From: an uncultured Spirochaetaceae bacterium | GTDB lineage: Bacteria; Spirochaetota; Spirochaetia; Sphaerochaetales; Sphaerochaetaceae | Reading direction: 5' to 3' | Assembly: GCA_944389975.1 (NCBI GenBank) | Contig: CALXOH010000006.1 | Span: 1 to 64,000 of the forward strand | DNA length: 64,000 nt | In this document: piece by piece, positions 1 to 64,000 of the stretch | How the letters are laid out: the number at the start of each line of letters is the position of its first letter | Position numbering within the stretch: the stretch's first letter is position 1 | Notes under the pieces: generated by a model | What the model saw: only the letters and a program-made list of their open reading frames with translations | What the model was told of the DNA's origin: nothing | Database searches by the model: none | Position numbers and translations under genes: made by a program

Positions 1-65
1 AGAAGGCTGCTGCATACTATTGTCCGGATTGTGGCCATGTGATTGCCTTCTACAAAACGAAGTAA
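1..65 (+). CDS. C-terminal end of an unidentified zinc-ribbon protein (partial)
   Basis: The window opens inside a reading frame (codons from base 3) that ends at TAA 63-65. The last 20 residues include CPDCGHVIAFYK, one half of a CxxC zinc ribbon. Nothing upstream is visible, so the family cannot be named. The folC start lies about 160 bases downstream. Confidence 0.5.
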   Translation, partial: KAAAYYCPDCGHVIAFYKTK

Positions 66-222
66 ACTTTGCTGCATTCATCCTGCAGGACGAGCCTGTC
101 AGGTTTTCTGGCGGCATATCTTATAAACACTACATTCCCGGTGTTTGTTTACATTTTGTTCGCCAAAGAGAAAACCCAAATCTTCCAACGATAGGCAAAA
201 AGCTTTAGACTTTCGTAGAAAA

Positions 223-1533
223 ATGAACGCAGAAGAGATACTCGATCGATTCTTTCTCTCCTACATGCCCGGAAAGGATAGTGTAGGAAAACTGAGGGAT
301 ATAAGACTTGAGAGGATGAATGAAATCCTTGAAGTCCTTGGAAATCCAGAGAGAAACCTTACCCTCGTGCACGTTGCAGGAAGCAAGGGCAAGGGCTCGA
401 TGTCATCAATCCTTGCAAAGCTTTTGGAGGGGAAAGGCTGCAAGACCGGGCTGTTTCTATCCCCGCACGTATTCTCGCTTCTCGAACGCTTCACGCTCTC
501 ATCGTCGTTCTTCAGCGATGAAGAGTACCTTGATGTATTAAATCGGCTTGAGAAGGATTTGGGTAAGCTATCTTTCAGGCCATCCACGTTCGAACTATAT
601 ACCGCGTATGCATATCTATTGTTTTCCATGACGGGATGCACCCACGCTGTAATAGAAACGGGACTCGGGGGAAGGCTTGATGCGACAAACACGATAGATC
701 CTTGGTTTTCCGTCATCATGCCCATCGAACTCGAACACACTGAAATACTCGGAGATACGCTGGAGAAAATAGCGCGGGAGAAAGCCGGGATAATCAAGAG
801 AGGAAAGCCGTGTTTCGTATTTGACAGCGAAAAGGAAGTCTTGGATGTTTTCTTATCCAAAGGAAAAGAGCTCTCATCCGGGATTACGACATACCAAAGC
901 CTTGTGAAAAGCGTTGTGAGAAAGCCGGGGAAATGGAACGACAAGCTGGAAATCGAACTCGAATCCGGAAGAAAGTGCACCCTTGGAACCAAACTCAAAG
1001 GGGAAGTAATGGGAGAGAACATCGCATTTGCACTTGCAATAGCTGAAAAAGAGGGTTTTCTTGATGATAACGGCCTTGGTCTCCTTTCATCCCTTACGAT
1101 GCCCGGACGATTCGAAATAGTCAGCGTCAGGGGTAAAACTGTAGTATTGGATGTCGCTCACACGATTAATTCAACGATCGCTTTCACAAAGACGTTTTCT
1201 GAAACATTCGGGTATGGGAAAGAGAAGCGCATCCTGCTCTACTCTTCATTGGAGAATAAAAAGCACGAAGAGATGCTAGCAATCCTTTCAAAGACTTTCG
1301 ACTCTGTGATAATCACAAGGGCAGGATCATTTAAAAAGAGCAACCCGGATGAACTTGGGAAGGAAGCAGAGAAATACTTCAAGTCAGTCATGGTCATCCC
1401 ATCAGAAGACGAAGCGTTTGAAAAAGCGCTTTCAATCGGGGATATAGTCGCTGTCGCTGGATCATTTTATCTTATTGGAAGCATAGGAGAATTAAGGCAT
1501 GCTCAACTGGAAAGAAGTCCACAAAATACTTGA
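223..1533 (+). CDS. folC: Folylpolyglutamate synthase / dihydrofolate synthase
   Basis: FolC uses ATP to add glutamate to folates (and often to dihydropteroate) in the cytoplasm. Seen here are the Mur-ligase-type P-loop HVAGSKGKGSMSS near residue 55 and the family signature ETGLGGRLDATNTI near residue 150, with a C-terminal Mur-ligase domain starting at GRFEIV. The 436 aa length is normal for the family. The frame is open further upstream, to 145, but MNAEEILDRFF at 223 fits the family N-terminus; the ribosome site there is weak. The 3' end overlaps the next gene by 35 bases, which suggests co-translation. Confidence 0.9.
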   Translation: MNAEEILDRFFLSYMPGKDSVGKLRDIRLERMNEILEVLGNPERNLTLVHVAGSKGKGSMSSILAKLLEGKGCKTGLFLSPHVFSLLERFTLSSSFFSDEEYLDVLNRLEKDLGKLSFRPSTFELYTAYAYLLFSMTGCTHAVIETGLGGRLDATNTIDPWFSVIMPIELEHTEILGDTLEKIAREKAGIIKRGKPCFVFDSEKEVLDVFLSKGKELSSGITTYQSLVKSVVRKPGKWNDKLEIELESGRKCTLGTKLKGEVMGENIAFALAIAEKEGFLDDNGLGLLSSLTMPGRFEIVSVRGKTVVLDVAHTINSTIAFTKTFSETFGYGKEKRILLYSSLENKKHEEMLAILSKTFDSVIITRAGSFKKSNPDELGKEAEKYFKSVMVIPSEDEAFEKALSIGDIVAVAGSFYLIGSIGELRHAQLERSPQNT

Positions 1534-2911
1534 TGAAGTTCCACTTGAGGGAAGCTTCATACAGAAGGTGATAGAACACGACGTTCATTCATTCACATTC
1601 TCGCTCTTCAACCAAGTGGAGAAGGCTTTCCTGTTCTACGTTTCGGTAGGCACGAAGGATTCCCTGATCATGCGTACTTCCCGGATCAGGGAGAAGGGCA
1701 AGACTACCCAGCGCTTCGGGCAATACCTCAAAAGCCACATTGTAGGAAAAAGGATCAGCAGCGTTGAAAAGCTTCCGTTCGACAGGGCATTCATACTGCA
1801 TTTGACAAGTCAGGATGAGAAACTCGACATGCTATTCAGGCTTTACTCCGGGTCGGGTGCGAACATAATCGTGCTGGACGAAAACGGCAAAATCCTTGAG
1901 TTGATGTACAGGAGGCCCAAACGAGGCGAAATGCCGGGCGATACGATAAGATTGGAGCGAAGGGAAAGCGAAGGGGAGAAGCATTACGAGACGAGGCTCT
2001 ACGACACACCTACCCTCTCTGAATTCCTGGACAAGGAGGAGTCGATTGCAAAGCGAAGTGAAAGCCTTTCTGAATACAAGGAAAAGATCGAGAGAAAACG
2101 AAACAGGGAGATCGGAGAGATTAAAAACCTCATCAAAAGCCTCGAGAAGAGAATTGAAAACAGCACAGGATTTGAAGAGGACAAGAAGATCGGAGACCTA
2201 CTCTCTGCAAACATTCACATTCTGAGAAAAGGGATGACTACAATCACGCTCACGGACTGGGAGAGCGGACAGGATCGGGTAATAGAACTCTCGGCAAAAG
2301 ACGATCCCGGAGCGAATATACAAAACTACTACGAGAGGTATAGGAAGAACAAGCGCAGCTGGGAGATCGCATCAGACGAACTTGTGGATGCGAAAGAAAG
2401 GCTTTCAGAGAGGGAGAATCATTATGAAAAGCTCCTTTACCTCGGGGAAGAGGATATAAAGAAACTCAGGAAGGAGGCTGAAAGCGAAGAGAAAAAGGAC
2501 AACGGGGAGAAGAAGATAGGCATACACCTCACAAGCCAAGGCTTTTCGATAATCGTAGGCAGGAACAGCAAGGAGAACGACCAGATACTCAGGCACTACA
2601 CCCGGGGTTCGGACGTATGGATGCACACTCGCGATTTCCCCGGCGGCTATGTGATAATAAAAAGCAAGAAGGGAAAGACGATTCCCCTACCTGTCCTTCT
2701 TGACGGAGCGAACCTCGCAATACACTTCTCGAAAGGAAAGCAAAGCGGCAAAGCCGACTTGTACTACACGGAAGTGAAATACCTGAGAAGGGCCAAGGAT
2801 GGAAAGGAAGGGTTGGTGCTGCCGACACAGGAGAAGAACCTCACAGTCACCCTTGATGAGAGAAGGGTGAATTCCCTTCTGGGAAGAAGGGAGGATGAGA
2901 ACATCAAGTAA
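1499..2911 (+). CDS. rqcH: RqcH/Rqc2-like NFACT protein (ribosome-associated quality control)
   Basis: The 470-aa protein has the NFACT-N, coiled-coil and NFACT-R layout. The charged helical middle covers about residues 190-330. The C-terminal NFACT-R part carries DVWMHTRDFPGGYVII (about 380) and YYTEVKYLRRAK (about 425). Family members bind split 60S/50S subunits with peptidyl-tRNA and add alanine tails; in some bacteria they were annotated as fibronectin-binding proteins. The family role is established knowledge, while its activity in this organism is inferred. The start overlaps the end of folC. Confidence 0.8.
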   Translation: MLNWKEVHKILDEVPLEGSFIQKVIEHDVHSFTFSLFNQVEKAFLFYVSVGTKDSLIMRTSRIREKGKTTQRFGQYLKSHIVGKRISSVEKLPFDRAFILHLTSQDEKLDMLFRLYSGSGANIIVLDENGKILELMYRRPKRGEMPGDTIRLERRESEGEKHYETRLYDTPTLSEFLDKEESIAKRSESLSEYKEKIERKRNREIGEIKNLIKSLEKRIENSTGFEEDKKIGDLLSANIHILRKGMTTITLTDWESGQDRVIELSAKDDPGANIQNYYERYRKNKRSWEIASDELVDAKERLSERENHYEKLLYLGEEDIKKLRKEAESEEKKDNGEKKIGIHLTSQGFSIIVGRNSKENDQILRHYTRGSDVWMHTRDFPGGYVIIKSKKGKTIPLPVLLDGANLAIHFSKGKQSGKADLYYTEVKYLRRAKDGKEGLVLPTQEKNLTVTLDERRVNSLLGRREDENIK

Positions 2912-3073
2912 GTTCTATTCGCGCATCTTATGCCCTCACGTTCATCATCAACACTCACCTCATCTGCTTCATTCCATTAGCAAGCGGGATTATATGTCTT
3001 CCTGGTCACTGCCCTGAAAAAAGAATCAAGGCAAGCAGCCGCATCATCCTCCCTTGCAAATCTGTATACCATG

Positions 3074-3985
3074 TCAGTTTATTTCCTCACTTGAGAGGAA
3101 CGAGAAAACAGCTTCCCTTATCTTCTCTTTCTCATCGGGATGGAACCAATGCGCTTCTTTGAATGATCTGAAGAACGTCATCTGTCGTTTTGCATACTTG
3201 CGCGTAGAGATATAGATCGCTTCCTTCAGCTCATCCGGGGCGGAATACCCCGAGAGCGCTTCCCTATACCCTATCGCATCCATGGACGGCCAGGCTTGGG
3301 ATGCACCCATTTCTTTCAAACGCTTGACCTCGTCCGGAAAACCTTCCTCGAACATCCGGTCGATGCGCATCCTGATCCTTTCGTCCAACTCTTCCTTATC
3401 CCGCCGGAGAGCTATGACCAATACATCAAGATCATCTTTCATCCTGTCGGGGAGTGCGAACGAAGAAAGGGGCATTGACGATGAATAATATACTTCAAGT
3501 GCCCGGCTTATCCTGTATTTGTCGTTGGGATGTATGCGCTTTGAAGAGACAGGATCGACCTCTTTCAATTTTTCAAAGGCCCACGCAGAACCATTCTCCC
3601 CGATCTCTTTTTTCACCCGCTGCCGCACATCCGGATCCGCTGCCGGCGCTTCGGACTGCCCGTACATGAGCTGTCTGAAATAATATCCGGTTCCCCCGGT
3701 AAGAAGCGGCATCTTTCCCCGTGAGATGATGTCATCGATCGCGCTTGTTGCATCTTGCACAAAAAGACCCGAGGAATACTCTTCCCAAGGGTCTTTGATG
3801 TCCACCAAATGGTGGGGAATTTTTTCCATCAGATCTTTTCCAGGCTTTGCCGATCCTATATCCAAATACCTGTAGATCTGTACGCTGTCAGCATTGACTA
3901 TCTCAAAGCCATCGGAAAAGAGATCTTCAGTAAGTTTTGTCTTTCCGACAGCCGTCGGCCCGAAAAGGGCTATGAACTTTCTCAC
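3074..3985 (-). CDS. miaA: tRNA dimethylallyltransferase
   Basis: MiaA transfers a dimethylallyl group to A37 of tRNAs that read UNN codons. Visible motifs are the P-loop GPTAVGKT (residues 9-16), the substrate segment NADSVQIYRYLDIGSAKP, and TGGTGYYFRQLMYG. The length of 303 aa is standard. It starts at a GTG that overlaps the TGA of rpoZ (GTGA), so it is translationally coupled as the last gene of the yicC-kinase-rpoZ-miaA operon. Confidence 0.93.
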   Translation of the reverse strand: MRKFIALFGPTAVGKTKLTEDLFSDGFEIVNADSVQIYRYLDIGSAKPGKDLMEKIPHHLVDIKDPWEEYSSGLFVQDATSAIDDIISRGKMPLLTGGTGYYFRQLMYGQSEAPAADPDVRQRVKKEIGENGSAWAFEKLKEVDPVSSKRIHPNDKYRISRALEVYYSSSMPLSSFALPDRMKDDLDVLVIALRRDKEELDERIRMRIDRMFEEGFPDEVKRLKEMGASQAWPSMDAIGYREALSGYSAPDELKEAIYISTRKYAKRQMTFFRSFKEAHWFHPDEKEKIREAVFSFLSSEEIN

Positions 3986-4167
3986 TCTGTGTATTTGATC
4001 TCTCCGTCAAGGGCCATCGAGAGAACTTTGGAGACGACCTTGTCGCCCTCTCCCTCTATCTCATCCTTCTTGTCGGTAGCGGCATATATGTTTGCTTCCT
4101 TGATCGCTACACAGGTCATTTCATAGACGTTGTCTTCTGTATCGATAAGCTTGTCAAGTGGAATCAT
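3982..4167 (-). CDS. rpoZ: RNA polymerase omega subunit, spirochaete type
   Basis: This 61-aa protein begins MIPLDKLIDTEDNVYEMTC and ends with a VVSKVL...EIKYTE tail, a pattern seen in short spirochaetal omega subunits, which help RNA polymerase assembly. I chose the internal ATG at 4167 because AAGGAGT lies just upstream; an ATG at 4188 also exists in frame. The position after yicC and a nucleotide kinase matches the common yicC-gmk-rpoZ order. Recognition is by resemblance only, because the protein is short. Confidence 0.72.
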   Translation of the reverse strand: MIPLDKLIDTEDNVYEMTCVAIKEANIYAATDKKDEIEGEGDKVVSKVLSMALDGEIKYTE

Positions 4168-4214
4168 CGGTAAGCACTCCTTATTCAAAGCCTTATTATT
4201 CTAGCCAAAAAGGT

Positions 4215-4763
4215 TTAGTCTTGTCGAGTGGTGGCTTGGCTTCCTTTTTTCACCTCCAACCCCTCGATTATCTTGTCCACGATATTTTCCGGCGTAAGTT
4301 CGTCGGTATCGATTATCAAATCGGCAACAAGCTCCGGCTTGTCGTTGTCGATCCCATAAATCCTCTTGTAGCGCGTGCTATCATTCCTGTCGCGCCTTTC
4401 AGTCTCCTTGAAGCGCTCCTCCAAGGATCCGCCTTCCCTTTTGAAAATGCGGGCTGCACGGGTCTCCCCTTTCGCCCTGAGGTATACCTTGTAGTCCGCT
4501 TTCCCGAGCATCCAGATCGCAAGTCGGGATCCGAGCACGCAATCTTTCTCCCCCATCGCCATCTCAACCTGCCTTCTGTCCAATTCCTTGTCGATCTCGT
4601 CATCGCTCTCTGCGAGCCTGCAGAAGTCCCAGAACTCCATTCCCCTCTCTTCTGCCATCTGCCTGAAAGTGAAATTTATCATCTTGTATCCGAGGCGCTG
4701 CGAAAGAAGCCTGGTGACCGTTGTGTTTCCGCATCCGCTCTTACTTGAAATGGCTATCCTCAT
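4215..4763 (-). CDS. Cytidylate-kinase-like nucleotide kinase
   Basis: A 182-aa P-loop kinase of the short (archaeal-type) cytidylate kinase-like family. The glycine loop reads SSKSGCGNTT, with Asn where the usual P-loop Lys sits. A lid region with several Arg follows at about residues 105-135 (ETERRDRND). It occupies the place where guanylate kinase (gmk) normally sits between yicC and rpoZ. The start ATG overlaps the yicC stop (ATGA). Substrate is not certain: CMP is a guess from the family. Confidence 0.7.
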   Translation of the reverse strand: MRIAISSKSGCGNTTVTRLLSQRLGYKMINFTFRQMAEERGMEFWDFCRLAESDDEIDKELDRRQVEMAMGEKDCVLGSRLAIWMLGKADYKVYLRAKGETRAARIFKREGGSLEERFKETERRDRNDSTRYKRIYGIDNDKPELVADLIIDTDELTPENIVDKIIEGLEVKKGSQATTRQD

Positions 4764-5623
4764 TCGATATTCCTTATCTGTTCACGTATGTTCTCTATAG
4801 TATCCTTCAATGCGACGACCTTGGAAGAGATTTCAGCCATCTGGCTCTTCGACCCGATCGTATTCGACTCCCTGTTCATCTCCTGGGAAAGGAAATCGAG
4901 CTTCTTTCCAACCGGTTCATTGACTTCAAGAAGCCTGAAGTACTCTGCAAGGTGCACCCTCAGCCTCTTGAGTTCCTCGTTGATGGAATACTTTACAAGC
5001 ATCAGCGCCAGTTCGCTCATCAACCTCTCTTCATCAAGTTCCTTGTCCCCCATCAACTCCTTGTAGCGTTCATTGAGAAGGTTACGGAATGCTTCTTCCA
5101 TCTCTCCGCTTTTCGATTCGATGAACGAAATGTTTTCGTCGAGCGCGCGCCCCAACCTGGAAAGGTCCTGGTACGTGCCTTCCCCTTCCCTCTTTTTCTC
5201 CGCCAAAAGCTTCTCGATCGCATCTGAAAGGGTATTCATCAAAGCATCCTTGTACTTCTCAACCCCATCCTCGCTGTTCTCAACCAAGATCCCTTCGATC
5301 GATGCGTAATCCGAGAACGACGGGTATTCCCCTGTCTTCCTCCCGATCTCCTCGAATGCCTTTACGTATGCTGAAAGAAGTGCAGTATCGACGTTGACCG
5401 TGGATGACGACTCGTAGACTTTGAGTTTCACCAATAGTTCCACATGACCCCGCCTGATCTTTTTACGGATCATGGAGACCATTTCGCTTTCAAGCGCAGT
5501 CAGAGAATGGGAAATGTTGGTTGCTATCTCCAAATACCTGCTGTTGTAGCTTTTCAGGGATACAGAGAGCGAATACTCCTTGCTCTCATACGTCGATTCG
5601 GAATAACCTGTCATGCTGAGCAT
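4760..5623 (-). CDS. yicC: YicC family endoribonuclease
   Basis: The start MLSMTGYSE, the SVSLKSYNSRYLEI segment and the closing EISSKVVALKDTIENIREQIRNIE are typical of YicC, a 287-290 aa family reported as an endoribonuclease and RNA-decay factor. The C-terminal part (residues about 150-287) is the DUF1732 helical region. It is first in a four-gene operon with the kinase, rpoZ and miaA, joined by ATGA/GTGA overlaps at two junctions. Confidence 0.88.
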   Translation of the reverse strand: MLSMTGYSESTYESKEYSLSVSLKSYNSRYLEIATNISHSLTALESEMVSMIRKKIRRGHVELLVKLKVYESSSTVNVDTALLSAYVKAFEEIGRKTGEYPSFSDYASIEGILVENSEDGVEKYKDALMNTLSDAIEKLLAEKKREGEGTYQDLSRLGRALDENISFIESKSGEMEEAFRNLLNERYKELMGDKELDEERLMSELALMLVKYSINEELKRLRVHLAEYFRLLEVNEPVGKKLDFLSQEMNRESNTIGSKSQMAEISSKVVALKDTIENIREQIRNIE

Positions 5624-5663
5624 ATCTGACTCCTTTAACGTAATCCATTCAAAAGATTAAATA

Positions 5664-5694
5664 AGAAAAAAATCAGCCCCGGTAATGAGGCTGT
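5664..5694 (-). terminator. Rho-independent terminator after the small zinc-ribbon gene
   Basis: On the minus strand CAGCC...GGCTG (5675-5679 with 5690-5694) forms a stem followed by a run of eight T at 5666-5673. It lies just past the TAA at 5716 and separates that gene from the yicC operon. Confidence 0.8.
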
Positions 5695-5715
5695 CTTAGT
5701 AGGGAAAAATCAAAC

Positions 5716-5880
5716 TTACTTTGAGAGCTTTGCGTTGCAAGCCTTGCAAACCTTGACCTTTGCCCCGTCGATTTCCTTCTCGTAAAGGCACTTGATTGCA
5801 GTTCTCTTGCAAACCGGGCACTCCGCCCTTCCGTTGTTGAACTGATCTCTGATACCTGTTCCTCTATGACCTTTGGACAT
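5716..5880 (-). CDS. Small zinc-ribbon protein, unknown function
   Basis: A 54-aa basic protein starting MSKGHRGTGIRDQ. It has two cysteine pairs, CPVC and CKAC, spaced as in a four-Cys zinc knuckle (residues about 21-24 and 45-48). The start is preceded by GGAGAAAGCG. A terminator follows directly, so it is a one-gene unit. It resembles small ribosome- or RNA-binding zinc ribbons, but I do not recognise the exact family. Confidence 0.65.
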   Translation of the reverse strand: MSKGHRGTGIRDQFNNGRAECPVCKRTAIKCLYEKEIDGAKVKVCKACNAKLSK

Positions 5881-5993
5881 CGCTTTCTCCTTGAAAAAGT
5901 ATTTAAGACTACCCGATGACTATATCTCATTAGGCATTGTGTGGTCAACAAGAGTTTTGATCATGTATCATGAAAGAAAAAGGAGAAAATCAA

Positions 5994-6863
5994 TTGGCTA
6001 TCCTTTCTTTCGGCGAAATACTTTGGGATGTGTACGGAAACGATAAAAAGATCGGGGGAGCTCCGCTTAATGTAAGCGCACACCTGGGAAAGCTCGGCAA
6101 CAAAGTCTACATGATCAGTTCGATAGGTGACGATGAACTGGGGATTCTCACTAAAAATGAACTCACGAGGCTCGGCTTGGACACGAGATACATCCATACC
6201 ACAAACGGCTATGGCACGGGCAGAGCTGATGTTACGCTATCCGGGGGCATCCCCACATACTCGTTCCCCACCCCATCAGCCTGGGATGTGATAAAGCTCG
6301 GAAAAGCTGAACTAGATGAGATAAAGCGTACCAGATACGATGCGTTTTACTACGGTACGCTCTCTTCGCGGGGAAATGTCTCGCGGTCGACGCTTTACAA
6401 TCTCTTTGAGATCGTTGACGCAAATCTTTTCTTCTTCGACGTCAACCTCCGCCTCAACTACTATGACAAAGAAATAATAACTAAAGGACTGGAGAGGGCC
6501 GACATACTGAAGCTGAACGACGAGGAGTACGAAGTGCTGGTAGATCTGCTTGGGATCAAGGAAGGCATGGAGGAAATACTCTCACGATTTGACATCAGTG
6601 CGATACTCCTGACAAAAGGAAAAGAGGGAGCATCATACATCACAAAAGATAAAGTGATTTCCAAAAAAGCCGGGAAAGTGAAGCCTGTCGACACTGTCGG
6701 CGCGGGAGACAGCGTATCAGCGGCGGTGATCCATTTCCTCACGCACGGCATGGATGAAGAATTCGCATTGGAAAAAGCGCTTGCCCTTGCAGATTTCGTA
6801 GTCACTGAGAAAGGTGCGGTTCCGGACTACCCGGAGTGGCTTTCAAAAGCGCTTGGAATCTGA
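5994..6863 (+). CDS. PfkB-family sugar kinase, fructokinase-like
   Basis: A cytoplasmic ribokinase-type kinase of about 289 aa. The N-terminal sugar-binding signature GGAPLNVSAHLGKLG is at about residue 20-34. The catalytic and anion-hole motif DTVGAGDSVSAAV lies near residue 235, holding the base Asp. FGEILWDVYG near the start is typical of bacterial fructokinases. I prefer the TTG at 5994 because AAAGGAG sits 8 bases upstream; an ATG at 5970 would add eight residues. Fructose is the likely substrate by family, not proven. Confidence 0.85.
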   Translation: MAILSFGEILWDVYGNDKKIGGAPLNVSAHLGKLGNKVYMISSIGDDELGILTKNELTRLGLDTRYIHTTNGYGTGRADVTLSGGIPTYSFPTPSAWDVIKLGKAELDEIKRTRYDAFYYGTLSSRGNVSRSTLYNLFEIVDANLFFFDVNLRLNYYDKEIITKGLERADILKLNDEEYEVLVDLLGIKEGMEEILSRFDISAILLTKGKEGASYITKDKVISKKAGKVKPVDTVGAGDSVSAAVIHFLTHGMDEEFALEKALALADFVVTEKGAVPDYPEWLSKALGI

Positions 6864-6873
6864 ACGCGCGATT

Positions 6874-7353
6874 TCACCCTTTCTTTCCTACAAACATCTT
6901 CTCAAAGTCATCCGCACTTTCGAGTATGAATTTGCCGAACATACCTTTTGCCTTGTGCTTCTTTCTCGAAAGGTGTATCTCCAACGGGCCTTCCAAAGAA
7001 GGGGATGAGATGGTGATGGAACAGGCGAGGAGGTTTCCCTTCCCGTCGTAGTTTACGTTCTTGACACACTTCCTTTCCTCTTTCCCAGGAAGTACATATA
7101 TCCAGTCATCCGATGCGATGACGAGTTTCCCACCCTCTTTGTCTCGGCTTATCATGTAATGGTCTCCGCCGTCGCTGAAAAACGGGATCGGACGGAAATC
7201 CTCGTAATCATCCAAACCGAGGGCGACCCTGGTTTTCTCCTTCAACTTGGCAACCACCTCGTTATACACCATCTCGCCACGCTTTCTGGCTCTTAGCCCG
7301 CGGATCAGGAAAACCAGGAAGAGACAAAGCACTATCAAAACTATCATATTCAT
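6874..7353 (-). CDS. Membrane-anchored protein of unknown function
   Basis: A 159-aa protein with one N-terminal membrane helix (residues 2-20, strongly hydrophobic) followed by a basic stop RGLRARKR and a soluble beta-rich domain. No family recognised. Its layout (short anchor plus about 130-residue domain) resembles the unknown gene at 52326-52823, but I see no clear sequence identity. It converges on the sugar kinase with only 10 bases between stops. Confidence 0.6.
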   Translation of the reverse strand: MNMIVLIVLCLFLVFLIRGLRARKRGEMVYNEVVAKLKEKTRVALGLDDYEDFRPIPFFSDGGDHYMISRDKEGGKLVIASDDWIYVLPGKEERKCVKNVNYDGKGNLLACSITISSPSLEGPLEIHLSRKKHKAKGMFGKFILESADDFEKMFVGKKG

Positions 7354-7365
7354 TTTTTCTCACCC

Positions 7366-7396
7366 CAAAACAAATCCGCCGCAAAGCGCAGCGGAT
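7366..7396 (-). terminator. Terminator after the acidic-protein gene
   Basis: Minus-strand ATCCGC...GCGGAT (7374-7379 with 7391-7396) is followed by TTGTTTT. It sits in the 70-base gap downstream of the gene at 7423. Confidence 0.6.
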
Positions 7397-7422
7397 ATCA
7401 ACTACAGAAAAAGGAAACAAGT

Positions 7423-8040
7423 TCAAAGCTCGTCGTCATCAACTTCCACGAACTTGCCTTCCCCCTCTTCCTCTTCATCATCTTCTTCCTCGTCATCCCA
7501 TTCGTCATCAAATTCCTCATCATCCGAAATATCATCGGCAGAGAGGATTTCTTCGACGATATCAATCACGTCATCCAGTTCCCCGCTTCCAAGAAGGTAG
7601 TCTTCGAGAGCAAGGCCAAGGAATGACAACCCGAGGAAATCGAAATCGTATGAGGCATAGATTTCCCTTGCCTCCCTTAGGGCATCCTCTTCCGACAATC
7701 CATCCAAGCCGGCAATCTCATTCAGGACATCATCCTGTTCGCTGAGAACAAGCTCTGCAATCTTGGACTGGGCATCCTCCAATACGTCGCCGAGGCCGTA
7801 GTCATCGAATACGTTCTCCATGTCGTACTCTTCTTCCGACACCTTCACGTCAGGCTTGTCCTGGATCGCACCTTTTATCGACGCATAGTGATGTATCGCG
7901 CCCTTGAATATATCAAAGACATCCTCGTCTTCGAAAATGTCTGGGTCTTTCTCATACAAAAGAGTATAAAGCTCGGCAATGGAGAGTCCGAGGTTCTCCG
8001 CCTCATCAACCAAAAATGTTGCTTTGTCTTTCTTACTCAT
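7423..8040 (-). CDS. Very acidic protein of unknown function
   Basis: A 205-aa soluble protein rich in Asp and Glu. The last 35 residues are almost entirely D/E. The first 150 residues look helical, with a hydrophobic stretch FLGLSFLGLALEDYLLG near residue 135. No signal peptide and no known motif. A good ribosome site (AGGAGG) precedes ATG 8040. It is divergent from the cation transporter across a ~110-base shared promoter region. Acidic tails of this kind are found in chaperone-like or nucleic-acid-mimic proteins, but nothing here decides between them. Confidence 0.55.
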   Translation of the reverse strand: MSKKDKATFLVDEAENLGLSIAELYTLLYEKDPDIFEDEDVFDIFKGAIHHYASIKGAIQDKPDVKVSEEEYDMENVFDDYGLGDVLEDAQSKIAELVLSEQDDVLNEIAGLDGLSEEDALREAREIYASYDFDFLGLSFLGLALEDYLLGSGELDDVIDIVEEILSADDISDDEEFDDEWDDEEEDDEEEEGEGKFVEVDDDEL

Positions 8041-8148
8041 AGTGGTTCCTCCTGAAAAGATTTTAACATATACGGAGTGTATAAAACCACAAAAAGAAAT
8101 CCAACTTCACTTGTATTTTTATCCAGCTATATCGATAATTCACCTTTG

Positions 8149-9267
8149 ATGGAAATCGACAAGGAAAAACGGGAATATATCATAAAGCGCAATTCGGCGA
8201 TCTCGATTCTGACCAACCTTCTGATGGGCGTTGCAAAAGTTGTGATAGGCATACTCTCAGGTTCGGTTGCAATCCTTTCAGACGGCATCAACAACCTCAG
8301 CGATCTGTTGTCGTCGTTTGTAACTGTACTTGGCTATCAGATTGCAAAAAGAAAGCCTACGCACTCACATCCGCTCGGATTCGGGCGTGTGGAATACATA
8401 TCTGCACTCTTTGTCGCATTCATCGTGCTGTATGCAGGATTTGAATTCCTGCTGGCATCGATCGAACAGATCAGGAAACCAAGCGAAGTCTCAGTCACCC
8501 CTGTCATGCTTTTGATCGTGCTCTCTTCGATAGCACTAAAACTCTTTCTTTGGAGACTGAACACAAAAAACGGGAAGGAGATAGGAAGCGATGCGTTGAA
8601 ACTAAGCGGTACTGATGCGCTCTCCGACGTGCTTTCAAGCTCCGTAACCCTTCTTTCAGCGCTCCTTTCTTACTTCATCCCCTACTCGTTCGATGGAATT
8701 GCAGGGCTCGTCGTATCCATTTTCGTCCTTTACACTGGATTTTCATCCGTGTTGGAAACGGTCAGTGCGATCGTCGGCGAAAGACCGGAGAAAGCAACAG
8801 TTGAGAGGATAAGGAAGATAATCTCCGGCTATCCACCGCTCAAAGGCGGGTACGACATACAAATACATAGTTACGGGCCGACCCGTCAGATCGGGACGTG
8901 CAACGTCGAAGTGCCGTCGAACGCGACAGGTGAAGAGATTTTCGATGCCATGACGGAAGCACAAGGTGCGATCTTATCCCAACTCGGGATATATTTCACT
9001 TTCGGAATGTACGCGGTAAACGATGCAAATCCTACTGTGCGGTTGATGAAAAACGAAGTGCTTAAAACGCTTAAAAGCGTTTCAGGAAGCGTCATCGGAA
9101 TCCATGCATTCCACGTACATCTTGAAGACTCCAGGGTACACTTCGATGTAGTCGTGGATTTCAATCTCGAGAACTTTGCAGAGTTCAGAAGCAGGGCTAC
9201 AAAGCGGCTTGAGACTGAATTTCCAAGCTACTCTTTCCAGTTTAACATTGATCCCGATTACTCTTGA
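8149..9267 (+). CDS. Cation diffusion facilitator (CDF) family metal transporter
   Basis: An inner-membrane divalent cation/proton antiporter of about 372 aa. Several membrane helices lie in residues 15-200. The metal-site motif SDGINNLSD (helix 2) and GTDALSDVLSS (helix 5) carry the expected Asp residues; HSHPLGFGR is the conserved cytoplasmic loop. A C-terminal cytoplasmic domain follows. The start is taken at ATG 8149 (MEIDKEK) because the upstream extension from 8077 is not family-like. Its last codons and TGA lie inside the 20-bp prophage att core, so integration left it intact. Confidence 0.88.
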   Translation: MEIDKEKREYIIKRNSAISILTNLLMGVAKVVIGILSGSVAILSDGINNLSDLLSSFVTVLGYQIAKRKPTHSHPLGFGRVEYISALFVAFIVLYAGFEFLLASIEQIRKPSEVSVTPVMLLIVLSSIALKLFLWRLNTKNGKEIGSDALKLSGTDALSDVLSSSVTLLSALLSYFIPYSFDGIAGLVVSIFVLYTGFSSVLETVSAIVGERPEKATVERIRKIISGYPPLKGGYDIQIHSYGPTRQIGTCNVEVPSNATGEEIFDAMTEAQGAILSQLGIYFTFGMYAVNDANPTVRLMKNEVLKTLKSVSGSVIGIHAFHVHLEDSRVHFDVVVDFNLENFAEFRSRATKRLETEFPSYSFQFNIDPDYS

Positions 9268-9270
9268 TCA
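9251..9270 (+). repeat. attL core, 20 bp
   Basis: ATCCCGATTACTCTTGATCA is identical to 45677-45696. It encodes the last residues and stop of the CDF gene. The next base differs (A here, C at attR), as does the preceding base, so the identity ends cleanly at 20 bp. Confidence 0.92.
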
Positions 9271-9398
9271 AATTTTTATCGTTTTTAATTGTTCTCAATT
9301 ATATTTAATTATTACTTATAATAAAAAGAGTTATTGAAATAAATTTTTCCGAATCGTTCTTAATTATTTTTATCCATTTTTAATTATTCTTCTCTCAA

Positions 9399-9429
9399 TG
9401 TGGGCAAAATGTGGGCAATTTGTGGGCAA
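9399..9429 (+). repeat. Integrase arm-type sites, left (three TGTGGGCAA copies)
   Basis: TGTGGGCAA occurs at 9399-9407, 9410-9418 and 9421-9429, with a period of exactly 11 bp, about one helical turn. The core GTGGGCAA recurs near attR at 45584 and 45595. Repeats on both arms, phased on one face of DNA, fit arm-binding sites for the tyrosine integrase. The 130 bases between attL and these sites are very AT-rich, which would help bending. Confidence 0.65.
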
Positions 9430-9466
9430 AAAAAACAATCCCCCTCAGTCGGTTGACCAAGGGGGA
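9428..9466 (-). terminator. Terminator of the phage late operon
   Basis: Minus-strand stem CCCCCT...AGGGGG (loop TGGTCAACCGACTG-like, 9440-9465) is followed by TTGTTTTTTTT. It comes straight after the last phage gene and keeps late transcription from running into the host CDF gene. Confidence 0.85.
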
Positions 9467-9476
9467 AAGGAGGTTG

Positions 9477-10052
9477 TCAGAACATCCATCCGATTCCTGC
9501 ACGGAACTGGAGTTTGTCAAGGTCAAACCGGGTTGTATCCTTGAGCATGTAGTCTGCGCCAAGTTCGGCCATCAGCGAGTTGCCGATGCGCGCTCCCAGC
9601 GTAAGACCAACGCCATACACAGGTTTCATCTTCTCAAAGCCAAGGATGCCGTCGACCATGACATACGCCTTGCTGCCGGCCTCGGCGCCGTCTTTCGCAA
9701 GCTTGTCTATCACTTCATCCTTTTCCTTCGAGGTCTCCCTCAAAGCTTCCATGTCGGCCCTTACCGCGACAAGGTCCTCATAGAGTATCCTTGCATCCTC
9801 TGCCGAGAGCCTTCTGCCCTCAGTCACCTTCTCCTCTATCCTTGACGTTTCCAAGGATATCGATGCTTCTGTCGAGCCTTCGCTCTGCATCCCTCCAGAG
9901 TCCGTCCTCGGCTCTTCTGCCTGGACTTCCTGAGCCAAGGTATCTGTAGGCTTTTCCGCCTGCGATCCTGTCACACGCCCTGGAAAAGCCCAAAGCAAGG
10001 AGGATGCCAGCAACAAGACCGACAAGCACATCACGAACTTTCTGCACATCAT
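9477..10052 (-). CDS. Exported protein with outer-membrane-like C-terminus, last gene of the late operon
   Basis: A 191-aa protein. It has a signal peptide (residues 1-22, cleavage probably after LLWA), a low-complexity region, a coiled coil at about 70-115, and a C-terminal beta-strand region YGVGLTLGARIG...FRAGIGWMF. The final Phe after alternating hydrophobics resembles an outer-membrane insertion signal. Its place after two small membrane proteins suggests a lysis role, such as a spanin-like envelope-disrupting protein, or lysogenic surface change. No spanin family was recognised. ATG overlaps the previous stop (ATGA). Confidence 0.5.
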   Translation of the reverse strand: MMCRKFVMCLSVLLLASSLLWAFPGRVTGSQAEKPTDTLAQEVQAEEPRTDSGGMQSEGSTEASISLETSRIEEKVTEGRRLSAEDARILYEDLVAVRADMEALRETSKEKDEVIDKLAKDGAEAGSKAYVMVDGILGFEKMKPVYGVGLTLGARIGNSLMAELGADYMLKDTTRFDLDKLQFRAGIGWMF

Positions 10053-10606
10053 TTTCCCTCCGTTATCTTCCTGATGTATTCACGGCCGCTTTCCGCAGCC
10101 TTCTTCTCTCCCGCCTTCTCGGCCTCTTCCACCGTCAAAGGCTGTCCGTCCTTGATCACAGTGAGCGGATGATCAAGATCAGGTGTTCCACCAAGCTTGT
10201 CATCGATATAGCGATAACGAAGCGTCACCTCGAGGCTCGACCTTACCCTGGCTTCGGCGACAGCCTTGCAGAACCGCGTGCCGAGAGCCATGAGGATGCC
10301 GATCGCCATCACGCAAAGCCAAAGGGAAACATAGCCCCAAGAGGTTGCAAGAACGGCCCCGATCCAGCCTCCGCAGGAAAGAAGCATGTAGATCTCGATC
10401 TGCCACATCTCAGGCGCATAGTCCTTGAGTACGAGATGGTAGACAAGCCTTGAAACGGTCACCCCGAGGCCTCCGAAGAAGACTCCCCAGAAAACCGCAT
10501 ACATGGCTCCCGTATCGAACACAAGCCCGGCTACAAGCGCTGCGACAATGCAGCAGATTATTCCGGGAATCCCGTAGATCAAAAGTTTTTTCTGCCAGAT
10601 CTTCAT
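10049..10606 (-). CDS. Phage membrane protein, about four helices, lysis cassette
   Basis: A 185-aa protein beginning MKIWQKKLLIYGIPG after AGGAGGCGGC. About four hydrophobic segments lie in residues 8-110, in two pairs, followed by a soluble charged C-terminal region of about 70 residues. No family recognised. It sits between the holin-like gene and the exported protein, with 4-base overlaps on both sides, so the three are translated as a block. Holin or antiholin is possible. Confidence 0.5.
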   Translation of the reverse strand: MKIWQKKLLIYGIPGIICCIVAALVAGLVFDTGAMYAVFWGVFFGGLGVTVSRLVYHLVLKDYAPEMWQIEIYMLLSCGGWIGAVLATSWGYVSLWLCVMAIGILMALGTRFCKAVAEARVRSSLEVTLRYRYIDDKLGGTPDLDHPLTVIKDGQPLTVEEAEKAGEKKAAESGREYIRKITEGK

Positions 10607-10953
10607 GCCGCCTCCTTCTGAAGTCTCTTCGCCCTGGCTTTCTTGAATATCCCGTGGGCGATGTCGTAGACGATGAACGAAAACCCCGTGTAGACGAGTC
10701 CGTTCCCGATGCCGTAGAGAAGCACCCTCGCCAGTCCCTTCCATCCTGTGACCTCGTACTGGAGCCAGCCGAAGAAGAACCCGACTGCAAGATACAAGGC
10801 AAGGAGGATGACGGGAAGCGGAGGAAGCCACCCCGGAAGCCTGGAGCGTTTTAACCAGTACCCGGCGATCATGATGACGGCGATCCATACGGCCATGATC
10901 GGATCAAGGTACGAGGCAAGAAGCTTCAGGACAGAGAATACAGGTGCACCCAT
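10603..10953 (-). CDS. Holin-like small membrane protein
   Basis: A 116-aa protein with about three to four membrane helices and a basic tail KKARAKRLQKEAA, typical of phage holins. The central LPGWLPPLPVILLALYLAVG segment resembles phage holin families found beside endolysins. I chose ATG 10953 because GAGGAGGG lies just upstream; the frame is open to 11067 but has no ribosome site there. Role in membrane permeabilisation is inferred from size, topology and position. The family was not identified with certainty. Confidence 0.55.
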   Translation of the reverse strand: MGAPVFSVLKLLASYLDPIMAVWIAVIMIAGYWLKRSRLPGWLPPLPVILLALYLAVGFFFGWLQYEVTGWKGLARVLLYGIGNGLVYTGFSFIVYDIAHGIFKKARAKRLQKEAA

Positions 10954-11004
10954 ATATCCCTCCTCTATCGCTATGCGTATCACGCCAAGGACGGCTGACG
11001 TACA

Positions 11005-11036
11005 TGACAAAAGAGGGGCGAAACGCCCCTGTGTCA
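11005..11036 (-). terminator. Hairpin between the fibre/invertase block and the lysis block
   Basis: AGGGGCG AAA CGCCCCT (11014-11030) is extended by outer TGACA/TGTCA pairs (11005-11009, 11032-11036). On the minus strand it is followed by CTTTTGTC, a weak T-tract, so it may end or attenuate transcription coming from the tail genes. It lies upstream of the holin-like gene. Confidence 0.45.
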
Positions 11037-11128
11037 TAGGAGTATCAATGTCGGTCTTGGCTTTCATGACTTTAGGATAGGTTCTAGGCTGTAAGCCTCA
11101 AAGCGAACCATTGCAGGAGGCGCAACAA

Positions 11129-11953
11129 ATGAAATCACTCAGATCATTCGCACGATGGCTGTCAACAAGAGGACTGAGCCAGAACACCGTAAAAAGCTAC
11201 GTACAGTCGGCAAAGCTGTATTCGAACCGGTACCCGACACTCTCGGAAGCCAACCTTCTCAAGTGGAAGGATCAGATGGCCGCAACGTACAAGCCAAAGA
11301 CGATCGCCATACGGATCAACGGCATCAACGCATACCTTACATTCTCCAAAGAGACATACAGGCTCAAGAACGTGAAGCTTCCAAGAGTGCATCATCTTGA
11401 GAAAGTAATATCGTTATCCGATTACAGCCGTCTGATGAAGGGATTGGCAAGGAAAGCCGAGGATGACCTTCTCTATCAGAAGTGGATGCTCCTTGTGAAG
11501 TTCATGGCCATGACGGGCGCAAGGGTTTCCGAAGTACTGCAGGTACAAGCTGAGCACATTGGGGAAAACAAGGTTCCAGTGCTGGCGAAAGGAGCAGTCT
11601 ACAGGACGATACTCATTCCGACAAGGCTATGCAGGGAGATCTCCACCTATCTTGAGAAAATCAGACAGGATGATGGTTATGTCTTCGGCAAGACGAAAGA
11701 CAAGCCATACTCGATCGGGACTGTGGAGGCAAGGCTGAAGAAGTTTGCAAAGGAGTTCCGTATTCCCAGGGAGGTGATGCACCCACACGCATTCAGACAT
11801 CTCTTCGGCAAGAACTTCATGCAGAGCAAGGGCGCTGACATTACAGTCCTTGCGGATCTATTGGGGCATGCATCGATAGAGACGACCCGCATCTACACGA
11901 GACGAAGCCAGGAAGAACAGCAGCAGGCCTTGGACAAGATCGTCACCTGGTAG
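11129..11953 (+). CDS. Tyrosine recombinase, predicted tail-fibre DNA invertase
   Basis: A 274-aa XerD-like recombinase. A SAM-like N-terminal domain occupies residues 1-90. The catalytic domain shows Arg in TGARVSEVL, Lys in VLAKGAVYR, HAFRH (His-x-x-Arg), the LGHASIETTRIYTR box with the Tyr nucleophile. ATG 11129 follows GCAGGAGG. It is the only plus-strand gene among the late genes apart from the cassettes. Its stop codon lies one base before the first of three 14-bp repeats that join alternative fibre ends. It is distinct from the prophage integrase at 44421, so its likely job is inversion of the adjacent cassettes. Confidence 0.85.
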   Translation: MKSLRSFARWLSTRGLSQNTVKSYVQSAKLYSNRYPTLSEANLLKWKDQMAATYKPKTIAIRINGINAYLTFSKETYRLKNVKLPRVHHLEKVISLSDYSRLMKGLARKAEDDLLYQKWMLLVKFMAMTGARVSEVLQVQAEHIGENKVPVLAKGAVYRTILIPTRLCREISTYLEKIRQDDGYVFGKTKDKPYSIGTVEARLKKFAKEFRIPREVMHPHAFRHLFGKNFMQSKGADITVLADLLGHASIETTRIYTRRSQEEQQQALDKIVTW

Positions 11954-11954
11954 A

Positions 11955-11968
11955 TAGTAGCGGTTACA
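11955..11968 (+). repeat. Crossover site S1 (plus orientation)
   Basis: TAGTAGCGGTTACA, identical to S2 at 12711 and to S3 on the minus strand at 13315. The core GTAGCGGTTAC is an imperfect palindrome (GTA-x-C-x-G-x-TAC), as expected for two recombinase arms. It encodes S-S-G-Y in the same frame at all three copies. Confidence 0.85.
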
Positions 11969-12222
11969 CGTACTTGCCTAACGGAGTGCTTATACAATGG
12001 GGTTCTGCATACATAGCTCAGAGAGATGGTACTTGTGTTAATAATTTCCCTCTTTCTTTTCCTCAAATATGTTGTTCCATGATTGCTGTTGCTACAGGAA
12101 CTAAAGGTGGTGATATAAACCATCTGAATTGCGTTTCCGTATATTCTACTTCGCGAACGGGATACAACATTACGCATTTTAGTAACCCGCGTACTTACGC
12201 TTGGATTGCCATCGGATATTGA
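11956..12222 (+). CDS. Silent tail-fibre C-terminal cassette C
   Basis: From the S1 site the frame reads SSGYTYLPNGVLIQWG and ends IAIGY at TGA 12220-12222. This is the 'LPNG-IQWG ... WIAIG' pattern of gp53-like tail-fibre C-terminal domains. It has no start of its own that makes sense of the domain, so it is not expressed as placed. Inversion between S1 and the fibre's site S3 would join it in frame to the fibre gene. About 87 residues after the shared SGY. Confidence 0.8.
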   Translation, partial: SSGYTYLPNGVLIQWGSAYIAQRDGTCVNNFPLSFPQICCSMIAVATGTKGGDINHLNCVSVYSTSRTGYNITHFSNPRTYAWIAIGY

Positions 12223-12236
12223 GGTATAATTTCTTT

Positions 12237-12713
12237 ATGGAAAACGAAGTGCAGACACCTGAATACATGTATTGGGATCCGGTCGAGGAAGCTTGCTATG
12301 CCGCTTTCCAGCTGGAGTTGCATAAAGACGATATCTTCACGTCTGAAGTGCGGTCAAGATTAAAGCCGATCTTGAAGGATGACTGGTTGGCTTTGATCGA
12401 ACTCAACGCAACACAAGGCAAGATAATCAAGAACAATCCGACAACAGATCTACCGATGACTACGGATCCGGAGCCGCTTTCGGAGAAAGAAGAACTTGAG
12501 ATGGAAAAACAGCAGATACAATCGGAACTTGAAGCTACAAATACTGAAACCATTCTCTATCTGCAGCAGCTCATGACACCGGCGATGATCCCGGGAGATG
12601 AAACATCCGAACCGATAATGACACCCGAGGAATATGCAGTGCTAAATGCCTCAAGGTTGCAGAAGGCAAACCGTCTGAAGGAGATCGAAACAGAATTGGC
12701 AGCCTTGGCATAG
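12237..12713 (+). CDS. Tail fibre assembly protein
   Basis: A 158-aa protein starting MENEVQTPEYMYW. The middle segment GKIIKNN...PMTTDPEPLSEKEELEME matches the usual 'GKvI..n..G.Pv..DPpP.t.eE' pattern of phage tail fibre assembly chaperones. A helical C-terminus follows. It starts 14 bases after cassette C and its TAG lies in the S2 site, so it belongs to the invertible DNA. As placed it points against the fibre gene. When S1 and S3 recombine it would follow fibre plus cassette C in one transcript. A TATAAT just upstream (12225-12230) could be a -10 box. Confidence 0.65.
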   Translation: MENEVQTPEYMYWDPVEEACYAAFQLELHKDDIFTSEVRSRLKPILKDDWLALIELNATQGKIIKNNPTTDLPMTTDPEPLSEKEELEMEKQQIQSELEATNTETILYLQQLMTPAMIPGDETSEPIMTPEEYAVLNASRLQKANRLKEIETELAALA

Positions 12714-12724
12714 TAGCGGTTACA
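12711..12724 (+). repeat. Crossover site S2 (plus orientation)
   Basis: TAGTAGCGGTTACA. It is direct with S1, so S1 x S2 would excise cassette C and the assembly gene (756 bp), and inverted to S3, so S2 x S3 flips about 0.6 kb. Its first TAG is the stop of the assembly gene. Confidence 0.85.
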
Positions 12725-13011
12725 CCATATTACCCAATGGCATGATGATCCAATGGGGATACATAAATGCTAATTCCTCATCAGGTGAGTATGATGTCAG
12801 GAAGGTGACTTTTTCCCCTTCGTTCAGCAGTACACCTTATTTCGGTATAGCTGTTCCAATTATTTCTGGTTACCGTGAAGAGAATGCATATGGATACCTT
12901 TCTACCAGTAAGACAGCTCAAGGAACAGGCACGGCAATTTCTTCCAGTTACATGTGTTTAACTACTTACAGAAATTTCAAGTTACTTTGGATAGCTATAG
13001 GTAAAGCGTGA
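12712..13011 (+). CDS. Silent tail-fibre C-terminal cassette B
   Basis: In frame from S2 it reads SSGYTILPNGMMIQWG and ends LLWIAIGKA at TGA 13009-13011. It lies tail to tail with the expressed fibre end, one base apart, in the near-palindrome GCGTGACTCACGC. An S2 x S3 inversion would exchange this end for the expressed one with no change of frame. It shares the first 14 and last 6 residues in pattern with the expressed cassette but differs in between. Confidence 0.82.
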   Translation, partial: SSGYTILPNGMMIQWGYINANSSSGEYDVRKVTFSPSFSSTPYFGIAVPIISGYREENAYGYLSTSKTAQGTGTAISSSYMCLTTYRNFKLLWIAIGKA

Positions 13012-13012
13012 C

Positions 13013-16000
13013 TCACGCCTTGCCTATGGCGATTATCAAAGCCCCGGTAAAGTCTTTGTGAGCAGCAAACACACAATATGATTTCGATAGGGCGATACCT
13101 GAATGTTGGGTCGCTTTTGTTCCGTCATACAGATACCCATAGAAATAATTATCTCGTGTAACGGTTGGGTTTATAATCGTCACATCGCAATAATACGGAG
13201 TTGCGCTAAATGAAACTGGAAACGTGCAAGTTGTTGGGTCATAGTCGCCTCCGTTCCAGTTTCCAATATTCGTCATCTTCTTCCATTGCAGTAGCAGGTT
13301 TCCGGGCAATGTTATGTAACCGCTACTACCCAAACTGCTGGCTCCCAGCTTCAGAGTGTCCAAAGTGGCATTGTCCGCAAACAAATTCCGGAACGGCTTG
13401 TCAGATTTTCCTAGGTCAAACGTCGATGCCTCCTTCGGTATGACGTTCATGACTTCGATCTGTCCCTCGGACGCCAGGAGATACAGCTTGAATGCAAAGT
13501 CAACATATATACTCGAGGCCCTCGACACCTGTACCTGTCTGCCTTCGCATGCAAACACGTAGTCGTCGGAAACTTTGGTCATTGATATCAGCCTGTTGCT
13601 GGTATGCACCGCCTCAGAGTTCACCGTCAGCGTGGACACCTCGGTGCTGTCCGTACTGAATACCGCTTGGTCAGTTATCCCCGAGGAGTTCAAGAACTCG
13701 CAGATCGTCCTTCCGGAAACACGAGTGAGGTTGCTTGCCGACACAAATACATTCGGAACATTCAGCGATGTCTCCGTCTCCCTGGAATAATCGGTGGAGG
13801 AAGAGGCGGCGAGGGAGCCGGAGTTGTTTGATTGTACGTAATAAATCCTGTTCTCCGCCCGTGGTTCATCTGCAAAGAAGTAGATACGGATATTCTTTAC
13901 GTTGACTTCGCTGTAGGAATAAACATAACGGTCGCCATCATTGTATGATCTTCCTGTCATAGTTTGACTCCAGGTGAAACTCTTTGAAGTTCCCCATTCA
14001 GTCGAAGATATGGAACCTGAAGTGCTTTTTCCTGAAGAAGAATAGATCATGTAGTAACGAGCCCCAACAGGTACAGTAACATTACGCGTTACGCTTTTTA
14101 TTCTCTTGACTCCTTCTTCATAGTTGGGATTACCAGACCCTGTCGACCAAGATGATGCTGCAATATACACGTCAGTCATCGTGCCATAGCCTATGATGGG
14201 AGCTGAGAGATTCTCCTCGCTCGACGAGTACCCCGGAGCGCACCTCAGCTTGGCACTGCCTGTGAAATTGTCCCAGTGCCAGAAGGACGAGTTATACATC
14301 ATCAACTCAATGCTCCAGCCCGGAGGAAGAATGTACATGCCCTTGTCCGTGCCGCCATGGTCGTTGTATGTGCTCAAGACCTCGGCGTTGGAAGAGTCGC
14401 GTATTATTACGGCCTTCTTAGTGAAGCTACCGGAGAGCGAGATCTCATACTCCACGAAGACAGGGAAACTGTAGTTGTTCGTCTTCTTTGCAATAGCCGT
14501 AACTGTGTTGGTGCTCGTATGGCCGTATTTTACATAAATACCAGTACGCTCATACGCTCCGAACCTTATCGAGCCGGCCGTAGTGACTTCCGAAGTAGTC
14601 GGCCCGTATGCGTTGTACGATGGCGGATAGTTTATCGCAAACTGGGTGCAAGCCACGCCGACAACCTTCATCGATGCACCTGCAGGCATGCTCATTACAT
14701 AATAGCCACCGCCATTTGTAAGCTGGGATTCCGATGCCGTCTTCAGCGCCTCGTACGCTGTAACACGGTACCAGAGATCATTTGCGAAGGTCTTCTCCAA
14801 TATCGATAATGGATGTCCGCTCGCGTCTACGAAAGACTGTGCCGCAATTGTCTTCAATGTCTCGTGCGTGATGGACGAAGCCATGATGTCGCCTGTCGCC
14901 ACAAGGTTCTCGAACTTCGCGGGGCTTCCGTCCGTGGGAAGCTCCCATGAGTGCGTTACGCCGTTTTCGTCCACTCCGCTTGCCTTCATACCTTTGGTGC
15001 TGATGTCAAAGCCGTTGCCGTTCTCATCCCTGCCTTCGATTTTATTCACAGAAAGCTTTCCCGAGATGTTTGCATCTGTAACGATGAGCTTGTCGGTCAT
15101 GAGCGTAGACACAAGCAGGTTCTGCAGCGCGACAATCGCTTCGGATTCCTCCTTGTTCTCATAGAGGCCCTTGAGATCGGAGAACGCCGCGAAAAGATGC
15201 GCGCTCGTGTTTGCCATGACCCATTCGCCATCACGGTACTCGTAGATGTTGCCGGTCAGGTAGTCATCATTCGTCTCTCCCGTATGCACACCGTAGTCTC
15301 CGGGGGCAAAGCACCCCTGCAGTCCCCTGGGAGAGTTCACAAGATCCTCGATGTCAGTGTTGAAATCCACCATGCCGATGTATACGGGGGCGGGAACTGC
15401 ACCTTTACGGACTATGATCTGCTGGTATGCCGTCACCGATGACGATCCATCAGAGGCTGTCGCGGTGGCGGTCACCACGATCGGGGTGAATGATGAAAGC
15501 ACGCTTTCTGCAACGCTCGTTATATCAAGACCGTACCTGTATGCATGGCTTGAGTCAGCCGTCAACGTGCCTGCTGATGTCGTGACGGAAAGCGTTGAGG
15601 CATTTATACCGCTGAATGTCACGTCAAGTGTAATCGTCTGACTCTCTGGGTCCTTCCGACCGAAGTAATCGAGCGTGAACTCCGAACGATCGGAGGATAT
15701 GCCGATCGAGATTGCCACGGCATCCGCACCCGGTTCCCCCTGGCTTCCCTGCGATCCTTGTGGCCCGGTTTCCCCCTGGGGACCTTGTTCGCCTTGCGGA
15801 CCCTGCGCCCCGGTCTCGCCCTGCGGGCCTTGGGCCCCGGTATCTCCTTTGTCGCCTTTGTCGCCTTTGTCTCCCTTGTCTCCGGTCATTCTTACGACAG
15901 TCCAGGGACTCTCTGATGAGACACGTATCCTGAGCCATACATATTCGCCCTCTGCCGGAGTCGGCTCCGTGGTCGTCCAGACCGCATCGGCTGCCGGTGC

Positions 16001-17788
16001 ATCAGTACCTGTCGTCACAGTCCATTCGAATTCGGCCGTCTCAGGTGCAATGGATACCATAGATACAGTCACTTCCCTGCTGTATAGCTTCCCTTCGTGG
16101 CTTATGGCAGCAGATATCGTGTTGGCTCCGGCGACAAGCTGAGTGTTCGTCAGGGTAAGGGTATTGCCGTGTTCGCCAGTAATCACGGAGCCATTGAGAT
16201 ACCATGTGGGCTCGCATTCGTATTCGCTTATCGCCTCTCCTCGAACCTTCAACACTACAGTCGATGCTCCTTCCTGGCTGAATATTACAGTCCTGTCCGC
16301 TTCAAGCACGAAGAAATTAGGAGACGATGACGGGAAGGAATGTGACCCGTCCACAGATACAACAGGTTTTGAGATGGTAACTTCCCCATATCCTTCGGCC
16401 TTGTAGCTGTAGAGTCCCGTATCATCGCTTGCTGTACGGGAGATGATGCGCACAACCGCATTAAGTCCCATTACGGACTGCTCGTCAAGCGTGACTATGC
16501 TGCCCGGCTCAAGGACCTCGAAGCTTTCGAACTGGTAGCTCCATATACCCTTGTTGTTGCGGTTGTAGATCGTTGTCGCCAAAGTAAGCGCGTCATCATA
16601 GTTGAAGATGAACTTCGAATCATAGGACTCCGGATTGGTTCCAGCAGGACCCACCCCGCCGTCAGAAGGCAGGAGGAATGAGGCATTCGCAAAAACTTCC
16701 ATCCGGATGCGTGGAAGCGAGAAGACGAAAAGGCCCTTCAGAGGCATCCTGTACTGGAGCCACGCATAGCCGCCTGTCTCGTCACAGTCGGAGACATGAC
16801 CCTTCACTTCCGGGGAGCCTGCGGAGACCATCGTATAGTCGACCTTGAAGTCCGAGAGATAGAGCCCTTCCATATCCTCGTATTCTCTGCTGTTCTTGAG
16901 TTCATCAAGCCCTTCTCCCCATTTCATCCTCGTGCCGACATCGCTTGGGTTGATGTCGCTGGGGAAGTGCCTCGGAGCCATGTTGTCAGTCTCACTCAGT
17001 GGATCAGACGAAAAGTGCAGCTCGCCCTCCCTTGAATAAAGCCTGACGTTCGGTACCGATATCTCCTTTGCGAATTTGACAAGCGCGCCGTCCGAGTCGT
17101 CATCGTTTCTCGTTGCCCTCAATGTATTGCGGAATACGGACACGGTCTTGCTGCTTGTCATGCCATTGGCCGTGCTGTAAAGTTTCAGTTTGCCTTCTTT
17201 CGTGAACGTATAGTCCCACTGGTACTCATAGAGGATCGAGGCAAGGATCTCGTCCAGATATTCCTCCGCTGCAAGCTCGCAGCGCGATATCGTCTTTGAA
17301 ATGGTCGGCAAGGATTCATCGAATACGGTGATTCCTCCCATTTGGCATATCGAGTGCACTATCGAATGCGAGGTGTCTGCAGGGTCGCATATCTTGTAGT
17401 TGTGCCACATGGCACTCATCACCGCGTTGCTCTCAGCCACCGAGGAGGTATCCTCATACACGTACTTGTGCAGCACTTCCGTATAATCGAGTATCTCCAA
17501 GGAAAGAGAGCTCAGGTTCCTTGCCTCCGCGGAAAGTGTCGCATACGGCCTGATCACTCCGGTGAAGAGGACTTCAGAGTCCTTCAGAAGCTGCGCCTTT
17601 ATCAGGTCATTCGAGCCAAGGATGCTTTCGGCAAGTTCCCCGGCCTTGACGTTGATTCTGCAGCTCTGCGTCACGTGCTTTCCCTTCTCTCCCACCGAAT
17701 AAGCCATGGAAAATCCAGAAGATAGGATTATGTCGTTGTATGTTTCGTAGCCCGATCCGAAATCGAGCTTGAGAATATAGCTGCTCAT
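13013..17788 (-). CDS. Tail tip / tail fibre protein with collagen-like stalk and switchable C-terminus
   Basis: A 1591-aa structural protein. The N-terminal ~480 residues resemble a tail-tip (baseplate) domain. Residues about 500-630 have Ig-like strands. A collagen-like Gly-x-y stretch ([11 protein letters not shown], then [10 protein letters not shown] repeats) runs about 633-688. A long fibre shaft follows. The final ~100 residues after SSGY (about 1491) are cassette [10 protein letters not shown]...IAIGKA, which probably binds the receptor. ATG 17788 is chosen because GGAGG lies 5 bases upstream; it overlaps the tape-measure stop. The 3' end is the expressed slot of the inversion system. 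Confidence 0.85.
13315..13328 (-). repeat. Crossover site S3 within the fibre gene
   Basis: Minus-strand TAGTAGCGGTTACA inside the fibre reading frame (G-S-S-G-Y). It marks the junction between the constant fibre (upstream) and variable cassette A (13013-13314). Confidence 0.85.
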
Positions 17789-20058
17789 GCGTACCTCCAT
17801 TTGGGAAGGGCACCAGTCCTCTGCGCCCTCTCGATTCCCTTATACACGTCCTCCGCAAGCTGCTCGCCGTTATAGGCGGTGCCTACGCTGATGTTGATCA
17901 CTATCGTGCCGTCTCCGCTTCTCTGGGAGCCAAGGCCGACCTTCTGCAGGTTCGAATCGGTAAGCGGCAACACCATTTCCTGATAACCGGCCTCCCCTAT
18001 GAGCGCGTGTGTCGGCCCCGTGGTGATTCCTCCTGCTGCCATCGGCGTGTACTGCTGGCTTGCAATCGTTGCGACCTGGGCGGCCGTGATTCCTGCAGAT
18101 ACAGCGGTAAGCGCAGTAGCCACCATCCAGTTGTTTTCCGACCATATACGGGTTATGGCCAAGGCGCCGTTCACAAGGGCGTTTGCGATGTTGTTCGCCT
18201 TGTCGGCCTCGAACTGCTTCTTCTTCAGCTCGTCACGCTTCTTCTGAAGGCTCTCCTCTTCTTCCTGCGCGGCCTGTTTTGAGGCCATCTCCTCCTCATC
18301 CAGTTCTTCCATGGCCGATACATATTCGTCCTGGCTTACGAGCCCTGCGGCAAGCTGCGCATTCAGGCTTTCGCGCATCCTCGTCTGCTTCTCGTCAAGA
18401 TCGGAAAGGTACTCATCCCACTTCGAAGTACACTCATCAAGTGCCTGTTCAACTGCATTAACCTCGTTTTCCATCAGCTGGGAAAATAGATCGGTAAAGG
18501 ATGAAAGGGCATCCTGAGCATAATCGACCGCCTCGTTGATAGAGGGCATCATGTCCTTCAACGACTGCTGCCATGCGGGAACCACTTCCTCCGTTGCGTC
18601 CTTGAGCTCAAGCATCTTCTCCCTCTCGTCTTCCAATGACGCGATGATCTCGTTTATATACGGCACCTGATCGGCCGTGGCTTCCTTCATCATCGCCTTG
18701 GCTTCTTCAAGTTCCTTCGAGATCTCATCGAGCTGAAATGTCCTTGAAAGGGAAGAGTTTTCCTCGATGTATGCACCTACATCCGGGCCGGTTTGAGTTG
18801 AAGAAGAAAGATAACCATCGTATTCCTCGGCCAGTGCACTTGCATAGCGCCTGCTGTATGAGTCGCCGCTTTCAGCGCTCCTCGACGCAGTATCGTAGAG
18901 GTTCCGTATGTATTCTCCAGGGTCTTCCATTCCTGATATCTTCTCGGCAACCGATTCCATGGCTTTGTTGACCCTGTCGATGGTATTCAGTTCAGGAATG
19001 AGATAAGCTTCGACAAGTTCTTGTTCGTAAGCGGCTATTCCTTTCCGAGTTGCTGGAGTGGAAGGATCAAAGGCGGCTTTATCTTCGTCAGAGAGATTGT
19101 AATATCTGGAGCCAAGAAGCATGTTCTCAATATCGCTTTCCGAAAGAGTCGAATAATCGAAAGATGCTCGGCCTTCATTACCCATCCTTGCAAAATCCAC
19201 AAGGGATCGTTGGCCAGATGCTTTTCTGTTGCTTTCCTCAACCCAGTCGGAAATATCCGTCAGCTTGTCATAAAGAAAATCCAGCGCCGGCGATATTCTG
19301 TCCAAAAGGCCTTGGCCCAAACCTTCCTTGATATCACTCCACACGTTCGAAATCTGACGAAGTTTACCTGTATCGGTATCTGCTATGGCCTCGGCCATGC
19401 CGCCGTATGTATTCGACACCTGCTCCAAAAGAAGCTTCTGTGCCTTGTATATGTCGTTCTGATCCTGTGCTCTTTCTATGTTCTTCTTCTGTTCTTCAGT
19501 AAGCTGGATCCCAGCTTCCTTGAGGCTTTCAATTTCCCCTGCGGGGTCTGCAAGGGCCTGAGCCAGACGCTGAGCCGCTCCTGTGAGATCTTCCCCGGTG
19601 GCTGCAGCCATATCGAGCACCGCCCTCGTGGCTTCGGGCATCACGTCACGGCCTATCATCCTGACGCTCAGAAGCATCTGTTCTGCGGCAATTATTTCCT
19701 GATTGGAAAAGGTTGTAACCTGAGAAAGGGAATCAGCGTACTTGAAAAGCTCTCCTGCAGACATCCCTACCGCGTTCTGTGTGGCTTTGAGCGTTGTCTG
19801 AAGCTTACGCTCTACTATTTCCTGTGCTGAGTAAGATTCGGTAAGGTTGCCAAAAATACTAAATACTGTTTTTGATATGCCAACAACATTATTAATTGCT
19901 GTTGTAATAGCGGCAACCGAAGCAGAAAAAGCAGTAAAAGATTTTTTACTTTCCTCTGTCTCTTTCTGCATTTTATCCAAACGCTGGACTAATGCATCAA
20001 TACCTTGTACTGCTTTTTGTACGTCCGCAGCTATTTCAATTTGAATGTTCGATGCCAT
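17785..20058 (-). CDS. Tail tape measure protein
   Basis: A 757-aa protein that sets tail length and is threaded through the tail tube. It starts MASNIQIEIAADVQKAVQGID and has a helical N-terminus, a TMP core at about 80-270 (ATGEDLTGAAQRLAQALADP), coiled coils at about 440-640, hydrophobic segments near 655-690, and a C-terminal soluble part. At 757 aa it predicts a tail of roughly 110 nm by the usual rule of about 0.15 nm per residue. It follows the G/GT chaperone genes, as normal. Confidence 0.88.
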   Translation of the reverse strand: MASNIQIEIAADVQKAVQGIDALVQRLDKMQKETEESKKSFTAFSASVAAITTAINNVVGISKTVFSIFGNLTESYSAQEIVERKLQTTLKATQNAVGMSAGELFKYADSLSQVTTFSNQEIIAAEQMLLSVRMIGRDVMPEATRAVLDMAAATGEDLTGAAQRLAQALADPAGEIESLKEAGIQLTEEQKKNIERAQDQNDIYKAQKLLLEQVSNTYGGMAEAIADTDTGKLRQISNVWSDIKEGLGQGLLDRISPALDFLYDKLTDISDWVEESNRKASGQRSLVDFARMGNEGRASFDYSTLSESDIENMLLGSRYYNLSDEDKAAFDPSTPATRKGIAAYEQELVEAYLIPELNTIDRVNKAMESVAEKISGMEDPGEYIRNLYDTASRSAESGDSYSRRYASALAEEYDGYLSSSTQTGPDVGAYIEENSSLSRTFQLDEISKELEEAKAMMKEATADQVPYINEIIASLEDEREKMLELKDATEEVVPAWQQSLKDMMPSINEAVDYAQDALSSFTDLFSQLMENEVNAVEQALDECTSKWDEYLSDLDEKQTRMRESLNAQLAAGLVSQDEYVSAMEELDEEEMASKQAAQEEEESLQKKRDELKKKQFEADKANNIANALVNGALAITRIWSENNWMVATALTAVSAGITAAQVATIASQQYTPMAAGGITTGPTHALIGEAGYQEMVLPLTDSNLQKVGLGSQRSGDGTIVINISVGTAYNGEQLAEDVYKGIERAQRTGALPKWRYA

Positions 20059-20103
20059 GTTTTTCCTTTATCGAAAACAATTAACAACGACAAACAAATA
20101 TTA

Positions 20104-20223
20104 TCAAACAAACAAATAAGGGAGAATAATAAGCGAGAAAGGAATTACTATACAAGCAAGAATGAAACCTATAGCAAATCTTGCCCCTTTTTCAAATCCA
20201 TCCATTTCCTTCCATTTCTTCAT
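20104..20223 (-). CDS. Possible 39-aa membrane peptide between tail chaperone and tape measure
   Basis: ATG 20223 opens a 39-codon frame: MKKWKEMDGFEKGARFAIGF then a long hydrophobic helix ending SLIILPYLFV. One membrane helix after a basic amphipathic start. The ribosome site is weak (AAGGC). The gap 20059-20254 is more AT-rich than its neighbours. No family known; could be chance. Confidence 0.4.
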   Translation of the reverse strand: MKKWKEMDGFEKGARFAIGFILACIVIPFSLIILPYLFV

Positions 20224-20254
20224 GCCTTAATTCTATGTTTTACAACATTTGCTG

Positions 20255-20835
20255 TCAAATCCTCACCTCCGGAAAGTAGAACTTGTCCAAAGGCCTCAAT
20301 ACATCCACCACTTGGACAAGCTTCTCCGGATTCATGCCCCACGGCCCGTAGGGCATCCCCATCTCCTTCCACCTTCTGAAAAACACCAGGGCCGAAAGTG
20401 CCTCCTCGTTACGAAGAATGGATGGAATGTCGTACACCTTCACCCACTCCCCGGTCTTCAGCATCGCCTCCCTGTCCTCCGGGCCCTCGGGCTCGTACTT
20501 CGAGTCATAGCCTTCGGCCCATAGAGAGAACAGGGTGACGATCAGTTTTTTTCATCCGGCCTCAGTACCGCGGAATCCACGATCGCAAGATCCACCTCAT
20601 TGACAAGCGAATACGTACCGGGGGAGTTGATCACGCTCTCGGCATCCACTCCGTTCTCCCAGCCTGCAACGCCTGCCGACTTCACCTTTGTGACAAAACG
20701 CTTGAAAAGCTTCGCATTCGTGGAGTCCTTGAGTTCAGTCTCGGCTTCCGCCGCCGTAGGTACGCTATAGGTAACCTCCACTGTTTCCCCCATGAAGGAA
20801 ACAGTCATCGTCTTTTCCCTTTCAAGTGTGATCAT
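20255..20835 (-). CDS. Tail assembly chaperone GT fusion, made by -1 frameshift
   Basis: The zero-frame product (20542-20835) is a 97-aa chaperone G ending RPDEKN. At the A AAA AAC slippery site (20545-20551), two codons before its TGA, a -1 shift opens a frame that reads LIVTLFSLWAEGYDSKYEP and runs to 20255. The fused G-T product would be about 192 aa. The T part (KTGEWVKVYDIPSILRN...) has no good start of its own. This G/GT arrangement upstream of the tape measure is established for siphophages, where the ratio matters for tail assembly. Confidence 0.8.
20542..20835 (-). CDS. Tail assembly chaperone G (zero-frame product)
   Basis: A 97-aa protein, MITLEREKTMTVSFMGETVEV at the N-terminus, acidic and helical toward the end. 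It overlaps the tail tube stop by 4 bases. Small size, position between tail tube and tape measure, and the slippery sequence at the end identify it, not sequence similarity. Confidence 0.7.
   Translation of the reverse strand: MITLEREKTMTVSFMGETVEVTYSVPTAAEAETELKDSTNAKLFKRFVTKVKSAGVAGWENGVDAESVINSPGTYSLVNEVDLAIVDSAVLRPDEKN
20545..20551 (-). promoter_or_regulatory. Slippery heptamer A AAA AAC for -1 ribosomal frameshift
   Basis: Frame is GAT GAA AAA AAC TGA, so both tRNAs re-pair after slipping back one base. The codon after the shift is CTG. The stop codon abuts the heptamer, which favours pausing. Confidence 0.75.
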
Positions 20836-21239
20836 GCGCTCTCCTTTTCAGCCAGGGTTCCAGTTCCCTGGAAATTGAACGAGATCGCGACCTTGTCACC
20901 ATGGCTTCCCGTGATGCTCGCACTCGTCATGATCGCCATTCCCGTAAGCGTGAGATCAGTCCCCACCTTCATCTCCAAAGTCACGGGCGTGTCCGTTGGC
21001 GTCAGAAAGCCATCGATCACGGACTTCTGCGCCGCATCCGCATAGTCGAGGGTTCCCGATACGCTTCCGCTCCAGTCGAGCGCGGCGGCTATGAACTCCT
21101 TCCATGCCTTGCCGATCTGGCTTGTCTCCGCCGATCCCTGGTTGACCGTCAGGGAAAAGTTGTCGATGTATCCCATCACCTGCGCGGCGGATGATCCTCC
21201 GATCTTGAAGCTTCCGTTCTTTCCTGCCATTACTGCCAT
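20832..21239 (-). CDS. Major tail tube protein
   Basis: A 135-aa beta-rich protein (MAVMAGKNGSFKIGGSSAAQVMGYIDNF). It resembles TP901-1/lambda-V-type tail tube proteins: short strands such as WSGSVSGTLDYAD and SITGSHGDKVAISFNFQGTGTL. Size and its place before the G/GT chaperones fit. Good AGGAGA site before the start. Its second Met (position 4) could be the true start. Confidence 0.75.
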   Translation of the reverse strand: MAVMAGKNGSFKIGGSSAAQVMGYIDNFSLTVNQGSAETSQIGKAWKEFIAAALDWSGSVSGTLDYADAAQKSVIDGFLTPTDTPVTLEMKVGTDLTLTGMAIMTSASITGSHGDKVAISFNFQGTGTLAEKESA

Positions 21240-21261
21240 CTAATCATCTCCTTTCTCTCAG

Positions 21262-21858
21262 TCATAGAGAGTCATCTTCTTCGCTTCCTTCTCCGTCATC
21301 GGCACCAGCGGCCTCTGGCACTTCGGGCATGTCGTCTCCTTCATGTCCCTCGTCCTGTAGCCGCACCTCCGACAACCCATCACTTCCTTCGTCTTCTCCT
21401 GCATAGACGTATCCTCCCAGATCCACGTCGCACGAAAGCTCTGCCTGGATCACATACACGTTGCCGGTTGAATCACTTGAGAACCTCACGCCAAGGGCCG
21501 TGTCTATCGCAGCTCCCCCGAGGCTCCAGTCGGAGCGGATCACGTCCTCAAGGATGTCCTCCCATACCCTGCCTTGCTTCTCCAGGTGAGCTACATCATC
21601 CCCCGAAAGTCCGATGCCGATTATCACCTGGTATGTCGTGGAGTACGTATCCGTGAGTGTTTTCCCGTTCACCATCACGATGCACCCCGGATACTCGGTA
21701 AGCCCTGAAAGCACTCCTGTGTATCCGTCCTGCCAGAGCGCGATGTCCGCCAAGCCAAGGGAAGAATCCTCCTCGTTGGCTTTCGCCACACGCTCGGCGA
21801 ATGCCTTCTTCAAGTAAGTCTCCAAAGCCTTTATGAATCTTTCGCTTGAGTTCCTCAC
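21262..21858 (-). CDS. Tail terminator/completion-type protein
   Basis: A 198-aa protein whose first ~130 residues look like a tail terminator (alternating strands around YPGCIVMVNGKTLTD and a VWEDILEDVIR helix). The last ~40 residues are very acidic. Assigned by position just before the tail tube gene; the family is not recognised with certainty. It overlaps the upstream gene by 4 bases. Confidence 0.5.
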   Translation of the reverse strand: MRNSSERFIKALETYLKKAFAERVAKANEEDSSLGLADIALWQDGYTGVLSGLTEYPGCIVMVNGKTLTDTYSTTYQVIIGIGLSGDDVAHLEKQGRVWEDILEDVIRSDWSLGGAAIDTALGVRFSSDSTGNVYVIQAELSCDVDLGGYVYAGEDEGSDGLSEVRLQDEGHEGDDMPEVPEAAGADDGEGSEEDDSL

Positions 21859-22304
21859 GGTCTCTCCTTCACCGCTTCCGCGAGTGTCTTGTTACCCATC
21901 TTCAGGATGTTTTCCTTTATGTCACGGGAGAACCTTGCCTCTGCTCCGAACGCACGGAAGGCAGGCATCATGAACTCGTGCTCGGTGCCAGTCCACCTGG
22001 CTATGTAGTTCTGCACGCCATCAATACCCTTTCCGGGCCTGATCACCTGTCTGTTGAACTTCTTGCCTTTGAACTTCCCCATCGTCCAAGTGCCGATATG
22101 GTCTCTCGTTTCGCCAGTGACAACGTTTATCTTCTGCCCTGAAACATAGTTTGACTTGATGAAGGTTACGAGCTTGTCGGAATCCGCACCGACAGCGTAC
22201 CTCACCCAAGCCTGCAATCGGTTCTCGCCGATCACTTCGAACGCGCCTTTGACGGCATCCACCGTACCGTTGTCAGTCATGAAGAGGAAATCGGAATCAC
22301 TCAT
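21855..22304 (-). CDS. HK97 gp10-like head-tail joining protein
   Basis: A 149-aa basic protein (GKFKGKKFNRQVIRPGKG in the middle, a helical C-terminus). In HK97-like phages this slot between the gp6-like connector and the tail terminator holds the gp10-type neck protein. The call rests on gene order and size. 4-base overlaps on both sides. Confidence 0.5.
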   Translation of the reverse strand: MSDSDFLFMTDNGTVDAVKGAFEVIGENRLQAWVRYAVGADSDKLVTFIKSNYVSGQKINVVTGETRDHIGTWTMGKFKGKKFNRQVIRPGKGIDGVQNYIARWTGTEHEFMMPAFRAFGAEARFSRDIKENILKMGNKTLAEAVKERP

Positions 22305-22816
22305 AGCGCCTTGTTCCTTCTGAATGGCTCCAACATCTTCTGTACGGCAAGCGTTGGTACCGATTGCTCTATCGTCTCGGTGCCTCCCTCTGTCGTCCTT
22401 GAGTTGATGCCCAAGAGTTTCCCGGAAGAGAGCTTTACAAGGTGCTGTACAGTGAAGGCGATGGCCATCCTGATCACCTCCGGCACTTCGCCTTCCTTCC
22501 AGCCCGCAGTGTATGTAACCACAACCTCAGAGCCATCGGTGGATGACGGCACGACATAGCTTGCACGCTTTTCAAAACGGAAAGCCACATCCTTGCCGTC
22601 AAGCTTGACACCCTTGACCTCCAGAACGGGGGTATGTGTGAGAACATACCCGGAGTCACCCCCGGGAAAATGCTCTTCTACTTCGCCCCGCTCGATCTCC
22701 GCATAGGAAAGAACCTTTTCCTCTGCGACCTTCAAAAGAGAGGAGTAATAACCTTCTTTGGGTTTTTGGAATTCAAAACCGAAATCATTCCTGAGGTCTT
22801 CAAGCGTCAGAATCAT
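22301..22816 (-). CDS. Head-tail connector, gp6-like
   Basis: A 171-aa protein starting MILTLEDLRNDFGFEFQ. The all-helical pattern with PEVIRMAIAFTVQHLVKLSSG and a start like 'LEDLR' resembles phage gp6/gp15 connector proteins that bridge portal and tail. It follows the capsid gene, as usual. Confidence 0.6.
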   Translation of the reverse strand: MILTLEDLRNDFGFEFQKPKEGYYSSLLKVAEEKVLSYAEIERGEVEEHFPGGDSGYVLTHTPVLEVKGVKLDGKDVAFRFEKRASYVVPSSTDGSEVVVTYTAGWKEGEVPEVIRMAIAFTVQHLVKLSSGKLLGINSRTTEGGTETIEQSVPTLAVQKMLEPFRRNKAL

Positions 22817-22827
22817 CTTTCACCTCA

Positions 22828-23955
22828 TTAAGCCCCAGCCTTCATCTTTAGGACGGCAAAGGCATCGGCTAGGGCCAAGTCCCCGTCGATCCTCTCCTGT
22901 CCGCGGATTCCGACCTGACCTGTTGCAGCATAAAGCTCGTTGAGCGTCTTAAGCTCGATACTCTTCCTGTCACAGATGTGGTAGTAAGAGAAATCGCCTA
23001 CGATCATTGCAACAGCATTGGCAGCCAGTGCGGGAAATTCATCGGAGACCACCACGGGGATTCCCATGATCTGAGTGATCGTCGACTGCTGCGGGAACAT
23101 GTATGTCGAGCCATCCTTGAACTCATGGATGATGTCAAGAAGCGTCTGGGAGCAAACGATATGTGCGTTCGTCCTGTATGCCTTGAGCTTCTGGATCGTC
23201 GACTTGACCTCGGACCATGTAACAGTGGTTGCGGATGCCGCGGTGACGATGTTGCCGGATGCGGCATTTGTCGCAATTCCCCTGATCTTGGTCTTGCTGG
23301 AAGACGTGCCGGTTCCAAAGAGGATCTCCTTGTCTTCCTTCTTTGCAAAGGCCTTCGCGAACTTGTCCTCGATGTAACCCATGACATCGACTCCAAGATC
23401 TGCGATATACTCCTCGGAGACCTTGGTAAGCGCGCCGAGCTTCAAGGCCTGAAGGCCGATCGGCTTGATGGAAGGCGTCGTCTCCCCGAAGGTTCCGGCT
23501 TCTTCGATGTAGTCAACGACCACATCATCACCTTCGACCATGACAGTGTACTCGCCGTTCGCCTGGTGAACCGTGCAGAGTCCCCTGATGCGGGCAATTT
23601 TCTCCTTCTTCATCTGGATGTTCTGAGCGCATTCACTCGGAAGGAGTCCCGAGAAAGTCGTTCCCTTCGAAACAGCCTCCACAAGGTTTTTCCCGAACTG
23701 TTCCCTTTCGGAAAGAGCCTTCGGCTTGTCCTTCTGGATTCCCTTGGGGATCCCTCCCTCTTCAAGGTCCTCTTTCTCCTCGAGCGCCTCCACTGTCTCG
23801 ATCTCTTCCATGACCTCTTCTGCCTGCTTTTTAAGCATTTCATACTTCTTGATGTCATCGTCAGATGCCGTCTCAAGCATCTTCTCGAAGGCTTCCTCGA
23901 CTTTCTTCTCGATAGCCGCGAGCCTTTTCTCAAGTGTCTCTTTCTTCGTTTTCAT
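22828..23955 (-). CDS. Major capsid protein, HK97 fold
   Basis: A 375-aa protein. The first ~100 residues are a coiled-coil, Lys/Glu-rich delta domain (scaffold part that the protease removes). The mature part begins around REQFGKNLVEAVSKG and ends GQVGIRGQERIDGDLALADAFAVLKMKAG, a typical HK97 gp5-type C-terminus. It follows a protease and a portal gene. Self-assembly into the prohead is known for the family. Confidence 0.9.
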   Translation of the reverse strand: MKTKKETLEKRLAAIEKKVEEAFEKMLETASDDDIKKYEMLKKQAEEVMEEIETVEALEEKEDLEEGGIPKGIQKDKPKALSEREQFGKNLVEAVSKGTTFSGLLPSECAQNIQMKKEKIARIRGLCTVHQANGEYTVMVEGDDVVVDYIEEAGTFGETTPSIKPIGLQALKLGALTKVSEEYIADLGVDVMGYIEDKFAKAFAKKEDKEILFGTGTSSSKTKIRGIATNAASGNIVTAASATTVTWSEVKSTIQKLKAYRTNAHIVCSQTLLDIIHEFKDGSTYMFPQQSTITQIMGIPVVVSDEFPALAANAVAMIVGDFSYYHICDRKSIELKTLNELYAATGQVGIRGQERIDGDLALADAFAVLKMKAGA

Positions 23956-24575
23956 TCCTTGTCTCTCCTTATGAAGAATTTGGCGAGATCCCTGGCTACC
24001 TTTGACCGCCTTCCAGCCATTGCCTTGTCAGCATCCGTTTTGACCACTGTCTCCGCGGACCGTCTACGGTGTTCCTTCCTCGTCCTTTCTCCCATCTTCA
24101 GATATACTTCGCCCGCTGGGCAAACGACGAAATCAAGAAACCGCACTAGTTCATAGCTTTCCGGAATGATGATTCCGGACATCGGATCCTGCTCGCCGTA
24201 GCCGACGGATGAAACGCCTATTTCAATCCCCTTCTCCATCAACGTGACAAGAAGGGCTTCATACTCTGAATCCACGAACTCGATATCTACCCATAACTGC
24301 CCGTCCTCGATACGCGGGTTCTTGCATACGGCTTTGGCTATCCCGTACTCCTCGCCAGTCATGTAATCGACGTCGTGTCCATCGTAAGCCAACGTTATGG
24401 GTGACTCTTCAACTAGTTTCTCAGCAAGAGGCAAAGAGTAGATTCGTCCGTTGAGGTTCATCTCCCCGAGCTTCCATACAGGGGCCGACCACTTGGCTCT
24501 GCCCCCTTCCTCTTCCTTGAACGCAGCGGGCTTCCTAAGCACTCCGCCAGATTCGATCAAAAGTTTCTTGTCCAT
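23952..24575 (-). CDS. Prohead protease / head maturation protein
   Basis: A 207-aa protein with NLNGRIYSLPLAEKL near residue 40 and GIEIGVSSVGYG near 115, patterns of T4 gp21/U9- or HK97 U35-type prohead proteases. A candidate catalytic Ser lies in GVSS and a His in AYDGHDVD. It sits between portal and capsid and overlaps the capsid start by 4 bases, as usual for the family that cuts the delta domain. Confidence 0.72.
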   Translation of the reverse strand: MDKKLLIESGGVLRKPAAFKEEEGGRAKWSAPVWKLGEMNLNGRIYSLPLAEKLVEESPITLAYDGHDVDYMTGEEYGIAKAVCKNPRIEDGQLWVDIEFVDSEYEALLVTLMEKGIEIGVSSVGYGEQDPMSGIIIPESYELVRFLDFVVCPAGEVYLKMGERTRKEHRRRSAETVVKTDADKAMAGRRSKVARDLAKFFIRRDKE

Positions 24576-24584
24576 TATTCCTCC

Positions 24585-26543
24585 TCATTCGCCGGGAGCC
24601 ACCGAGCACCTGCAGTGCGAGTGGAAAGGCGGATGCTTGTAGTTCTTCTCTATGTGTCTGACTCCACCGTCACCGGTATCAACGTCGCTGCCCTTCGTCA
24701 GCACGTAGCCGTCGACTGATGCGATCTTCCCATCGAGCGTCCCGCAGAAGCCGCAGCTGTTTGATGCCGCCACCACATGGAAGACGGATACATGAAGCTG
24801 AGAGAAGAGGAAGATCGAAAAAGCGTTGCTAGCCCTGTTCGTCTCCTCCTCGCTCTGGTCTATCGGGTAATCCTGCTTGAGCGTGGAAATCTCGTCTTCG
24901 AACTCTTCCGTTCCCAAAGAAGCGTTGGCTACTGATGCGACCTTTCCCGCTATACGCTCGGCCATACTACGGGCATATACGGAAGCATAGGAATCAATGG
25001 ATGAGTCTGACACATCGTCATCCTTCCCTGTCTCAGACTGGATGACGGGTACCATCTTCTTGAGAACATCGAAATAGATATCCTTGTAAGCTGCAGTCAT
25101 GTTGTCGAGCGTAGAATCAAGCCATGTACGAAGATCTGATAGAACGCTTGTAGTCGGGGCTCCCGTTGCGACAAGTTCCTTCAGCTTGTCTATCGCTTCC
25201 GAGATCTGGAGTCTTATCATCCTCTCGAGTTTCGACCGGTTGTTCTTAGCAGGCTTCTGCGCCTCCTCTACAAACAACAGGTCATGTTTCCTCTTTTCTT
25301 CCCTTCTCTTCTCCCTGGACTCGTCCAAGGTCTCCTTTTCCGGCTTTCCAATCTTCTTTTCAGAGGGGATCTTCCAAGCGTTCATGCCGCTGTTGTTACC
25401 GCCACCCGCGTACTTTCCGGATGCAACGTCATGGATCGAGCCGACGGAGAGGGGGAAGAAATGCACGTCACCGTCAGGACCAATCCCCGAAAGCTCCTCC
25501 ATGCTTCTGACGTCATTAACCGTAAGCCACCCATACTGAAGGCCGGTCAGATAGTAATTGCTCCTTGTCGCATGATCTCCGCGGAGCATGCCTGCCATCG
25601 AGAACTTGACATATTCGTTTTGTCTGCAGAGAGAATCATTGAGCGCGGCTTCCCATGCCGCGATACGCGGCCCGAGACAGTAGGTGACCATGAAAAGCCC
25701 CTGCTGTTCGGAATTCGCGTAAGTGCCGGTTGTGTCCCCTATAAGGAAAGGCGGTACGTTGAAACGCCGCGCGACTTCTATCGCCGACCACTTCTCCGCC
25801 TCCGAAAGCTTCGCGATGTCCGCGTTCTGCACCTGTATCGGGTTGATCTTTATCCTCTCGTCCGTGACGTAGTTGCGAAAGCCACGAGCCGAGTCGAACA
25901 TCCTCTTCAGTTCGTCCCGCTGGTCCTTCGTAAACTGGCTCGGGACACTGATGTTGTTTCCGACAACTGAGGCCCCGTCATAATACTCGGCCTGCATGTC
26001 CTTGCACTTCTGGGCAAGGTCTATGTCGTCCTTCGCATATCTCATCGGATCAAGCACGGCCCCCGCACCATATCCGATCGGGGTGTTCTTGATGATCAGC
26101 ACGTCCGAGACGTCGTACGTCTCTCCTGTAAGAGCCAGCGTGTAGCTGATCGAACCTCCGTTGTACATTGCAACGATGCTTGAAGGGGACACGGGCCAAA
26201 GGGCTATCGGAAAGCCCGAGCGCGAACGCTTGATGATCGCGACAGCCTCGCCCCGCATCTCGAAGTTGAAGCCCATGACGAAGCGAAAATCATAAGAAGT
26301 CATGTATGCATTAGGCTTCTTCAGGAGTGCGGCAAGGACTGATCCCTCCTCCTTCTTCCTGTCTCCATTCGGCATGACCTTGTAGGCATGCCAGGGCATT
26401 GATGCATACAGCCTGGAAAGGTTCACAACACATGACCAGAGCGCGCTGTTCTGCAGATCCTCCCTCGGATAGTACACCCTGCGCCCGGAACCGTATGCCG
26501 CAATCGACTGCTCTATGCTTTCCTTTTTCTTCTTCTTTCCCAT
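24585..26543 (-). CDS. Portal protein fused to a MuF-like minor head domain
   Basis: 652 aa. Residues 1-400 are an HK97-type portal: NSALWSCVVNLSRLYASMPW near residue 30, KPNAYMTSYDF, FNVPPFLIGDTTGTYANSEQ near 265. From about 440 a helical minor-head domain follows, ending in CGFCGTLDGK and HPPFHSHCRCSVAPGE, the Cys/His pattern of MuF/SPP1 gp7 proteins. In most phages portal and MuF are separate genes, so this is a fusion. It forms the 12-fold DNA entry vertex. Confidence 0.85.
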   Translation of the reverse strand: MGKKKKKESIEQSIAAYGSGRRVYYPREDLQNSALWSCVVNLSRLYASMPWHAYKVMPNGDRKKEEGSVLAALLKKPNAYMTSYDFRFVMGFNFEMRGEAVAIIKRSRSGFPIALWPVSPSSIVAMYNGGSISYTLALTGETYDVSDVLIIKNTPIGYGAGAVLDPMRYAKDDIDLAQKCKDMQAEYYDGASVVGNNISVPSQFTKDQRDELKRMFDSARGFRNYVTDERIKINPIQVQNADIAKLSEAEKWSAIEVARRFNVPPFLIGDTTGTYANSEQQGLFMVTYCLGPRIAAWEAALNDSLCRQNEYVKFSMAGMLRGDHATRSNYYLTGLQYGWLTVNDVRSMEELSGIGPDGDVHFFPLSVGSIHDVASGKYAGGGNNSGMNAWKIPSEKKIGKPEKETLDESREKRREEKRKHDLLFVEEAQKPAKNNRSKLERMIRLQISEAIDKLKELVATGAPTTSVLSDLRTWLDSTLDNMTAAYKDIYFDVLKKMVPVIQSETGKDDDVSDSSIDSYASVYARSMAERIAGKVASVANASLGTEEFEDEISTLKQDYPIDQSEEETNRASNAFSIFLFSQLHVSVFHVVAASNSCGFCGTLDGKIASVDGYVLTKGSDVDTGDGGVRHIEKNYKHPPFHSHCRCSVAPGE

Positions 26544-26547
26544 CTAT

Positions 26548-28254
26548 TCACCATGCGGTAAGCATGTCCTCCACTGATCCGCTGAACGCGGACATGTCGT
26601 TCGTCTTCGCATTCGACAGAGCCATTACCGACGTGATGACTCCATCTATTCTCGCCTCCGTCCTCTTCTTCGGCTTCACAAGCTTCACGTTCCCCGAGCT
26701 GTCCTGGAACGTCTCTGCACAGCTCATCATCCAGTCCACGCACTCGTTGCCGTTGTCCGACACCTTCCCTTCCAAATAAGTCCTCTCGAAATCCATGATC
26801 GTCGGGCTCATCGTCTTCATTCCCTGTGAAAACTCGTAGGCGACATCCTGGAACCATGGCGGCATGAGGCGTACGAGCTCCTCTATCCTCCAGCGGTCGG
26901 CCGCGATGTAGTGGATCTGGAACGTCGAGTACGCCCACGTCAGATAATCCACGACATAGGCATAATCGATGACATCACCGGGAGTGGCCGTAACCCACCC
27001 CGCATCAATCCACTTCCTCAGCGGTATCCTGCACTGTCTTGAGATCGGAATGACCATGCTTTCGGGGATCCAGCAATGCGTGATCTGCACATGCCTTTCA
27101 TCTTCCAAAGGAAAATCGAGGGTGAACGCCGTGAAGTCGGAGACAGAGGAAAGGTCCAAGCCTCCGTAGGCCATCTTCCCGACAAGACTTTCCTCATCGA
27201 CATGCCACCGGCAGCGCTCCATCCATAAGGGCATGTTCGCCCACCTATGCAGGCTGTGACACCACATGTTGAGGTTCTTGGTCTTGAAATCGATCATGTC
27301 ATCCTCCGAAGCCCTCGCGTATTCGTAATGGCTCTCAAAGGTCTCGGCATTCACCGACACTCCCCAGTTCGGGTTTGCCTTCGGCCAGTTCTTCGGATCA
27401 TCGGCGCTGTCCCCTTCGTCAAGCTCGTAGATAGAGATGAAATACCTTGGAATCTCAAGCTCGCCGGAGAGCACGCGCTTGCACTTCTTGTATTCCTCAT
27501 GACACACTCCGCCGAGGGACACACCCGCGGTGGTTATCCTGATCAGCATCGCCTGCTGCTCGGATATGTTTCCTGAGGCTATCGAGTTCAAAAGCGTGTT
27601 GTCCTTGTGCTGGTGGTATTCGTCAATGACGGCAGCATACGAGAGCTTCCCGTCCTTCGGCTCGGCGGCAATTGCCGTGATCTCGCTCGACTTGTACTTG
27701 ATCTGCTTGTTGTTCTTGCTGTCCGAAACCAAGACATTGTCGCCCTTCCTGAGCTTCAGGGCATCGGCTGCCCTCCGGAAAGTCTCTCCAGCCTGATCAA
27801 GGGATGTTGCACCGATGTAACACGAGACACCATCGACCTCTCCAAAAGCCAGATAGTCAAGGAGAGCTCCCACATAGGTTGATTTCCCGTTCTTACGAGC
27901 CACCTCAAAAAAGGCATCGGTGAATCGCCTTGTCTTCGGATCGTCCTTCTTGATCCACCCGAAGAGTACGATCGTATCCCATGCCTGCCAGTCTGCAAGC
28001 ATCATCGGCTTTCCCCTCTTCCCGCCTTTCGGAAAAGCGAGGTTGATGGCAATCCATAAAAGCGGCCTCAAACCTGCATCTATGTCGAAGCGGAACCCGG
28101 GAACCCCTTCCTTGAGGTCCCTCTCCTGCCTCTTCACCTTGGCTTTCTCCACTTTGGATGCGGGGCGTTCTCCACGAAGTACTGCGTTCCTGTAGCGGTT
28201 GTACGCCGCCGTGTATCCTTCAGTGAGTTTCCTGACGATCTCAGCTCTTGTCAT
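26548..28254 (-). CDS. Terminase large subunit
   Basis: A 568-aa DNA-packaging motor. The ATPase part shows EVARKNGKSTYVGA (Walker A-like, about residue 120) and YAAVIDEYHQHKD (Walker B/DEYH). The nuclease part has YGGLDLSSVSDFTAF with the metal-binding Asp and a later Asp in TEARIDGVIT. It resembles the phage terminase_1/P27-linked class. ATG 28254 is chosen because GGGAGGG lies upstream and it overlaps the TerS stop by 14 bases. Confidence 0.92.
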   Translation of the reverse strand: MTRAEIVRKLTEGYTAAYNRYRNAVLRGERPASKVEKAKVKRQERDLKEGVPGFRFDIDAGLRPLLWIAINLAFPKGGKRGKPMMLADWQAWDTIVLFGWIKKDDPKTRRFTDAFFEVARKNGKSTYVGALLDYLAFGEVDGVSCYIGATSLDQAGETFRRAADALKLRKGDNVLVSDSKNNKQIKYKSSEITAIAAEPKDGKLSYAAVIDEYHQHKDNTLLNSIASGNISEQQAMLIRITTAGVSLGGVCHEEYKKCKRVLSGELEIPRYFISIYELDEGDSADDPKNWPKANPNWGVSVNAETFESHYEYARASEDDMIDFKTKNLNMWCHSLHRWANMPLWMERCRWHVDEESLVGKMAYGGLDLSSVSDFTAFTLDFPLEDERHVQITHCWIPESMVIPISRQCRIPLRKWIDAGWVTATPGDVIDYAYVVDYLTWAYSTFQIHYIAADRWRIEELVRLMPPWFQDVAYEFSQGMKTMSPTIMDFERTYLEGKVSDNGNECVDWMMSCAETFQDSSGNVKLVKPKKRTEARIDGVITSVMALSNAKTNDMSAFSGSVEDMLTAW

Positions 28255-28594
28255 CGAAAAGCCCTCCCATGGTCTCATCCTCTTCACTCTCGTCAACCTT
28301 CGTTATGGCAAGCAGCTTCCTCGCCTTGTACGTCACACCGAACGCGGACATCACGGAGATGTAAGATGCAAGGGCAGCCTTCCTGTCTGAAAACTTGTTC
28401 CTGTCGTCCTGGAATATCGCATAGAGCTCACAGGCAGCTTCTATCACCGGCACGTCGACGAAACAAACTACCTCGTCCTTGATCAACGGCGGCATGATCT
28501 TCTCGAAGTGTTTCTTCGCAGCTCCGCTGAGCCAGTCAGCCGGCTGCGGAGTCTTCTGAAGTATCTCGTTCTCTTTAGCCCGAGGCATTTTCAA
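28241..28594 (-). CDS. Terminase small subunit, P27-like
   Basis: A 117-aa helical protein (PADWLSGAAKKHFEKIMPPL, then a helix pair) matching the P27 family that recognises the packaging site and loads the large subunit. It is placed between the HNH nuclease and TerL, the usual order for HNH-dependent packaging systems. 4-base overlap with the HNH gene. Confidence 0.82.
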   Translation of the reverse strand: MKMPRAKENEILQKTPQPADWLSGAAKKHFEKIMPPLIKDEVVCFVDVPVIEAACELYAIFQDDRNKFSDRKAALASYISVMSAFGVTYKARKLLAITKVDESEEDETMGGLFDDKS

Positions 28595-29079
28595 TCACCT
28601 CCGTGTGTGGGAGTGTGTCCACCCAACGCGGTCGAGGAGGGGGTGTCGTTTTTTCCTGAACACCCCCAGGGTCTGTTGAACATATCCAGTCCGGCCTTGT
28701 ATGCAGTTCTCATCGCCTTGTCTTCCCTCGTGCCTTTGCGGGCGTTGCATGATCTGCATAGCGCCTGATAGTGCGAGGGATCGTAATCAAAGCCACCGTA
28801 GGCATCGACCATCATGTCGGACGTCATGTCCTTGTGGTCGCATACTTCACTAGGCGCCCCGCATATCTCGCATACGGGGTGCTCTTTCAGAAAGTCCTTG
28901 GAGAACTTGCGCCATTGCCAGCTTGAGTAATGCTTCCGCGCGCTGGATGTCGGCTTCTCCTTATCTTCACGCGGGTGAGTTGCTCTATATCTAGCGATGC
29001 ACTCATCGCAGTATCCGCTGCTGTTGTGGTGCAGGTTCGGACAACCATAAGTCTTGCATCTTTTCCTGAGGGTACCCAT
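28591..29079 (-). CDS. HNH endonuclease next to terminase
   Basis: About 162 aa. An N-terminal zinc ribbon (C-x-x-x-x-C ... CDEC) is followed by the HNH domain: CEICG, VCDHKDM (first His), ALCRSCNARKG. HNH proteins beside TerS/TerL help cohesive-end packaging in HK97-like phages. The start is set at ATG 29079 (MGTLRKRCKTYGC); the frame continues to 29121, and no ribosome site is obvious at either. Confidence 0.85.
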   Translation of the reverse strand: MGTLRKRCKTYGCPNLHHNSSGYCDECIARYRATHPREDKEKPTSSARKHYSSWQWRKFSKDFLKEHPVCEICGAPSEVCDHKDMTSDMMVDAYGGFDYDPSHYQALCRSCNARKGTREDKAMRTAYKAGLDMFNRPWGCSGKNDTPSSTALGGHTPTHGGD

Positions 29080-29256
29080 GACACTGATGGTGAATCCAAG
29101 AGGAGGAAGAGATAAAGGCAAGTATTGCGATCATCGCAACGGCATGGATATAATCAGAAATCGGCGCTGTCATAACGGATAGGCGGTTGGTCTCCAGGGT
29201 TAACACACTGGGGCCTGTATAGGCTTCATGGATTCTTCGTGATGAAAGGAGCTTGT

Positions 29257-29367
29257 ATGGTTTTGGATATGATACTGCGACTTGTGGATCTGACCATTAA
29301 GGTTCTCTCCCTTGCTACAGCTATACTCCTTTACAAAAACAACCGCCCTAGCTCCGGCAAGCATTAA
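29257..29367 (+). CDS. Type I toxin-like 36-aa membrane peptide
   Basis: ATG 29257 follows AAAGGAG by 5 bases. The peptide, MVLDMILRLVDLTIKVLSLA then TAILLYKNNRPSSGKH, has one hydrophobic helix and a short basic tail, the design of Fst/TxpA/holin-like type I toxins. Its 3' end is part of a hairpin (29343-29373). It is alone on the plus strand inside the minus-strand packaging region, opposite a folded region with its own promoter-like boxes, so an antisense RNA antitoxin is plausible. Confidence 0.55.
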   Translation: MVLDMILRLVDLTIKVLSLATAILLYKNNRPSSGKH

Positions 29368-29373
29368 GGGCGG
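29343..29373 (+). terminator. Hairpin at the end of the toxin-like gene
   Basis: CCGCCCT (29343-29349) pairs perfectly with AGGGCGG (29367-29373). The tail ATACTCTTTATAG is only partly T-rich. The stop codon TAA lies at the base of the 3' arm, so translation and hairpin compete. Confidence 0.5.
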
Positions 29374-29383
29374 ATACTCTTTA

Positions 29384-29459
29384 TAGACGTGTCCGTCTTG
29401 AAATAGCGGACTCCGAGGCTAACCGTCTATCGACAGTGCCTTTCTTCACGTATATAATA
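29384..29459 (-). ncRNA. Candidate antisense RNA (antitoxin) opposite the toxin mRNA 3' region
   Basis: On the minus strand TTGACG (29479-29484) and TATTAT (29454-29459) are 19 bases apart, a possible promoter. Downstream is a nested stem: TAGACG/CGTCTA (29424-29429 with 29384-29389) enclosing GTCCG/CGGAC (29407-29411 with 29391-29395). A transcript from about 29447 would run into the toxin-like gene on the other strand. No terminator pinned down. Confidence 0.35.
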
Positions 29460-29497
29460 ACACACTTTTCCCCAAGGCCGTCAATGATTCTCCCCTT

Positions 29498-29713
29498 TCA
29501 GGGGGAGAGATCATCAGATGGACAGTCGACCGCCTCATCCACGCAGATCACGGGACGGGTGTTGGGTATTTCCCCATAGGGGCTTTGAAGCCCCCTGAGG
29601 ATACGCCACTTTGAGATACCGGTCGCCTGCGCCGCCTGGGAGATCGACCTGTACCACACTGTCTTGCGTGGCCTTGAAAAGATGAGTATGATCGCCTGTC
29701 TGTTGCCTTTCAT
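29498..29713 (-). CDS. Small phage protein with a helix-turn-helix-like segment
   Basis: 71 aa. The segment SISQAAQATGISKWRILRGL looks like the HTH part found in NUMOD1-type DNA-binding modules, ending in PVICVDEAVD. First or last gene of the packaging-side block; 2 bases separate it from the gene upstream. Function unknown. Confidence 0.5.
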   Translation of the reverse strand: MKGNRQAIILIFSRPRKTVWYRSISQAAQATGISKWRILRGLQSPYGEIPNTRPVICVDEAVDCPSDDLSP

Positions 29714-29715
29714 TT

Positions 29716-29901
29716 CTACCCCACTATCTGGAAATTCATGTCATGGTCAAAGAACCTTATGCCCATACCTTCGAAGCCATGGGGAAAAGCGATGATGATG
29801 CGTCTGCCTTCCTCATCGTGCGAAATCTCCTCGACCTTGTAGGTCCTGTATGATTTCTTGTCCAGGACCAAGTCGCCTTTGAAGAACCTTGCCTTTTTCA
29901 T
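29716..29901 (-). CDS. Small phage protein, unknown
   Basis: 61 aa, MKKARFFKGDLVLDKKSYR at the start, probably a small beta-barrel (SH3-like) fold judging from KGDLVL...YKVEEISHDEEGRRIII. ATG 29901 sits after GGAGGTGAC, two bases from the previous stop. Confidence 0.55.
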   Translation of the reverse strand: MKKARFFKGDLVLDKKSYRTYKVEEISHDEEGRRIIIAFPHGFEGMGIRFFDHDMNFQIVG

Positions 29902-29902
29902 G

Positions 29903-30076
29903 TCACCTCCATATCTCTGCAACGATCAGGGCCAGATCCATGAATATGAGTATTCCGAGGACATGCCGGACATACTCCTGCCAGTCTGCTACAACAAAGC
30001 CTTGGGAAACAAACCAAAACGAGAAGACTGCCAAAGCGAAGCCAATGATGGAGAAAAGGATCTTCAATACCTTCAT
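29903..30076 (-). CDS. Two-helix membrane microprotein
   Basis: 57 aa. MKVLKILFSIIGFALAVFSF is the first membrane helix and ILIFMDLALIVAEIW the second, with a short polar loop between. AGAGGAAGAGGA precedes ATG 30076, and its ATG overlaps the previous TGA (ATGA). Unknown family. Confidence 0.55.
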   Translation of the reverse strand: MKVLKILFSIIGFALAVFSFWFVSQGFVVADWQEYVRHVLGILIFMDLALIVAEIWR

Positions 30077-30240
30077 TCCTCTTCCTCCTCTTCCGCAAAC
30101 CAGTCGTCGGAGAACCGCTCATTGATGGGATCCTCCAGCTCTTCGCTGGCTATCCTGATCGCCTCTTCCCTGGACTCAGCCTCGATATGCTGGTAATCCC
30201 TCAAGCCGTTGTATACTTGCGTGACCGTGTATGTTTTCAT
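30073..30240 (-). CDS. Small acidic-tailed phage protein
   Basis: 55 aa, MKTYTVTQVYNGLRDYQHIE at the start and a run of Glu at the end (EEEEEE). Compact alpha/beta appearance. GGAGGT precedes the ATG, which overlaps the stop of the gene before it. Function unknown. Confidence 0.55.
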   Translation of the reverse strand: MKTYTVTQVYNGLRDYQHIEAESREEAIRIASEELEDPINERFSDDWFAEEEEEE

Positions 30241-30665
30241 TCCACCTCCACTATGCACTTTGAGTAGTCGATGTCGCCGTTCTCGTCTGCGTACTCGGAG
30301 AGGTTTATGTATACCTCGCGTGCCCATGTTTCCAGAACGATGCTGACTTCCCAAGAGTTTCCAGTCCAATATCTTCCCTGTTCCGGATACCTTGGCTTTT
30401 CCCCTCTCCATGCGCATATGCATCTAGAATCATCCACTGTCAGATAACTGAACTTAAAAATCTTCCTCAGCTCGTGGGCTAATTCCTTCAGCGTCAACGG
30501 GTCGGGATTTCCGACAGGTACGCCGTCGACCTGATCTAAAACACTCATAGCATCTTCCAATCCATAGGCTTCTCCCAGCGTGGTGGTATAACATGTATTC
30601 TCATAGGTCTTCCATTTCTCTTCAGTCATTCTGTCTATCTCTTTCTTTGCTTCCTCTAGCGTCAT
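30237..30665 (-). CDS. Phage protein of unknown function
   Basis: 142 aa, soluble. Helical first half (EEAKKEIDRMTEEKWKTYE), then strands with several Trp/Tyr (YWTGNSWEVSIVLETW). No motif recognised. It begins after AGGAGG, and co-translates with the next small gene. Confidence 0.55.
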   Translation of the reverse strand: MTLEEAKKEIDRMTEEKWKTYENTCYTTTLGEAYGLEDAMSVLDQVDGVPVGNPDPLTLKELAHELRKIFKFSYLTVDDSRCICAWRGEKPRYPEQGRYWTGNSWEVSIVLETWAREVYINLSEYADENGDIDYSKCIVEVE

Positions 30666-30747
30666 ACTTCCTCCTAATTTGCCGATTTGTTTGATAAGAA
30701 TCTTGCAAATCGACAGTTTTTTCGAATAACTCTTTGAGACACAAAGA

Positions 30748-31488
30748 TTAATTTGTTTGATCGTTTATTTGTTCCACGAGCTTTCCGCATGGTGTGCCAT
30801 CGATGAAAGTCCAAGAAGCTAACAACTTGTCAGGAGTGATATCCATATCTACACACCAAATCTTCCCGTATTCGGTCATTTGGCTTCCGAAAAGTGTTAT
30901 TTGCGTTTCTATGGAATCTGAATGTCCTTTTGGAATTATCCATTTTCCTCTTAGTTCATCTCTTACTTTCTTATCTGACAGATCGAACGGCACATACTTC
31001 TGCTCCACCTTCTCCAGCACGAAGTAAGGGTACAAGAATGGTCCAACGTCTAGAACATCAACCTCAATGCCCGACGCTCCTCCCCTGTTGGTGGAAATAT
31101 GACTGACTGTGCCGACCTTCCCGACAGCTTTGGTCATATCCGGATTCCAGAATCTGAACCATCCACCCTCATAGTTGTCCGCCTTCCTGACAATCCGCAC
31201 CTTGTCCCCCTTGTTGATGCCGTTGTCGGCAAGCCACTTGGTCTGCCTCGCGGCGTACGGCAGCTCCTTCTTGCGGATGATGCAGCTACGACCCTCGGTG
31301 AAATCCATAAACACGAATGGGAAATTATCTTCTTTTCTAATCTCTTTCAGCTCGCCTATTAACGAGGAGTTCGTGTTTGCTTTTTTGAGAACATCTCTAG
31401 GCAAACACCCGAAGTAGTACTCCTTCCCAATCTCCACCCTCGGATCATCAGGGTCGATGATCACGTCTTTGTATGTGTATTCAGCCAT
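30748..31488 (-). CDS. Phage protein of unknown function
   Basis: 246 aa, soluble, rich in strands. It contains an SH3-like/KOW-like patch GDKVRIVRKADNYEGGW and GKVGTVSHIS. A short upstream region reads PRVEIGKEYYFGCLPRD. No enzyme motif. AGGAGGGTGTG precedes ATG 31488, and it overlaps the methylase stop by 8 bases. Confidence 0.55.
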   Translation of the reverse strand: MAEYTYKDVIIDPDDPRVEIGKEYYFGCLPRDVLKKANTNSSLIGELKEIRKEDNFPFVFMDFTEGRSCIIRKKELPYAARQTKWLADNGINKGDKVRIVRKADNYEGGWFRFWNPDMTKAVGKVGTVSHISTNRGGASGIEVDVLDVGPFLYPYFVLEKVEQKYVPFDLSDKKVRDELRGKWIIPKGHSDSIETQITLFGSQMTEYGKIWCVDMDITPDKLLASWTFIDGTPCGKLVEQINDQTN

Positions 31489-32491
31489 CACACCCTCCTA
31501 CTCTGGAAACATCAATGCTCCCAGTCATCAACATTGGCAATAGTGCATCTCGCAATTCTGCAAGATATACGTTTTCCCTGTTGTTGAGATAAATCACCCA
31601 TTCCTTCCAAAGTCTGAAAGCAGTCAAAAATGGTTGCGGTATTGTCTTGGTACTCCTATTCTCAAGTCTGAATTCCAACTTGTTCTTCGTTATGGACACA
31701 TAATCTTCGTTTTGGATTTCTTTGCCGCACTCCCGTTTCAACAAGATGTTCAAATCAGAAAAGTCCACTTTCTGTTCGTATAGGGATACATCAAGACCAA
31801 GGGCTTTGGCCAACGTGACATTGACGGTAAGCTTCATGGAGTTCTTCTCTGCTATCACGGCGTTTAGGTCACTTACTATGACATCCAGCGACCGTGATTT
31901 TCTTTCCTCTTCTGGCTTCAGGGCAAAAAGCCCCGTAAGAAACCTATATCCCGCATCCTGAAGTTCTTTTCGTGAGGCTATACGGACATGTTCCCCGGGT
32001 TTCTTCCCTCTGATGAGAGCAACCGTATCCCGGATCAGATCGTCACTGAAAACAGATACCTTCTTCTTGTATGTCCTGGCTACGGCATTGCCGAACTGGC
32101 CTTTCTGCTCTCTTTCCTCCTCATCGTATCCGAAGGAGAGATCAACCAGTGCAACATTGGTTGTCTCCCTATGTTTGTCCAAAACAAGAACACATACGGG
32201 TATACTCGTACTTTCGAACATGTTCCCAGAGCAGATAATTATTGCATCAAGCAGATTGCTTTCCACGAGATATCGCCTGATTGCATTTTCCTGCTCTACG
32301 GATGAGGTAAGTACGGATTGCGGAAGTATTATCACGCATCTATCAGCACTCTCTATCCCAGTCAGTACGAATGCATAGTTCGCATTCTGTTCGGGAGGAA
32401 CGACAGTATGGGAAAACCTAGGTTGCATCTGGGCAAAGAAAGGCTCCTTCCACCTGATATTAAACGGAGGGTTGGATATACAAGTCCTCAT
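31481..32491 (-). CDS. DNA methylase, C-terminal half with NPPF motif (split gene)
   Basis: 336 aa. It starts MRTCISNPPFNIRWKEPF; NPPF is motif IV of N6-adenine methylases. VIILPQSVLTSS and LDAIIICSGNMFEST follow, as in HsdM-type enzymes. The SAM-binding motif is missing here and is found in the preceding frame (32488-32991). The two frames overlap by ATGA. A 14-base duplicated-end insertion at 32476-32489 separates VVA from ISNPPF. Either two subunits are made or the gene is broken. Confidence 0.7.
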   Translation of the reverse strand: MRTCISNPPFNIRWKEPFFAQMQPRFSHTVVPPEQNANYAFVLTGIESADRCVIILPQSVLTSSVEQENAIRRYLVESNLLDAIIICSGNMFESTSIPVCVLVLDKHRETTNVALVDLSFGYDEEEREQKGQFGNAVARTYKKKVSVFSDDLIRDTVALIRGKKPGEHVRIASRKELQDAGYRFLTGLFALKPEEERKSRSLDVIVSDLNAVIAEKNSMKLTVNVTLAKALGLDVSLYEQKVDFSDLNILLKRECGKEIQNEDYVSITKNKLEFRLENRSTKTIPQPFLTAFRLWKEWVIYLNNRENVYLAELRDALLPMLMTGSIDVSRVGGCDG

Positions 32492-32991
32492 ATTGCCACC
32501 ACCTTTGCATAACGCTCCCCAGGCTTGACGACATAAACCTTCCTTATTTCGTCAGCTAAAACGTCTTTCTCGAGAACTGTTGCGTCCATATTGCGGACGG
32601 CCAGATTGAAAAGCAGAAATGGGATTACTTTCTCATCGTTCTCCTCCAGCGTGAATGGGCCTCTCCTGTCTTCAAGCCATCTTTGTATTGTCAGGGATCC
32701 AGTACCCGCGCATTGGTCCACTATCTCTCCTTCATCGGCCAAAGCCGATACAAGACGAGCTAATGATTTCGGAGTAAAATCCTGTTTCGCTCCTTTTCTG
32801 TCTGCTGCATAATACTGGAAAAGCTTCTGCATCCAATCCTCAGAAAAATCTGATCCTACAATCTCCTCATATCCTGATATCATCGACTCATCGTATTCTG
32901 ATACACACTTCATAAGCGCATCGGAGAATTCATTGATATCGTTGACCCCGAAAAGGGAGAAAATCCTATTCTTAAACTCCAATAGTTCCAC
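32488..32991 (-). CDS. DNA methylase, N-terminal half with SAM-binding motif (split gene)
   Basis: 167 aa from GTG 32991, chosen because AGGAGG lies 9 bases upstream. FTPKSLARLVSALADEG then IVDQCAGTGSLTIQRW is the typical target-loading and SAM-binding motif I of type I/N6-adenine methylases. The frame stops right where the catalytic NPPF should follow (…YAKVVAI). A restriction partner is not present, so a phage self-protection role is likely. Confidence 0.7.
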   Translation of the reverse strand: MELLEFKNRIFSLFGVNDINEFSDALMKCVSEYDESMISGYEEIVGSDFSEDWMQKLFQYYAADRKGAKQDFTPKSLARLVSALADEGEIVDQCAGTGSLTIQRWLEDRRGPFTLEENDEKVIPFLLFNLAVRNMDATVLEKDVLADEIRKVYVVKPGERYAKVVAI

Positions 32992-33005
32992 TGTTCTTTT
33001 CCTCC

Positions 33006-33194
33006 TCACTTGTCGATCAACGTCAGGATACCCAGCAGCAGGAGCAACACTCCTGCGATAGCCATTGGGATCCAGATGGGTGCAAGCACCCAGAGCCATG
33101 ACCAAGAGATCACCCCGATCAGCTTCAGTGTTATGAATACGATTGCAAGCAGTCCGCAGAACCCGATTCCTCCGCTTGTTTCCTTATTGCTCAT
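33006..33194 (-). CDS. Small two-helix membrane protein, transmembrane Fragile-X-F-like
   Basis: 62 aa. GFCGLLAIVFITLKLIGVISWSWLWVLAPIWIP closely follows the pattern of the small 'transmembrane Fragile-X-F' phage/bacterial family, with a second helix IAGVLLLLLGILTLI. Function of the family is unknown. Overlaps the nuclease gene by 11 bases. Confidence 0.7.
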   Translation of the reverse strand: MSNKETSGGIGFCGLLAIVFITLKLIGVISWSWLWVLAPIWIPMAIAGVLLLLLGILTLIDK

Positions 33195-33549
33195 TCCTCT
33201 TCCTCCTGTGCCATTCCAGAATGGCCTTCACTTCATCCACCGAATGAGCCAAGTCATAGCTCACTCCGTAGTTCTTGCATTTCCCCTCGAAGACCTGTTG
33301 TTCCTTCGACATCCTGCCACCCGGAGCCTTCATCTCCAGGTACCCGATGCCGTCGGGCCACCAGACCACGAGATCCGCCACACCCTTCCTGAGACCCAAA
33401 GCCACGAGCTGGGTTGTCCTGATCATGTCCGCCCCCGCACCCTCGTTGGGAACCGAGTGGCAGAATACCCTTTCCCTTTGCAGGAACTGGATAACCTCCG
33501 CTTGGATCTGGGCTTCAGTCACAACCTTCAAATCTTCCTCCTCCGACAT
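33184..33549 (-). CDS. VRR-NUC domain nuclease
   Basis: 121 aa, a stand-alone VRR-NUC (PD-(D/E)XK-type) domain as in phage Holliday-junction or replication-linked nucleases. Seen: E near the start (TEAQIQAEVIQFL), ALGLRKGVADLVVWWP with Asp, GYLEMKAPGGRMSKEQ with E-x-K, then a helical end. Catalytic Asp, Glu and Lys all present. Confidence 0.85.
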   Translation of the reverse strand: MSEEEDLKVVTEAQIQAEVIQFLQRERVFCHSVPNEGAGADMIRTTQLVALGLRKGVADLVVWWPDGIGYLEMKAPGGRMSKEQQVFEGKCKNYGVSYDLAHSVDEVKAILEWHRRKRNEQ

Positions 33550-33735
33550 TTGGCACCAATGCCTTTAAACACTCTTTCTTTCTTGTGCCACTTTACCCCT
33601 GCACTGCTGAGTGCCAAGTGGGGCCCCTTTCTTAAAGAAAGGGGGCTCCCCCCTGTTGGCACCAATCAGAGCACAAGTGCCAAAAGTGCCAAAACCTATT
33701 TGGCACCTACTTGGCACCGTTGGCACCTTGGCACC
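33550..33735. repeat. Iteron array (nine TTGGCAC copies), candidate phage origin
   Basis: TTGGCACC is at 33550, 33656, 33700, 33711, 33720 and 33728. Its complement GTGCCAA is at 33611, 33677 and 33686. The last copies overlap the 3' end of the primase-helicase gene, giving its odd C-terminal repeats C-Q-G-A-N-G-A-K. An 8-bp hairpin CCCCTTTC/GAAAGGGG sits among them (33624-33644). Iterons beside the replication helicase suggest an origin. Confidence 0.6.
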
Positions 33736-35668
33736 TTTCGAGCAGGAAACAGACTGAAATATCAGCGCTGTTCACGATGAGGATCTGCTCGCCATCCTCC
33801 CTTATCCGACCACTTTCACGAAGCTTGTTTATGAAACGGGAGTTCCCGGCCTTGCTTGAAAAAGCCTTTTTGATTTCATCCTTCGTCCATTCCTTCTCCC
33901 TCATGTATCCACGTAACTCCCCCTTGCTTATGCATGGATATCCGCACTTCACTCCGCACCCCGACCAAAGCCAGGCCTCGGTCAGGATCTGCATCTCCTC
34001 TCCGCCCTTGAGTTCCCTCGATCCTTCGCTCTCTTGATCCCTGTCCTCTACAACGGCAGACGTGATCTCCTCACCGTCCTCGTCATACCAGCCCTCGATC
34101 GCAGCTCCCCTGAGGTGCAGCTCGAACGGCGCAAGCCTCTCGGCGTCCTTCTGCTTGACCTGGTTGAGCGTCAGATACCCGTCCTCGTTCGAGACACAGA
34201 CGGACACGTCCAATGCCCCGTTGAGCGCACTTGAGCCCCTGGCTCTGTCCGCGGCTTCCCTTGAGACCCCCGTATGGTGGATTATCAGCACGAATGCCGA
34301 ATACCTGTCCGAAAGCTCCTTGATTGCAGCAATGAATGTTCCCATGTCCTGCGCGTCGTTCTCGTCCCCCGAGTAGTGCATGTTCAGCGTGTCCACAACG
34401 ATCAGGTCAGGCCTGCCCCCCGAGATTTCTATCTGCTCCTCGATGTACGCCAGCTCCGACCCCTCGTTTATCCTTTTCGGCCCCTTTGTGACCTTGAATG
34501 CACCCAGATCGGATACCTGGTGTTCCTGCGCCCATAAGGCCACACGCTTGCGCATGCCGTAGTTTCCTTCGCCGCAGAGATACAGCCCGCTGGCTCTCCT
34601 TGCCTTGAAGCCGTGCCATGAGCCGAGAGCCGTTGTAAGAGTCAGCATCAGATCCAGCGCGACGAAGCTCTTTCCCGCATTGCTGGCTCCGAAGATCATC
34701 CCGATGCCACGCCTGGGGAACCAGTTCTTCACGAGCCACTCCGTAGGCGCCGGCTTCTCAAGATAGCTGTTGCCGTCTTCGATCCACTCGGACCTGCTGG
34801 GACACAAAAGGTTTCTAAGCGCATCCAGCCCGTACCTTGACGCGTAGTCGTTGGCATCCAGTCCCGCATCGGGGATCAGGACATAGTAGAGCCCTGACTC
34901 CTTCGCACATTCCAAGCCCGGGTTGGCTCCGTTCTCTTTCTCGTCGTTGTCGGCTACGACTATCAGCTTCACCTTGTCGCCGATGGCGTCCGCGACCGGC
35001 TTGAGGTTGTGGCAGTCGAATGCAATGACTACGGGTATCCCCGTGGCTTCAAAGATACTGGCACCGGTTGCATAGCCCTCGCATAAGAAGGCCCTGTCCT
35101 CCAGCCTGCCGAGCACAGCGAAGTTGCCTTTTTTCTCCCCTCCGGGATAAAAGCGCTTCCGTCCGTCCGAAAAGATGCGCTCAAGGCTCCTTATCTCGCC
35201 TTTGACGTTCCTCGCAGGAAAAACGATGCTGCCGTCTTCCTCCCAGTACCTCAGGAGACCGTCATGGTTCTTCACGCCTTTCTTCACGAGATAAGGGAAC
35301 TCGTCGGAAGCTTCCGGAAGGCTCTCGTACAAGGCGGCGGCGTCCGCGGCCACCCTGTCACGTTCCCTCTTCAGCTCCTCGTCCCTTCTCTTCCTGGAAT
35401 CTTCCAGTTCCCTCTTTATCTCGGGCGTGATCTCCTTCTTGTCCTTGTTGATCCACTCGTAGCGCTTGGCCGAGATCCAGTCCCCGTAGAGTGCGACAGT
35501 GCAGTGCCGGTTCTCGTACCAGATGCACCAGCCAGCCTTGTCCCCGCGCTTCCTGACGTCAAAGCGGATGAACTTCCCCGGAGCATCGGGCACCGTCACC
35601 GATACCCCTATGTCCGCAAGGATGGCTTTCTCGATGTCAGAGACCGAGTATTCGTTTCCTGTGCTCAT
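33707..35668 (-). CDS. TOPRIM primase fused to RepA-like helicase
   Basis: A 653-aa replication protein. ATG 35668 after GGGAGAAGG is chosen. Residues ~1-100 may bind zinc or DNA. A TOPRIM domain follows at about 175-260: FLCEGYATGASIF, VKLIVVADNDEKENG. The RepA/AAA_25 helicase is at about 310-500: MIFGASNAGKSFVALDL (Walker A), PDLIVVDTLNMHYSGD (Walker B), IHHTGVS. A helical C-terminal domain ends in the iteron-encoded repeats. It probably primes and unwinds phage DNA. Confidence 0.85.
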   Translation of the reverse strand: MSTGNEYSVSDIEKAILADIGVSVTVPDAPGKFIRFDVRKRGDKAGWCIWYENRHCTVALYGDWISAKRYEWINKDKKEITPEIKRELEDSRKRRDEELKRERDRVAADAAALYESLPEASDEFPYLVKKGVKNHDGLLRYWEEDGSIVFPARNVKGEIRSLERIFSDGRKRFYPGGEKKGNFAVLGRLEDRAFLCEGYATGASIFEATGIPVVIAFDCHNLKPVADAIGDKVKLIVVADNDEKENGANPGLECAKESGLYYVLIPDAGLDANDYASRYGLDALRNLLCPSRSEWIEDGNSYLEKPAPTEWLVKNWFPRRGIGMIFGASNAGKSFVALDLMLTLTTALGSWHGFKARRASGLYLCGEGNYGMRKRVALWAQEHQVSDLGAFKVTKGPKRINEGSELAYIEEQIEISGGRPDLIVVDTLNMHYSGDENDAQDMGTFIAAIKELSDRYSAFVLIIHHTGVSREAADRARGSSALNGALDVSVCVSNEDGYLTLNQVKQKDAERLAPFELHLRGAAIEGWYDEDGEEITSAVVEDRDQESEGSRELKGGEEMQILTEAWLWSGCGVKCGYPCISKGELRGYMREKEWTKDEIKKAFSSKAGNSRFINKLRESGRIREDGEQILIVNSADISVCFLLERCQGANGAK

Positions 35669-37298
35669 CAGCCTTCTCCCTTGCCTCTTCCGCTTCCTTC
35701 TCAAGCCTCTCCACGTCGTCCTCGTAGAGCTCCGTCACTATGTCCTCGTATTTAGGGTTCTTCCCGTTCCTCCTTGTCACGATGTACTCGGGCGCTTTCT
35801 TATCAGCGATCTTCCCGACGATGTCGTTCCAGTCGTCATCGGGCGACCAGACCACCCCGAGCCTCCGCATCAGTGCCGTCAGCTCGGTTCTGCCCTTCTG
35901 TCCCGCCCAGCCCTCGTGCCAGACGAGGTAGTACTTGCTCGGCCTCGAGCTTCCGATGATCGAGTATGTGCACCTGATCTGCTCTTTGTGGCTCGTCCTG
36001 GACTCCACGATCTGCCACGTCCATCCGATCACCCTGTACGCCGAGAGCCCGTCTCCGTTCACATCCCCGCCGAAGAGCACCCACGTCATGTCGTTTTTCG
36101 GAAACACGTGCCCGCAAACGGGGCATTCCCTTGTGCTTGCAGGAACGATCTCGAGACACTCGGGGCATTCCTTGCACGGAGCCACCCCGGCTTTGCCTTC
36201 CCCTTTTTTCTTCGGGGGCTGGACGTATGCCACAGGGCCGTGCCTCTCTACGTTCCCCGCGAAGTCCAAAAGAAGGCAGTCGCCGCCGTTCGACTTGAGC
36301 CTCAGGCCCCTTCCCGCTTCCTGCAGATAGAGGCCCGGGGACATCGTCGGACGGAGCATCGCGATCATGTCGATATCCGGATAGTCGAATCCGGTCGTAA
36401 GAAGCAGCGTGTTCGTCAGGGCGGTGATCGTACCCTGGGTGAACCGGTAGAGTATCTCGTCCCTGTTCTCCTGGCTCATTTCTCCGTTTATGTCTTCGGC
36501 AGCCATGCCCTTCTCCCTAAGGATTTCCGCCATGTGCCTTGCATGCTCCACCCCGGCGCAGAACACAAGTATGTGATGCCTGTCATAGAACGCTGCGGAT
36601 TTCACTATCTCATCGGCTATGGCTTCGTTCGTCTCATAGGTGTCAAGCTTCTTCTGCATCTCGCTTTCGACGAACTCGCCGCCCCTGAGGTGCAGCTCAG
36701 ACAGATCCATCTTCGAGAACGTTCCCTTGCTGCGGATCTTTGAAAGGTATCCCATGTTCTGCAGGTCCAGTATCGACACTTCGCTTATAAGACCCGAGAA
36801 AAGGCCGTTCTCATCGGTAAGGTATCCCTGCCCGAGCCTGTACGGCGTTGCAGTCCAGCCGATCACGCGAGAGTGGCAGCTTGAGAGGAAACTCCTGTAC
36901 ATGCCCGTGTCCTCGTTGTTTATAAGGTGTGCCTCGTCGACAAGGATCACGTTCCAATGCGGCCCCCTTTTCTTGTAGATCGACTGGATCGACGCGAAAG
37001 TCACCGGCATGTCCAGTTCCTTGGATTTCAAAGCCGCGCTGTAGATTCCGATCGGAACCGAAGGCAGCAGCCTGTTGAGTGCCTTCGCGTCCTGCATCAC
37101 CAGCTCCTTCTGATGCGTCAGCACCAAGATCCTCGTATCAGGCCAAAGAGCAAGCGTCTCCTCGATGAAGCCGGCGATAAGGACGCTCTTTCCACTGCCC
37201 GTTGGACTTACCACGCAAGGATTGCCCTGGTTGTTCTCGAGCCAGTCAAAAAGTGAGTTCAGTGTCTTCTTCTGATAGCCTCTCAATTCCAGCGGCAC
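35637..37298 (-). CDS. DEAH-box superfamily 2 helicase
   Basis: 553 aa. Motifs in order: Q-like LRGYQKKT, I SPTGSGKSVLI, Ia LTHQKEL, II VDEAHLI, III GWTATPYRLG, IV ILVFCAGVEHA, V TGFDYPDI, VI QEAGRGLR. A zinc cluster CKECPECLEIV...CPVCGH follows at about residue 375-400. GTG 37298 has GGAG at a good distance. It overlaps the nuclease gene by 53 bases. Likely replication/recombination helicase, as in phages with Sak4-like genes. Confidence 0.88.
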   Translation of the reverse strand: MPLELRGYQKKTLNSLFDWLENNQGNPCVVSPTGSGKSVLIAGFIEETLALWPDTRILVLTHQKELVMQDAKALNRLLPSVPIGIYSAALKSKELDMPVTFASIQSIYKKRGPHWNVILVDEAHLINNEDTGMYRSFLSSCHSRVIGWTATPYRLGQGYLTDENGLFSGLISEVSILDLQNMGYLSKIRSKGTFSKMDLSELHLRGGEFVESEMQKKLDTYETNEAIADEIVKSAAFYDRHHILVFCAGVEHARHMAEILREKGMAAEDINGEMSQENRDEILYRFTQGTITALTNTLLLTTGFDYPDIDMIAMLRPTMSPGLYLQEAGRGLRLKSNGGDCLLLDFAGNVERHGPVAYVQPPKKKGEGKAGVAPCKECPECLEIVPASTRECPVCGHVFPKNDMTWVLFGGDVNGDGLSAYRVIGWTWQIVESRTSHKEQIRCTYSIIGSSRPSKYYLVWHEGWAGQKGRTELTALMRRLGVVWSPDDDWNDIVGKIADKKAPEYIVTRRNGKNPKYEDIVTELYEDDVERLEKEAEEAREKADEHRKRILGL

Positions 37299-38322
37299 TT
37301 GTCGCTCCTCCTTCTATCGCAACCTTGATTTCCCTTGATGAGTACCCGTCGGCTCCGTTCAAGACCGTGTCCTCCGACAGTTGGTCGATCGAATAAGCCA
37401 CGCTGTCCTTCGTCCCAAGCCTCTCGACATACGGCCATCCGACCATGTCGGGGTGGAACACATGGCAGTAATGCTCCTTCCTTTGTGCTTCCACCGGGAT
37501 CTCCGAGTGCCCGAACATCTCGCAGTAGCACTTGCCGTCCTTCGCTGCAGTGAAGTGCGCGCACGTCCTGCAGTTGATCTCAGGCAGGAGCCTGTCCTTT
37601 TTCCCTTCCTTGTGGCAGAAGTCGTGGAAGCGGCAGCACCTGCACTGCCACCAGTCGGGGCGCTGGGATATCCCCGGCGGAATGTAGTCGCCCGTGGCTA
37701 TCCTCTGCCCGCGCTGGATCGCGTTCTCCGCAGCCTCCTCATCGAGTCTTACGCGCTCGGTGTAGAGCTCGTCATCGTTCTTGTTGACTGCAACGTAGAG
37801 CGCCCTATCAACCTGATGGCCGAAATACCTTGTTGCCCCGAGCATCCCGCACTGCATCTGGATCCAGTGCATCGGCTTTGCTTCCTTCACCCCCTTTGCC
37901 TTGAGCTCCCTGAAGCTTGCATCATTGTGTGTCTTGAATTCAGCTATATGTTCCGTTTTCGGAGCCTCGGGAACACCCTCGGTTATCAGTCCATCGGGAT
38001 GTCCCATGACATGGCTGCCGAAATCGAACGTAAGCTGATCGTCCAACACGTGGCTTATCTTCACGCCGGCCGTTCTCAGATCCGAGACGATCGTCTCCTC
38101 TTCCCTGTGGCCCCGCCTGAAGAGGCGGAGCATTCTTCCGTCGAAGTCCTCGAAGGAGAACCAGCGGAAGGAAAGCCAGAGCTTGCGTGCACACGGCTCC
38201 CCGATCGATGAGATCCCGAGGTATGCCCTTGCCGGCTCCTGGAGATCCCACCACACGAGATCGTCGATGGTTTTTGACAAGGTGGAGATATAGGGATTGA
38301 TCGGGGTTTCAAGCAAAGCCAT
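37246..38322 (-). CDS. PD-(D/E)XK exonuclease, Cas4/RecB-like
   Basis: 358 aa. ISSIGEPCARKLWLSFRW is the N-terminal conserved segment. Catalytic residues: Asp in VMGHPDGLIT, Glu-x-Lys in EHIAEFKTHND, then QMQCGMLGA. A cysteine cluster, C-x-C-C near 232 and C-x-x-C in 257-275, suggests an Fe-S or zinc site as in Cas4-like nucleases. Works with the single-strand annealing ATPase downstream by context. Confidence 0.78.
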   Translation of the reverse strand: MALLETPINPYISTLSKTIDDLVWWDLQEPARAYLGISSIGEPCARKLWLSFRWFSFEDFDGRMLRLFRRGHREEETIVSDLRTAGVKISHVLDDQLTFDFGSHVMGHPDGLITEGVPEAPKTEHIAEFKTHNDASFRELKAKGVKEAKPMHWIQMQCGMLGATRYFGHQVDRALYVAVNKNDDELYTERVRLDEEAAENAIQRGQRIATGDYIPPGISQRPDWWQCRCCRFHDFCHKEGKKDRLLPEINCRTCAHFTAAKDGKCYCEMFGHSEIPVEAQRKEHYCHVFHPDMVGWPYVERLGTKDSVAYSIDQLSEDTVLNGADGYSSREIKVAIEGGATSAAGIERLSEEDTELTF

Positions 38323-38825
38323 CAGAACGGCCTCTCCCTTTTCCTTTCGACAGGCGCATCAGGCTGGGCGGCCTTCAATGCATGTGGATTTGCACCTTTG
38401 CCTGTAGGCGTTCCATCAGGATAGAGGAACTGGGTCACGTTGTTCTGCTTGTTAGGATGCTCTGGCGTTCCTTCCTGGACTTTGACCTTGACTCCAAGCA
38501 ACTTGCCCTTGAGCATATCGGTGTCGTTGAACATTGAAATTCCTGTGACTTCAAGGACATCTCCAAGCTGCGCCCTTCCGATATCAACTGCCCTCTGGCT
38601 TGGATTTGATATGTTGATGTTCGCGAAGATCTTCCTGTCGTTGTATTCAGGGTTCCTAACTACAGTTAGTTCAAGCCAGATATAGCGGCCGTCACCGTTC
38701 CTTGTGGTCTTGAGATCTGTATCAGTGATCTGTACTTCATAGGTTCCGGCAGGTACCGGTTCCCTCGCAATGTCCGAGCTTCTGGGAAGCTGATCCGAAT
38801 AATAAGTCTGTTCCAATCTTGCCAT
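38322..38825 (-). CDS. DUF669-type single-strand-binding-like protein
   Basis: 167 aa. VPAGTYEVQITDTDLKTTRNGDG... then LELTVV and a beta-barrel pattern match DUF669 phage proteins, thought to bind ssDNA or support recombination. Ends with a basic tail KRERPF. Located between the nuclease and the annealing genes, 1 base off the previous gene. Confidence 0.75.
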   Translation of the reverse strand: MARLEQTYYSDQLPRSSDIAREPVPAGTYEVQITDTDLKTTRNGDGRYIWLELTVVRNPEYNDRKIFANINISNPSQRAVDIGRAQLGDVLEVTGISMFNDTDMLKGKLLGVKVKVQEGTPEHPNKQNNVTQFLYPDGTPTGKGANPHALKAAQPDAPVERKRERPF

Positions 38826-38826
38826 T

Positions 38827-39258
38827 TCAATTCTCCTTCGCCTCTATCGGCTTGATTTCAATCGTTGTCTTCGCCCTCTTCGTCACAAGCGACTCGAGGA
38901 CCGCCTCCCTTGACTTCTCATCGAGGATCTTGAAGATCGTCGCGCTGTAGTCGTACTTCACGTTGAAGAGCTCTTCCGGACGCTTGCCGAGCGCCTTCAG
39001 CTGTACATCAGCCTCCTCCTTGTCGACCTTCTTCGTGAGCTTGTAAAGAAAGGAAACCTGATACTTCTCTGAAGCCATGGATTCATTTCCCTCGTAGTCG
39101 CTTGTCGGGTCGACCGCCGAGTAGAGCTTGAGAAGCTCGTCTTCCTTCTCGGCCATGTATGCCTGGACATCCTTGATGTGCGCCTTGCACTCCATGATGT
39201 CCTTGGCAAGCTCGTCGAACTTCGCCCTTCTCTCTTCCTGTACCTTTTCAATTGCCAC
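38827..39258 (-). CDS. Phage recombination-module protein, unknown
   Basis: 143 aa from GTG 39258 (AGGAGGG 5 bases upstream); a TTG at 39273 is also in frame. First half is a coiled coil (EKVQEERRAKFDELAKDIMECK), second half alpha/beta with LKALGKRPEELFNVKYDYS. It sits between Sak4-like and DUF669 genes, so a helper of recombination is plausible. No family named. Confidence 0.55.
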   Translation of the reverse strand: MAIEKVQEERRAKFDELAKDIMECKAHIKDVQAYMAEKEDELLKLYSAVDPTSDYEGNESMASEKYQVSFLYKLTKKVDKEEADVQLKALGKRPEELFNVKYDYSATIFKILDEKSREAVLESLVTKRAKTTIEIKPIEAKEN

Positions 39259-39934
39259 TTTTCCCTCCTGCAATCTTGTTGATGATGTTTCCCAGATTCG
39301 GTGCCTCGTAGAACGAAAGCGATCCCGACCTGTCCTTTGCCTCGTAATAGCTGTCTCCCGTCGTCTGCAGCTTCCTTACCACGTTCCCCTCCTTGTCTTT
39401 TTCCGTGAGGAGTACGAACTCCTCGTCGAAGAAGTAGCCGATGCCCTGTGTGAGCGATTTCCCCGGAAGGGACGGACGAAACATCGCCACTCCGTCGGCG
39501 CCCTTGTCGTACTCCATCTTCGCGGAGAAATAGACGTTCTTGCCGGGAATGTCCCTGAAGCACCTTAGAAGCAAGTTCATCCGCTCGTTGAGGTTGCCAT
39601 AAGCCATCCTCCCGTCCTTCGATGCCGACTTCTCGTTTGAAAGAACCTGCTCGGCGATCTCGGATACCGAGTCAAGGCAGATGGTGTCGTACTTCTCCAT
39701 CTCCTCGGAGCCGGTGCAGAAGTCGTAGGCCTCGTAGAGATCGTCGATCGTGGCTATCGGGATGTAGTCGAGGTTCATGTCCCTGACCGACAAGAGCCCG
39801 GACTCGGCAGAAAGGATGATGGGATTCGGCGCTGTTGCGCAGAGCCTTGTCTTTCCCGCGCCCGGTGCGCCGTAGACGAGTATCTTTATCCCGTTGAGCG
39901 CATAGTCCTTGGTGTTGAAGATCTTGATCGCCAT
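39248..39934 (-). CDS. AAA ATPase, Sak4/RecA-like recombinase
   Basis: 228 aa from ATG 39934, typical of phage Sak4-like (AAA_24) proteins. Motifs: Walker A LVYGAPGAGKTRLC, Walker B YDTICLDSVSEI, and RMAYGNLNERMNLLLRCFRD. It lacks a second domain, like Sak4. Family members promote annealing of single strands together with an SSB, fitting the adjacent DUF669 gene. Overlaps the next gene by 11 bases. Confidence 0.82.
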   Translation of the reverse strand: MAIKIFNTKDYALNGIKILVYGAPGAGKTRLCATAPNPIILSAESGLLSVRDMNLDYIPIATIDDLYEAYDFCTGSEEMEKYDTICLDSVSEIAEQVLSNEKSASKDGRMAYGNLNERMNLLLRCFRDIPGKNVYFSAKMEYDKGADGVAMFRPSLPGKSLTQGIGYFFDEEFVLLTEKDKEGNVVRKLQTTGDSYYEAKDRSGSLSFYEAPNLGNIINKIAGGKSGN

Positions 39935-39935
39935 A

Positions 39936-40115
39936 TCAGTCCTCCGTGATCTTTGTTCCTTTCGCGAACTGGAAGACCGACTTGATCTCCAGTGCCGGCG
40001 CCTTCTTGAACGTGACCGTGAAAGCCACGCCCTCGAGCTCTTGAGCATCCCTTACGCTTGCCAGCGCTGCATCAAGTTGCCTGACAGCCTCATTCCTGAT
40101 TTCCGATGATTTCAT
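39936..40115 (-). CDS. 59-aa phage protein, unknown
   Basis: ATG 40115 follows AAGGAAAGGAG. The peptide begins MKSSEIRNEAVRQLDAALAS and ends FQFAKGTKITED; short helix then strands (VAFTVTFKK). The stop at 39936 is 1 base before the Sak4-like ATG, which indicates coupled translation. Confidence 0.6.
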   Translation of the reverse strand: MKSSEIRNEAVRQLDAALASVRDAQELEGVAFTVTFKKAPALEIKSVFQFAKGTKITED

Positions 40116-40156
40116 TCGTTATCTCCTTTCCTTGGTTTGTGGATTTGTGGAAATGT

Positions 40157-40555
40157 GGTAACATGAACCTCGATCCCCCATATTTGGGAACAGAGGAAGG
40201 GGGTGTCATGTTAGCCAAACTTTTGAAGTCCCCTATTCTTGCTCCGCAATCGCTAGTTGCGGATAAGCGTGGTTGACGGGGACGAAGACCGGCAGCGGCC
40301 AAAACAGGTTGCCTGTCAGGAAATTGGCGCGAGGCTCCGAGCCGTTGGGCAAGGAGAACAGCTAAAATGGACTGACTGGCATTTGCCCCAGAAAAATTTA
40401 TAAAAAGTGCCATAGGGGACAACCTTTCCAATACGATGTATCTAGCGCACTGCATCGCTTGAAAAGGACCGTGAGGATAATGGCGGGATCCGTACGACCA
40501 CGCACCTGAAACATGCAGGCGCAAGAGATGGATCCCCGCTGCCACCTTTTTATTT
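40157..40555 (+). ncRNA. Large structured RNA candidate (~400 nt), unknown class
   Basis: No convincing protein on either strand, though a 156-codon minus frame is open. Perfect or near-perfect helices: TAACATGA/TCATGTTA (40159-40166 with 40206-40213); GTCCCCTAT/ATAGGGGAC (40228-40236 with 40412-40420) closing a large domain; TCCGCAA/TTGCGGA (40243-40249 with 40257-40263); GGGCAA/TTGCCC (40347-40352 with 40383-40388); CCTTT..CGATG/CATCG..AAAGG (40423-40467); GGGATCC/GGATCCC (40485-40491 with 40530-40536), enclosing CACCTG/CAGGCG. The last stem is followed by TTTTT (40547-40551) on the plus strand and unpaired parts are A-rich there, so plus is favoured, but the strand is uncertain. Confidence 0.6.
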
Positions 40556-40705
40556 CTCATCGCTTTCCCTCCTGAGTTTCTCGGAGAGAGCGTCGATGAC
40601 GTATTCAGCCAGGGACAACCCCGACATGTTCGCCTGGTACTGGATGTCAGCGAATAGCTTCAGCGGAATCCATACGTAGAGGCGTTTCATTCTTTCATCC
40701 TTCAT
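40550..40705 (-). CDS. Ribbon-helix-helix small regulator
   Basis: 51 aa from ATG 40705 (AAGGAGG upstream). KRLYVWIPLKLFADIQYQAN followed by SGLSLAEYVIDALSEKLRRE is an Arc/MetJ-like ribbon-helix-helix. Such small early phage proteins act as repressors. It ends where the structured RNA begins. Confidence 0.65.
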   Translation of the reverse strand: MKDERMKRLYVWIPLKLFADIQYQANMSGLSLAEYVIDALSEKLRRESDEK

Positions 40706-40905
40706 TTCTTGATTTCCTCCTTGGCTTTGATGAAGATTTGTATCCATGTGACTGTTTTGGTTAGCGAGCTGCTATGTATCGATGGCATGCCCCATGGCTG
40801 GTAGCCCTGGTCTATCCATTTCTGTGCCTCGTCGGTGGCCATGTTGCCCTCTACCGGGGCATGGGCCACGACGTATTTCATGAAATTTGGTTTCTTGCTT
40901 GGCAT
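40702..40905 (-). CDS. DUF1737-like small phage protein
   Basis: 67 aa. KYVVAHAPVEGNMATDEAQKW...DQGYQPWGMPSIHS resembles DUF1737 proteins ('...I..GWQPLGG...'). The C-terminus TVTWIQIFIKAKEEIKK forms the last strand and helix. Overlaps the next gene by 4 bases. Function unknown. Confidence 0.55.
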   Translation of the reverse strand: MPSKKPNFMKYVVAHAPVEGNMATDEAQKWIDQGYQPWGMPSIHSSSLTKTVTWIQIFIKAKEEIKK

Positions 40906-40906
40906 C

Positions 40907-41095
40907 TCACACCTCCTCGATGTATTCGCCTCCGGCGCGTCCGCCGATTCCGCCGACGATGTGCCAGATGTGGCCGTCCCTCGAGACGTGCAGTTTCTTT
41001 GTAGGTACCGGCTGGCTTGATGCGTATAGAGCCAGCATTACGACTGTGGAGATCAGCGTCAGAAGTATGAGCACTGAATACTTTAGTTGAATCAT
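40907..41095 (-). CDS. Single-helix membrane microprotein
   Basis: 62 aa. Membrane helix at about residues 7-25 (SVLILLTLISTVVMLALYAS), then PVPTKKLHVSRDGHIWHIVG. Ends 1 base before the next gene. Probably an envelope protein of the early operon; unknown. Confidence 0.5.
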   Translation of the reverse strand: MIQLKYSVLILLTLISTVVMLALYASSQPVPTKKLHVSRDGHIWHIVGGIGGRAGGEYIEEV

Positions 41096-41178
41096 TTCGC
41101 TTCCTCTGCTATACTTCCCAATGGGTTTGGAAGGGGTATAGCTCCCTGTTTGAGGCGCCTTTACAGAGGCGCTTTTTC
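41087..41178 (+). ncRNA. Candidate small antisense RNA (oop-like) with promoter and terminator
   Basis: TTGAAT (41087-41092) and TATACT (41110-41115) are exactly 17 bases apart on the plus strand. A stem GCGCCT/AGGCGC (41155-41160 with 41167-41172) with T5 at 41173-41177 is an intrinsic terminator. A transcript of about 57 nt (41122-41178) would be antisense to the minus-strand early mRNA, covering the end of the HTH gene at 41161. Lambda oop RNA is the analogue. Confidence 0.55.
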
Positions 41179-41391
41179 TATGCGACTAGAAGAGTCATAC
41201 GGTATTGCCTTGAGATCTATTTCCTTTCCTTCGTTGTCGCGAAGAAAGCGTTCGATCTCCTCACCCCTTACCTTCAGGGAGCCAAGCTTGAGACATCGCA
41301 GAAGCCCGGCATGGTAGAGCTTGTACACGTCTCCCGCGGAGATGTGCAGAAGCTTTGCAACTTCCCGGATCGTGTAGAGCGGTTTTTCCAT
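41161..41391 (-). CDS. Excisionase-like helix-turn-helix protein
   Basis: 76 aa. LYTIREVAKLLHISAGDVYKL then CLKLGSLKVRGEEIERFL is the winged HTH_17 (MerR/excisionase) fold: DNA binding plus the wing 'R-x-E-I-E-x-F-L'. It could be the excisionase for the integrase at 44421, or a regulator. Its stop lies inside the terminator hairpin of the plus-strand small RNA. Confidence 0.68.
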   Translation of the reverse strand: MEKPLYTIREVAKLLHISAGDVYKLYHAGLLRCLKLGSLKVRGEEIERFLRDNEGKEIDLKAIPYDSSSRIEKAPL

Positions 41392-41392
41392 T

Positions 41393-41665
41393 TCATCCCT
41401 CCATTTCTTCCTTGATCACTTTCTTCAAAAGCAGGATTCCCTTCGGAATCTTCTTTTCCGTGTACCTCTCGATGAGCGCCGCGAGTATCGCCTGAACCTT
41501 CAGGGACTTGGTTCTGAAGATCTCGTCATCGATGTCCTTCATGTGCTCCTTCTCGTAGAAGAGCGCTTTGCGCAGCGCATCGGCGAACTCCCTCCGGTAG
41601 TACGCCCTGTCGTCCAGGAACGTCTTGATCGCATAGTCCAATCGTTCGAGCTGGTCATTGGTCAT
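41393..41665 (-). CDS. Early phage protein, unknown
   Basis: 90 aa, mostly helical and charged: LERLDYAIKTFLDDRAYYRR...KALFYEKEHMKDIDDEIF. No motif. It overlaps the AlpA-like gene upstream by 4 bases and is one base from the next gene. Confidence 0.5.
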   Translation of the reverse strand: MTNDQLERLDYAIKTFLDDRAYYRREFADALRKALFYEKEHMKDIDDEIFRTKSLKVQAILAALIERYTEKKIPKGILLLKKVIKEEMEG

Positions 41666-41853
41666 GGGTTACTCCTTTGCTGTCTCTCTTTGATCCACTT
41701 GTCGACGGTTTCCTTATCCCATCGGTCTGTCTTTTTTCCAAAGCGAAGGAACGGAGGTATCTCGCTTGGATTTTTTGTTTTTAAATCCATGAAATTGGAG
41801 TAAGATAGATTTAGGTAAGTTGCTGTTTCGCGAGCTGTCATCAATTGACTCAT
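41662..41853 (-). CDS. AlpA/Cro-like small HTH regulator, first gene of early operon
   Basis: 63 aa. MTARETATYLNLSYSNFMDL then FLRFGKKTDRWDKETVDKWI is an AlpA-like winged HTH. It is first after the strong minus-strand promoter at 41908-41936, in the position of cro. AAGGAGG is at 41866-41872, 12 bases from the ATG. Presumably directs early phage genes. Confidence 0.7.
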   Translation of the reverse strand: MSQLMTARETATYLNLSYSNFMDLKTKNPSEIPPFLRFGKKTDRWDKETVDKWIKERQQRSNP

Positions 41854-41877
41854 GAAATAACAAAGCCTCCTTAAGAA

Positions 41878-41971
41878 ATACTAGATTTCGTAATGTTTAC
41901 GAAAAAGATACTAGATTTCGTAACCTCTTTTGTCAATATATTTTTACATAATTTCGTAAATTTTATGTAAT
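41878..41971. promoter_or_regulatory. Immunity region: divergent promoters and CI operators
   Basis: Minus promoter: TTGACA (41931-41936), 17 bases, TAGTAT (41908-41913). Plus promoter toward cI: TTTACA (41943-41948), 17, TGTAAT. Operator-like repeats: palindrome TTTCGTAA-tgt-TTACGAAA (41886-41904); the 16-mer ATACTAGATTTCGTAA at 41878 and 41908 (30 bp apart); TTACATAA/TTATGTAA around a further TTTCGTAA (41945-41970). Half-sites overlap the minus -10/-35, as expected for repression by CI. Confidence 0.75.
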
Positions 41972-42000
41972 TTCGCTTTATTTATTTCTATTCTTCGTAT

Positions 42001-42693
42001 ATGCTCAGAATTATGAATATTGAATTGAAAGGTTTCTGGGAAAAGTTTTCGATGTTTCTTGGTGTCAATGGGTTAAGTCTTAATAGAGCGGCTTCTCAAA
42101 TGAATATCCCTTATACAACGTTGGTTTCAAATATGAAAAAGAACCAACTTCCTTCAGCAAAATATTTAAAAGCAATTGCTAAGTATATAGGCGTTTCTGA
42201 ACAAGCGCTTTTAGACGACTCTTGGATCGCTATACGAAAAAAGGCATTTTCTGCAGAGGATTCTAGCAAGACTACTCTGTCTAATTTGACTTGTTATTTC
42301 TTAAAAGACAAGCTTAAACCTAATTCTATTGAAGAATTTACATCTGACGAAGATTTCTGTCTTTCTAGTTTTAAGCTCCAAGATCTTTTTGGGCTGCCAT
42401 CAAATTGTTTTATTGGTGCTTTAATTATGAAAGACAATAGTATGAGTGGCTTAAATATAGGAAAAGGAGATATCGTACTCTTTAATAGAGATATTATTGA
42501 TAGTGATGGACTTAACGTTGTTGCAATAGATGATATTCCGACCATGAGGCGAATCCAATATAACAATGATCCTGAAAATCCTGAAATTACGTTCTTAAGT
42601 GAAAACCCATTGTATCCATCGATATCTGATAAAAATGCCGACGGCCTCAGAATCCTTGGTAAGGTTGTCGGATGGTTTCATAACGAAATATAA
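42001..42693 (+). CDS. CI-like phage repressor with S24/LexA-type domain
   Basis: 230 aa (226 if the ATG at 42013 is used; no ribosome site is seen, so the mRNA may be near leaderless). N-terminal HTH: LSLNRAASQMNIPYTTLVSNMK. C-terminal S24-like dimerisation/cleavage domain: catalytic Ser region DNSMSGLNIGKGDIVL. The Lys of the Ser-Lys dyad appears changed: PTMRRI where LexA has VKR. It would repress the divergent early promoter. Confidence 0.82.
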   Translation: MLRIMNIELKGFWEKFSMFLGVNGLSLNRAASQMNIPYTTLVSNMKKNQLPSAKYLKAIAKYIGVSEQALLDDSWIAIRKKAFSAEDSSKTTLSNLTCYFLKDKLKPNSIEEFTSDEDFCLSSFKLQDLFGLPSNCFIGALIMKDNSMSGLNIGKGDIVLFNRDIIDSDGLNVVAIDDIPTMRRIQYNNDPENPEITFLSENPLYPSISDKNADGLRILGKVVGWFHNEI

Positions 42694-42713
42694 ATTGTGA
42701 GAAGGAAAAGAAG

Positions 42714-42742
42714 TTGACAGGTTCGGGATTCGCCACTACATT
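42714..42742 (+). promoter_or_regulatory. Strong promoter upstream of the DUF3800 leader
   Basis: Consensus -35 TTGACA (42714-42719), 17 bases, TACATT (42737-42742). Transcription should begin near 42749, giving a ~114-nt leader. It lies just past the cI stop. Confidence 0.7.
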
Positions 42743-42748
42743 ACAAGT

Positions 42749-42862
42749 ACAGGCTGGTTCCTACAGCACTGCTTACCAGTGGGCACCGAACATTGCGTTT
42801 AAGCGTACTCAGGTTAGTACGTCGGCCACTGGGAGCCTCCCCAGTGCAGGGAGGTTTTTTTT
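42749..42862 (+). ncRNA. Structured leader RNA before DUF3800 gene, attenuator-like
   Basis: Hairpins: CACTG/CAGTG (42767-42781), CGTACT/AGTACG (42804-42821), CACTGGG/CCCAGTG (42827-42846). CCTCCC (42836-42841) can instead pair with GGGAGG (42849-42854), which is followed by eight T and then ATG 42863. The two last stems exclude each other. GGAGG is also the ribosome site, 8 bases from the ATG, so the terminator stem would hide it. DUF3800-linked RNA motifs (DUF3800-I and others) are known from comparative RNA surveys; the exact class was not tested. Confidence 0.68.
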
Positions 42863-43564
42863 ATGACAATTTACATTAGGGCAGATGAATCAGGGGTTTT
42901 CGATCCTCTTCATAATGACTTCTTTATCTTTGCGGGTTTGATTTTCCTTGATAAACAGGAAATGGAATTAGCTAGTAGAAAAGTACTCTCAATGGAAAAG
43001 AAACTAAGGAAGAAAAGAAAGTACAAGGAATTACCGGAACTTAAAGCCACATTGTTAGATCATGCCGACAGAAGAGCATTGTTTGCCATAACAGAACCCT
43101 ATTCTCGTTTTGCTTCGATAATAAACTTAAAGAAAATAGATCATAAAGCTGTACTTGCAGATAAGAAAAGCAAACAACGCTACATGGACTATGCGTTTAA
43201 AAGAGGATTGAAATGGGCCGTGAAATGTATGGTTGCCCGAGGTAGCATATTCTTCGATGATCCTGCGGAGTTTGACATAATTCTTGATGAAAGAACAACA
43301 GCAACAAACGGTAAATATAATCTGGAAGATAGTATTCTTCATGAAATGCGTGGAGAGATTCTGAATTTGCGAACGGGCCAGTGCTTTTATCCTGCTTTGC
43401 CTGCAACAAGAAAGGTTGTAGTCCGCTATGGAAATTCAATCAAAGAACCTCTTCTTCGCGCCGCTGATGTATTGGCGAACAGAATATTACACGAATGCCG
43501 ACATGGAGATTTATGGAGCATTAGAGATAAAAACAATCTTTTCATCTTAAATCTCCCTGATTGA
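42863..43564 (+). CDS. DUF3800 domain protein
   Basis: 233 aa. N-terminal IYIRADESGVF with Asp-Glu-Ser-Gly is the DUF3800 opening motif (DESG); LLRAADVLANRI near the C-terminus is the second conserved Asp site. The fold is thought to be RNase H-like; function unknown, though such genes are common in phages and defence-rich regions. Expressed in the lysogen, from the same strand as cI, and preceded by a regulated RNA leader. Confidence 0.8.
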   Translation: MTIYIRADESGVFDPLHNDFFIFAGLIFLDKQEMELASRKVLSMEKKLRKKRKYKELPELKATLLDHADRRALFAITEPYSRFASIINLKKIDHKAVLADKKSKQRYMDYAFKRGLKWAVKCMVARGSIFFDDPAEFDIILDERTTATNGKYNLEDSILHEMRGEILNLRTGQCFYPALPATRKVVVRYGNSIKEPLLRAADVLANRILHECRHGDLWSIRDKNNLFILNLPD

Positions 43565-43682
43565 AATAATTGGTTAGTAATTGGCCATGAATGTGAAATA
43601 AAATTAAGCTAACCCTGGGAGCAAGGGATTTCTCGAGTTCAACTCTACTGCCATTCGGCAACCCAGCTTTGTTCCTTCACAA

Positions 43683-43709
43683 GTTAGCTTCCTCTTAGAG
43701 GATACTAAC
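43683..43709 (+). other. Hairpin in the 43565-43820 intergenic region
   Basis: The 256 bases after DUF3800 hold no gene that I can support. GTTAG-TCCTC-tta-GAGGA-CTAAC (43683-43709) is a good stem that could end DUF3800 transcription, but no T-tract follows. Further on, ATACAT/ATGTAT (43735-43750) is a short palindrome. Confidence 0.4.
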
Positions 43710-43784
43710 GAAGCGTCTTCTTGTAAACAAAATGTATACATATTTATGTATATTATTTGATTTTCTAGTTGACTATAAAATCAT

Positions 43785-43824
43785 CCATATGCTACCATAT
43801 AACCATGAAGGAGGTAGCATATGG
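43785..43824 (+). promoter_or_regulatory. 12-bp hairpin sequestering SD and start codon
   Basis: CCATATGCTACC (43785-43796) and GGTAGCATATGG (43813-43824) are perfect reverse complements with a 16-base loop. The 3' arm takes in the end of AAGGAGG (43808-43814) and the ATG (43821). Folded mRNA would block translation of the 32-aa peptide. TTGACT upstream (43769-43774) and TATAAA offer possible promoter boxes. Confidence 0.7.
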
Positions 43825-43919
43825 ATGAAAAAGAAAAAGACCGATGGCTAAAGTTCTACCTTGCAGGGCTAGCCACTTTAGACACGGTCATCGCAATCCT
43901 CACGCTGATATTCAGGTGA
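43821..43919 (+). CDS. 32-aa membrane peptide, toxin-like
   Basis: MDEKEKDRWLKFYLAGLATL followed by DTVIAILTLIFR. One membrane helix after a charged start, strong AAGGAGG ribosome site, start codon locked in a 12-bp hairpin, and a tight UUCG-capped hairpin (43929-43946) just downstream. These are traits of type I toxin genes. Shares no clear sequence with the peptide at 29257. Confidence 0.5.
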   Translation: MDEKEKDRWLKFYLAGLATLDTVIAILTLIFR

Positions 43920-43928
43920 GTACAAATC

Positions 43929-43946
43929 GGAGGGCTTCGGCCCTCC
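43929..43946 (+). terminator. UUCG-capped hairpin after the 32-aa peptide
   Basis: GGAGGGC-TTCG-GCCCTCC, a perfect 7-bp stem with a UUCG tetraloop, ten bases after the stop. Tail CCTATAAAAT lacks a T-run, so it may stabilise the mRNA rather than terminate. Confidence 0.5.
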
Positions 43947-43985
43947 CCTATAAAATAAGCCAAGGGCTGAACGAGGTCAAGGAAA

Positions 43986-44072
43986 ATGAAGGAGAGAACA
44001 CTGCTGATATACATAAGCATCGTGATGACGATCGGAACGATTTGTTCGTTGATTACTTTAGTGAGAGGTTGA
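43986..44072 (+). CDS. 28-aa membrane peptide
   Basis: MKERTLLIYISIVMTIGTIC then SLITLVRG. One membrane helix. AAGGA lies just before the ATG. Its TGA is 2 bases before the RHH gene start, so the two are likely translated together. Confidence 0.4.
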   Translation: MKERTLLIYISIVMTIGTICSLITLVRG

Positions 44073-44074
44073 AT

Positions 44075-44269
44075 ATGGAAGAGAAGAAAGACACCCGGGG
44101 CGGCAGACGCCCCGGAGCCGGAAGGCCGAAGGGAGTTACCAAGCCATACAAGGCGTTTTCTGTGAAGCTTCCAGTCGAGTATATCGACAAGATAAAGAAT
44201 GCAGCAGATAGGCACGGCTTATCGGTCAGCAAGTTCATTCAGGAAGCAGTTGATAGGTTCGATGGGTAA
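44075..44269 (+). CDS. Ribbon-helix-helix protein
   Basis: 64 aa. A basic, Gly-rich start GGRRPGAGRPKGVTK (AT-hook-like) is followed by FSVKLPVEYIDKIKNAADRHGLS...KFIQEAVDRF, a ribbon-helix-helix. The ATG at 44075 follows GAGAGGTTGAAT. It is likely a repressor of the upstream membrane peptides or of the lysogeny block, an inference from position. Confidence 0.62.
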   Translation: MEEKKDTRGGRRPGAGRPKGVTKPYKAFSVKLPVEYIDKIKNAADRHGLSVSKFIQEAVDRFDG

Positions 44270-44420
44270 GTCGCTCTCTGCATGAGAACGTGGATAGGAA
44301 TTGAAAAAAGAGCCATGCCCTACTACCACAGCGTGCATGACTCATCGCAATACAACCATTTTAGAGGCATTGCTTTTCCATCATAGCACAAGCCATGCCT
44401 CATGATACAGGAGGTACAAC

Positions 44421-45578
44421 ATGTCGGAAGTGACGGCACGAAAACGCGGAACCAAATGGGAATACCGGTTTGAGGGGATCTCGATCAACGGCAAAAGAAA
44501 ACAGTATTCGAAATCAGGTTTCCGGACAAAGAAGGAAGCACAGACGGCAGGTGCTTCAGCTTATGCCGCTTTCTGCAAATGCGGTATCGTATTCGAACCA
44601 AAGAAGATGAGCCTTGCCGATCTCGTGGATTACTATCTTGAGACCTACGTCAAGACAAACCTGACGAGGAATGCATACAAGACATACGAACATCTTGCGC
44701 GCAATCACATCAAGCCGGTCTTGGGACAATATGATTATTCCACGATGAAGAAAGACATCTTCGTAAAGTTCTTCAACGACCTCGCGAAATCCTATACGAA
44801 GAAAACGCTGAAGGTAATCAAGATCATTCTGAACGGGGCATACAATATCGCCTTGGATATGGATTGGATAGAGTACAATCCCATCTCCAGGGTGAAGGTT
44901 CCTGAGAACACGAAGAAAGCCAAGAAGAAGTGTCCGCTGACCAAGGAAGACTATGACAGGATGATCAGGGAGGTCGGTGAAGATTCCGATTACTACGTTC
45001 CACTGCAAATCGGTTGGTTCACGGGAATGCGTATTGGAGAAGTCCTGGCTCTCACATGGGACGACGTGGATCTTGAGAAGGGAATCATCCACATCAGGAA
45101 GCAAATCATAGACCACGAGGTCGCCTCATTGAAGACGGCCTCCAGCAAAAGGGACATAAGAATCGGGAAAACCCTGACGGACATATTGAAAGCGGAAAGG
45201 GAAAAGCAACTCAAGCACAGACGGGATTACAGGACCTATTACACGACATATGCCGAAGAGGATGGCTTTGTCGTCATCAGCGCCAAGGATACGGTCGACT
45301 ACGTATGTCGCAGACAGAACGGGGATGCGATAAAGGAAGCAAGCCTTCAATGGAAATGCGCAAGGATGGCCGAGTTCCTGGATAAGCCATTCTCTTTCCA
45401 TGTCTTCAGACATACCCATCCGACATTGCTGCTTGAAGCCGGAGCAACCGTCAAGGCCGTACAGGCAAGACTAGGGCATTCCAGCCCGGAAACCACATTG
45501 GAAATCTATTCCCACGTGACACAAGCTCAGGAGGATGAAGCCGTTGAACTCTTCGAGAAAATTGCCCACGAGAAATAA
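44421..45578 (+). CDS. int: Prophage integrase (tyrosine recombinase)
   Basis: 385 aa. An AP2-like arm-binding N-terminus (KWEYRFEGISINGKRKQYSK), a SAM-like core-binding domain at about 65-165, and the catalytic domain with Arg in FTGMRIGEVLAL, Lys in SLKTASSKRDI, HVFRHTH, LGHSSPETTLEIYSH (Tyr). AGGAGGT precedes ATG 44421. It lies about 100 bases from attR, and GTGGGCAA arm sites flank both ends of the prophage. Confidence 0.95.
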   Translation: MSEVTARKRGTKWEYRFEGISINGKRKQYSKSGFRTKKEAQTAGASAYAAFCKCGIVFEPKKMSLADLVDYYLETYVKTNLTRNAYKTYEHLARNHIKPVLGQYDYSTMKKDIFVKFFNDLAKSYTKKTLKVIKIILNGAYNIALDMDWIEYNPISRVKVPENTKKAKKKCPLTKEDYDRMIREVGEDSDYYVPLQIGWFTGMRIGEVLALTWDDVDLEKGIIHIRKQIIDHEVASLKTASSKRDIRIGKTLTDILKAEREKQLKHRRDYRTYYTTYAEEDGFVVISAKDTVDYVCRRQNGDAIKEASLQWKCARMAEFLDKPFSFHVFRHTHPTLLLEAGATVKAVQARLGHSSPETTLEIYSHVTQAQEDEAVELFEKIAHEK

Positions 45579-45604
45579 AAAGCGTGGGCAAACCGTGGGC
45601 AAAA
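45561..45604. repeat. Integrase arm-type sites, right
   Basis: GTGGGCAA at 45584-45591 and 45595-45602 (11-bp period, same as the left arm) and the inverted copy TTGCCCAC at 45562-45569, inside the 3' end of int. Confidence 0.6.
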
Positions 45605-45676
45605 TGGCATTTTTGAGGGGTTTGAAAAAAGTTAAATTCTTTTTATATAAGTAATTAATTAAATCCCTCAATATAA

Positions 45677-45696
45677 ATCCCGATTACTCTTGATCA
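45677..45696 (+). repeat. attR core, 20 bp
   Basis: Identical to 9251-9270. On the minus strand it encodes the last residues D-Q-E and TAA stop of the acetyltransferase gene. Confidence 0.92.
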
Positions 45697-46262
45697 CCTC
45701 TCAAGATCGACAAGCACCAAGCCTCGGGCAGTGAGCTGAACGGGATCAGCGGAATGGCAGGATGCGTGAAAGGCGAAATGACTTTCCTCAACCAGACCAC
45801 CGACAGCCACCTTGAGCACTTGTATCCGACGTTCTCAAAGCGTGCAAATCTGGAAAAACCCATCTTCTCGTGGAAGCTTATGCTATTGCCGTTCTCTTCA
45901 GTTACAAGGGCGTAGAGGTTGCGGATCCCCATCTTTTCAAGAATCGGGAATAGCTTTTCATAAAGGAGTCTCCCATACCCTTTCCCGGATACACTCTTGG
46001 AAAGGTATATGGTAGCCTCTGCGTCGAACTGGTATGCGCTCCTTTCAAACACCCTGTGGGCATACGCATACCCCACTACGCTCCCGTCGTCATTTCTTAA
46101 GACGATGTAAGGGTAATCGCTTGAGATGGCGCAGATCCTTTCCGCCATCGCTTCAAGCGAAGGAAGAGAATATTCAAACGTGATGGAAGAATCGATGTAC
46201 TCGCCATATATTCCGAGGATAGCGGGGATATCCTTCTCCCTATCGACAAAATCAATCAACAT
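45684..46262 (-). CDS. GNAT family N-acetyltransferase
   Basis: 192 aa, phosphinothricin/L-amino acid N-acetyltransferase-like. YGEYIDSSITFEY near residue 20 is the group's substrate motif; the acetyl-CoA loop is VSGKGYGRLLYEKLF near 110; ALVTEENGNSISFHEKMGF near 138. Its last codons lie in attR and are restored by the phage core, so it is intact. Before integration its stop overlapped that of the CDF gene. Confidence 0.82.
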   Translation of the reverse strand: MLIDFVDREKDIPAILGIYGEYIDSSITFEYSLPSLEAMAERICAISSDYPYIVLRNDDGSVVGYAYAHRVFERSAYQFDAEATIYLSKSVSGKGYGRLLYEKLFPILEKMGIRNLYALVTEENGNSISFHEKMGFSRFARFENVGYKCSRWLSVVWLRKVISPFTHPAIPLIPFSSLPEAWCLSILRGDQE

Positions 46263-46343
46263 GACATTAATGATATCCTGTTGAAAAGAACTGTTCTACA
46301 TTCATTATTTTTAGTAAAATATATTGGATTACACGGGGGAGCG

Positions 46344-47345
46344 ATGAAAGGGAAAAAAACGCTGATGATATTCATACTGCTTTACATTGCAGTCTTTCTC
46401 CTTGCATTCTCCCTCGGGCGGTACCCGATAACTCCACTGAAACTGATGAAAATCCTCTTTGCCCAGATCTTTCCGATCGAATGCACGTGGACCATCCAGG
46501 AAGAGACGATAGTCTTTGCATTACGGATTCCAAGGATATTGCTCTCATCCTTCGTAGGGGCATCGCTTGCGCTCTCCGGGCTCCTTTTCCAAACCGTGTT
46601 CCAAAACCCGTTGGCATCCCAGGATGTACTCGGGTCTGGAGAGGCATCTGCATTCGGGGCATCCCTTGCGCTCCTGCTTGGACTGCCATACGCGATGGTA
46701 TCGCTCTCGGCATTCCTATTCGGGCTTTCATCGATTGCAATCGTTACGTTTCTTGGAAGAAAAGTACATGGGGATGGGAAAGTTGCGCTCATCCTTTCCG
46801 GAATAATGGTCTCTTCAATATTCACATCCCTTACAAGCTTTGTAAAACTAGTTGCAGATACAGAGGAGACGCTTCCGGAGATCACTTACTGGCTGATGGG
46901 ATCGCTCTCAAGCTTCAGGGAGAACGACATAGTGTTCATGGCGTTCATACTTCTAGTAGCGGCAACGCCTGTAGTGCTTTTGAAGTGGAGGTTGAACCTC
47001 CTTTCCCTAAAGGAAGAGGAGGCCATGAGTATCGGAGTTGATGTGAAGAGGCTCAAAACATTGGCAATCCTTTCGGCAACCCTCCTTACAAGCGCGTCGG
47101 TTGCAGTCTCCGGGTCAATCGGATGGGTAGGTCTCGTGATCCCGCACTTTACGCGGAGTTTTGCAGGCTACGACACGAAGCACCTCGTGCCGTTGTCGAT
47201 CATATCGGGCGCAGCATTCCTCACTTTGGTCGATACGATCTCAAGAACGCTTACGACGACCGAAATCCCGCTTGGAATAATCACAAGCTTCGTCGGAGCG
47301 CCATTCTTCATCTACCTCATCACTAAAAGCAGGAGGATGCGATGA
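46344..47345 (+). CDS. FecCD-type ABC transporter permease (iron/metal-chelate)
   Basis: 333 aa, about nine to ten membrane helices. GASLALSGLLFQTVFQNPLA near residue 70, and GSIGWVGLVIPHFTR near 260 are BtuC/FecCD signatures. ATG 46344 with GGGGGAG upstream. It starts a five-gene operon (permease, ATPase, methyltransferase, binding protein, ZIP) joined by 4-16 base overlaps. Confidence 0.9.
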   Translation: MKGKKTLMIFILLYIAVFLLAFSLGRYPITPLKLMKILFAQIFPIECTWTIQEETIVFALRIPRILLSSFVGASLALSGLLFQTVFQNPLASQDVLGSGEASAFGASLALLLGLPYAMVSLSAFLFGLSSIAIVTFLGRKVHGDGKVALILSGIMVSSIFTSLTSFVKLVADTEETLPEITYWLMGSLSSFRENDIVFMAFILLVAATPVVLLKWRLNLLSLKEEEAMSIGVDVKRLKTLAILSATLLTSASVAVSGSIGWVGLVIPHFTRSFAGYDTKHLVPLSIISGAAFLTLVDTISRTLTTTEIPLGIITSFVGAPFFIYLITKSRRMR

Positions 47346-48103
47346 GAATAGATGTAAAAGATATTGTTTTCGCATACAAGGAGAAACGAATACTTGACGG
47401 GGTTTCCTTCTCACTGGAAAGCGGGAAGTCTTATGCCCTGATGGGGAAGAACGGATCGGGAAAGACCACCCTTTTCAAACTCATGCTTGGCATATTGGAA
47501 GCAAAGAGTGGGGAGATACTTGCAGATGGAAGGAGGTTGACGTCTCCTGACGGCAGGGTCTTTTCATACATACCGCAAAATACGAATACGCTATCAGGAT
47601 ATGAATGCATCGACGTTGCCCTGATGGCACTTGCAAGCACACTCCCCGTACTCTCAGCCCCTGACAAGACATCTGAATGTAATGCAAAGAAACTGTTTGA
47701 GAAACTCGGAATTGCAAAGCTTGGATACGAAAGGATTGAAAACGTTTCGGGCGGGGAGCGCGCATTGGTGCTGTTTGCCCGTGCGATATTACAGAACGCA
47801 TCGTTCCTGATGCTTGACGAACCTACGGCAAACCTCGACTACGAAAACCAGATATCAATCCACGAGAAGCTTGATGAATTGAAAAGAGAGGACAAGGGTA
47901 TACTCTTCTCCACCCACAACCCATCTGAGGCGCTTGAGTTTGCCGATGAAATACTGATACTCGACGACCGGAAACTCATCTTCTCCGGGGGAAGGGAGGA
48001 AGCATACGAAGAGAAGGTTTTCGAAAGGCTTTACGAAGGAAAGATCAAAGTCATGGGCCTGAACGACGGAGGGAAAAACAGATACGTATGTCTGAGAGCT
48101 TGA
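47342..48103 (+). CDS. ABC transporter ATPase (iron/metal-chelate uptake)
   Basis: 253 aa. Walker A GKNGSGKTTLFKLMLG, Q-loop YIPQNTN, signature VSGGERALV, Walker B LMLDEPTANLD, switch His STHNPS. It couples to the FecCD-type permease before it; overlap ATGA. Confidence 0.92.
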   Translation: MRIDVKDIVFAYKEKRILDGVSFSLESGKSYALMGKNGSGKTTLFKLMLGILEAKSGEILADGRRLTSPDGRVFSYIPQNTNTLSGYECIDVALMALASTLPVLSAPDKTSECNAKKLFEKLGIAKLGYERIENVSGGERALVLFARAILQNASFLMLDEPTANLDYENQISIHEKLDELKREDKGILFSTHNPSEALEFADEILILDDRKLIFSGGREEAYEEKVFERLYEGKIKVMGLNDGGKNRYVCLRA

Positions 48104-48702
48104 AGTGGTGGACGGAAGAAAGGATAAGGTACTACATCGATGCATCAAGAAACTCCACTTTCCATGAAGAGCTTTCTATGAGGATAATGCGCCACATCAC
48201 CCCGGGGGAAAGGGTACTGGACGCAGGATGTGGAATTGCATTTCTGGACTACGAACTAAGAAAAGCAGGTATATCGATGGTTGGAATCGACATCGATGAG
48301 GATGCAATCAACGCATCTTCAAAGCTTTTTCCGAACCTTGATCTCGAAAAATGTGGTTACGAATCGCGAAAGGACGGGAAAGAGACCCTTCTCTCAGTGT
48401 TTTTCCTAAACGATGAAAACGTCTGGAAGATGATGGGAAGGCGCAGGAAAGGAATAGTGATACAGAAGGAAGGAAAGAGGGAAATAATGGAAAGACCTGG
48501 ATTTGCAGTTGAGAAAGAGTATTTCGAACTCGAGTTCCCTCAATGCGCGAGGTCGTATCAGGAGGCGATCGACTTCCTCGATATTACATACAAGAAACGG
48601 GAAAAGAGAATTGAAGTGCAGAACGACGAAGAATTCCCGTATGTAATCAGAAATAGGAAAAAGCTTGTAATGAGCATCATACAAAGGAGGAATGAAAGAT
48701 GA
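48088..48702 (+). CDS. SAM-dependent methyltransferase within the metal uptake operon
   Basis: 204 aa. Motif I GERVLDAGCGIAFLDYEL and an acidic end of strand 2, MVGIDIDEDAIN, show a class I Rossmann methyltransferase. Substrate unknown. It overlaps both neighbours, so is made with the transporter; it may modify the chelate or the metallophore. Confidence 0.75.
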   Translation: MSESLKWWTEERIRYYIDASRNSTFHEELSMRIMRHITPGERVLDAGCGIAFLDYELRKAGISMVGIDIDEDAINASSKLFPNLDLEKCGYESRKDGKETLLSVFFLNDENVWKMMGRRRKGIVIQKEGKREIMERPGFAVEKEYFELEFPQCARSYQEAIDFLDITYKKREKRIEVQNDEEFPYVIRNRKKLVMSIIQRRNER

Positions 48703-49709
48703 AGAAGATAGCTGTATTTGTTCTTCTTGTCTTGCTTATCTCTCCGCTCTTCGGAGATGTTACGTTCACCGATTCGCTTGGAAGGGTACGGACGATCAAG
48801 AAAGTGGAACGGGTTATCGCCGCAGGACGCCCTGCCGAGATGATGATAGCTGCACTCAACCCCGAATTGCTCGTAGGCATTACATACCAGATGACTGAAA
48901 CGACGGAGAAATTCTTTCCTTACATGAAAGGTCTTCCGCTTTTCGGCAAATTCTATGGGGCGAAATCGAATTTGAATCGGGAAGCTTTGATAATGGCCGA
49001 TCCTGATGTGATAATCGACATCGGAGAGATAAAGGACGGTATAAGCGAAGACCTCGACAGACTGGAAAAGGAGACGGGGATCCCAGTCGTCTTCATAGAA
49101 AGTTACCTTGAGAACACCCCGACTGCACTGAGAAAGCTTTCAACACTCCTCGGCACCGAAGAAAAGGGGGAAGTCCTTGCATCATTTGCGGAGGAAACCA
49201 TAGCCAGGGGGAAAAGGACGAGGGAAAGCGTCGGGAAAGAAAAAAGCATCTACTACTCCCCTTCCGAAGACGTTCTTCTGACATATCCTGCAGGGAGCTT
49301 CCACACAGAATCGATAAAGCTTGCAGGCGGAAAGAATGTGATCGATGGAAAATTCCAGGAAGGAGGGGGTAAAGTTACCCTTGAGGAGCTTTTCATGCTA
49401 TCCCCGGAGTACATCATCCTTTCAAACGAAAATGCATATGAGATGGTAAAATCCGACAAGAAATGGGCATTGCTTGATGCCGTCAGCAGCAACCACGTAT
49501 ATAAAATCCCATCAGTTCCATACTCATTCGTGGATGCGCCTCCCGCCCTTAACAGGCTGATCGGAATAGACTGGCTTTCAAAGCTTTTGTATCCTGAAGA
49601 GAACAAAGACCTCGACGTCAAGGAACGCGTCAGGGAGTTCTATCGCCTATTTTATAACTACGACCTCTCGGGAGAGGAACTTGACGAGATACTGGAGGAT
49701 TCGCTTTGA
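48699..49709 (+). CDS. Periplasmic metal/chelate-binding protein
   Basis: 336 aa. Signal peptide MKKIAVFVLLVLLISPLFG, no lipobox Cys seen. TFTDSLGRVRTIKKVERVIA is the start of the BtuF/FepB-type fold; PDVIIDIGEI and EYIILSNENA the two lobes. Soluble receptor for the FecCD permease. AAAGGAGGAATGAAAG provides a good ribosome site. Confidence 0.85.
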   Translation: MKKIAVFVLLVLLISPLFGDVTFTDSLGRVRTIKKVERVIAAGRPAEMMIAALNPELLVGITYQMTETTEKFFPYMKGLPLFGKFYGAKSNLNREALIMADPDVIIDIGEIKDGISEDLDRLEKETGIPVVFIESYLENTPTALRKLSTLLGTEEKGEVLASFAEETIARGKRTRESVGKEKSIYYSPSEDVLLTYPAGSFHTESIKLAGGKNVIDGKFQEGGGKVTLEELFMLSPEYIILSNENAYEMVKSDKKWALLDAVSSNHVYKIPSVPYSFVDAPPALNRLIGIDWLSKLLYPEENKDLDVKERVREFYRLFYNYDLSGEELDEILEDSL

Positions 49710-50482
49710 TTACAGACTTGTCACTTCTTTTGATAATCCTCCTGGGTTTCATATCGACAACACTGGGCTCCGCATTGGTGTTCTTCTCCAAGAAGGAACT
49801 ATCGGAAAAGAATGAAGCCATATTCCTCGGCTTTGCATCAGGAGTGATGATCGCAGCATCGATATGGTCGCTCCTGATACCTGCGCTTGAGGAGAGCAAA
49901 GAGCTTGGAAAGCTTTCGTTCATTCCCCCGGCAGTCGGCTTTCTCCTTGGTGCACTGTTTCTGGTTGCGATCGACCACTTGGTGCCCCACATGCACCTTT
50001 CCGGGGAGGAGGAAGGGCCTGAATGCAAGCTCTCAAGGAATTCCAGACTCTTTCTGGCAATGTCGATCCACAACTTTCCGGAAGGGCTTGCCGTAGGCTT
50101 TGCACTCGGCGATTACCTTTCAAGAGGGCTCGATCCATCCCCAGCTTTCGCAATAGCACTTGCAATGGCAATACAAAACATTCCGGAAGGAGCCGCGATA
50201 TCACTACCATTGTCAAAAGAGAAAGGAAAACTGAAAGCGTTTCTCTCTGGTTCTGCAAGTTCGATCGCAGAACCTTTGAGCGCGCTGTTGGGTATATTTC
50301 TCTCTTCCATTCTATCCCCGCTCTCTCCATACCTTCTCTCATTCTCAGCAGGAGCAATGATATTCGTAGTGGCGGAAGACCTGATTCCCGAAAGCAAGAT
50401 CGAAGAGCATCCGCACCACGGTGCACTGGCACTTGTAGCAGGATTTCTAGTCATGATGGTACTTGATGTATCTTTGGGGTGA
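49706..50482 (+). CDS. ZIP family metal transporter
   Basis: 258 aa, about eight membrane helices. The metal-site helices read HNFPEGLAVG (helix 4) and NIPEGAAISLP (helix 5), typical of ZIP zinc/iron permeases; His-containing loops. Its TTG start overlaps the TGA of the binding protein. With the ABC genes it makes a metal uptake operon. Confidence 0.88.
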   Translation: MITDLSLLLIILLGFISTTLGSALVFFSKKELSEKNEAIFLGFASGVMIAASIWSLLIPALEESKELGKLSFIPPAVGFLLGALFLVAIDHLVPHMHLSGEEEGPECKLSRNSRLFLAMSIHNFPEGLAVGFALGDYLSRGLDPSPAFAIALAMAIQNIPEGAAISLPLSKEKGKLKAFLSGSASSIAEPLSALLGIFLSSILSPLSPYLLSFSAGAMIFVVAEDLIPESKIEEHPHHGALALVAGFLVMMVLDVSLG

Positions 50483-50829
50483 CTGATCTATCAGTCCCCA
50501 AAGAACTCCATAAAAACCTTTATGACTGCACGGCACTCGAATCAATACAAGCCAAGCTTCAGGAAACATTAAATGTCTTGGGGCTTTCTTAAGAAAGTAA
50601 GAGAAAGCAAACTTAGGACAAGATAGTATATTCATCCTATTCAATAGGGGAAAACTATAAAATTCCTCAAAAAATTAAAAAATAAAAGCGCAAAATCAAG
50701 CATTTTAGAGTTAATTTGCATAAAATACTAAATCATATAGATATAAATATATCTGTTTGGTAACTTCTTGTATGTAAGAGACTTACAAAAAGAAAAAAGG
50801 AAGGTTTTTGACCTTCCTAATTGCATTAA
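50473..50829. other. Intergenic region with hairpin, no gene
   Basis: TTTGGGG (50473-50479) pairs with CCCCAAA (50496-50502) around the ZIP stop, a probable end of that transcript though without a T-run. The rest, to the tRNA terminator, is AT-rich. I see no coding or RNA gene in 50503-50785. Confidence 0.4.
50786..50818 (-). terminator. Terminator of the tRNA operon
   Basis: Minus-strand stem GGAAGG...CCTTCC (50812-50817 with 50799-50804), followed by TTTTTTCTTTTT. Confidence 0.88.
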
Positions 50830-50901
50830 CATCTCCTGCGGGGATCGAACCCGCGTTGACGGGATGAAAACCCGTTGTCCTAACCACTAGACGAAGGAGA
50901 C
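50830..50901 (-). tRNA. tRNA-Glu (anticodon TTC)
   Basis: 72-nt cloverleaf: acceptor GTCTCCT/AGGAGAT, D arm GTCTAGTGGTTAGGAC, anticodon stem-loop ACGGG-TTTTCAT-CCCGT with TTC, T arm GCGGGTTCGATCCCCGC. The 3' CCA is not encoded. Downstream of tRNA-Lys by 10 bases; same transcript. Confidence 0.95.
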
Positions 50902-50911
50902 TAGGTTTACG

Positions 50912-50984
50912 TGAGCCGCATTGGATTCGAACCAATGACCCACGCCTTAAAAGGGCGTTGCTCTACCTGCTGAGCTAGCGGCCC
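50912..50984 (-). tRNA. tRNA-Lys (anticodon TTT)
   Basis: 73 nt: acceptor GGGCCGC/GCGGCTC, D arm GCTCAGCAGGTAGAGC, anticodon stem-loop ACGCC-CTTTTAA-GGCGT with TTT, T arm ATTGGTTCGAATCCAAT. CCA not encoded. Confidence 0.95.
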
Positions 50985-51088
50985 TAGTGCAACAGTGAGA
51001 AGGTAGCAGAAATTTCAAAGGCTTGTCAACCTATTCTTGTCCGCTTTCTACTCATATGATAGACTTTCTAAAGATCAAGGAGGATCAA

Positions 51089-52291
51089 ATGGCCAAAAGC
51101 AAAGAATATATCAAGAGCCTCATAAACGTTCTTGAAGGCCTTGAGACAAAGAACATGTATCAAAATGACTTCTTCCACACATGGAAGGAAAGCGATGACG
51201 AGATAATGGCCGTATTCGAAGTGGCCGAAATCCTCAGAGGGTTGAGGGAAAACAATATCTCTGCGAAAGTCTTCGATTCGGGGCTTGGAATCTCGATATT
51301 CCGCGACAACTCGACCCGCACCAGGTTTTCATTTGCGTCCGCATGCAACTTGCTTGGGCTTGAAGTACAGGATCTGGATGAGAAAGTCTCACAGATCGCA
51401 CATGGCGAGACAGTACGGGAAACAGCCAACATGATCTCTTTCATGGCTGATGTAATCGGAATCAGGGATGACATGTACATCGGCAAGGGCTATACGTATA
51501 TGAAGACTGTAAGCGAGAGCGTGCAGGAAGGATACCGCGACGGGGTGCTGGAGCAGAGGCCTACGCTTGTGAACTTGCAATGCGACATCGACCATCCGAC
51601 CCAGGTTATGGCTGACATGCTTCATATAATCAACGAGTTCGGAGGGATCGAGAACCTGAAGGGCAAGAAGGTTGCAATGACATGGGCATACTCCCCGTCA
51701 TATGGAAAGCCGCTTTCAGTTCCGCAAGGTGTTATCGGACTATTTACAAGATTCGGCATGGACGTGGTACTTGCGCATCCGGAAGGGTACAACGTGATGA
51801 GCGATGTCGAGGAGATTGCAACGAAGAACGCGGCTAAGAGCGGTGGATCGTTCAAGAAAGTCAATTCGATGGAGGAGGCATTCAAGGATGCCGATATCGT
51901 ATATCCGAAATCGTGGGCACCTTTTGCGGTAATGGAAGAGCGCACACGCTTGGTTGAGAACGGTGAATTCGATGCGCTGAAGGATCTTGAGAAGAAGTGC
52001 CTTGAGAACAATGCAAAGTACAAGAACTGGACGTGTTCGGAAGAGTTGATGAAGACGACGAAGAACGGAAAGGCACTTTACCTCCACTGCCTGCCGGCTG
52101 ATATCACCGGCGTTTCATGCAAAGAGGGCGAAGTCGACGCATCGGTATTCGACAGATACCTCGTTCCGCTTTACAAGGAAGCATCCTACAAGCCGTATAT
52201 AATTGCGGCAATGATCTTCCTTTCAAAGTTCAAGGAACCGGGCAAAAAGCTCACGGAACTCCTTGAGAGAGGCAAAAAGAGGATCAACTGA
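51089..52291 (+). CDS. ygeW: YgeW-type carbamoyltransferase
   Basis: 400 aa from ATG 51089 (AAGGAGG upstream). A transcarbamylase: FRDNSTRTRFSFASA carries the carbamoyl-phosphate motif; QRPTLVNLQCDIDHPTQVMADM the second site; LYLHCLPADITG the HCLP motif. Length and the extended C-terminus match YgeW, the knotted type found in anaerobic purine breakdown clusters of gut bacteria, rather than ordinary OTC (~335 aa). Other genes of that pathway are not in this window. Confidence 0.75.
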   Translation: MAKSKEYIKSLINVLEGLETKNMYQNDFFHTWKESDDEIMAVFEVAEILRGLRENNISAKVFDSGLGISIFRDNSTRTRFSFASACNLLGLEVQDLDEKVSQIAHGETVRETANMISFMADVIGIRDDMYIGKGYTYMKTVSESVQEGYRDGVLEQRPTLVNLQCDIDHPTQVMADMLHIINEFGGIENLKGKKVAMTWAYSPSYGKPLSVPQGVIGLFTRFGMDVVLAHPEGYNVMSDVEEIATKNAAKSGGSFKKVNSMEEAFKDADIVYPKSWAPFAVMEERTRLVENGEFDALKDLEKKCLENNAKYKNWTCSEELMKTTKNGKALYLHCLPADITGVSCKEGEVDASVFDRYLVPLYKEASYKPYIIAAMIFLSKFKEPGKKLTELLERGKKRIN

Positions 52292-52300
52292 GAAACATGA

Positions 52301-52323
52301 GGGCCGTCTTCGGGCGGCCTTTT
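52301..52323 (+). terminator. Terminator after the carbamoyltransferase
   Basis: GGCCG (52302-52306)/CGGCC (52315-52319) stem followed by TTTTACT. Confidence 0.7.
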
Positions 52324-52325
52324 AC

Positions 52326-52823
52326 TCACTCATTCGCCTTGTTTCCGTTTTTGATTTCCAAAAGTTTGGAATAAAAGTCGTCGGCATACTTCTTGACGAT
52401 CCCGCCCACATAGGTTTTGGGTTTGAATGGCTTGTCTGAAAAGACATACCTGAGCTTTCCTTGGTTTTTCAAATCCAAATCGACTGCAAGGAATTTCATC
52501 TCTTTTCCATCCATCGGGTTGTCGATCGCAACATCCACTACATCGGAATACGGGAAACCGATCACTGAATCACTCATTCCGATCGATGCGTACGCGCCTT
52601 CCTCGTCAGAGACGAAGATCAAAGCATCTTCATTCATCGTTATCATCCGGATGACGGTCTCTATCTTCTTTCCCCTGTCCTTCATATGGGCAAGCATCTT
52701 CTTCTCAATGGGAAGCATCTTCTCGTTGTATGTGTTTCTTGCTTTGAGCATCTGCTTCCTGTAATTTACCATCGTCATCAATACAAATACGACGATAACG
52801 AAAAACACTATGAAAATTATCAT
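52326..52823 (-). CDS. Membrane-anchored protein of unknown function
   Basis: 165 aa. One N-terminal helix (IIFIVFFVIVVFVLMTMV), a coiled segment to residue 55, and a soluble domain with FVSDEEGAYASIGMS. Not recognised. A faint likeness in layout to the gene at 6874. Confidence 0.6.
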   Translation of the reverse strand: MIIFIVFFVIVVFVLMTMVNYRKQMLKARNTYNEKMLPIEKKMLAHMKDRGKKIETVIRMITMNEDALIFVSDEEGAYASIGMSDSVIGFPYSDVVDVAIDNPMDGKEMKFLAVDLDLKNQGKLRYVFSDKPFKPKTYVGGIVKKYADDFYSKLLEIKNGNKANE

Positions 52824-52873
52824 CTACATCTCCCCTTCCGATTATACGAAAACGGATGGAAAATAAAAGGGAT

Positions 52874-53848
52874 ATGACGTATGAAACGTTCCTGGTAACC
52901 GGGGCAGCCGGATTCATCGGCTCGAACTACATCGAACTCTCTTTGGAAAAACATCCCGATCGGAGGGTGGTTGCGCTCGACGCGCTGACTTATGCATCTA
53001 CATACGATGTGATAAAACCGTATGTGGATGAAAAATTGATATCGTTTGTGAAGTGCGATATCAGAAACCCAGGACAACTGGAAAAGGTATTCGACGAATC
53101 AAGACCCGATGTCGTGGTGAACTTTGCGGCAGAAAGCCACGTCGACTCGTCGATCCAGAACCCTTCGCTCTTTTACGAGACGAACGTAATGGGATGCATC
53201 AACCTCCTCGAGTGTGCGAGAAAGCACAAGACGAAAAGGTTTCTGCAAGTATCGACGGATGAAGTATACGGAAGCCTGTCTCTGGATGATGATAGGAAAT
53301 TCACTGAAAGCGACAGGCTCTCCCCCTCTTCCCCGTACAGCGCGTCAAAAGCGGGTGCAGAGATGGCCGTCCTCGCATACCACCGCACATACGACCTTGA
53401 TGTCGTTATTACGCGTAGCTCGAATAACTTCGGGCCTCACCAACACTACGAGAAGCTCATTCCTAAAGTGATAAGAAATGCATTCTTCGACAAGAAGATA
53501 CCGGTTTACGGTACCGGAGAGAACATACGCGATTGGATATTCGTAAAAGACAATGCACTTGCTATAGATGAAGTGATCGAAAAAGGAAAAAGCGGAGAGG
53601 TGTACAACGTAGGCGGAGGAAACGAGAAAAGCAACTTATGGATCATAAGAAAGATCCTTGGGATTATGGGGAAAAGCGACGAGTTGATCGAATTCGTCGA
53701 AGACAGACCGGGGCATGACGAGAGGTATGCACTTTCGGACATGAAAACAAGAAGCGAAATCGGATTCTCTCCGACGGGGAATTTCGAAGAAAGATTGCAC
53801 GAAACTATAAGATACTACGTCAAGAAATTGGAAAAAGCTCTACGGTGA
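52874..53848 (+). CDS. rfbB: dTDP-glucose 4,6-dehydratase
   Basis: Extended SDR enzyme making dTDP-4-keto-6-deoxyglucose, a precursor of rhamnose and other surface sugars. VTGAAGFIGSN binds NAD; the active site shows STDEVYGSL and YSASKAGAEM (Tyr-x-x-x-Lys); NNFGPHQ. About 324 aa. ATG 52874 (MTYETFLVTG) fits the family; ATG 52856 adds six residues. Other rml genes are not adjacent. Confidence 0.88.
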   Translation: MTYETFLVTGAAGFIGSNYIELSLEKHPDRRVVALDALTYASTYDVIKPYVDEKLISFVKCDIRNPGQLEKVFDESRPDVVVNFAAESHVDSSIQNPSLFYETNVMGCINLLECARKHKTKRFLQVSTDEVYGSLSLDDDRKFTESDRLSPSSPYSASKAGAEMAVLAYHRTYDLDVVITRSSNNFGPHQHYEKLIPKVIRNAFFDKKIPVYGTGENIRDWIFVKDNALAIDEVIEKGKSGEVYNVGGGNEKSNLWIIRKILGIMGKSDELIEFVEDRPGHDERYALSDMKTRSEIGFSPTGNFEERLHETIRYYVKKLEKALR

Positions 53849-53972
53849 TGCCACAAAAAGCAAATGGGAATTGATTTCAAATTTAGAATTATTAAGTTGC
53901 TGTCAAGAGATATTATAGCCTATAATTAGCTTTGAGTATGAAATTTATGCTCAGGATAATATGGAGGAGCTC

Positions 53973-54986
53973 ATGTCAAAACCTTCAAGCTCTTTGAAGC
54001 TCGTCATTTCAAGCGTTGTGATTTCAGCCGTAGTGATCGGCTTGTTCTTCGCGCTGTTTTTGCTTGTGATCGTACCTTCTTTCTCGATAACAGAACGTGA
54101 GATCTACAATGTATTGATCAAGATATTCCCTCTTGTCATAGGACTTGTCCTTGTCGAAGTCGGGTATATAGCAGGAAAAGGAAACAAGGAAGATGAAGAG
54201 CTTGAGAGCGACATGCTCAGTCCTAACGCATACGATCAACCGCTATATGCAAAGCCGACCGACGATCCGGTATCCAACGGCGTTGACAAAATCCAGGAGA
54301 TGGAGAAGGCAACCGTAATCGAGAAGGAGGTTCCGGTTGAAGTCATCAAGGAAGTCGTAAAAGAAGTTCCTGTGGAAGTTGAAAGGATCGTAGAGAAGGT
54401 CGTCGAAAAACCTGTCGAAACCGTAAGGGAAGTGGTAAGGGAAGTTCCTGTTGAGATTATAAAGGAAGTACCCGTGGAAGTCGAAAAGATAGTTGAACGC
54501 CCTGTGGAAGTCGAAAAGGTCGTAGAGAAGGTCGTTGAACGCCCGATTGAAGTCATCCGTGAAGTTCCTGTGGAAATCGTAAGAAACGTAGAGAAAATAG
54601 TCGAAGTCGAAAAGCCGGTCGAGATTGAAAAGGTAGTTGAAGTTGAAAAGCCGGTTGACATCGAGAAGGAAGAGGAAGTCAAGATGCTCTCCTTCAGAGA
54701 AGCTTTGGACGAAGAGATAGGCAACAGCAGGAAGTATGGTTATACATTCTCTGTTGCGGCTGTCAAGGATGGCGAGGGCGTAACCGATGAAGCGTTCGCA
54801 AATGCACTCGGAGGAGACAGCCTTTCGTTCAACGAAGATGGCAAGCACTATCTGATAATGCCACTCTACAACAGGGTTGAAGCGCTGCGGGCGCTGAGAC
54901 CGTTTGAAAAAGTTGCGGTCGGCGAATTCAAGGGCAATGCCGATACGCTGTTGAAAACATTGGACAGAGAATTGGAAAGGGCATGA
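53973..54986 (+). CDS. Membrane protein with long Val/Glu/Lys/Pro repeat, unknown
   Basis: 337 aa from ATG 53973 (GGAGG upstream). Two membrane helices at about 12-38 and 52-72. Residues ~110-235 are a degenerate repeat of the type E-V-P-V-E-V-I-K-E-V-V-K, with Pro every 8-20 residues, probably a rigid extended stalk. A compact domain of ~105 residues follows (MLSFREALDEEIGNSRKYGY ...). Periplasm-spanning role likely; family unknown. Confidence 0.65.
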   Translation: MSKPSSSLKLVISSVVISAVVIGLFFALFLLVIVPSFSITEREIYNVLIKIFPLVIGLVLVEVGYIAGKGNKEDEELESDMLSPNAYDQPLYAKPTDDPVSNGVDKIQEMEKATVIEKEVPVEVIKEVVKEVPVEVERIVEKVVEKPVETVREVVREVPVEIIKEVPVEVEKIVERPVEVEKVVEKVVERPIEVIREVPVEIVRNVEKIVEVEKPVEIEKVVEVEKPVDIEKEEEVKMLSFREALDEEIGNSRKYGYTFSVAAVKDGEGVTDEAFANALGGDSLSFNEDGKHYLIMPLYNRVEALRALRPFEKVAVGEFKGNADTLLKTLDRELERA

Positions 54987-55013
54987 AAAAGGGCAGCGAA
55001 AGCTGCCTTTTTC
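54984..55013. terminator. Bidirectional terminator between convergent genes
   Basis: GGCAGC-GAAA-GCTGCC (54992-55007), with AAAAAG on the left and TTTTTC on the right, so it works in both directions. Confidence 0.88.
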
Positions 55014-55935
55014 ATTCTTTCAATGGAATCTCAAAAGACATCCTATCCTTGGTGAGGATGGTAGCTGGGAATATTTCCTTCGCTTCCTTCTCCAAGACTT
55101 TCAATTCATCTTTCGAATAACGCGGAGAGTAATGCTGGAGCATCAGGCGGGAACATCCTCCGTCGCGTGCAATCATGGCAGCCTGCCGCGCTGTCATGTG
55201 TTTCTTCTCCCTGGCGCTCTCCTCCAGGGCGTCTTCGAACATACCTTCGCAAAAGAGGACGTCGCTGTCATGTACGTAATCTGCGATCTCGGGAAAGTAC
55301 AGGGTATCTGTAACGTAACTGATCTTGCGTCCGGCACGTTCCCTGCCCATGACCATGTCGGGAGTGACAGTAAGTCCGTTTTCAAGAACTACACTCCCGC
55401 CGTGCTGCAAAATCCCCCACATCGGGCCTTTGGGAACGCCGTATTCGATCGCCTTCCCGGGGTAGAACTCCCCTTTCCTCTTTTTCTCGACAAGGGAATA
55501 GCCGTAACAAAGTTTCGTATGATCCAGTCTGAAAGCTTCGATAGTGAACTCTTCATCTTCCATCACCACACCCTCTTTGACAGGGATTACGACGATCTCG
55601 TAATTGATGTACATGTCGAGTATGCGCCTTGTCTGCTCAACGTACTCCTTGAGTCTATCCGGGCCGAAGATGTAAAGCGGATCGGTTCTGTCTACCTGGC
55701 TTGAAAGCATCAGCATCCCCGGCAGTCCTGTTACGTGGTCTGCATGCATGTGTGAGATGAATATCGCATTGATCTTCTTCCATTTGAGCGAAAGCATCTT
55801 CAGCGATACCTGCGTACCTTCCCCGCAATCGAAAAGGAACAAATCGCCGTCACGCCTGATGAGCATTGATGTAAGAAACCGACCGGGAAGAGGCATCATG
55901 CCACCTGTACCCAAAGAGAAAACTTCAAGATTCAC
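55012..55935 (-). CDS. rnz: Ribonuclease Z
   Basis: 307 aa. tRNA 3' processing endonuclease of the metallo-beta-lactamase fold. LGTGGMMPLPGR near the start; FISHMHADHVTGLPG is the zinc motif HxHxDH; DHTKLCYGY, FDCGEGTQ, and MTARQAAMIARDGG near the end. The two tRNAs in this window lack encoded CCA, which makes RNase Z useful here. Confidence 0.92.
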   Translation of the reverse strand: MNLEVFSLGTGGMMPLPGRFLTSMLIRRDGDLFLFDCGEGTQVSLKMLSLKWKKINAIFISHMHADHVTGLPGMLMLSSQVDRTDPLYIFGPDRLKEYVEQTRRILDMYINYEIVVIPVKEGVVMEDEEFTIEAFRLDHTKLCYGYSLVEKKRKGEFYPGKAIEYGVPKGPMWGILQHGGSVVLENGLTVTPDMVMGRERAGRKISYVTDTLYFPEIADYVHDSDVLFCEGMFEDALEESAREKKHMTARQAAMIARDGGCSRLMLQHYSPRYSKDELKVLEKEAKEIFPATILTKDRMSFEIPLKE

Positions 55936-55965
55936 AAGTCAGGATATTAACATAGCAAAGGGAAG

Positions 55966-57075
55966 TTAGAAAGAGCCAATGTTCTCCAAGATGCTACGCT
56001 TGGTGAGTGAGGAAAGGGAGAAAAGAAGAACAAGGAATGAAAAAAACGCCAACAGCGCATAAACGCCCAAGATGGGAAGCAACGGGATTTCAACCTCGAA
56101 GCGAACCAAATACATCTCCAAAGCGTCAAATCCGTGTGCTACGAGGAATGAAAGGATGAAAGGAGTTGAGTAAGAGAGAAGAAGGCCGAGGATAAAGCCT
56201 AGAAATATCGCAAGGATGATCTCGGAGAAAGTTATCTTCAGATAAAGAATCAAAACCGATCCAGACCCAAGCCCCAATGACATCAAAAGCCCTATATCCC
56301 TCTTGTCGCTTGACACATAAAACGATGCAATCGACGAAGCGTATGCGGAAGAAAGGATTGATATGAGAACGAAGACAAACAACAACAGTCGGAGACTCAA
56401 GTCAAGGTTCGAATAGATCTCGGAATAGATCATCCGCGACGAATACGCATCAAGCGCGTTCAAATCGGGAATGGCGTGATTCTCCGTAATGATTTCGTAT
56501 TGCACTCTCTCATCAAGAATGCTTGAGGGAACGTAACAGAGCCCTTTGTCAAATTGATGGTAACCAGTGTCGAATATTCCACTCACTTCCATCAATGCGG
56601 GTCGCACCCTCCCTTTCCCCGAGTCCCAGATCAAAAGCGATACCCTGTCCCCTGATGACACGGAAAGCGCTTCTGATGCATCGCGGGAAATAACAAGCCC
56701 CTCATCCATTCCTTTTGGAAGTGATAACAACCCAAGGCGTTCCGGAGAAAAATACGAATCGAAGGCAACTCCCTTCAACATCACGGGATAGCTACCACGG
56801 GAGGAGAAGATGACACCTGTTGTACTCTCAACAGCGTCAGATGAGATAACATGATCCCCTTTCATATCCACAGAGGATAGAATATCTCCGGAACCTAGAT
56901 ATACAAGGATATCCTTTATTCCGCTCTCCATCGAATAGATGAAAGAGAGAGAGAACGTCAGGAGCATCGACAGTATCACTATTACTAAAGATGATGAAAG
57001 GATTGAGACTTTCTTTTCAAAACCGGCACCTGCTCCAAGTTTTCTTAAGACATAAAGGGAAAGATTACTTTTCAA
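55966..57075 (-). CDS. ABC transporter permease, MacB/LolC-like (FtsX fold)
   Basis: About 369 aa. First helix at residues 20-45, a periplasmic domain of ~200 residues, and three helices near the C-terminus (SLGLGSGSVLILYLKITFSE). I favour the TTG at 57075 with AAAGGGGTG upstream, overlapping the ATPase stop; ATG 57099 is an alternative. It pairs with the permease at 57732 as two halves of one exporter, probably for lipoproteins or envelope parts. Confidence 0.72.
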   Translation of the reverse strand: MKSNLSLYVLRKLGAGAGFEKKVSILSSSLVIVILSMLLTFSLSFIYSMESGIKDILVYLGSGDILSSVDMKGDHVISSDAVESTTGVIFSSRGSYPVMLKGVAFDSYFSPERLGLLSLPKGMDEGLVISRDASEALSVSSGDRVSLLIWDSGKGRVRPALMEVSGIFDTGYHQFDKGLCYVPSSILDERVQYEIITENHAIPDLNALDAYSSRMIYSEIYSNLDLSLRLLLFVFVLISILSSAYASSIASFYVSSDKRDIGLLMSLGLGSGSVLILYLKITFSEIILAIFLGFILGLLLSYSTPFILSFLVAHGFDALEMYLVRFEVEIPLLPILGVYALLAFFSFLVLLFSLSSLTKRSILENIGSF

Positions 57076-57739
57076 AGAGCACCCCTTTCTCAAGTTCATA
57101 GCGCCTATTTGCAAGCATCCCAAGATCCTTGTCATGCGTTACGAGAACTATTGCAGACTTTCCGGAAAGTGAGAATATGCTATCGATCACGCTGTTTCTG
57201 CTCTCTTCATCCAATGCCCCGGTCGGTTCGTCCAGAAAGAGTACGTCGGGCTTTCTGATTATGCTTCTCAGAAGCGCAAAACGCTCCTTTTCCCCTCCGG
57301 AAAGCTCGTTCACCCTGGCATTCATTCTATCTTCAAGTTTGTATGACGCTACAAGCTCTTCTGCCTTTTCCCTTGCATCGCGCTTTTTGACACCGTCTAC
57401 CAGAAGGGGCATCATCACGTTCTCCAATGCCGTGAAATCCTCCATGAGAAGGGATGACTGGAAAAGATATCCGATCTTCTTCATCCTCAGCAACGAAATC
57501 TCACTCTTCGGCTGTTTTGACACATCGCACCCGTAATACTCAAGAGTTCCCGAATCCATATCCAACAGGAGCGAGAGAATCCCCAATAGCGTGCTTTTCC
57601 CACTTCCGCTCTTACCTACGATCGAGATGCTCTCCCCTTTTCCAACGTCGAGGGAAAGCCCTTTCAATATCTCTACACGAGATTTCCCCGATGGATAACT
57701 TTTTACAATATCCTTTGCAGAAATTATTATCTCACTCAT
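57065..57739 (-). CDS. LolD/MacB-like ABC ATPase
   Basis: 224 aa from ATG 57739. Walker A GKSGSGKSTLLG, YLFQSSLL (Q-loop), LSGGEKERFALLR, FLDEPTGALD, VTHDKD. It overlaps the two permease genes on both sides. Confidence 0.88.
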   Translation of the reverse strand: MSEIIISAKDIVKSYPSGKSRVEILKGLSLDVGKGESISIVGKSGSGKSTLLGILSLLLDMDSGTLEYYGCDVSKQPKSEISLLRMKKIGYLFQSSLLMEDFTALENVMMPLLVDGVKKRDAREKAEELVASYKLEDRMNARVNELSGGEKERFALLRSIIRKPDVLFLDEPTGALDEESRNSVIDSIFSLSGKSAIVLVTHDKDLGMLANRRYELEKGVLFEK

Positions 57740-58754
57740 TACAATACACCTCCCCGGGCATACGATGCAGAAGAAAAACGATATCAAGGATGCGAAGGAT
57801 GATGAAAAAGAGCATGAATGAGAACACAAAACCCCAAGAGATCCGCCCTTCTCCATATAGTCCGATGAAGGGGTATGCACCTTTAACCAAAAACAAAGAA
57901 AAAATTACGGAAAGAATCATGGAACAAACGTCATAAAAGAGTATCGGAAGGGAGAATGATAAGTTTATCTTCCACTTTGGAAGGCCCATGACTGACAAGG
58001 AAAGGCGCTCCCTTCTTTTGTCGTATAAGAAATCCCTGACCCCTTTTCTCAAAGAAAGAAAGACCACCATGAAAAGAAAAAGAAGGACGAAGATCATCAG
58101 GAAAGCTTCAAGGAGCAAAGCTGAATAAAGCACATTCTCCTTCTCTTTCCAAGTTTCATAGCTTATGCCGGCAGCATCCAATAATCTGACATCAACGTCA
58201 TTTTGGAATGCAACCTTCGTATCGAGATACTCTGGAGCGCTTTCGTACGGAAGGAACGCATACATCTGGTCAAACGACCTGTTCGGGGAAACGTAATAGC
58301 CCGAGACTTCAACCTTCTCGCCAACTATCCTGCGCCCTGAAAGGCTGAGCATGGAAACCTCCCCGTCCCCGACTGCACCCCTTCTATAAAGAGGCAGCAC
58401 CAAAGCATCTGCATTTCCCCCGATCAAATCGAATATTCCCTTGTAGTCTTCATCTATATATCTGACAGAGAAAGGAATACCCGAAAGAAGGACGCTCTCC
58501 TCCTTGTAATTGAATAAAGGAACGCCCGGATAGAGATCCTCCACCTTCCCGATCTCATCGGTCGTAGCGACGACTGGAAATGATGTCGTGGACTTGACCA
58601 AGTCGATCCTCTCTTCCTGTAGCTGGAACAAAAGGGAGATGAGCGTGAAGATGGCAGAAAGCGAAAGCGCCATCAGAAGGGTTCGTAAGAGCTGCCTCTT
58701 CCCGCCGATTGACGAAGGAGAAGAGAAGCGTATGGCAAGCTCCAACGTGATCAT
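57732..58754 (-). CDS. ABC transporter permease (FtsX-like)
   Basis: 340 aa, MITLELAIRF...SLSAIFTLISLLF helix 1, a periplasmic domain, then helices at about 215-320 (FLMIFVLLFLFMVVFL; ILFYDVCSMILSVIFSLFLV; FVFSFMLFFIILRI). Divergent sequence but matched topology with the permease at 55966; likely its partner. Confidence 0.68.
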   Translation of the reverse strand: MITLELAIRFSSPSSIGGKRQLLRTLLMALSLSAIFTLISLLFQLQEERIDLVKSTTSFPVVATTDEIGKVEDLYPGVPLFNYKEESVLLSGIPFSVRYIDEDYKGIFDLIGGNADALVLPLYRRGAVGDGEVSMLSLSGRRIVGEKVEVSGYYVSPNRSFDQMYAFLPYESAPEYLDTKVAFQNDVDVRLLDAAGISYETWKEKENVLYSALLLEAFLMIFVLLFLFMVVFLSLRKGVRDFLYDKRRERLSLSVMGLPKWKINLSFSLPILFYDVCSMILSVIFSLFLVKGAYPFIGLYGEGRISWGFVFSFMLFFIILRILDIVFLLHRMPGEVYCNE

Positions 58755-59659
58755 AAGCTCCCTGCCTCCAATATACGCCTCCGATCCCTGTCGTAGTGCA
58801 CGTACGCATACCCTTTCCCATCAGCGTACCTGACTTCATAGAACGTACCGTCCTCGATCAGTCTTATAGTCCTTGAAAGTTCTCCATCGAGATACACATC
58901 CTCCAGGTCAACGTGTCCGCCCTCGTCGATGTGCCTTACGATACGCTCGTTTCCGCGCTCCATCGTGACTGAAGAAAGGATGCCATCGATGTAAGAATAA
59001 GATAAAAGGACATCCCCGTCTTCCCGACGTAACAAGGCACCGGTGCTGTCGTAGTAATCCCTTTTCCCGTCGCTCTCGATTGTGAACGAGCCGTCACCAG
59101 AGAAAGAGAAATCGATCTCCCCGTCCGAGATATCCGAAGAAAGAAGCACCGGAGAGTCCAGGTATACGTTTCTTTCGACATCATTGATCTTGTAGGATAG
59201 TCCGTCATCAAGCACAAGGTAACACCTTCCGTCCGATGTGATCTCAAGCAAAGTCCCGTCCCCGCCGTAGCCGTAGAGCAGAAGCTCGATCAGCGTGCCA
59301 TCCTTTGAGTTTATCCTACGCGACGTGAGCTTTCCCTTCTCATCGTACGAAAGAGTTTCATCGACATCCTGGTCAGACCATGAAACAAGGCGCCCTTTAC
59401 CATCGAACGAAAACTCTTCACTCCCTCCGTCACGCGTTAAAACATATCCCCTCTCCGTCGGAGTCTTTACGCACTCCTCCACTCCATCAAGATAAAGCAC
59501 TTCCCTCCCGTCATCAAACGCTTCAAGCTCCCAACTTTCCCCCGAGAGAGAAGTCAGTGCATCTAACTTTTGCATCATCGGGTTGCTCTTGTAGAACCAG
59601 GATGCAGAGAGAATGAACGGGAACAGGAAAACGGCAAGGATGCAAACTATCTTCTTCAC
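58751..59659 (-). CDS. Exported protein with tandem beta-hairpin (MORN/YD-like) repeats
   Basis: 302 aa. Signal peptide (MKKIVCILAVFLFPFILSAS), then repeats such as FSFDGKGRLVSW, LSYDEKGKLTSR, YYDSTGALLRRE: antiparallel hairpins as in RHS/MORN-type proteins. Overlaps the permease gene by ATGA and is likely part of the same envelope operon. Function unknown. Confidence 0.65.
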   Translation of the reverse strand: MKKIVCILAVFLFPFILSASWFYKSNPMMQKLDALTSLSGESWELEAFDDGREVLYLDGVEECVKTPTERGYVLTRDGGSEEFSFDGKGRLVSWSDQDVDETLSYDEKGKLTSRRINSKDGTLIELLLYGYGGDGTLLEITSDGRCYLVLDDGLSYKINDVERNVYLDSPVLLSSDISDGEIDFSFSGDGSFTIESDGKRDYYDSTGALLRREDGDVLLSYSYIDGILSSVTMERGNERIVRHIDEGGHVDLEDVYLDGELSRTIRLIEDGTFYEVRYADGKGYAYVHYDRDRRRILEAGSL

Positions 59660-59664
59660 TTCTC

Positions 59665-60543
59665 TTACTTCAAGCCCACAAGTGCGTTTAGAAATTCATC
59701 GCGGTCAAACGGCGCTATATCGTCATACCCTTCGCCCGTGCATATGAAAACGATGGGGAGCGACAACATCTTCCCGATCTGTAAGAGCGCGCCACCCTTT
59801 GAAAGTGAATCGTACTTCGTAAGTATTATTCCATCGAGAGGCAACGCCTCATTGAATAGAAGCGCTTGGGAAACCCCGTTCTGACCTGTAGTTGCATCGA
59901 TGACGAGGAATTTCTTGTAGTTCTTCTCATCAATACCCTTTGCCTTGATGACCTTGTCTATCTTCTTCAACTCCTTCATCAGGTTTTCCTTGTTGTGCAT
60001 GCGCCCTGCACTGTCACAGATTATCAAATCCTCCCCATGGCTTCGGGCTGATGTGATCGCATCGAATATGACAGCACCGGGATCGGATCCGGTTTTCTGC
60101 TTTACGATCCTAATTCCCAAGCGTTCAGCGTGTATGTCGATCTGCTCTACGGCGGCAGCACGGAACGTATCGGCTGCAGCAAGCAATACCTTGTACCCCT
60201 CTTTTGAATACATCTTCGCCATCTTTGCGATGGTCGTGGTCTTGCCGACGCCGTTCACGCCCAGTACCAACACGAGGTTCTCCTTTCCCTTTTCAACGCT
60301 CCATGTGGAAGGCACAAGATACTTGGAAAGGATCTCCTTCATCATCACCTGAAGTTTCTCAGCATCAAGTGATTTGTCTTTCCTTGATGCATTCTTCAGC
60401 TCGCTTATAACTTCATCGGTCAAGCGGGCTCCGAGATCCCCCTCGATCAACGTATCTTCAAGGTTGTCGAAAAATTCATCGTCGATGACGCGCGAAGTGA
60501 AAAGCGATTTCAATTTCGATCCGAGTTTTGAAAAAAATGCCAT
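59665..60543 (-). CDS. ftsY: Signal recognition particle receptor FtsY
   Basis: 292 aa, a short FtsY with little A domain. N-domain helices 1-85. GTPase motifs: GVNGVGKTTTIAKMAK (G1), DTFRAAAVEQ, DSAGRMHNKENLM (G3), TKYDSLSKGG (G4), and AVGLKstart-like end. Targets ribosome-nascent chains to SecYEG. Confidence 0.93.
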   Translation of the reverse strand: MAFFSKLGSKLKSLFTSRVIDDEFFDNLEDTLIEGDLGARLTDEVISELKNASRKDKSLDAEKLQVMMKEILSKYLVPSTWSVEKGKENLVLVLGVNGVGKTTTIAKMAKMYSKEGYKVLLAAADTFRAAAVEQIDIHAERLGIRIVKQKTGSDPGAVIFDAITSARSHGEDLIICDSAGRMHNKENLMKELKKIDKVIKAKGIDEKNYKKFLVIDATTGQNGVSQALLFNEALPLDGIILTKYDSLSKGGALLQIGKMLSLPIVFICTGEGYDDIAPFDRDEFLNALVGLK

Positions 60544-60555
60544 AAACCTATCCCT

Positions 60556-61797
60556 TCAGATGCTCATTATCGCAGCATCTTTATAATCAAATAACGCCTC
60601 CATCGTCCTGATGAGGCTCAACACACCGACTCCGAGGAATCCATACGTCAGGTATGAGATATCCTGATCAATGATCCCGTCTATCGCATTCGAGCCCACG
60701 AAAAGGCCGAAAGCACATAACGAACCGAGCATGTTCCAGTAAAAATCGTTCTTCGCCCTCTCCAGCCGATCCGGGTCGTAGTACGCTGTAGGAAGCATCC
60801 TGACTTCCATCATCCTCACTTCCCTTGAAGATTGTACGGTACGGGTTTCAAACCCAGGGGATGATGCGGTGATCGTGAAAGGTATCCTCGTCTCATCCTC
60901 ATACCCGGATGATACAAGACGCCCTTGATAGAACACTTCATTCGTATATGGGATGGTGGAGATGAAGATCGGAACGCTTCTGGTCTCGTTCATGCTGTAC
61001 GAAATCACATTCTCCGTGGAAGAGGAAGAAGAAAGAGCATAATCAACCATCAAGTCGTCATACCCTTCGCTTTCCAACAGGAGCTGATGATCGCCTACGC
61101 TCATCACTATCCACGACGAGAACTTTCCAAGGTAGGCATCCCCTTCCTTTACGCTCACTTCAACATTCCCGTCGAGCCTGACTGCGCGCATCTCATCTTT
61201 CCTGTAGTGCGAAAGGAAAAAGTCGGTGAGGCTTCCGAAAAGGGAGGAAACCCCGGGCACGTTCAAAAACAACGCTTCAGCCTTCCCATCGACATTCACC
61301 CTGTTCTCATAAAGCCCCCCGCCCTCCCGGCTTGAGACGAAAACAATCTCGTCAAGGTTGTGAAGGATCTTGAGGTAAGATAGCGCAACTTCATCGCCGG
61401 AGAGAAGGAAATCTGCATCGTGCTCATCAAGTGTAAGATCTACGATCTCGATCGAATACCCGTCCCCGGGGAATTCAAACCTCGCCACATCGGAAGTAGA
61501 ACTATTGGAAATCTTTCCCTCTTTCAAGATCCTTTCGTTCTCGCTTTTCCTCCATTCGCCCTCATTTCTCCCCATCTCCCGAGCAATCCGCTTAGAAAGA
61601 AGCACCGGGGAATCGACTTCGGATGCTGCCAAAGCGAGACTGTCCCTCACGTCGCGTTCGAACTCGGAATCATCACCTGAGAAGTAGAACCCGACGCGGT
61701 AGCTTTCAGCATGGACGAAAGCCAAAGGCAAAGCCAGGATCAAAAGGAGGAGACTAAGCTTCCTTCCTGAAGTGAAGATAGCTTTCAATGAAATCAT
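60556..61797 (-). CDS. Exported protein with PEGA-like domain, unknown
   Basis: 413 aa from ATG 61797 (ATG 61809 also in frame). Signal peptide KLSLLLLILALPLAFVHAES. About residue 210-330 has PEGA-like beta repeats (YLGKFSSWIVMSVGDHQLLL, PFTITASSPGFETRTV). Two hydrophobic helices at the C-terminus (LGSLCAFGLFVGSNAI; YGFLGVGVLSLI). Overlaps prfB. Probable envelope protein. Confidence 0.65.
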   Translation of the reverse strand: MISLKAIFTSGRKLSLLLLILALPLAFVHAESYRVGFYFSGDDSEFERDVRDSLALAASEVDSPVLLSKRIAREMGRNEGEWRKSENERILKEGKISNSSTSDVARFEFPGDGYSIEIVDLTLDEHDADFLLSGDEVALSYLKILHNLDEIVFVSSREGGGLYENRVNVDGKAEALFLNVPGVSSLFGSLTDFFLSHYRKDEMRAVRLDGNVEVSVKEGDAYLGKFSSWIVMSVGDHQLLLESEGYDDLMVDYALSSSSSTENVISYSMNETRSVPIFISTIPYTNEVFYQGRLVSSGYEDETRIPFTITASSPGFETRTVQSSREVRMMEVRMLPTAYYDPDRLERAKNDFYWNMLGSLCAFGLFVGSNAIDGIIDQDISYLTYGFLGVGVLSLIRTMEALFDYKDAAIMSI

Positions 61798-62852
61798 CGA
61801 TGTCACCATCCATTACGCGGAGGATGTTTCCAGTGCTGTAGTTCGTTCTATGGTCCTTCACCATCGTATAAGGCTGGAATACGTAACTCCTGATCTGGCT
61901 ACCCCACGCGATATCCTTCTTCTGGATAGCGTTCTTCTCCTTCTCCTTCTCTTTCTCCCTCTGATAGTACTCGTAGAGTTTGCTTCGAAGCATCTTGAAA
62001 GCCATTTCCTTGTTCATAAGCTGGCTTCTCTCGTTCTGGCACTGGACTACTATGCCCGTCGCATAGTGCGTGATCCTGACTGCGCTGTCGGTCTTGTTGA
62101 CGTGCTGTCCTCCGGCTCCTCCGGAACGGTATGTATCGAGCCTGTAATCCTCAGGTTTGATCTCTATCTGTATCGTGTCGTCGACCTCCGGGGATGCATA
62201 GACGGAAGCGAACGAAGTGTGCCTTCGCGCCTGGGAATCAAACGGGGAGATCCTGACCAAGCGGTGTACCCCCGCCTCCCCTTTGAGGTATCCGAATGCA
62301 TAAGGGCCGTTTATCTTGATAGTCACGCTCTTTATGCCACCTTCATCCTCCTGCATGTCCAACACTTCGCACTTGAAACCCTTGCGTTCTGCCCATCTGA
62401 GGTACATCCTCATAAGCATGCTCGCCCAATCCGAGGCTTCATTCCCGCCCGCGCCAGAATGGATCGAAAGGTATACGTTGTTCTTGTCTGTCTCCCCATC
62501 CAGAAGGGCCTTGATCTTCAACGGCCTGAACTTCTCTGCTATCTCATTTATCTGGCTTTCAAGCTGAAGGCGCAAATCGTCGTCATCCTCATCCTGGTAT
62601 AGTTCGATGAGTTCCTCGACTTCATCTATTTCCTTCTTCAAATCCTTCCACGGATAATAGCTGTCCTTGAGGACATTGAGCTTCTTGTATGTGTTCTCCG
62701 CTTTCTCCGAATCATTCCAGAAATCCGGATCGAGGGTCTTCTTCTCCTCTTCCTTTATCTTCTCTTCTACTCCGGAGTCTTCAAAGACGCCTCCAGACTT
62801 GGTAGGCTTCTTCCTTTATGTCTTCAAACTGGCTTCTGTTTTCAATGAACAT
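61754..62852 (-). CDS. prfB: Peptide chain release factor 2, with programmed +1 frameshift
   Basis: RF2 releases peptides at UGA/UAA. ATG 62852 (AGGAGGAG upstream) reads 23 codons to an in-frame TGA (62779-62781); a +1 shift at CTT-TGA continues into the main frame to 61754. SPF tripeptide in RISPFDSQARRH and GGQ in GGAGGQHVNKTD are present. About 365 aa in total. Overlaps the GH57 gene by 11 bases. Confidence 0.93.
62779..62793 (-). promoter_or_regulatory. prfB +1 frameshift site with internal SD
   Basis: Minus-strand TGG AGG CGT CTT TGA. The GGAGG element is spaced from CTT-TGA exactly as in E. coli prfB (SD, one codon, CTT, TGA). Low RF2 lets the ribosome slip +1. Confidence 0.92.
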
Positions 62853-64000
62853 TCTCTTCTCTCCTCCTGGTGGTATCTCCCGCCCTCATGAGAAGCCTGA
62901 AAGTCTTCGCTTCCCCTGCTTCAAGACCGGCAGGGAATACGAAAGTGAATTTCTCATAGAGCGTGAATGTCTCGTAACCCAATACAGTGTACTGACTCTG
63001 CCTCTTTTGGTCACGTACGACTGAAAATGGGGTTGGTGAAGTAAAACTTACTTCAAAAGGGCTGTTTTGATCAAATATCTTTATAGTCCTTACGTTCTCA
63101 AGCTTTCCAAGAAGCAAAAGCGTCTTCTGCTCCGACGAAGACAAGGATGAATCGTCGAAGGCAAGGTAAACCGTGACTGCGTATTTCCCGTCCGGCATGT
63201 CGACTTTTGCGTTCAGCGTAGATTCAAGGATGAAAGTCTGGGTCCTGAGCTTGTAGTTCTTCACAAGAGAGAACGGCAGTTCCTCATCTTCGAGTGCGAA
63301 CAACATGTCACGCCTCGACTTCGAGAGCATATCCGAAGAGAACGGGTAGTGCTTGCTCTTGTACACTTCATCCCCGAGAATCACTTTGTCAGAGAACGAG
63401 TGCTTTAGTGTAAAAGGCTCGAAAGCTTTGTCGAAGTGGCTCTTCTGGTCGAATATGTTCACACCCTCGGAGAGGATGTCGAACTCGACCACCGATCCAC
63501 CCATCGGGGAATACACGACCTGGTAGTTCTCATTGTATGCAATCGGATTGGCATACCCCACTTCCTCGAAATCCGAATCCTGGGGATAAGAGACTCCCAA
63601 GTTTCTCAGAAACGTCTCAGAGGAGATCAAGGTCCTCCAGAACTCCCTGTGCTCTTCGCTCCGTAGAGGCCCGCACTGGGGATCAAACAGAAAGAACGGG
63701 CCTTTCATCATCGTACTTCTAAGCTCTTCCTGTTTTTTCCTCACATCCCTGTCTTTTTTGAATGAATCGAGGATCGAGCAGTAGAAGATGTATCGGTTCC
63801 TGACGTACCTGTAGTAGCCGTTTCTGATGAAAAGTTCCTCGAACGACTTCAAGTGACCCGAGTATGCATCGCGCGAATACCAACCGGATGGAAGGAAGCA
63901 GTTCTCACGCACCTTGAATGACGAAAGGAACGTGTTCTCGTACCCTAATTCCCGCGCTTTTGAATATATCCCTCTGAAAAGCTCTGAGAAATCCTCATCG
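62842..64000 (-). CDS. GH57 4-alpha-glucanotransferase-like enzyme, C-terminal part (runs off window)
   Basis: About 385 codons visible and the frame is open at 64000. FLPSGWYSRDAY is like the last GH57 catalytic-domain motif (LPSxSYxEM), followed by a helical bundle (YRYVRNRYIFYCSILDSF) and the DUF1925/DUF1926-type beta-sandwich: YANPIAYNENYQVVYSPMGG. These are parts of alpha-amylase/4-alpha-glucanotransferases. A DTTRRREENVH tail ends inside the prfB start. Confidence 0.7.
   Translation of the reverse strand, partial: DEDFSELFRGIYSKARELGYENTFLSSFKVRENCFLPSGWYSRDAYSGHLKSFEELFIRNGYYRYVRNRYIFYCSILDSFKKDRDVRKKQEELRSTMMKGPFFLFDPQCGPLRSEEHREFWRTLISSETFLRNLGVSYPQDSDFEEVGYANPIAYNENYQVVYSPMGGSVVEFDILSEGVNIFDQKSHFDKAFEPFTLKHSFSDKVILGDEVYKSKHYPFSSDMLSKSRRDMLFALEDEELPFSLVKNYKLRTQTFILESTLNAKVDMPDGKYAVTVYLAFDDSSLSSSEQKTLLLLGKLENVRTIKIFDQNSPFEVSFTSPTPFSVVRDQKRQSQYTVLGYETFTLYEKFTFVFPAGLEAGEAKTFRLLMRAGDTTRRREENVH

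Follow-up and report, generated by a model that had tools for sequence, protein, structure and literature searches.

A probable tyrosine-recombinase shufflon exchanging the tail-fibre tip of a spirochaete prophage

A prophage of an uncultured Spirochaetaceae bacterium very probably carries a shufflon, in which a tyrosine recombinase swaps the tip of the tail fibre. Among the explanations considered this is the best. It had been put forward by the first-pass annotation and is supported by exact sites, the reading frames that follow them, a separate recombinase and an inversion in the relative G013 (CASFDA010000013.1). The analysed stretch of 64,000 nucleotides (positions 1 to 64,000 of contig CALXOH010000006.1) is called the window here, and its relevant features are listed in Table 1. 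The prophage contains genes for terminase, portal, major head, tape measure and replication proteins; the fibre gene with its Gp53-like_C tips adjoins the tape measure gene.

Table 1. Coordinates of the tip array and of the prophage carrying it.
Feature	Position	Strand	Remarks
Host prophage, 36 kb	9251..45696	.	20-bp direct repeat ATCCCGATTACTCTTGATCA (att), copies at 9251 and 45677
Arm-less tyrosine recombinase, proposed DNA invertase, 274 aa	11129..11953	+	PF00589, 1.4e-23
S1 (TAGTAGCGGTTACA)	11955..11968	+	One base past recombinase stop; endpoint of inversion versus G013
Silent tip cassette 1, 88 aa + stop	11956..12222	+	PF21882; counterpart expressed in G013
Tail-fibre-assembly-like gene, ~157 codons	12240..12713	+	Between cassette 1 and S2; stop 12711-12713 overlaps S2
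S2 (TAGTAGCGGTTACA)	12711..12724	+	Overlaps stop codon of assembly-like gene
Silent tip cassette 2, 99 aa + stop	12712..13011	+	PF21882
Cassette 3, currently expressed tip, 104 aa + stop	13013..13327	-	96%-identical silent copy in G013
S3 (TAGTAGCGGTTACA)	13315..13328	-	Within fibre gene; endpoint of inversion versus G013
Tail-fibre gene, 1595 aa, constant part with collagen-like stretch and exchangeable tip	13013..17800	-	
Separate phage integrase with Arm DNA-binding domain	44421..45578	+	PF14657, PF14659, PF00589; phrog_1

The sequence TAGTAGCGGTTACA occurs in three exact copies, base for base as the first-pass annotation had given them. With up to two mismatches, chance alone would give 0.12 matches, and three matches were obtained in none of 100 shuffled sequences. 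At up to one mismatch it is absent from the rest of the 1.95-Mb genome beyond the three copies at this locus. S1 and S2 are direct repeats, leaving S1/S3 and S2/S3 as the only inverted pairs. From its second position each site opens the same frame, beginning with SSGY, and this frame runs into a different C-terminus of 88, 99 or 104 residues (~90-100 in the first-pass annotation). A scan for promoters and terminators gave no more signals than shuffled sequence.

The recombinase gene runs from an ATG at 11129 to a TAG stop at 11951-11953, one base short of S1, as had been noted. Searches of Pfam and PHROGs identified its product as a tyrosine recombinase only and gave no match to a serine-recombinase (resolvase/invertase) domain; PF00589 is accompanied by a sub-threshold SAM-like match, and an Arm domain is absent. 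The catalytic residues R132, K154, H220, R223, H247 and Y256 are invariant across five class-A homologues (see below). A dN/dS of 0.26 against the 92%-identical homologue in G013 indicates purifying selection. From its adjacency to the sites and its co-variation with them we infer that this enzyme carries out the inversion. Alternatively, it could be the phage integrase or an Xer-type dimer resolvase, the site being an att or dif-like sequence. The solved structures closest to it by sequence are indeed XerC/XerD/XerA-like proteins, the match to IntI4 (2a3v) being partial and weak, and its PHROGs label is integrase. However, a canonical Arm-domain integrase is located at the opposite end of the prophage, next to attR, and the att repeat, 20 bp long, differs in sequence from the sites. 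Moreover, all three sites lie within the phage and none elsewhere in the chromosome, and the recombinase is placed at the cassettes in class-A and class-B arrays alike. An integrase or resolvase function at these sites is therefore extremely improbable.

For the two silent tips, Pfam returned PF21882 (Gp53-like_C) matches of 8.8e-15 and 2.8e-8, and the expressed tip aligns with both. Within the tip family both ends are conserved and the middle is hypervariable. Solved fibres whose receptor-binding ends the tips resemble are 4mtm (6.6e-8) and the R1 pyocin fibre (6cl5). Exchanging the tips would probably alter host binding, and with it the bacteria to which the phage attaches. The fibre length of 1591 aa annotated earlier applies when translation is counted from the second Met; from the first ATG the product has 1595 aa. 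The repeat at the start of the tips could also be explained as a conserved coding motif (SSGY, the start of PF21882), with the rearrangement brought about by ordinary homologous recombination between tip genes. This would agree with the conservation of G-Y in all tips of the family and with one cassette slot that differs between the window and G013 as if it had been replaced. However, AGT AGC GGT TA(C/T) is identical at the DNA level in eight copies from two genomes, except that two copies differ in the third base of the Tyr codon; the adjoining conserved codons (LPNG), in contrast, show synonymous variation. The identity also starts upstream of the tip, at the stop of another gene or past the recombinase stop, where no fibre constraint applies. 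In further arrays the same protein motif is encoded by other DNA cores (TGACGGGTAT, TGAGGGGTAT). Fourteen bases are, moreover, short for RecA. We therefore regard a mere coding motif as very improbable.

The inversion between S1 and S3 that had been predicted was found in G013. Positions 11955-12759 of the window align with 13030-12223 of the G013 contig and positions 12986-13330 with 11169-10825, so that the segment is inverted with its endpoints exactly at the sites, and both flanks are collinear at 89-93%. The tip expressed in G013 corresponds to silent cassette 1 of the window, and the tip expressed in the window is silent there, beside the recombinase. Between the two genomes dN/dS is 0.04 for cassette 3 and 0.13 for cassette 1, indicating purifying selection on both. 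Diverged sites and decayed cassettes in related prophages had been named as evidence against a shufflon; the opposite was found, G013 having kept its sites and open cassettes.

Most probably, an arm-less tyrosine recombinase inverts the DNA between opposed short asymmetric sites with a core of ~10-14 bp, one copy of which lies where the tip domain begins inside the fibre gene. Recombination between S2 and S3 would put tip 2 in place of tip 3. Inversion at S1 and S3 would exchange tip 3 for tip 1 and bring the assembly-like gene in line behind the fibre gene. Because all sites have the same codon phase at the tip start, the frame would be kept at every join. The outcome would be a mixed virion population with differing receptor-binding tips. 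The assembly-like gene, which the first-pass annotation does not mention, sits inside the invertible array. Its product matches phrog_188 weakly (0.0057), and homologues are present in every class-A array; it is 47% identical to that of L031, and the G013 copy, 99% identical in amino acids, lies on the opposite strand.

Inversion may be ongoing today, although the G013 inversion is a difference between two MAGs and could be old. It is thus conceivable, if unlikely, that the shufflon is genuine but now frozen, with an ancient inversion and an inactive recombinase. The evidence consists of the difference between two genomes, the source locus was assembled in a single orientation, its contig being 200 kb long, and some relatives are degraded, the recombinases of G039:C31 and G109 being interrupted by stops. 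No second contig with an alternative site junction was present in the source genome. Two exact site junctions found no match in viral contigs, and a class-A recombinase profile returned nothing from them, so that no independent virion copy was found. Against a frozen state, all catalytic residues are kept, the recombinase is under purifying selection, the sites are exact and the silent cassettes are selected. In addition, the contig ends inside or just before the array in 7 of 17 related loci, as expected with mixed populations, although repeats could also cause this.

A common layout of recombinase stop, site and cassettes is found in eleven arrays, which come from the genus and from a sister genus, and the source genome holds a second array with a different site. 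Of the 78 sites in these eleven, 76 are followed by an open tip of 68 aa or more in the frame that the array uses. Site identity is limited to the core, the flanks on either side being variable, and the cores differ between recombinase lineages. There are two unrelated tip types and two recombinase clades: class A carries Gp53-like_C tips and class B post-collar tips, for which the predicted fold (pLDDT 58) was too poor for use. The largest arrays have about eleven tips. Broken cassettes, as a longest-frame reading suggested for L038, were rejected, since 11 of 11 are open when the frame is set at the site. No repeat array was detected at the recombinase in the viral-contig loci L024-L026 or the genus loci L034 and L035.

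Such arrays might also be integron-like, with a recombinase whose main action at the sites is to add and remove tip cassettes, inversion being secondary. Two cassettes that direct sites flank in G013 are missing in the window, the junctions falling at sites; two neighbouring site-cassette units in L041 are near-duplicates; and homologous cassettes (64-68% in amino acids) occur in arrays with different sites. However, inversion is in keeping with the mixed orientations that most arrays show and with the exactness of the rearrangement against G013, an attC-type hairpin is not implied, and homologous exchange can explain cassette gain. We consider a primarily integron-like function quite unlikely. 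There is perhaps a modest chance that the recombinase family does both, flipping cassettes as well as adding and deleting them, and that a common tip pool and matching assembly genes are spread across arrays with different cores. If so, the prophages of this spirochaete genus would draw their host range from one shared, integron-like repertoire of tips.

The tip shufflon as a system type is already published (Rin, see below); what is new is its occurrence in Spirochaetota. Tip shufflons with a tyrosine recombinase came previously from two actinobacterial gut hosts, and here they form a recurrent module in the prophages of one genus of gut spirochaetes. With two recombinase clades, site cores that differ by lineage and two unrelated types of tip, three questions can be addressed by comparison: what makes a simple tyrosine recombinase without an arm prefer inverted sites to direct ones, in what way its site specificity evolves, and how phages trade tips, assembly genes and recombinases with one another. 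The arrays, with up to about eleven tips, also offer a natural set of receptor-binding variants for hosts known solely from metagenomes.

Related recombinases lie among several hsdS genes in the same-class relatives G142 and G162 and on the faecal contig L048. The latter, the first faecal phage match, was rejected as a tip array. What these HsdS invertons exchange is a DNA-specificity domain rather than the tip of a fibre, and their recombinases form a separate clade (100/100); a Methylase_S (hsdS) match was absent from the window's contig and present in the source genome only in C3 and C15. With the Rci/pilV shufflon of IncI plasmids the present array shares a tyrosine recombinase, several inverted cassettes and the exchange of an adhesin C-terminus, but the target there is the minor pilin PilV, here a phage tail fibre, and the site sequence is different. 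The Gin, Cin and Min switches of Mu, P1 and p15B yield the same output, alternative fibre ends produced by inversion, with a serine instead of a tyrosine enzyme. In Mu, an assembly gene likewise accompanies the tips (S-U/S'-U' arrangement).

The closest parallel in arrangement is provided by Rin, a tyrosine-recombinase shufflon of receptor-binding protein (RBP) genes in prophages of Bifidobacterium (PMC6109161) and in clade-1 prophages of Eggerthella lenta (PMC8778435). These prophages make the contrast drawn in the first-pass annotation, serine enzymes in phage switches and tyrosine enzymes in plasmid shufflons, out of date (PMC6109161, PMC8778435). In Rin as in the present array, the recombinase is an arm-less XerD-like tyrosine enzyme that is carried by the prophage and is not its integrase; it lies on one flank and the constant fibre or RBP gene on the other. 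Short asymmetric repeats (the 11-bp rix in Rin, 10-14 bp here) precede variable C-termini of ~70-105 residues. Inversions between related prophages are seen in both, and for Rin there is also read-level evidence. The likeness holds for the arrangement and at the superfamily level; the best phage matches of the recombinase are to other phages. In contrast to Rin, the present arrays belong to Spirochaetota, have other site sequences, a first site that abuts or overlaps the recombinase stop and an assembly-like gene inside the array, and their tips are of the Gp53-like_C (class A) or post-collar (class B) type rather than lactococcal-type RBP or H-type lectin.

The 14-bp sequence TAGTAGCGGTTACA is present in three copies in the window, where 0.12 matches would be expected by chance with two mismatches allowed, and no further copy with up to one mismatch was found in the rest of the 1.95-Mb genome. 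The copies S1, S2 and S3 lie exactly where the first-pass annotation had placed three identical sites, and the recombinase gene ends one base before S1, as it had also stated. Its reading of a different fibre C-terminus in the same frame behind each site agrees with tips of 88, 99 and 104 residues, which are opened in identical codon phase. Both silent tips (cassettes 1 and 2) matched Pfam PF21882 (Gp53-like_C).

The locus lies within a prophage that is bounded by a perfect 20-bp repeat and carries genes for terminase, portal, major head protein, tail tube, tape measure, fibre and replication and annealing proteins. The Arm DNA-binding domain of the prophage integrase is absent from the enzyme encoded at 11129, which is thus a second, different tyrosine recombinase, in line with the dedicated enzyme proposed earlier. 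Its catalytic residues, assigned by the roles usual in the tyrosine-recombinase family (R132, K154, H220, R223, H247 and Y256), are invariant in five close homologues. The product of a DUF3800 gene near the integrase matched a PHROG of unknown function over its full length (4e-44).

Coordinates of features in the window and in compared loci
Feature	Sequence	Position	Strand	Remark
Prophage	window	9251-45696		20-bp repeat at both ends
Left 20-bp repeat copy	window	start 9251		overlaps 3' end of cation-efflux gene
Recombinase gene	window	11129-11953	+	
S1	window	11955	+	
Assembly-like gene	window	12240-12713	+	between cassette 1 and S2
S2	window	12711	+	
S3	window	13315	-	
Fibre gene	window	13013-17800	-	joined to cassette 3
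DUF3800 gene	window	42863-43564		between repressor-like gene and integrase
Integrase	window	44421-45578		Arm DNA-binding domain present
Right 20-bp repeat copy	window	end 45696		just past integrase
Second array of the window's genome	G000:C18	about 50671-53330		L028:8672-11323
Paired site-cassette units	L041 (G011:C35, oriented)	11918-12420		
Fibre locus lacking an array	L089 (G016:C12)	9207-14183		
Transposase-like ORF	L091 (G522:C1)	12418-12918		

The nearest recombinase homologue (92% identical) is encoded by an uncultured Spirochaetales MAG, G013 (contig CASFDA010000013.1). Outside the array the two prophages are collinear (89% left of S1, 93% right of S3), whereas the order between S1 and S3 is reversed and the inversion breakpoints coincide with these two sites. 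Window 11955-12759, comprising cassette 1 and the assembly-like gene, aligns to G013 13030 to 12223; the expressed tip, window 12986-13330, aligns to G013 11169 to 10825. Hence the silent cassette 1 of the window is the counterpart of the G013 fibre end, and the tip at the window's fibre end is silent in G013, beside the recombinase. As the two MAGs belong to different species clusters, this comparison of orientation, which the first-pass annotation had proposed, tells that the inversion did happen and not how often. Of the five sites in the G013 array (+ - - - -), two end in TATG, and two extra cassettes lie between sites repeated in direct orientation.

The assembly-like gene is on the recombinase strand in the window and follows the fibre tip in G013, so that S1 x S3 inversion decides whether it lines up with the fibre gene. 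Every class-A array (see below) holds one small gene of this common family (window versus G041, 47% identity); its match to a tail-fibre assembly PHROG is weak in the window (0.006) and stronger in relatives (down to 2e-5). Four class-B arrays contain a different gene family with clearer tail-fibre assembly PHROG matches (down to 3e-10).

Between window and G013, dN/dS was 0.04 for cassette 3, which is expressed in one and silent in the other, 0.05 for the assembly-like gene, 0.13 for cassette 1, 0.22 for the end of the constant fibre part and 0.26 for the recombinase. Decayed cassettes in related prophages had been named beforehand as an argument against switching; judged by these ratios, the silent cassettes are maintained. 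Synonymous divergence across window 11956-13327 and the recombinase was uneven, from 0.12 (assembly-like gene) through 0.19 (recombinase) and 0.46 (cassette 3) to 1.7 (cassette 1), which suggests separate histories of neighbouring cassettes. Cassette 2 showed no orthology between the two (41% aa).

Recombinase searches that covered 197 relatives, 393 genomes from the phylum and 139 from the family yielded two groups of array-linked enzymes. Class A, with PF21882-like tips, comprises the window, G013, the second array of the window's genome (contig C18) and genomes G041 and G046; none was found outside the window's genus in the phylum search. Class B, with other tips, comprises G011, G017, G039, G045, G058, G522 and fragments. 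Both classes and a third group with hsdS-associated members each formed one clade (100/100 support), and the tree settled no branching order among the three. Site cores differ within class A (TAGTAGCGGTTA, TGACGGGTAT, TGAGGGGTAT) and class B (GAGACATTA, GAGGCATT, AGGGACATT, AGGAACATTA); identity spans about 9-14 bp, and the flanks vary. In 11 arrays, a tip of 68 or more residues begins at 76 of 78 sites in the array's fixed frame; of the other two, a contig end cuts one and the second is truncated. The first site of intact arrays overlaps the recombinase stop codon or is only a few bases away.

The C18 array encodes a recombinase 58% identical to that of the window, has five tips and five sites of mixed orientation (core TGACGGGTAT), and adjoins tail and tape-measure-like genes and another integrase-like gene. 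Homologous recombinases also occur amid several hsdS (PF01420) genes at loci L032 and L033 (G142, G162) and L048, which suggests a single recombinase family behind both restriction-specificity and tail-fibre switches. At L089 a related fibre ends just short of the tip position without recombinase or array, and other genes fill the slot, so the array acts like an exchangeable module. Within the 11-site class-B array of L091 there is a transposase-like ORF (zinc-ribbon, IS1595-like by eye).

Aligned tips of both classes have conserved ends and a hypervariable middle. Class-B tips of the genus start with R-[DN]-I and finish with a conserved hydrophobic strand, and in G017 a phage tail-collar domain (PF07484) precedes the tip. 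The class-A profile matched solved tail-fibre ends (4mtm, 6.6e-8; R1 pyocin fibre, 6cxb/6cl5) and the class-B profile the short tail fibre 9cuy (1.7e-8). For a predicted model of a window tip (pLDDT 84), the nearest structure was the R1 pyocin fibre (E 8e-4). By analogy with these relatives, the tips would bind receptors.

Arrays with different cores share homologous tips (G013 and G041, 65-68% aa), and the two G013 cassettes between direct sites are missing from the window. This suggests that whole site-cassette units may be gained and lost, via the recombinase or homologous exchange. Two near-identical adjoining units in L041 are a recent duplication bounded by sites. In 7 of 17 class-A/B loci a contig ends no more than 3.1 kb downstream of the recombinase, against two with an end within 0.8 kb upstream; in G046 one contig stops inside a cassette and another begins inside the fibre-fused cassette. 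The downstream ends hint at mixed orientations in the population, which would cause such breaks, as repeats would too. Activity in the present genome, its rates, the choice between inversion and deletion and effects on host range we infer from sequence.

No report of such a system in spirochaete phages was found in the open-access literature, most subscription journals lying outside this coverage. Rin, the shufflon of Bifidobacterium prophages, was published in 2018 and presented as the first tyrosine-family invertase encoded by a phage; its repeat is 11 bp long, its RBP has a constant part and variable ends of 95-100 residues, and inversions were seen in reads (PMC6109161); a similar system was reported from Eggerthella lenta prophages (PMC8778435). 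The window array resembles Rin in every testable feature, but it comes from another phylum, has other tips and another site, and contains the assembly-like gene. On these comparisons the kind of system is already known from Rin, and the window array adds a putative Spirochaetota example with a comparative basis broader than that open to the first-pass annotation.

Follow-up and report, generated by a model that had tools for sequence, protein, structure and literature searches.

The leader of the DUF3800 gene in the window (the whole 64,000-nt stretch of contig CALXOH010000006.1, assembly GCA_944389975.1, to which all coordinates refer) is a catalogued structured RNA, DUF3800-I (RF02969), and an ordinary member of that family. 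From its genomic contexts we favor the view that it is a stand-alone small RNA, with a promoter-like site and a terminator of its own. Because RNA and gene are linked in either order, phages carry the RNA alone, and the protein has a predicted RNase H2 fold, we regard the locus as a two-part module rather than a gene with a leader. Our preferred reading, which we judge about evenly balanced between right and wrong, is a prophage-borne RNA-protein module whose RNA acts in trans on a nuclease-like protein, likeliest as a restraint or antidote.

In the window, a prophage repressor (HTH plus S24 peptidase; 42001-42693, + strand) is followed by the DUF3800-I RNA, the DUF3800 gene (233 codons for amino acids; 42863-43564, +) and a tyrosine integrase (44421-45578, +) at the far edge. 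Flanked in this way by an S24-type repressor on the 5' side and an integrase on the 3' side, the RNA and its gene occupy a prophage accessory slot. The DUF3800 protein matches PF12686 (33 bits against a cut-off of 21) and phrog_30113, and a protein 100% identical to it occurs on an uncultured Spirochaetales contig. The assembly contains one DUF3800-I RNA. A reading of this DNA from its letters alone (the sequence-only reading) had pointed to a near-consensus promoter, and there is indeed a sigma-70-type site, TTGACA-17 nt-TACATT (42714-42742, +), that agrees with the consensus at 10 of 12 positions. By itself this site is at chance level (8 promoter-like sites in 3 kb, compared with 7.1 expected), but the position of its -10 is kept in relatives: a -10-like hexamer with two or fewer mismatches is located 4-10 nt before the RNA in 70 of 76 gene-linked cases, among them the window (36% in shuffles), and one with at most one mismatch in 52 of 76 (13% in shuffles). 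The leader of ~114 nt that had been placed between this promoter and the ATG is also there, at ~42749-42862, with the ATG at 42863 touching its end.

That the leader might be one of the known DUF3800 RNA motifs proved correct. The Rfam model of DUF3800-I matches at 42742-42867 (+) over its whole length (model positions 1-115) with 67.5 bits, against a gathering threshold of 44.2, and the transcript itself probably spans ~42749-42862. Our own RNA model, R1, scores the window RNA at 43 bits. The window agrees with RF02969 in the whole model, in its helices and in adjoining a DUF3800 gene. Folded as a single sequence, the window RNA has an energy of -44.8 kcal/mol (z = -3.24). Its predicted fold begins with hairpin P1 (42750-42771, +; 42750-42756 with 42764-42767 and 42769-42771), which covaries in relatives, and continues with P2 (42776-42832, +), an inverted repeat whose closing helix (42776-42782 with 42826-42832) encloses P3 and P4; nine of the ten P2 pairs show two-sided changes in relatives. 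P4 (42803-42822, +; 42803-42809 with 42816-42822) is paired in 100% of cells in relatives, and is adjoined by an invariant UAA (entropy 0.0 among relatives) ahead of GCG. The RNA ends in P5, an intrinsic terminator (42833-42862, +; 42833-42841 with 42849-42857) with a run of eight T residues at 42855-42862. Covariation of the stems in homologs, whose absence the sequence-only reading would have counted against its claim, is strong: in alignment A3, which consists of 38 relatives without the window RNA, 96.5% of P1-P5 cells are paired (86.7% when shuffled, 29-49% in slid controls), and 21 of 32 pairs show two-sided changes, compared with 11.4 in shuffles. We found no published function for DUF3800-I RNA in the literature searched, which did not include the discovery paper of the DUF3800 RNAs, reportedly Weinberg 2017.

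Intact genes of the window's DUF3800 subfamily practically never lack the RNA. By a protein-first search, in which the loci of the best 80 of 125 relatives were scanned with R1, we found it immediately 5' of the gene, in the same orientation, at 78 of 80 genome loci; the two misses are one locus with only 32 nt of upstream sequence (L067) and one whose RNA is visible and unscored by R1 (L096). Similarly, the RNA is on the same strand just upstream at 31 of 33 viral loci, the misses being a gene at a contig edge (L170) and a locus where the RNA is visible (L168). These counts carry a bias, as the 25 genome and 13 viral loci used to build R1 are themselves among those counted; one scan returned no R1 row for L016 or L096. 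The linked genome loci span Spirochaetales, Lachnospiraceae, Oscillospiraceae, Lactobacillus, Bifidobacterium, Gardnerella, Varibaculum, Succinivibrio, Sutterella and others. Within the window's genus there are 30 DUF3800 loci by Pfam (L028-L057), comprising 9 of the window's subfamily, as assigned by profile, and 21 others. All seven subfamily loci with their 5' end present show the RNA core; the other two are the second half of a split gene (L053, whose RNA is in L011) and a fragment (L055). DUF3800-I was not found in the 20 loci between L031 and L055 that were scanned with Rfam, three of which gave DUF3800-XI instead. Since the subfamily genes have the RNA core and the other DUF3800 loci of the genus do not, DUF3800-I RNA belongs with one DUF3800 subfamily. 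The DUF3800-XI RNAs lie beside DUF3800 genes of another subfamily (L032, L034 and L035, at ~2081-2131, - strand). In one locus we also saw a decayed copy of RNA and DUF3800 gene, a tandem relic, ~640 nt upstream of an intact pair (L006:867-976 / L086:4232-4341).

The RNA also occurs on the other side of the gene. It lies downstream, above the Rfam cut-off, on an L. salivarius plasmid (62.8 bits), on an E. faecium plasmid (78.4 bits) and in Streptococcus phage Javan110 (68.2 bits); these three loci are L270-L272. A downstream RNA reached the cut-off in 12 of 17 further loci, with an Exiguobacterium plasmid and phage Javan73 among them; near-identical contigs of E. faecium type account for six of these 12. 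Among the five misses, two loci are cut or broken (L290 and L292), one has a visible RNA core that scores below the cut-off (L298), and DUF3800-I was not found at the DUF3800-like loci of Mesomycoplasma hyorhinis and Mycoplasmopsis maculosa (L299 and L301). An RNA-first scan of viral sequences gave 14 stretches, most of them of E. faecium type, and in all 14 the RNA comes after the gene or after the fragments of a broken one; a BLAST search with the E. faecium-type RNA found no match in phages. Some E. faecium-type DUF3800 genes are broken in mid-gene and retain the downstream RNA (L309, L311 and L313). Seven proteins with a downstream RNA form one clade with support of 1.0 when placed among the 80 proteins of alignment A4 in a midpoint-rooted tree. 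Because the RNA is 3' of the gene in this whole clade, a cis-acting leader cannot explain the arrangement. All six downstream RNAs tested have a -10-like site before them and a T-run after them, and among the gene-linked RNAs 73 of 76 have at least five T residues in seven at the 3' end.

Other copies of the RNA have no gene. Four pattern scans of viral sequences, whose results were then searched with R1, yielded 39 RNAs from 84 loci. The DUF3800 gene is 11-24 nt downstream in 28 of the 39; in L185 the locus ends too early to show the gene, which is seen in L141, from the same contig. The remaining 10 RNAs, 8 of them distinct (L179, L194, L208, L196/L211, L227, L171/L177, L207 and L197), have no gene within 4 kb or within the available sequence, which in several of these loci spans less than 1.4 kb downstream. 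A fifth scan added one more lone RNA (L264), and all nine distinct viral cases are above the Rfam cut-off, at 69.6-103.3 bits, as are all 11 gene-less loci scanned with Rfam (these nine viral contigs and two Mycoplasma prophages). In the Mycoplasma prophages a lone, unannotated RNA follows dnaB in 7 of 7 records (L265, L266 and L273-L277; 78.3-98.5 bits); no DUF3800 was found by profile in the two prophages examined and none is annotated in the other five. Among spirochetes, 20 of the 139 genomes of the window's family contain 27 RNAs, of which 14 have a full gene, four have a broken gene and nine have none that we could see; a PF12686 match is absent from three of the genomes with lone RNAs (G028, G034 and G041, which are drafts). 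Three lone viral RNAs (L179, L227 and, judged from translation only, L211) come after holin or amidase genes, and the DUF3800 gene itself likewise follows holin or lysin genes in several loci. One lone RNA (L197:1244-1411, -), with a shortened P1 and no T-run, immediately precedes a tRNA-Thr gene on a viral contig of 69 kb, and may be released by tRNA processing. Two others are directly ahead of type II toxin-antitoxin genes (L211:2598-3441, -, with Panacea and PemK; L207:2661-2843, -, with HicA), as would be seen after an exchange of the protein partner or in a slot that gathers such modules.

On an alignment that was itself fitted to the structure, 19 lone RNAs each keep at least 90.6% of their pairs; their mean paired fraction of 0.939 is slightly lower than the gene-linked median of 0.969 (Mann-Whitney U test, P = 0.043, with rows paired at 0.5 or less excluded and the decayed copy kept among the gene-linked rows). 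For spirochetes alone, lone RNAs (0.927, n = 9) and gene-linked RNAs (0.935, n = 13) are alike (P = 0.44), the decayed copy and the loci with broken genes being excluded; the shuffle control omitted rows at or below 0.6, and alignment A5 does not contain L266. A -10 with two or fewer mismatches precedes 16 of 20 gene-less RNAs, compared with 36% in shuffles. Some lone RNAs look like leftovers, because several pairs are broken in the M. anatis prophage RNAs, one P2 pair is broken in L208 (a close copy of the gene-bearing L146), and L194 retains the start of a gene. The sequences only suggest active maintenance of the lone RNAs.

An AlphaFold2 model of the DUF3800 protein from 80 sequences has a pLDDT of 93.7 and a pTM of 0.90. 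Its best PDB match by Foldseek is the RNase HII structure 1eke (E = 6.8e-7), to which VIA-align superposed it with Z = 13.1 and an rmsd of 3.2 over 166 residues (Argonaute PIWI rows were at ~9), whereas a search of PDB by sequence found no solved chain related to the window protein. The active site of type 2 RNase H consists of four acidic residues (DEDD). In the 80 DUF3800 sequences D8, E9, D142 and D202 are invariant, and the clade with downstream RNAs has D in place of E9. DUF3800 resembles RNase HII in fold, in a DE pair that ends the first strand, and in two invariant D residues, but it reads DESGVF and has no counterpart of the GRG triplet that RNase HII carries after DEA. By the predicted model, its fold is that of type 2 RNase H, and the protein is a nuclease candidate. 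Altae-Tran et al. (PMC10910872) describe a DUF3800 domain near Cas12a2 as having an RNase H fold that has undergone a catalytic rearrangement, and note that the domain had previously been tied to putative ncRNAs; the 2025 CRISPR classification lists DUF3800 as an RNase H fold nuclease (PMC12669027). In PADLOC the window protein had no match; a weak REase_II match for L062 (E = 0.0052) was not used.

A structured RNA beside a gene for an RNase-H-fold protein is also seen in IscB/TnpB systems with their omega-RNA. DUF3800-I shares this layout, but it has no variable guide segment and a promoter-like site sits right at its 5' end; we rejected a guide RNA reading, as the longest unpaired run within the fold is only 5 nt. 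The type III toxin ToxN has a fold different from that of type 2 RNase H, to which the best DUF3800 matches belong, families outside the match list being possible. With type III toxin-antitoxin systems, which are described as a single promoter, an RNA, an intrinsic terminator between the genes, and a protein (PMC5086642), the window shares the order of promoter, RNA, intrinsic terminator and protein gene. The order is reversed in one DUF3800 clade, and the window RNA has no tandem or direct repeats like those of classical type III antitoxins. Phage mimicry of the ToxI antitoxin by an RNA, pseudo-ToxI, has been reported (PMC3475682). The closest parallel in layout is AbiF/RCd22 of C. difficile prophages, described as adjoining a holin and as having a SigA promoter, an RNA of ~100 nt, a terminator, and read-through into the toxin gene, the RNA neutralizing its protein in cis and in trans (PMC12373285). 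Common to both are a prophage accessory slot near a holin, a promoter, a structured RNA of ~100 nt, a terminator and a protein gene. They differ in that RCd22 belongs to another RNA family (RF03085) and its protein is tied, in that account, to ancestral Cas13 rather than to an RNase H2 fold, and in that activity is proven there, whereas the DUF3800-I module is known here from sequence and predicted fold.

In the module that we prefer, a short independent DUF3800-I transcript of ~114 nt would start at its own promoter and stop at its own terminator, and occasional read-through would yield a small amount of the DUF3800 protein, the candidate nuclease. The RNA would take a fixed shape (P1, P2-P4 and P5) and work in trans on the protein, binding and restraining the nuclease like the antitoxin RNAs of type III and AbiF/RCd22 systems. 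If the ratio of RNA to protein were upset, for example by phage infection, the nuclease would be freed, and RNAs carried alone by phages would be antidotes or decoys. Action in trans is well supported; that the RNA neutralizes the protein we infer, and trans action with neutralization is favored because of the parallels with AbiF/RCd22, type III systems and pseudo-ToxI. Some facts pull the other way. Repeats of the classical type III kind are missing, and L264 has neither -10 nor T-run. Moreover, the gene has ~6 times the length of the RNA, and chance decay by itself would therefore produce an excess of RNA-only over gene-only loci. The slightly lower pairing of the lone RNAs, the recent-looking leftovers described above and the missing T-run of L197 point in the same direction, and the RNA could equally be a cofactor that the nuclease requires.

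The cofactor idea is the main rival to this antidote reading: the RNA would be a needed scaffold or cofactor that activates the RNase-H2-fold protein as a ribonucleoprotein effector, and the phage copies would be decoys or remnants. It fits the near-constant presence of the RNA beside intact genes, its linkage in either order to a protein with an RNase H fold, and the report that DUF3800 proteins accompany one sub-branch of Cas12a2 (PMC10910872). We nevertheless think it unlikely, as the RNA lacks any guide-like stretch and a cofactor explains the RNA-only copies less simply than an antidote does. Alternatively, the RNA might be only a substrate or autoregulator cut by the DUF3800 protein, with the gene-less copies as decaying leftovers. 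RNase H-type proteins do cut nucleic acids, and several gene-less copies are near gene-bearing relatives or have broken pairs, but the 19 well-paired lone copies, the -10 kept in most gene-less RNAs, and a conservation of fold and sequence beyond the needs of a bare substrate make this account quite improbable.

We give the lowest credence to, and consider very improbable, the idea of an attenuator or riboswitch acting in cis on the DUF3800 gene, which is close to what the sequence-only reading proposed: a sensing, switch-like leader with two mutually exclusive stems. The letters are as it described: CACTGGG and CCCAGTG are present and complementary, as are CCTCCC and GGGAGG, and T8 is there too. 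CCTCCC (42836-42841) can pair with GGGAGG (42849-42854), which is followed by T8 and then ATG, and a 7-bp alternative helix, the claimed anti-terminator CACTGGG/CCCAGTG (42827-42846, +; 42827-42833 with 42840-42846), can be drawn. In most scanned loci, as in the window, the RNA is directly 5' of the gene with a terminator at its end. The switch itself does not hold up: in the window the alternative helix has an ensemble probability of 0.0, forcing it gives a fold of -35.1 rather than -44.8 kcal/mol, a cost of 9.7, and no chain other than a nascent one of ~99-103 nt has it as its most stable fold. In relatives it is hardly found, as only 2 of 98 RNAs (the window's, L001, and L010) can form the 7 bp of Watson-Crick pairs and one more forms 6 bp, in a count made without five weak R1 rows and the decayed tandem copy L006:867-976. 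A terminator loop of 4 nt, the most frequent size (48 of the 98 RNAs), leaves no space for such a helix. The further claim that the terminator blocks the ribosome site may hold for the window, where GGGAGG is in the P5 stem and can be the Shine-Dalgarno sequence, but this is not a family trait: of 77 loci, 8 have the Shine-Dalgarno within P5 and 53 have it elsewhere, and none was recognized in 16. Given also that one whole protein clade has the RNA 3' of its gene and that RNAs elsewhere lack the gene altogether, we rejected a riboswitch or attenuator for the family, and Rfam classes RF02969 as an sRNA gene rather than as cis-regulatory. The window's RNA does differ from the family by its own compact junction; its clade adds the Shine-Dalgarno within the terminator stem and the ATG that abuts the T-run, and has the alternative helix to itself, and a switch would be at most a private trait of that clade. 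The other suggestion of the sequence-only reading, that the leader forms a separate stable RNA, is the one that the evidence favors, in view of its -10 and terminator, the lone copies and the reversed gene order.

More broadly, and as a tentative proposal that we lean against rather than toward, DUF3800-I could represent a new type of RNA-restrained toxin or abortive-infection system that prophages and phage-plasmids have distributed among Spirochaetota, Bacillota, Actinomycetota, Mycoplasmatota and some Pseudomonadota. RNA-only phages, such as the one with the RNA beside a tRNA gene and the seven Mycoplasma prophages, would use the RNA as an antidote, in mimicry like that of pseudo-ToxI, and other DUF3800 subfamilies and their RNAs (for example DUF3800-XI) would be parallel modules. 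As a group, the structured DUF3800 RNAs still await explanation, and for this one a vague leader becomes a concrete two-part module. If the protein is toxic and the RNA silences it in trans, a widespread RNA-protein conflict system will have been identified, together with a phage countermeasure made of RNA.

Two other features of the window are an ORF for a ribbon-helix-helix protein (PF01402, at the cut-off; 43844-44269, +) between the DUF3800 and integrase genes, and two neighboring tRNA genes at 50830-50984 (-).
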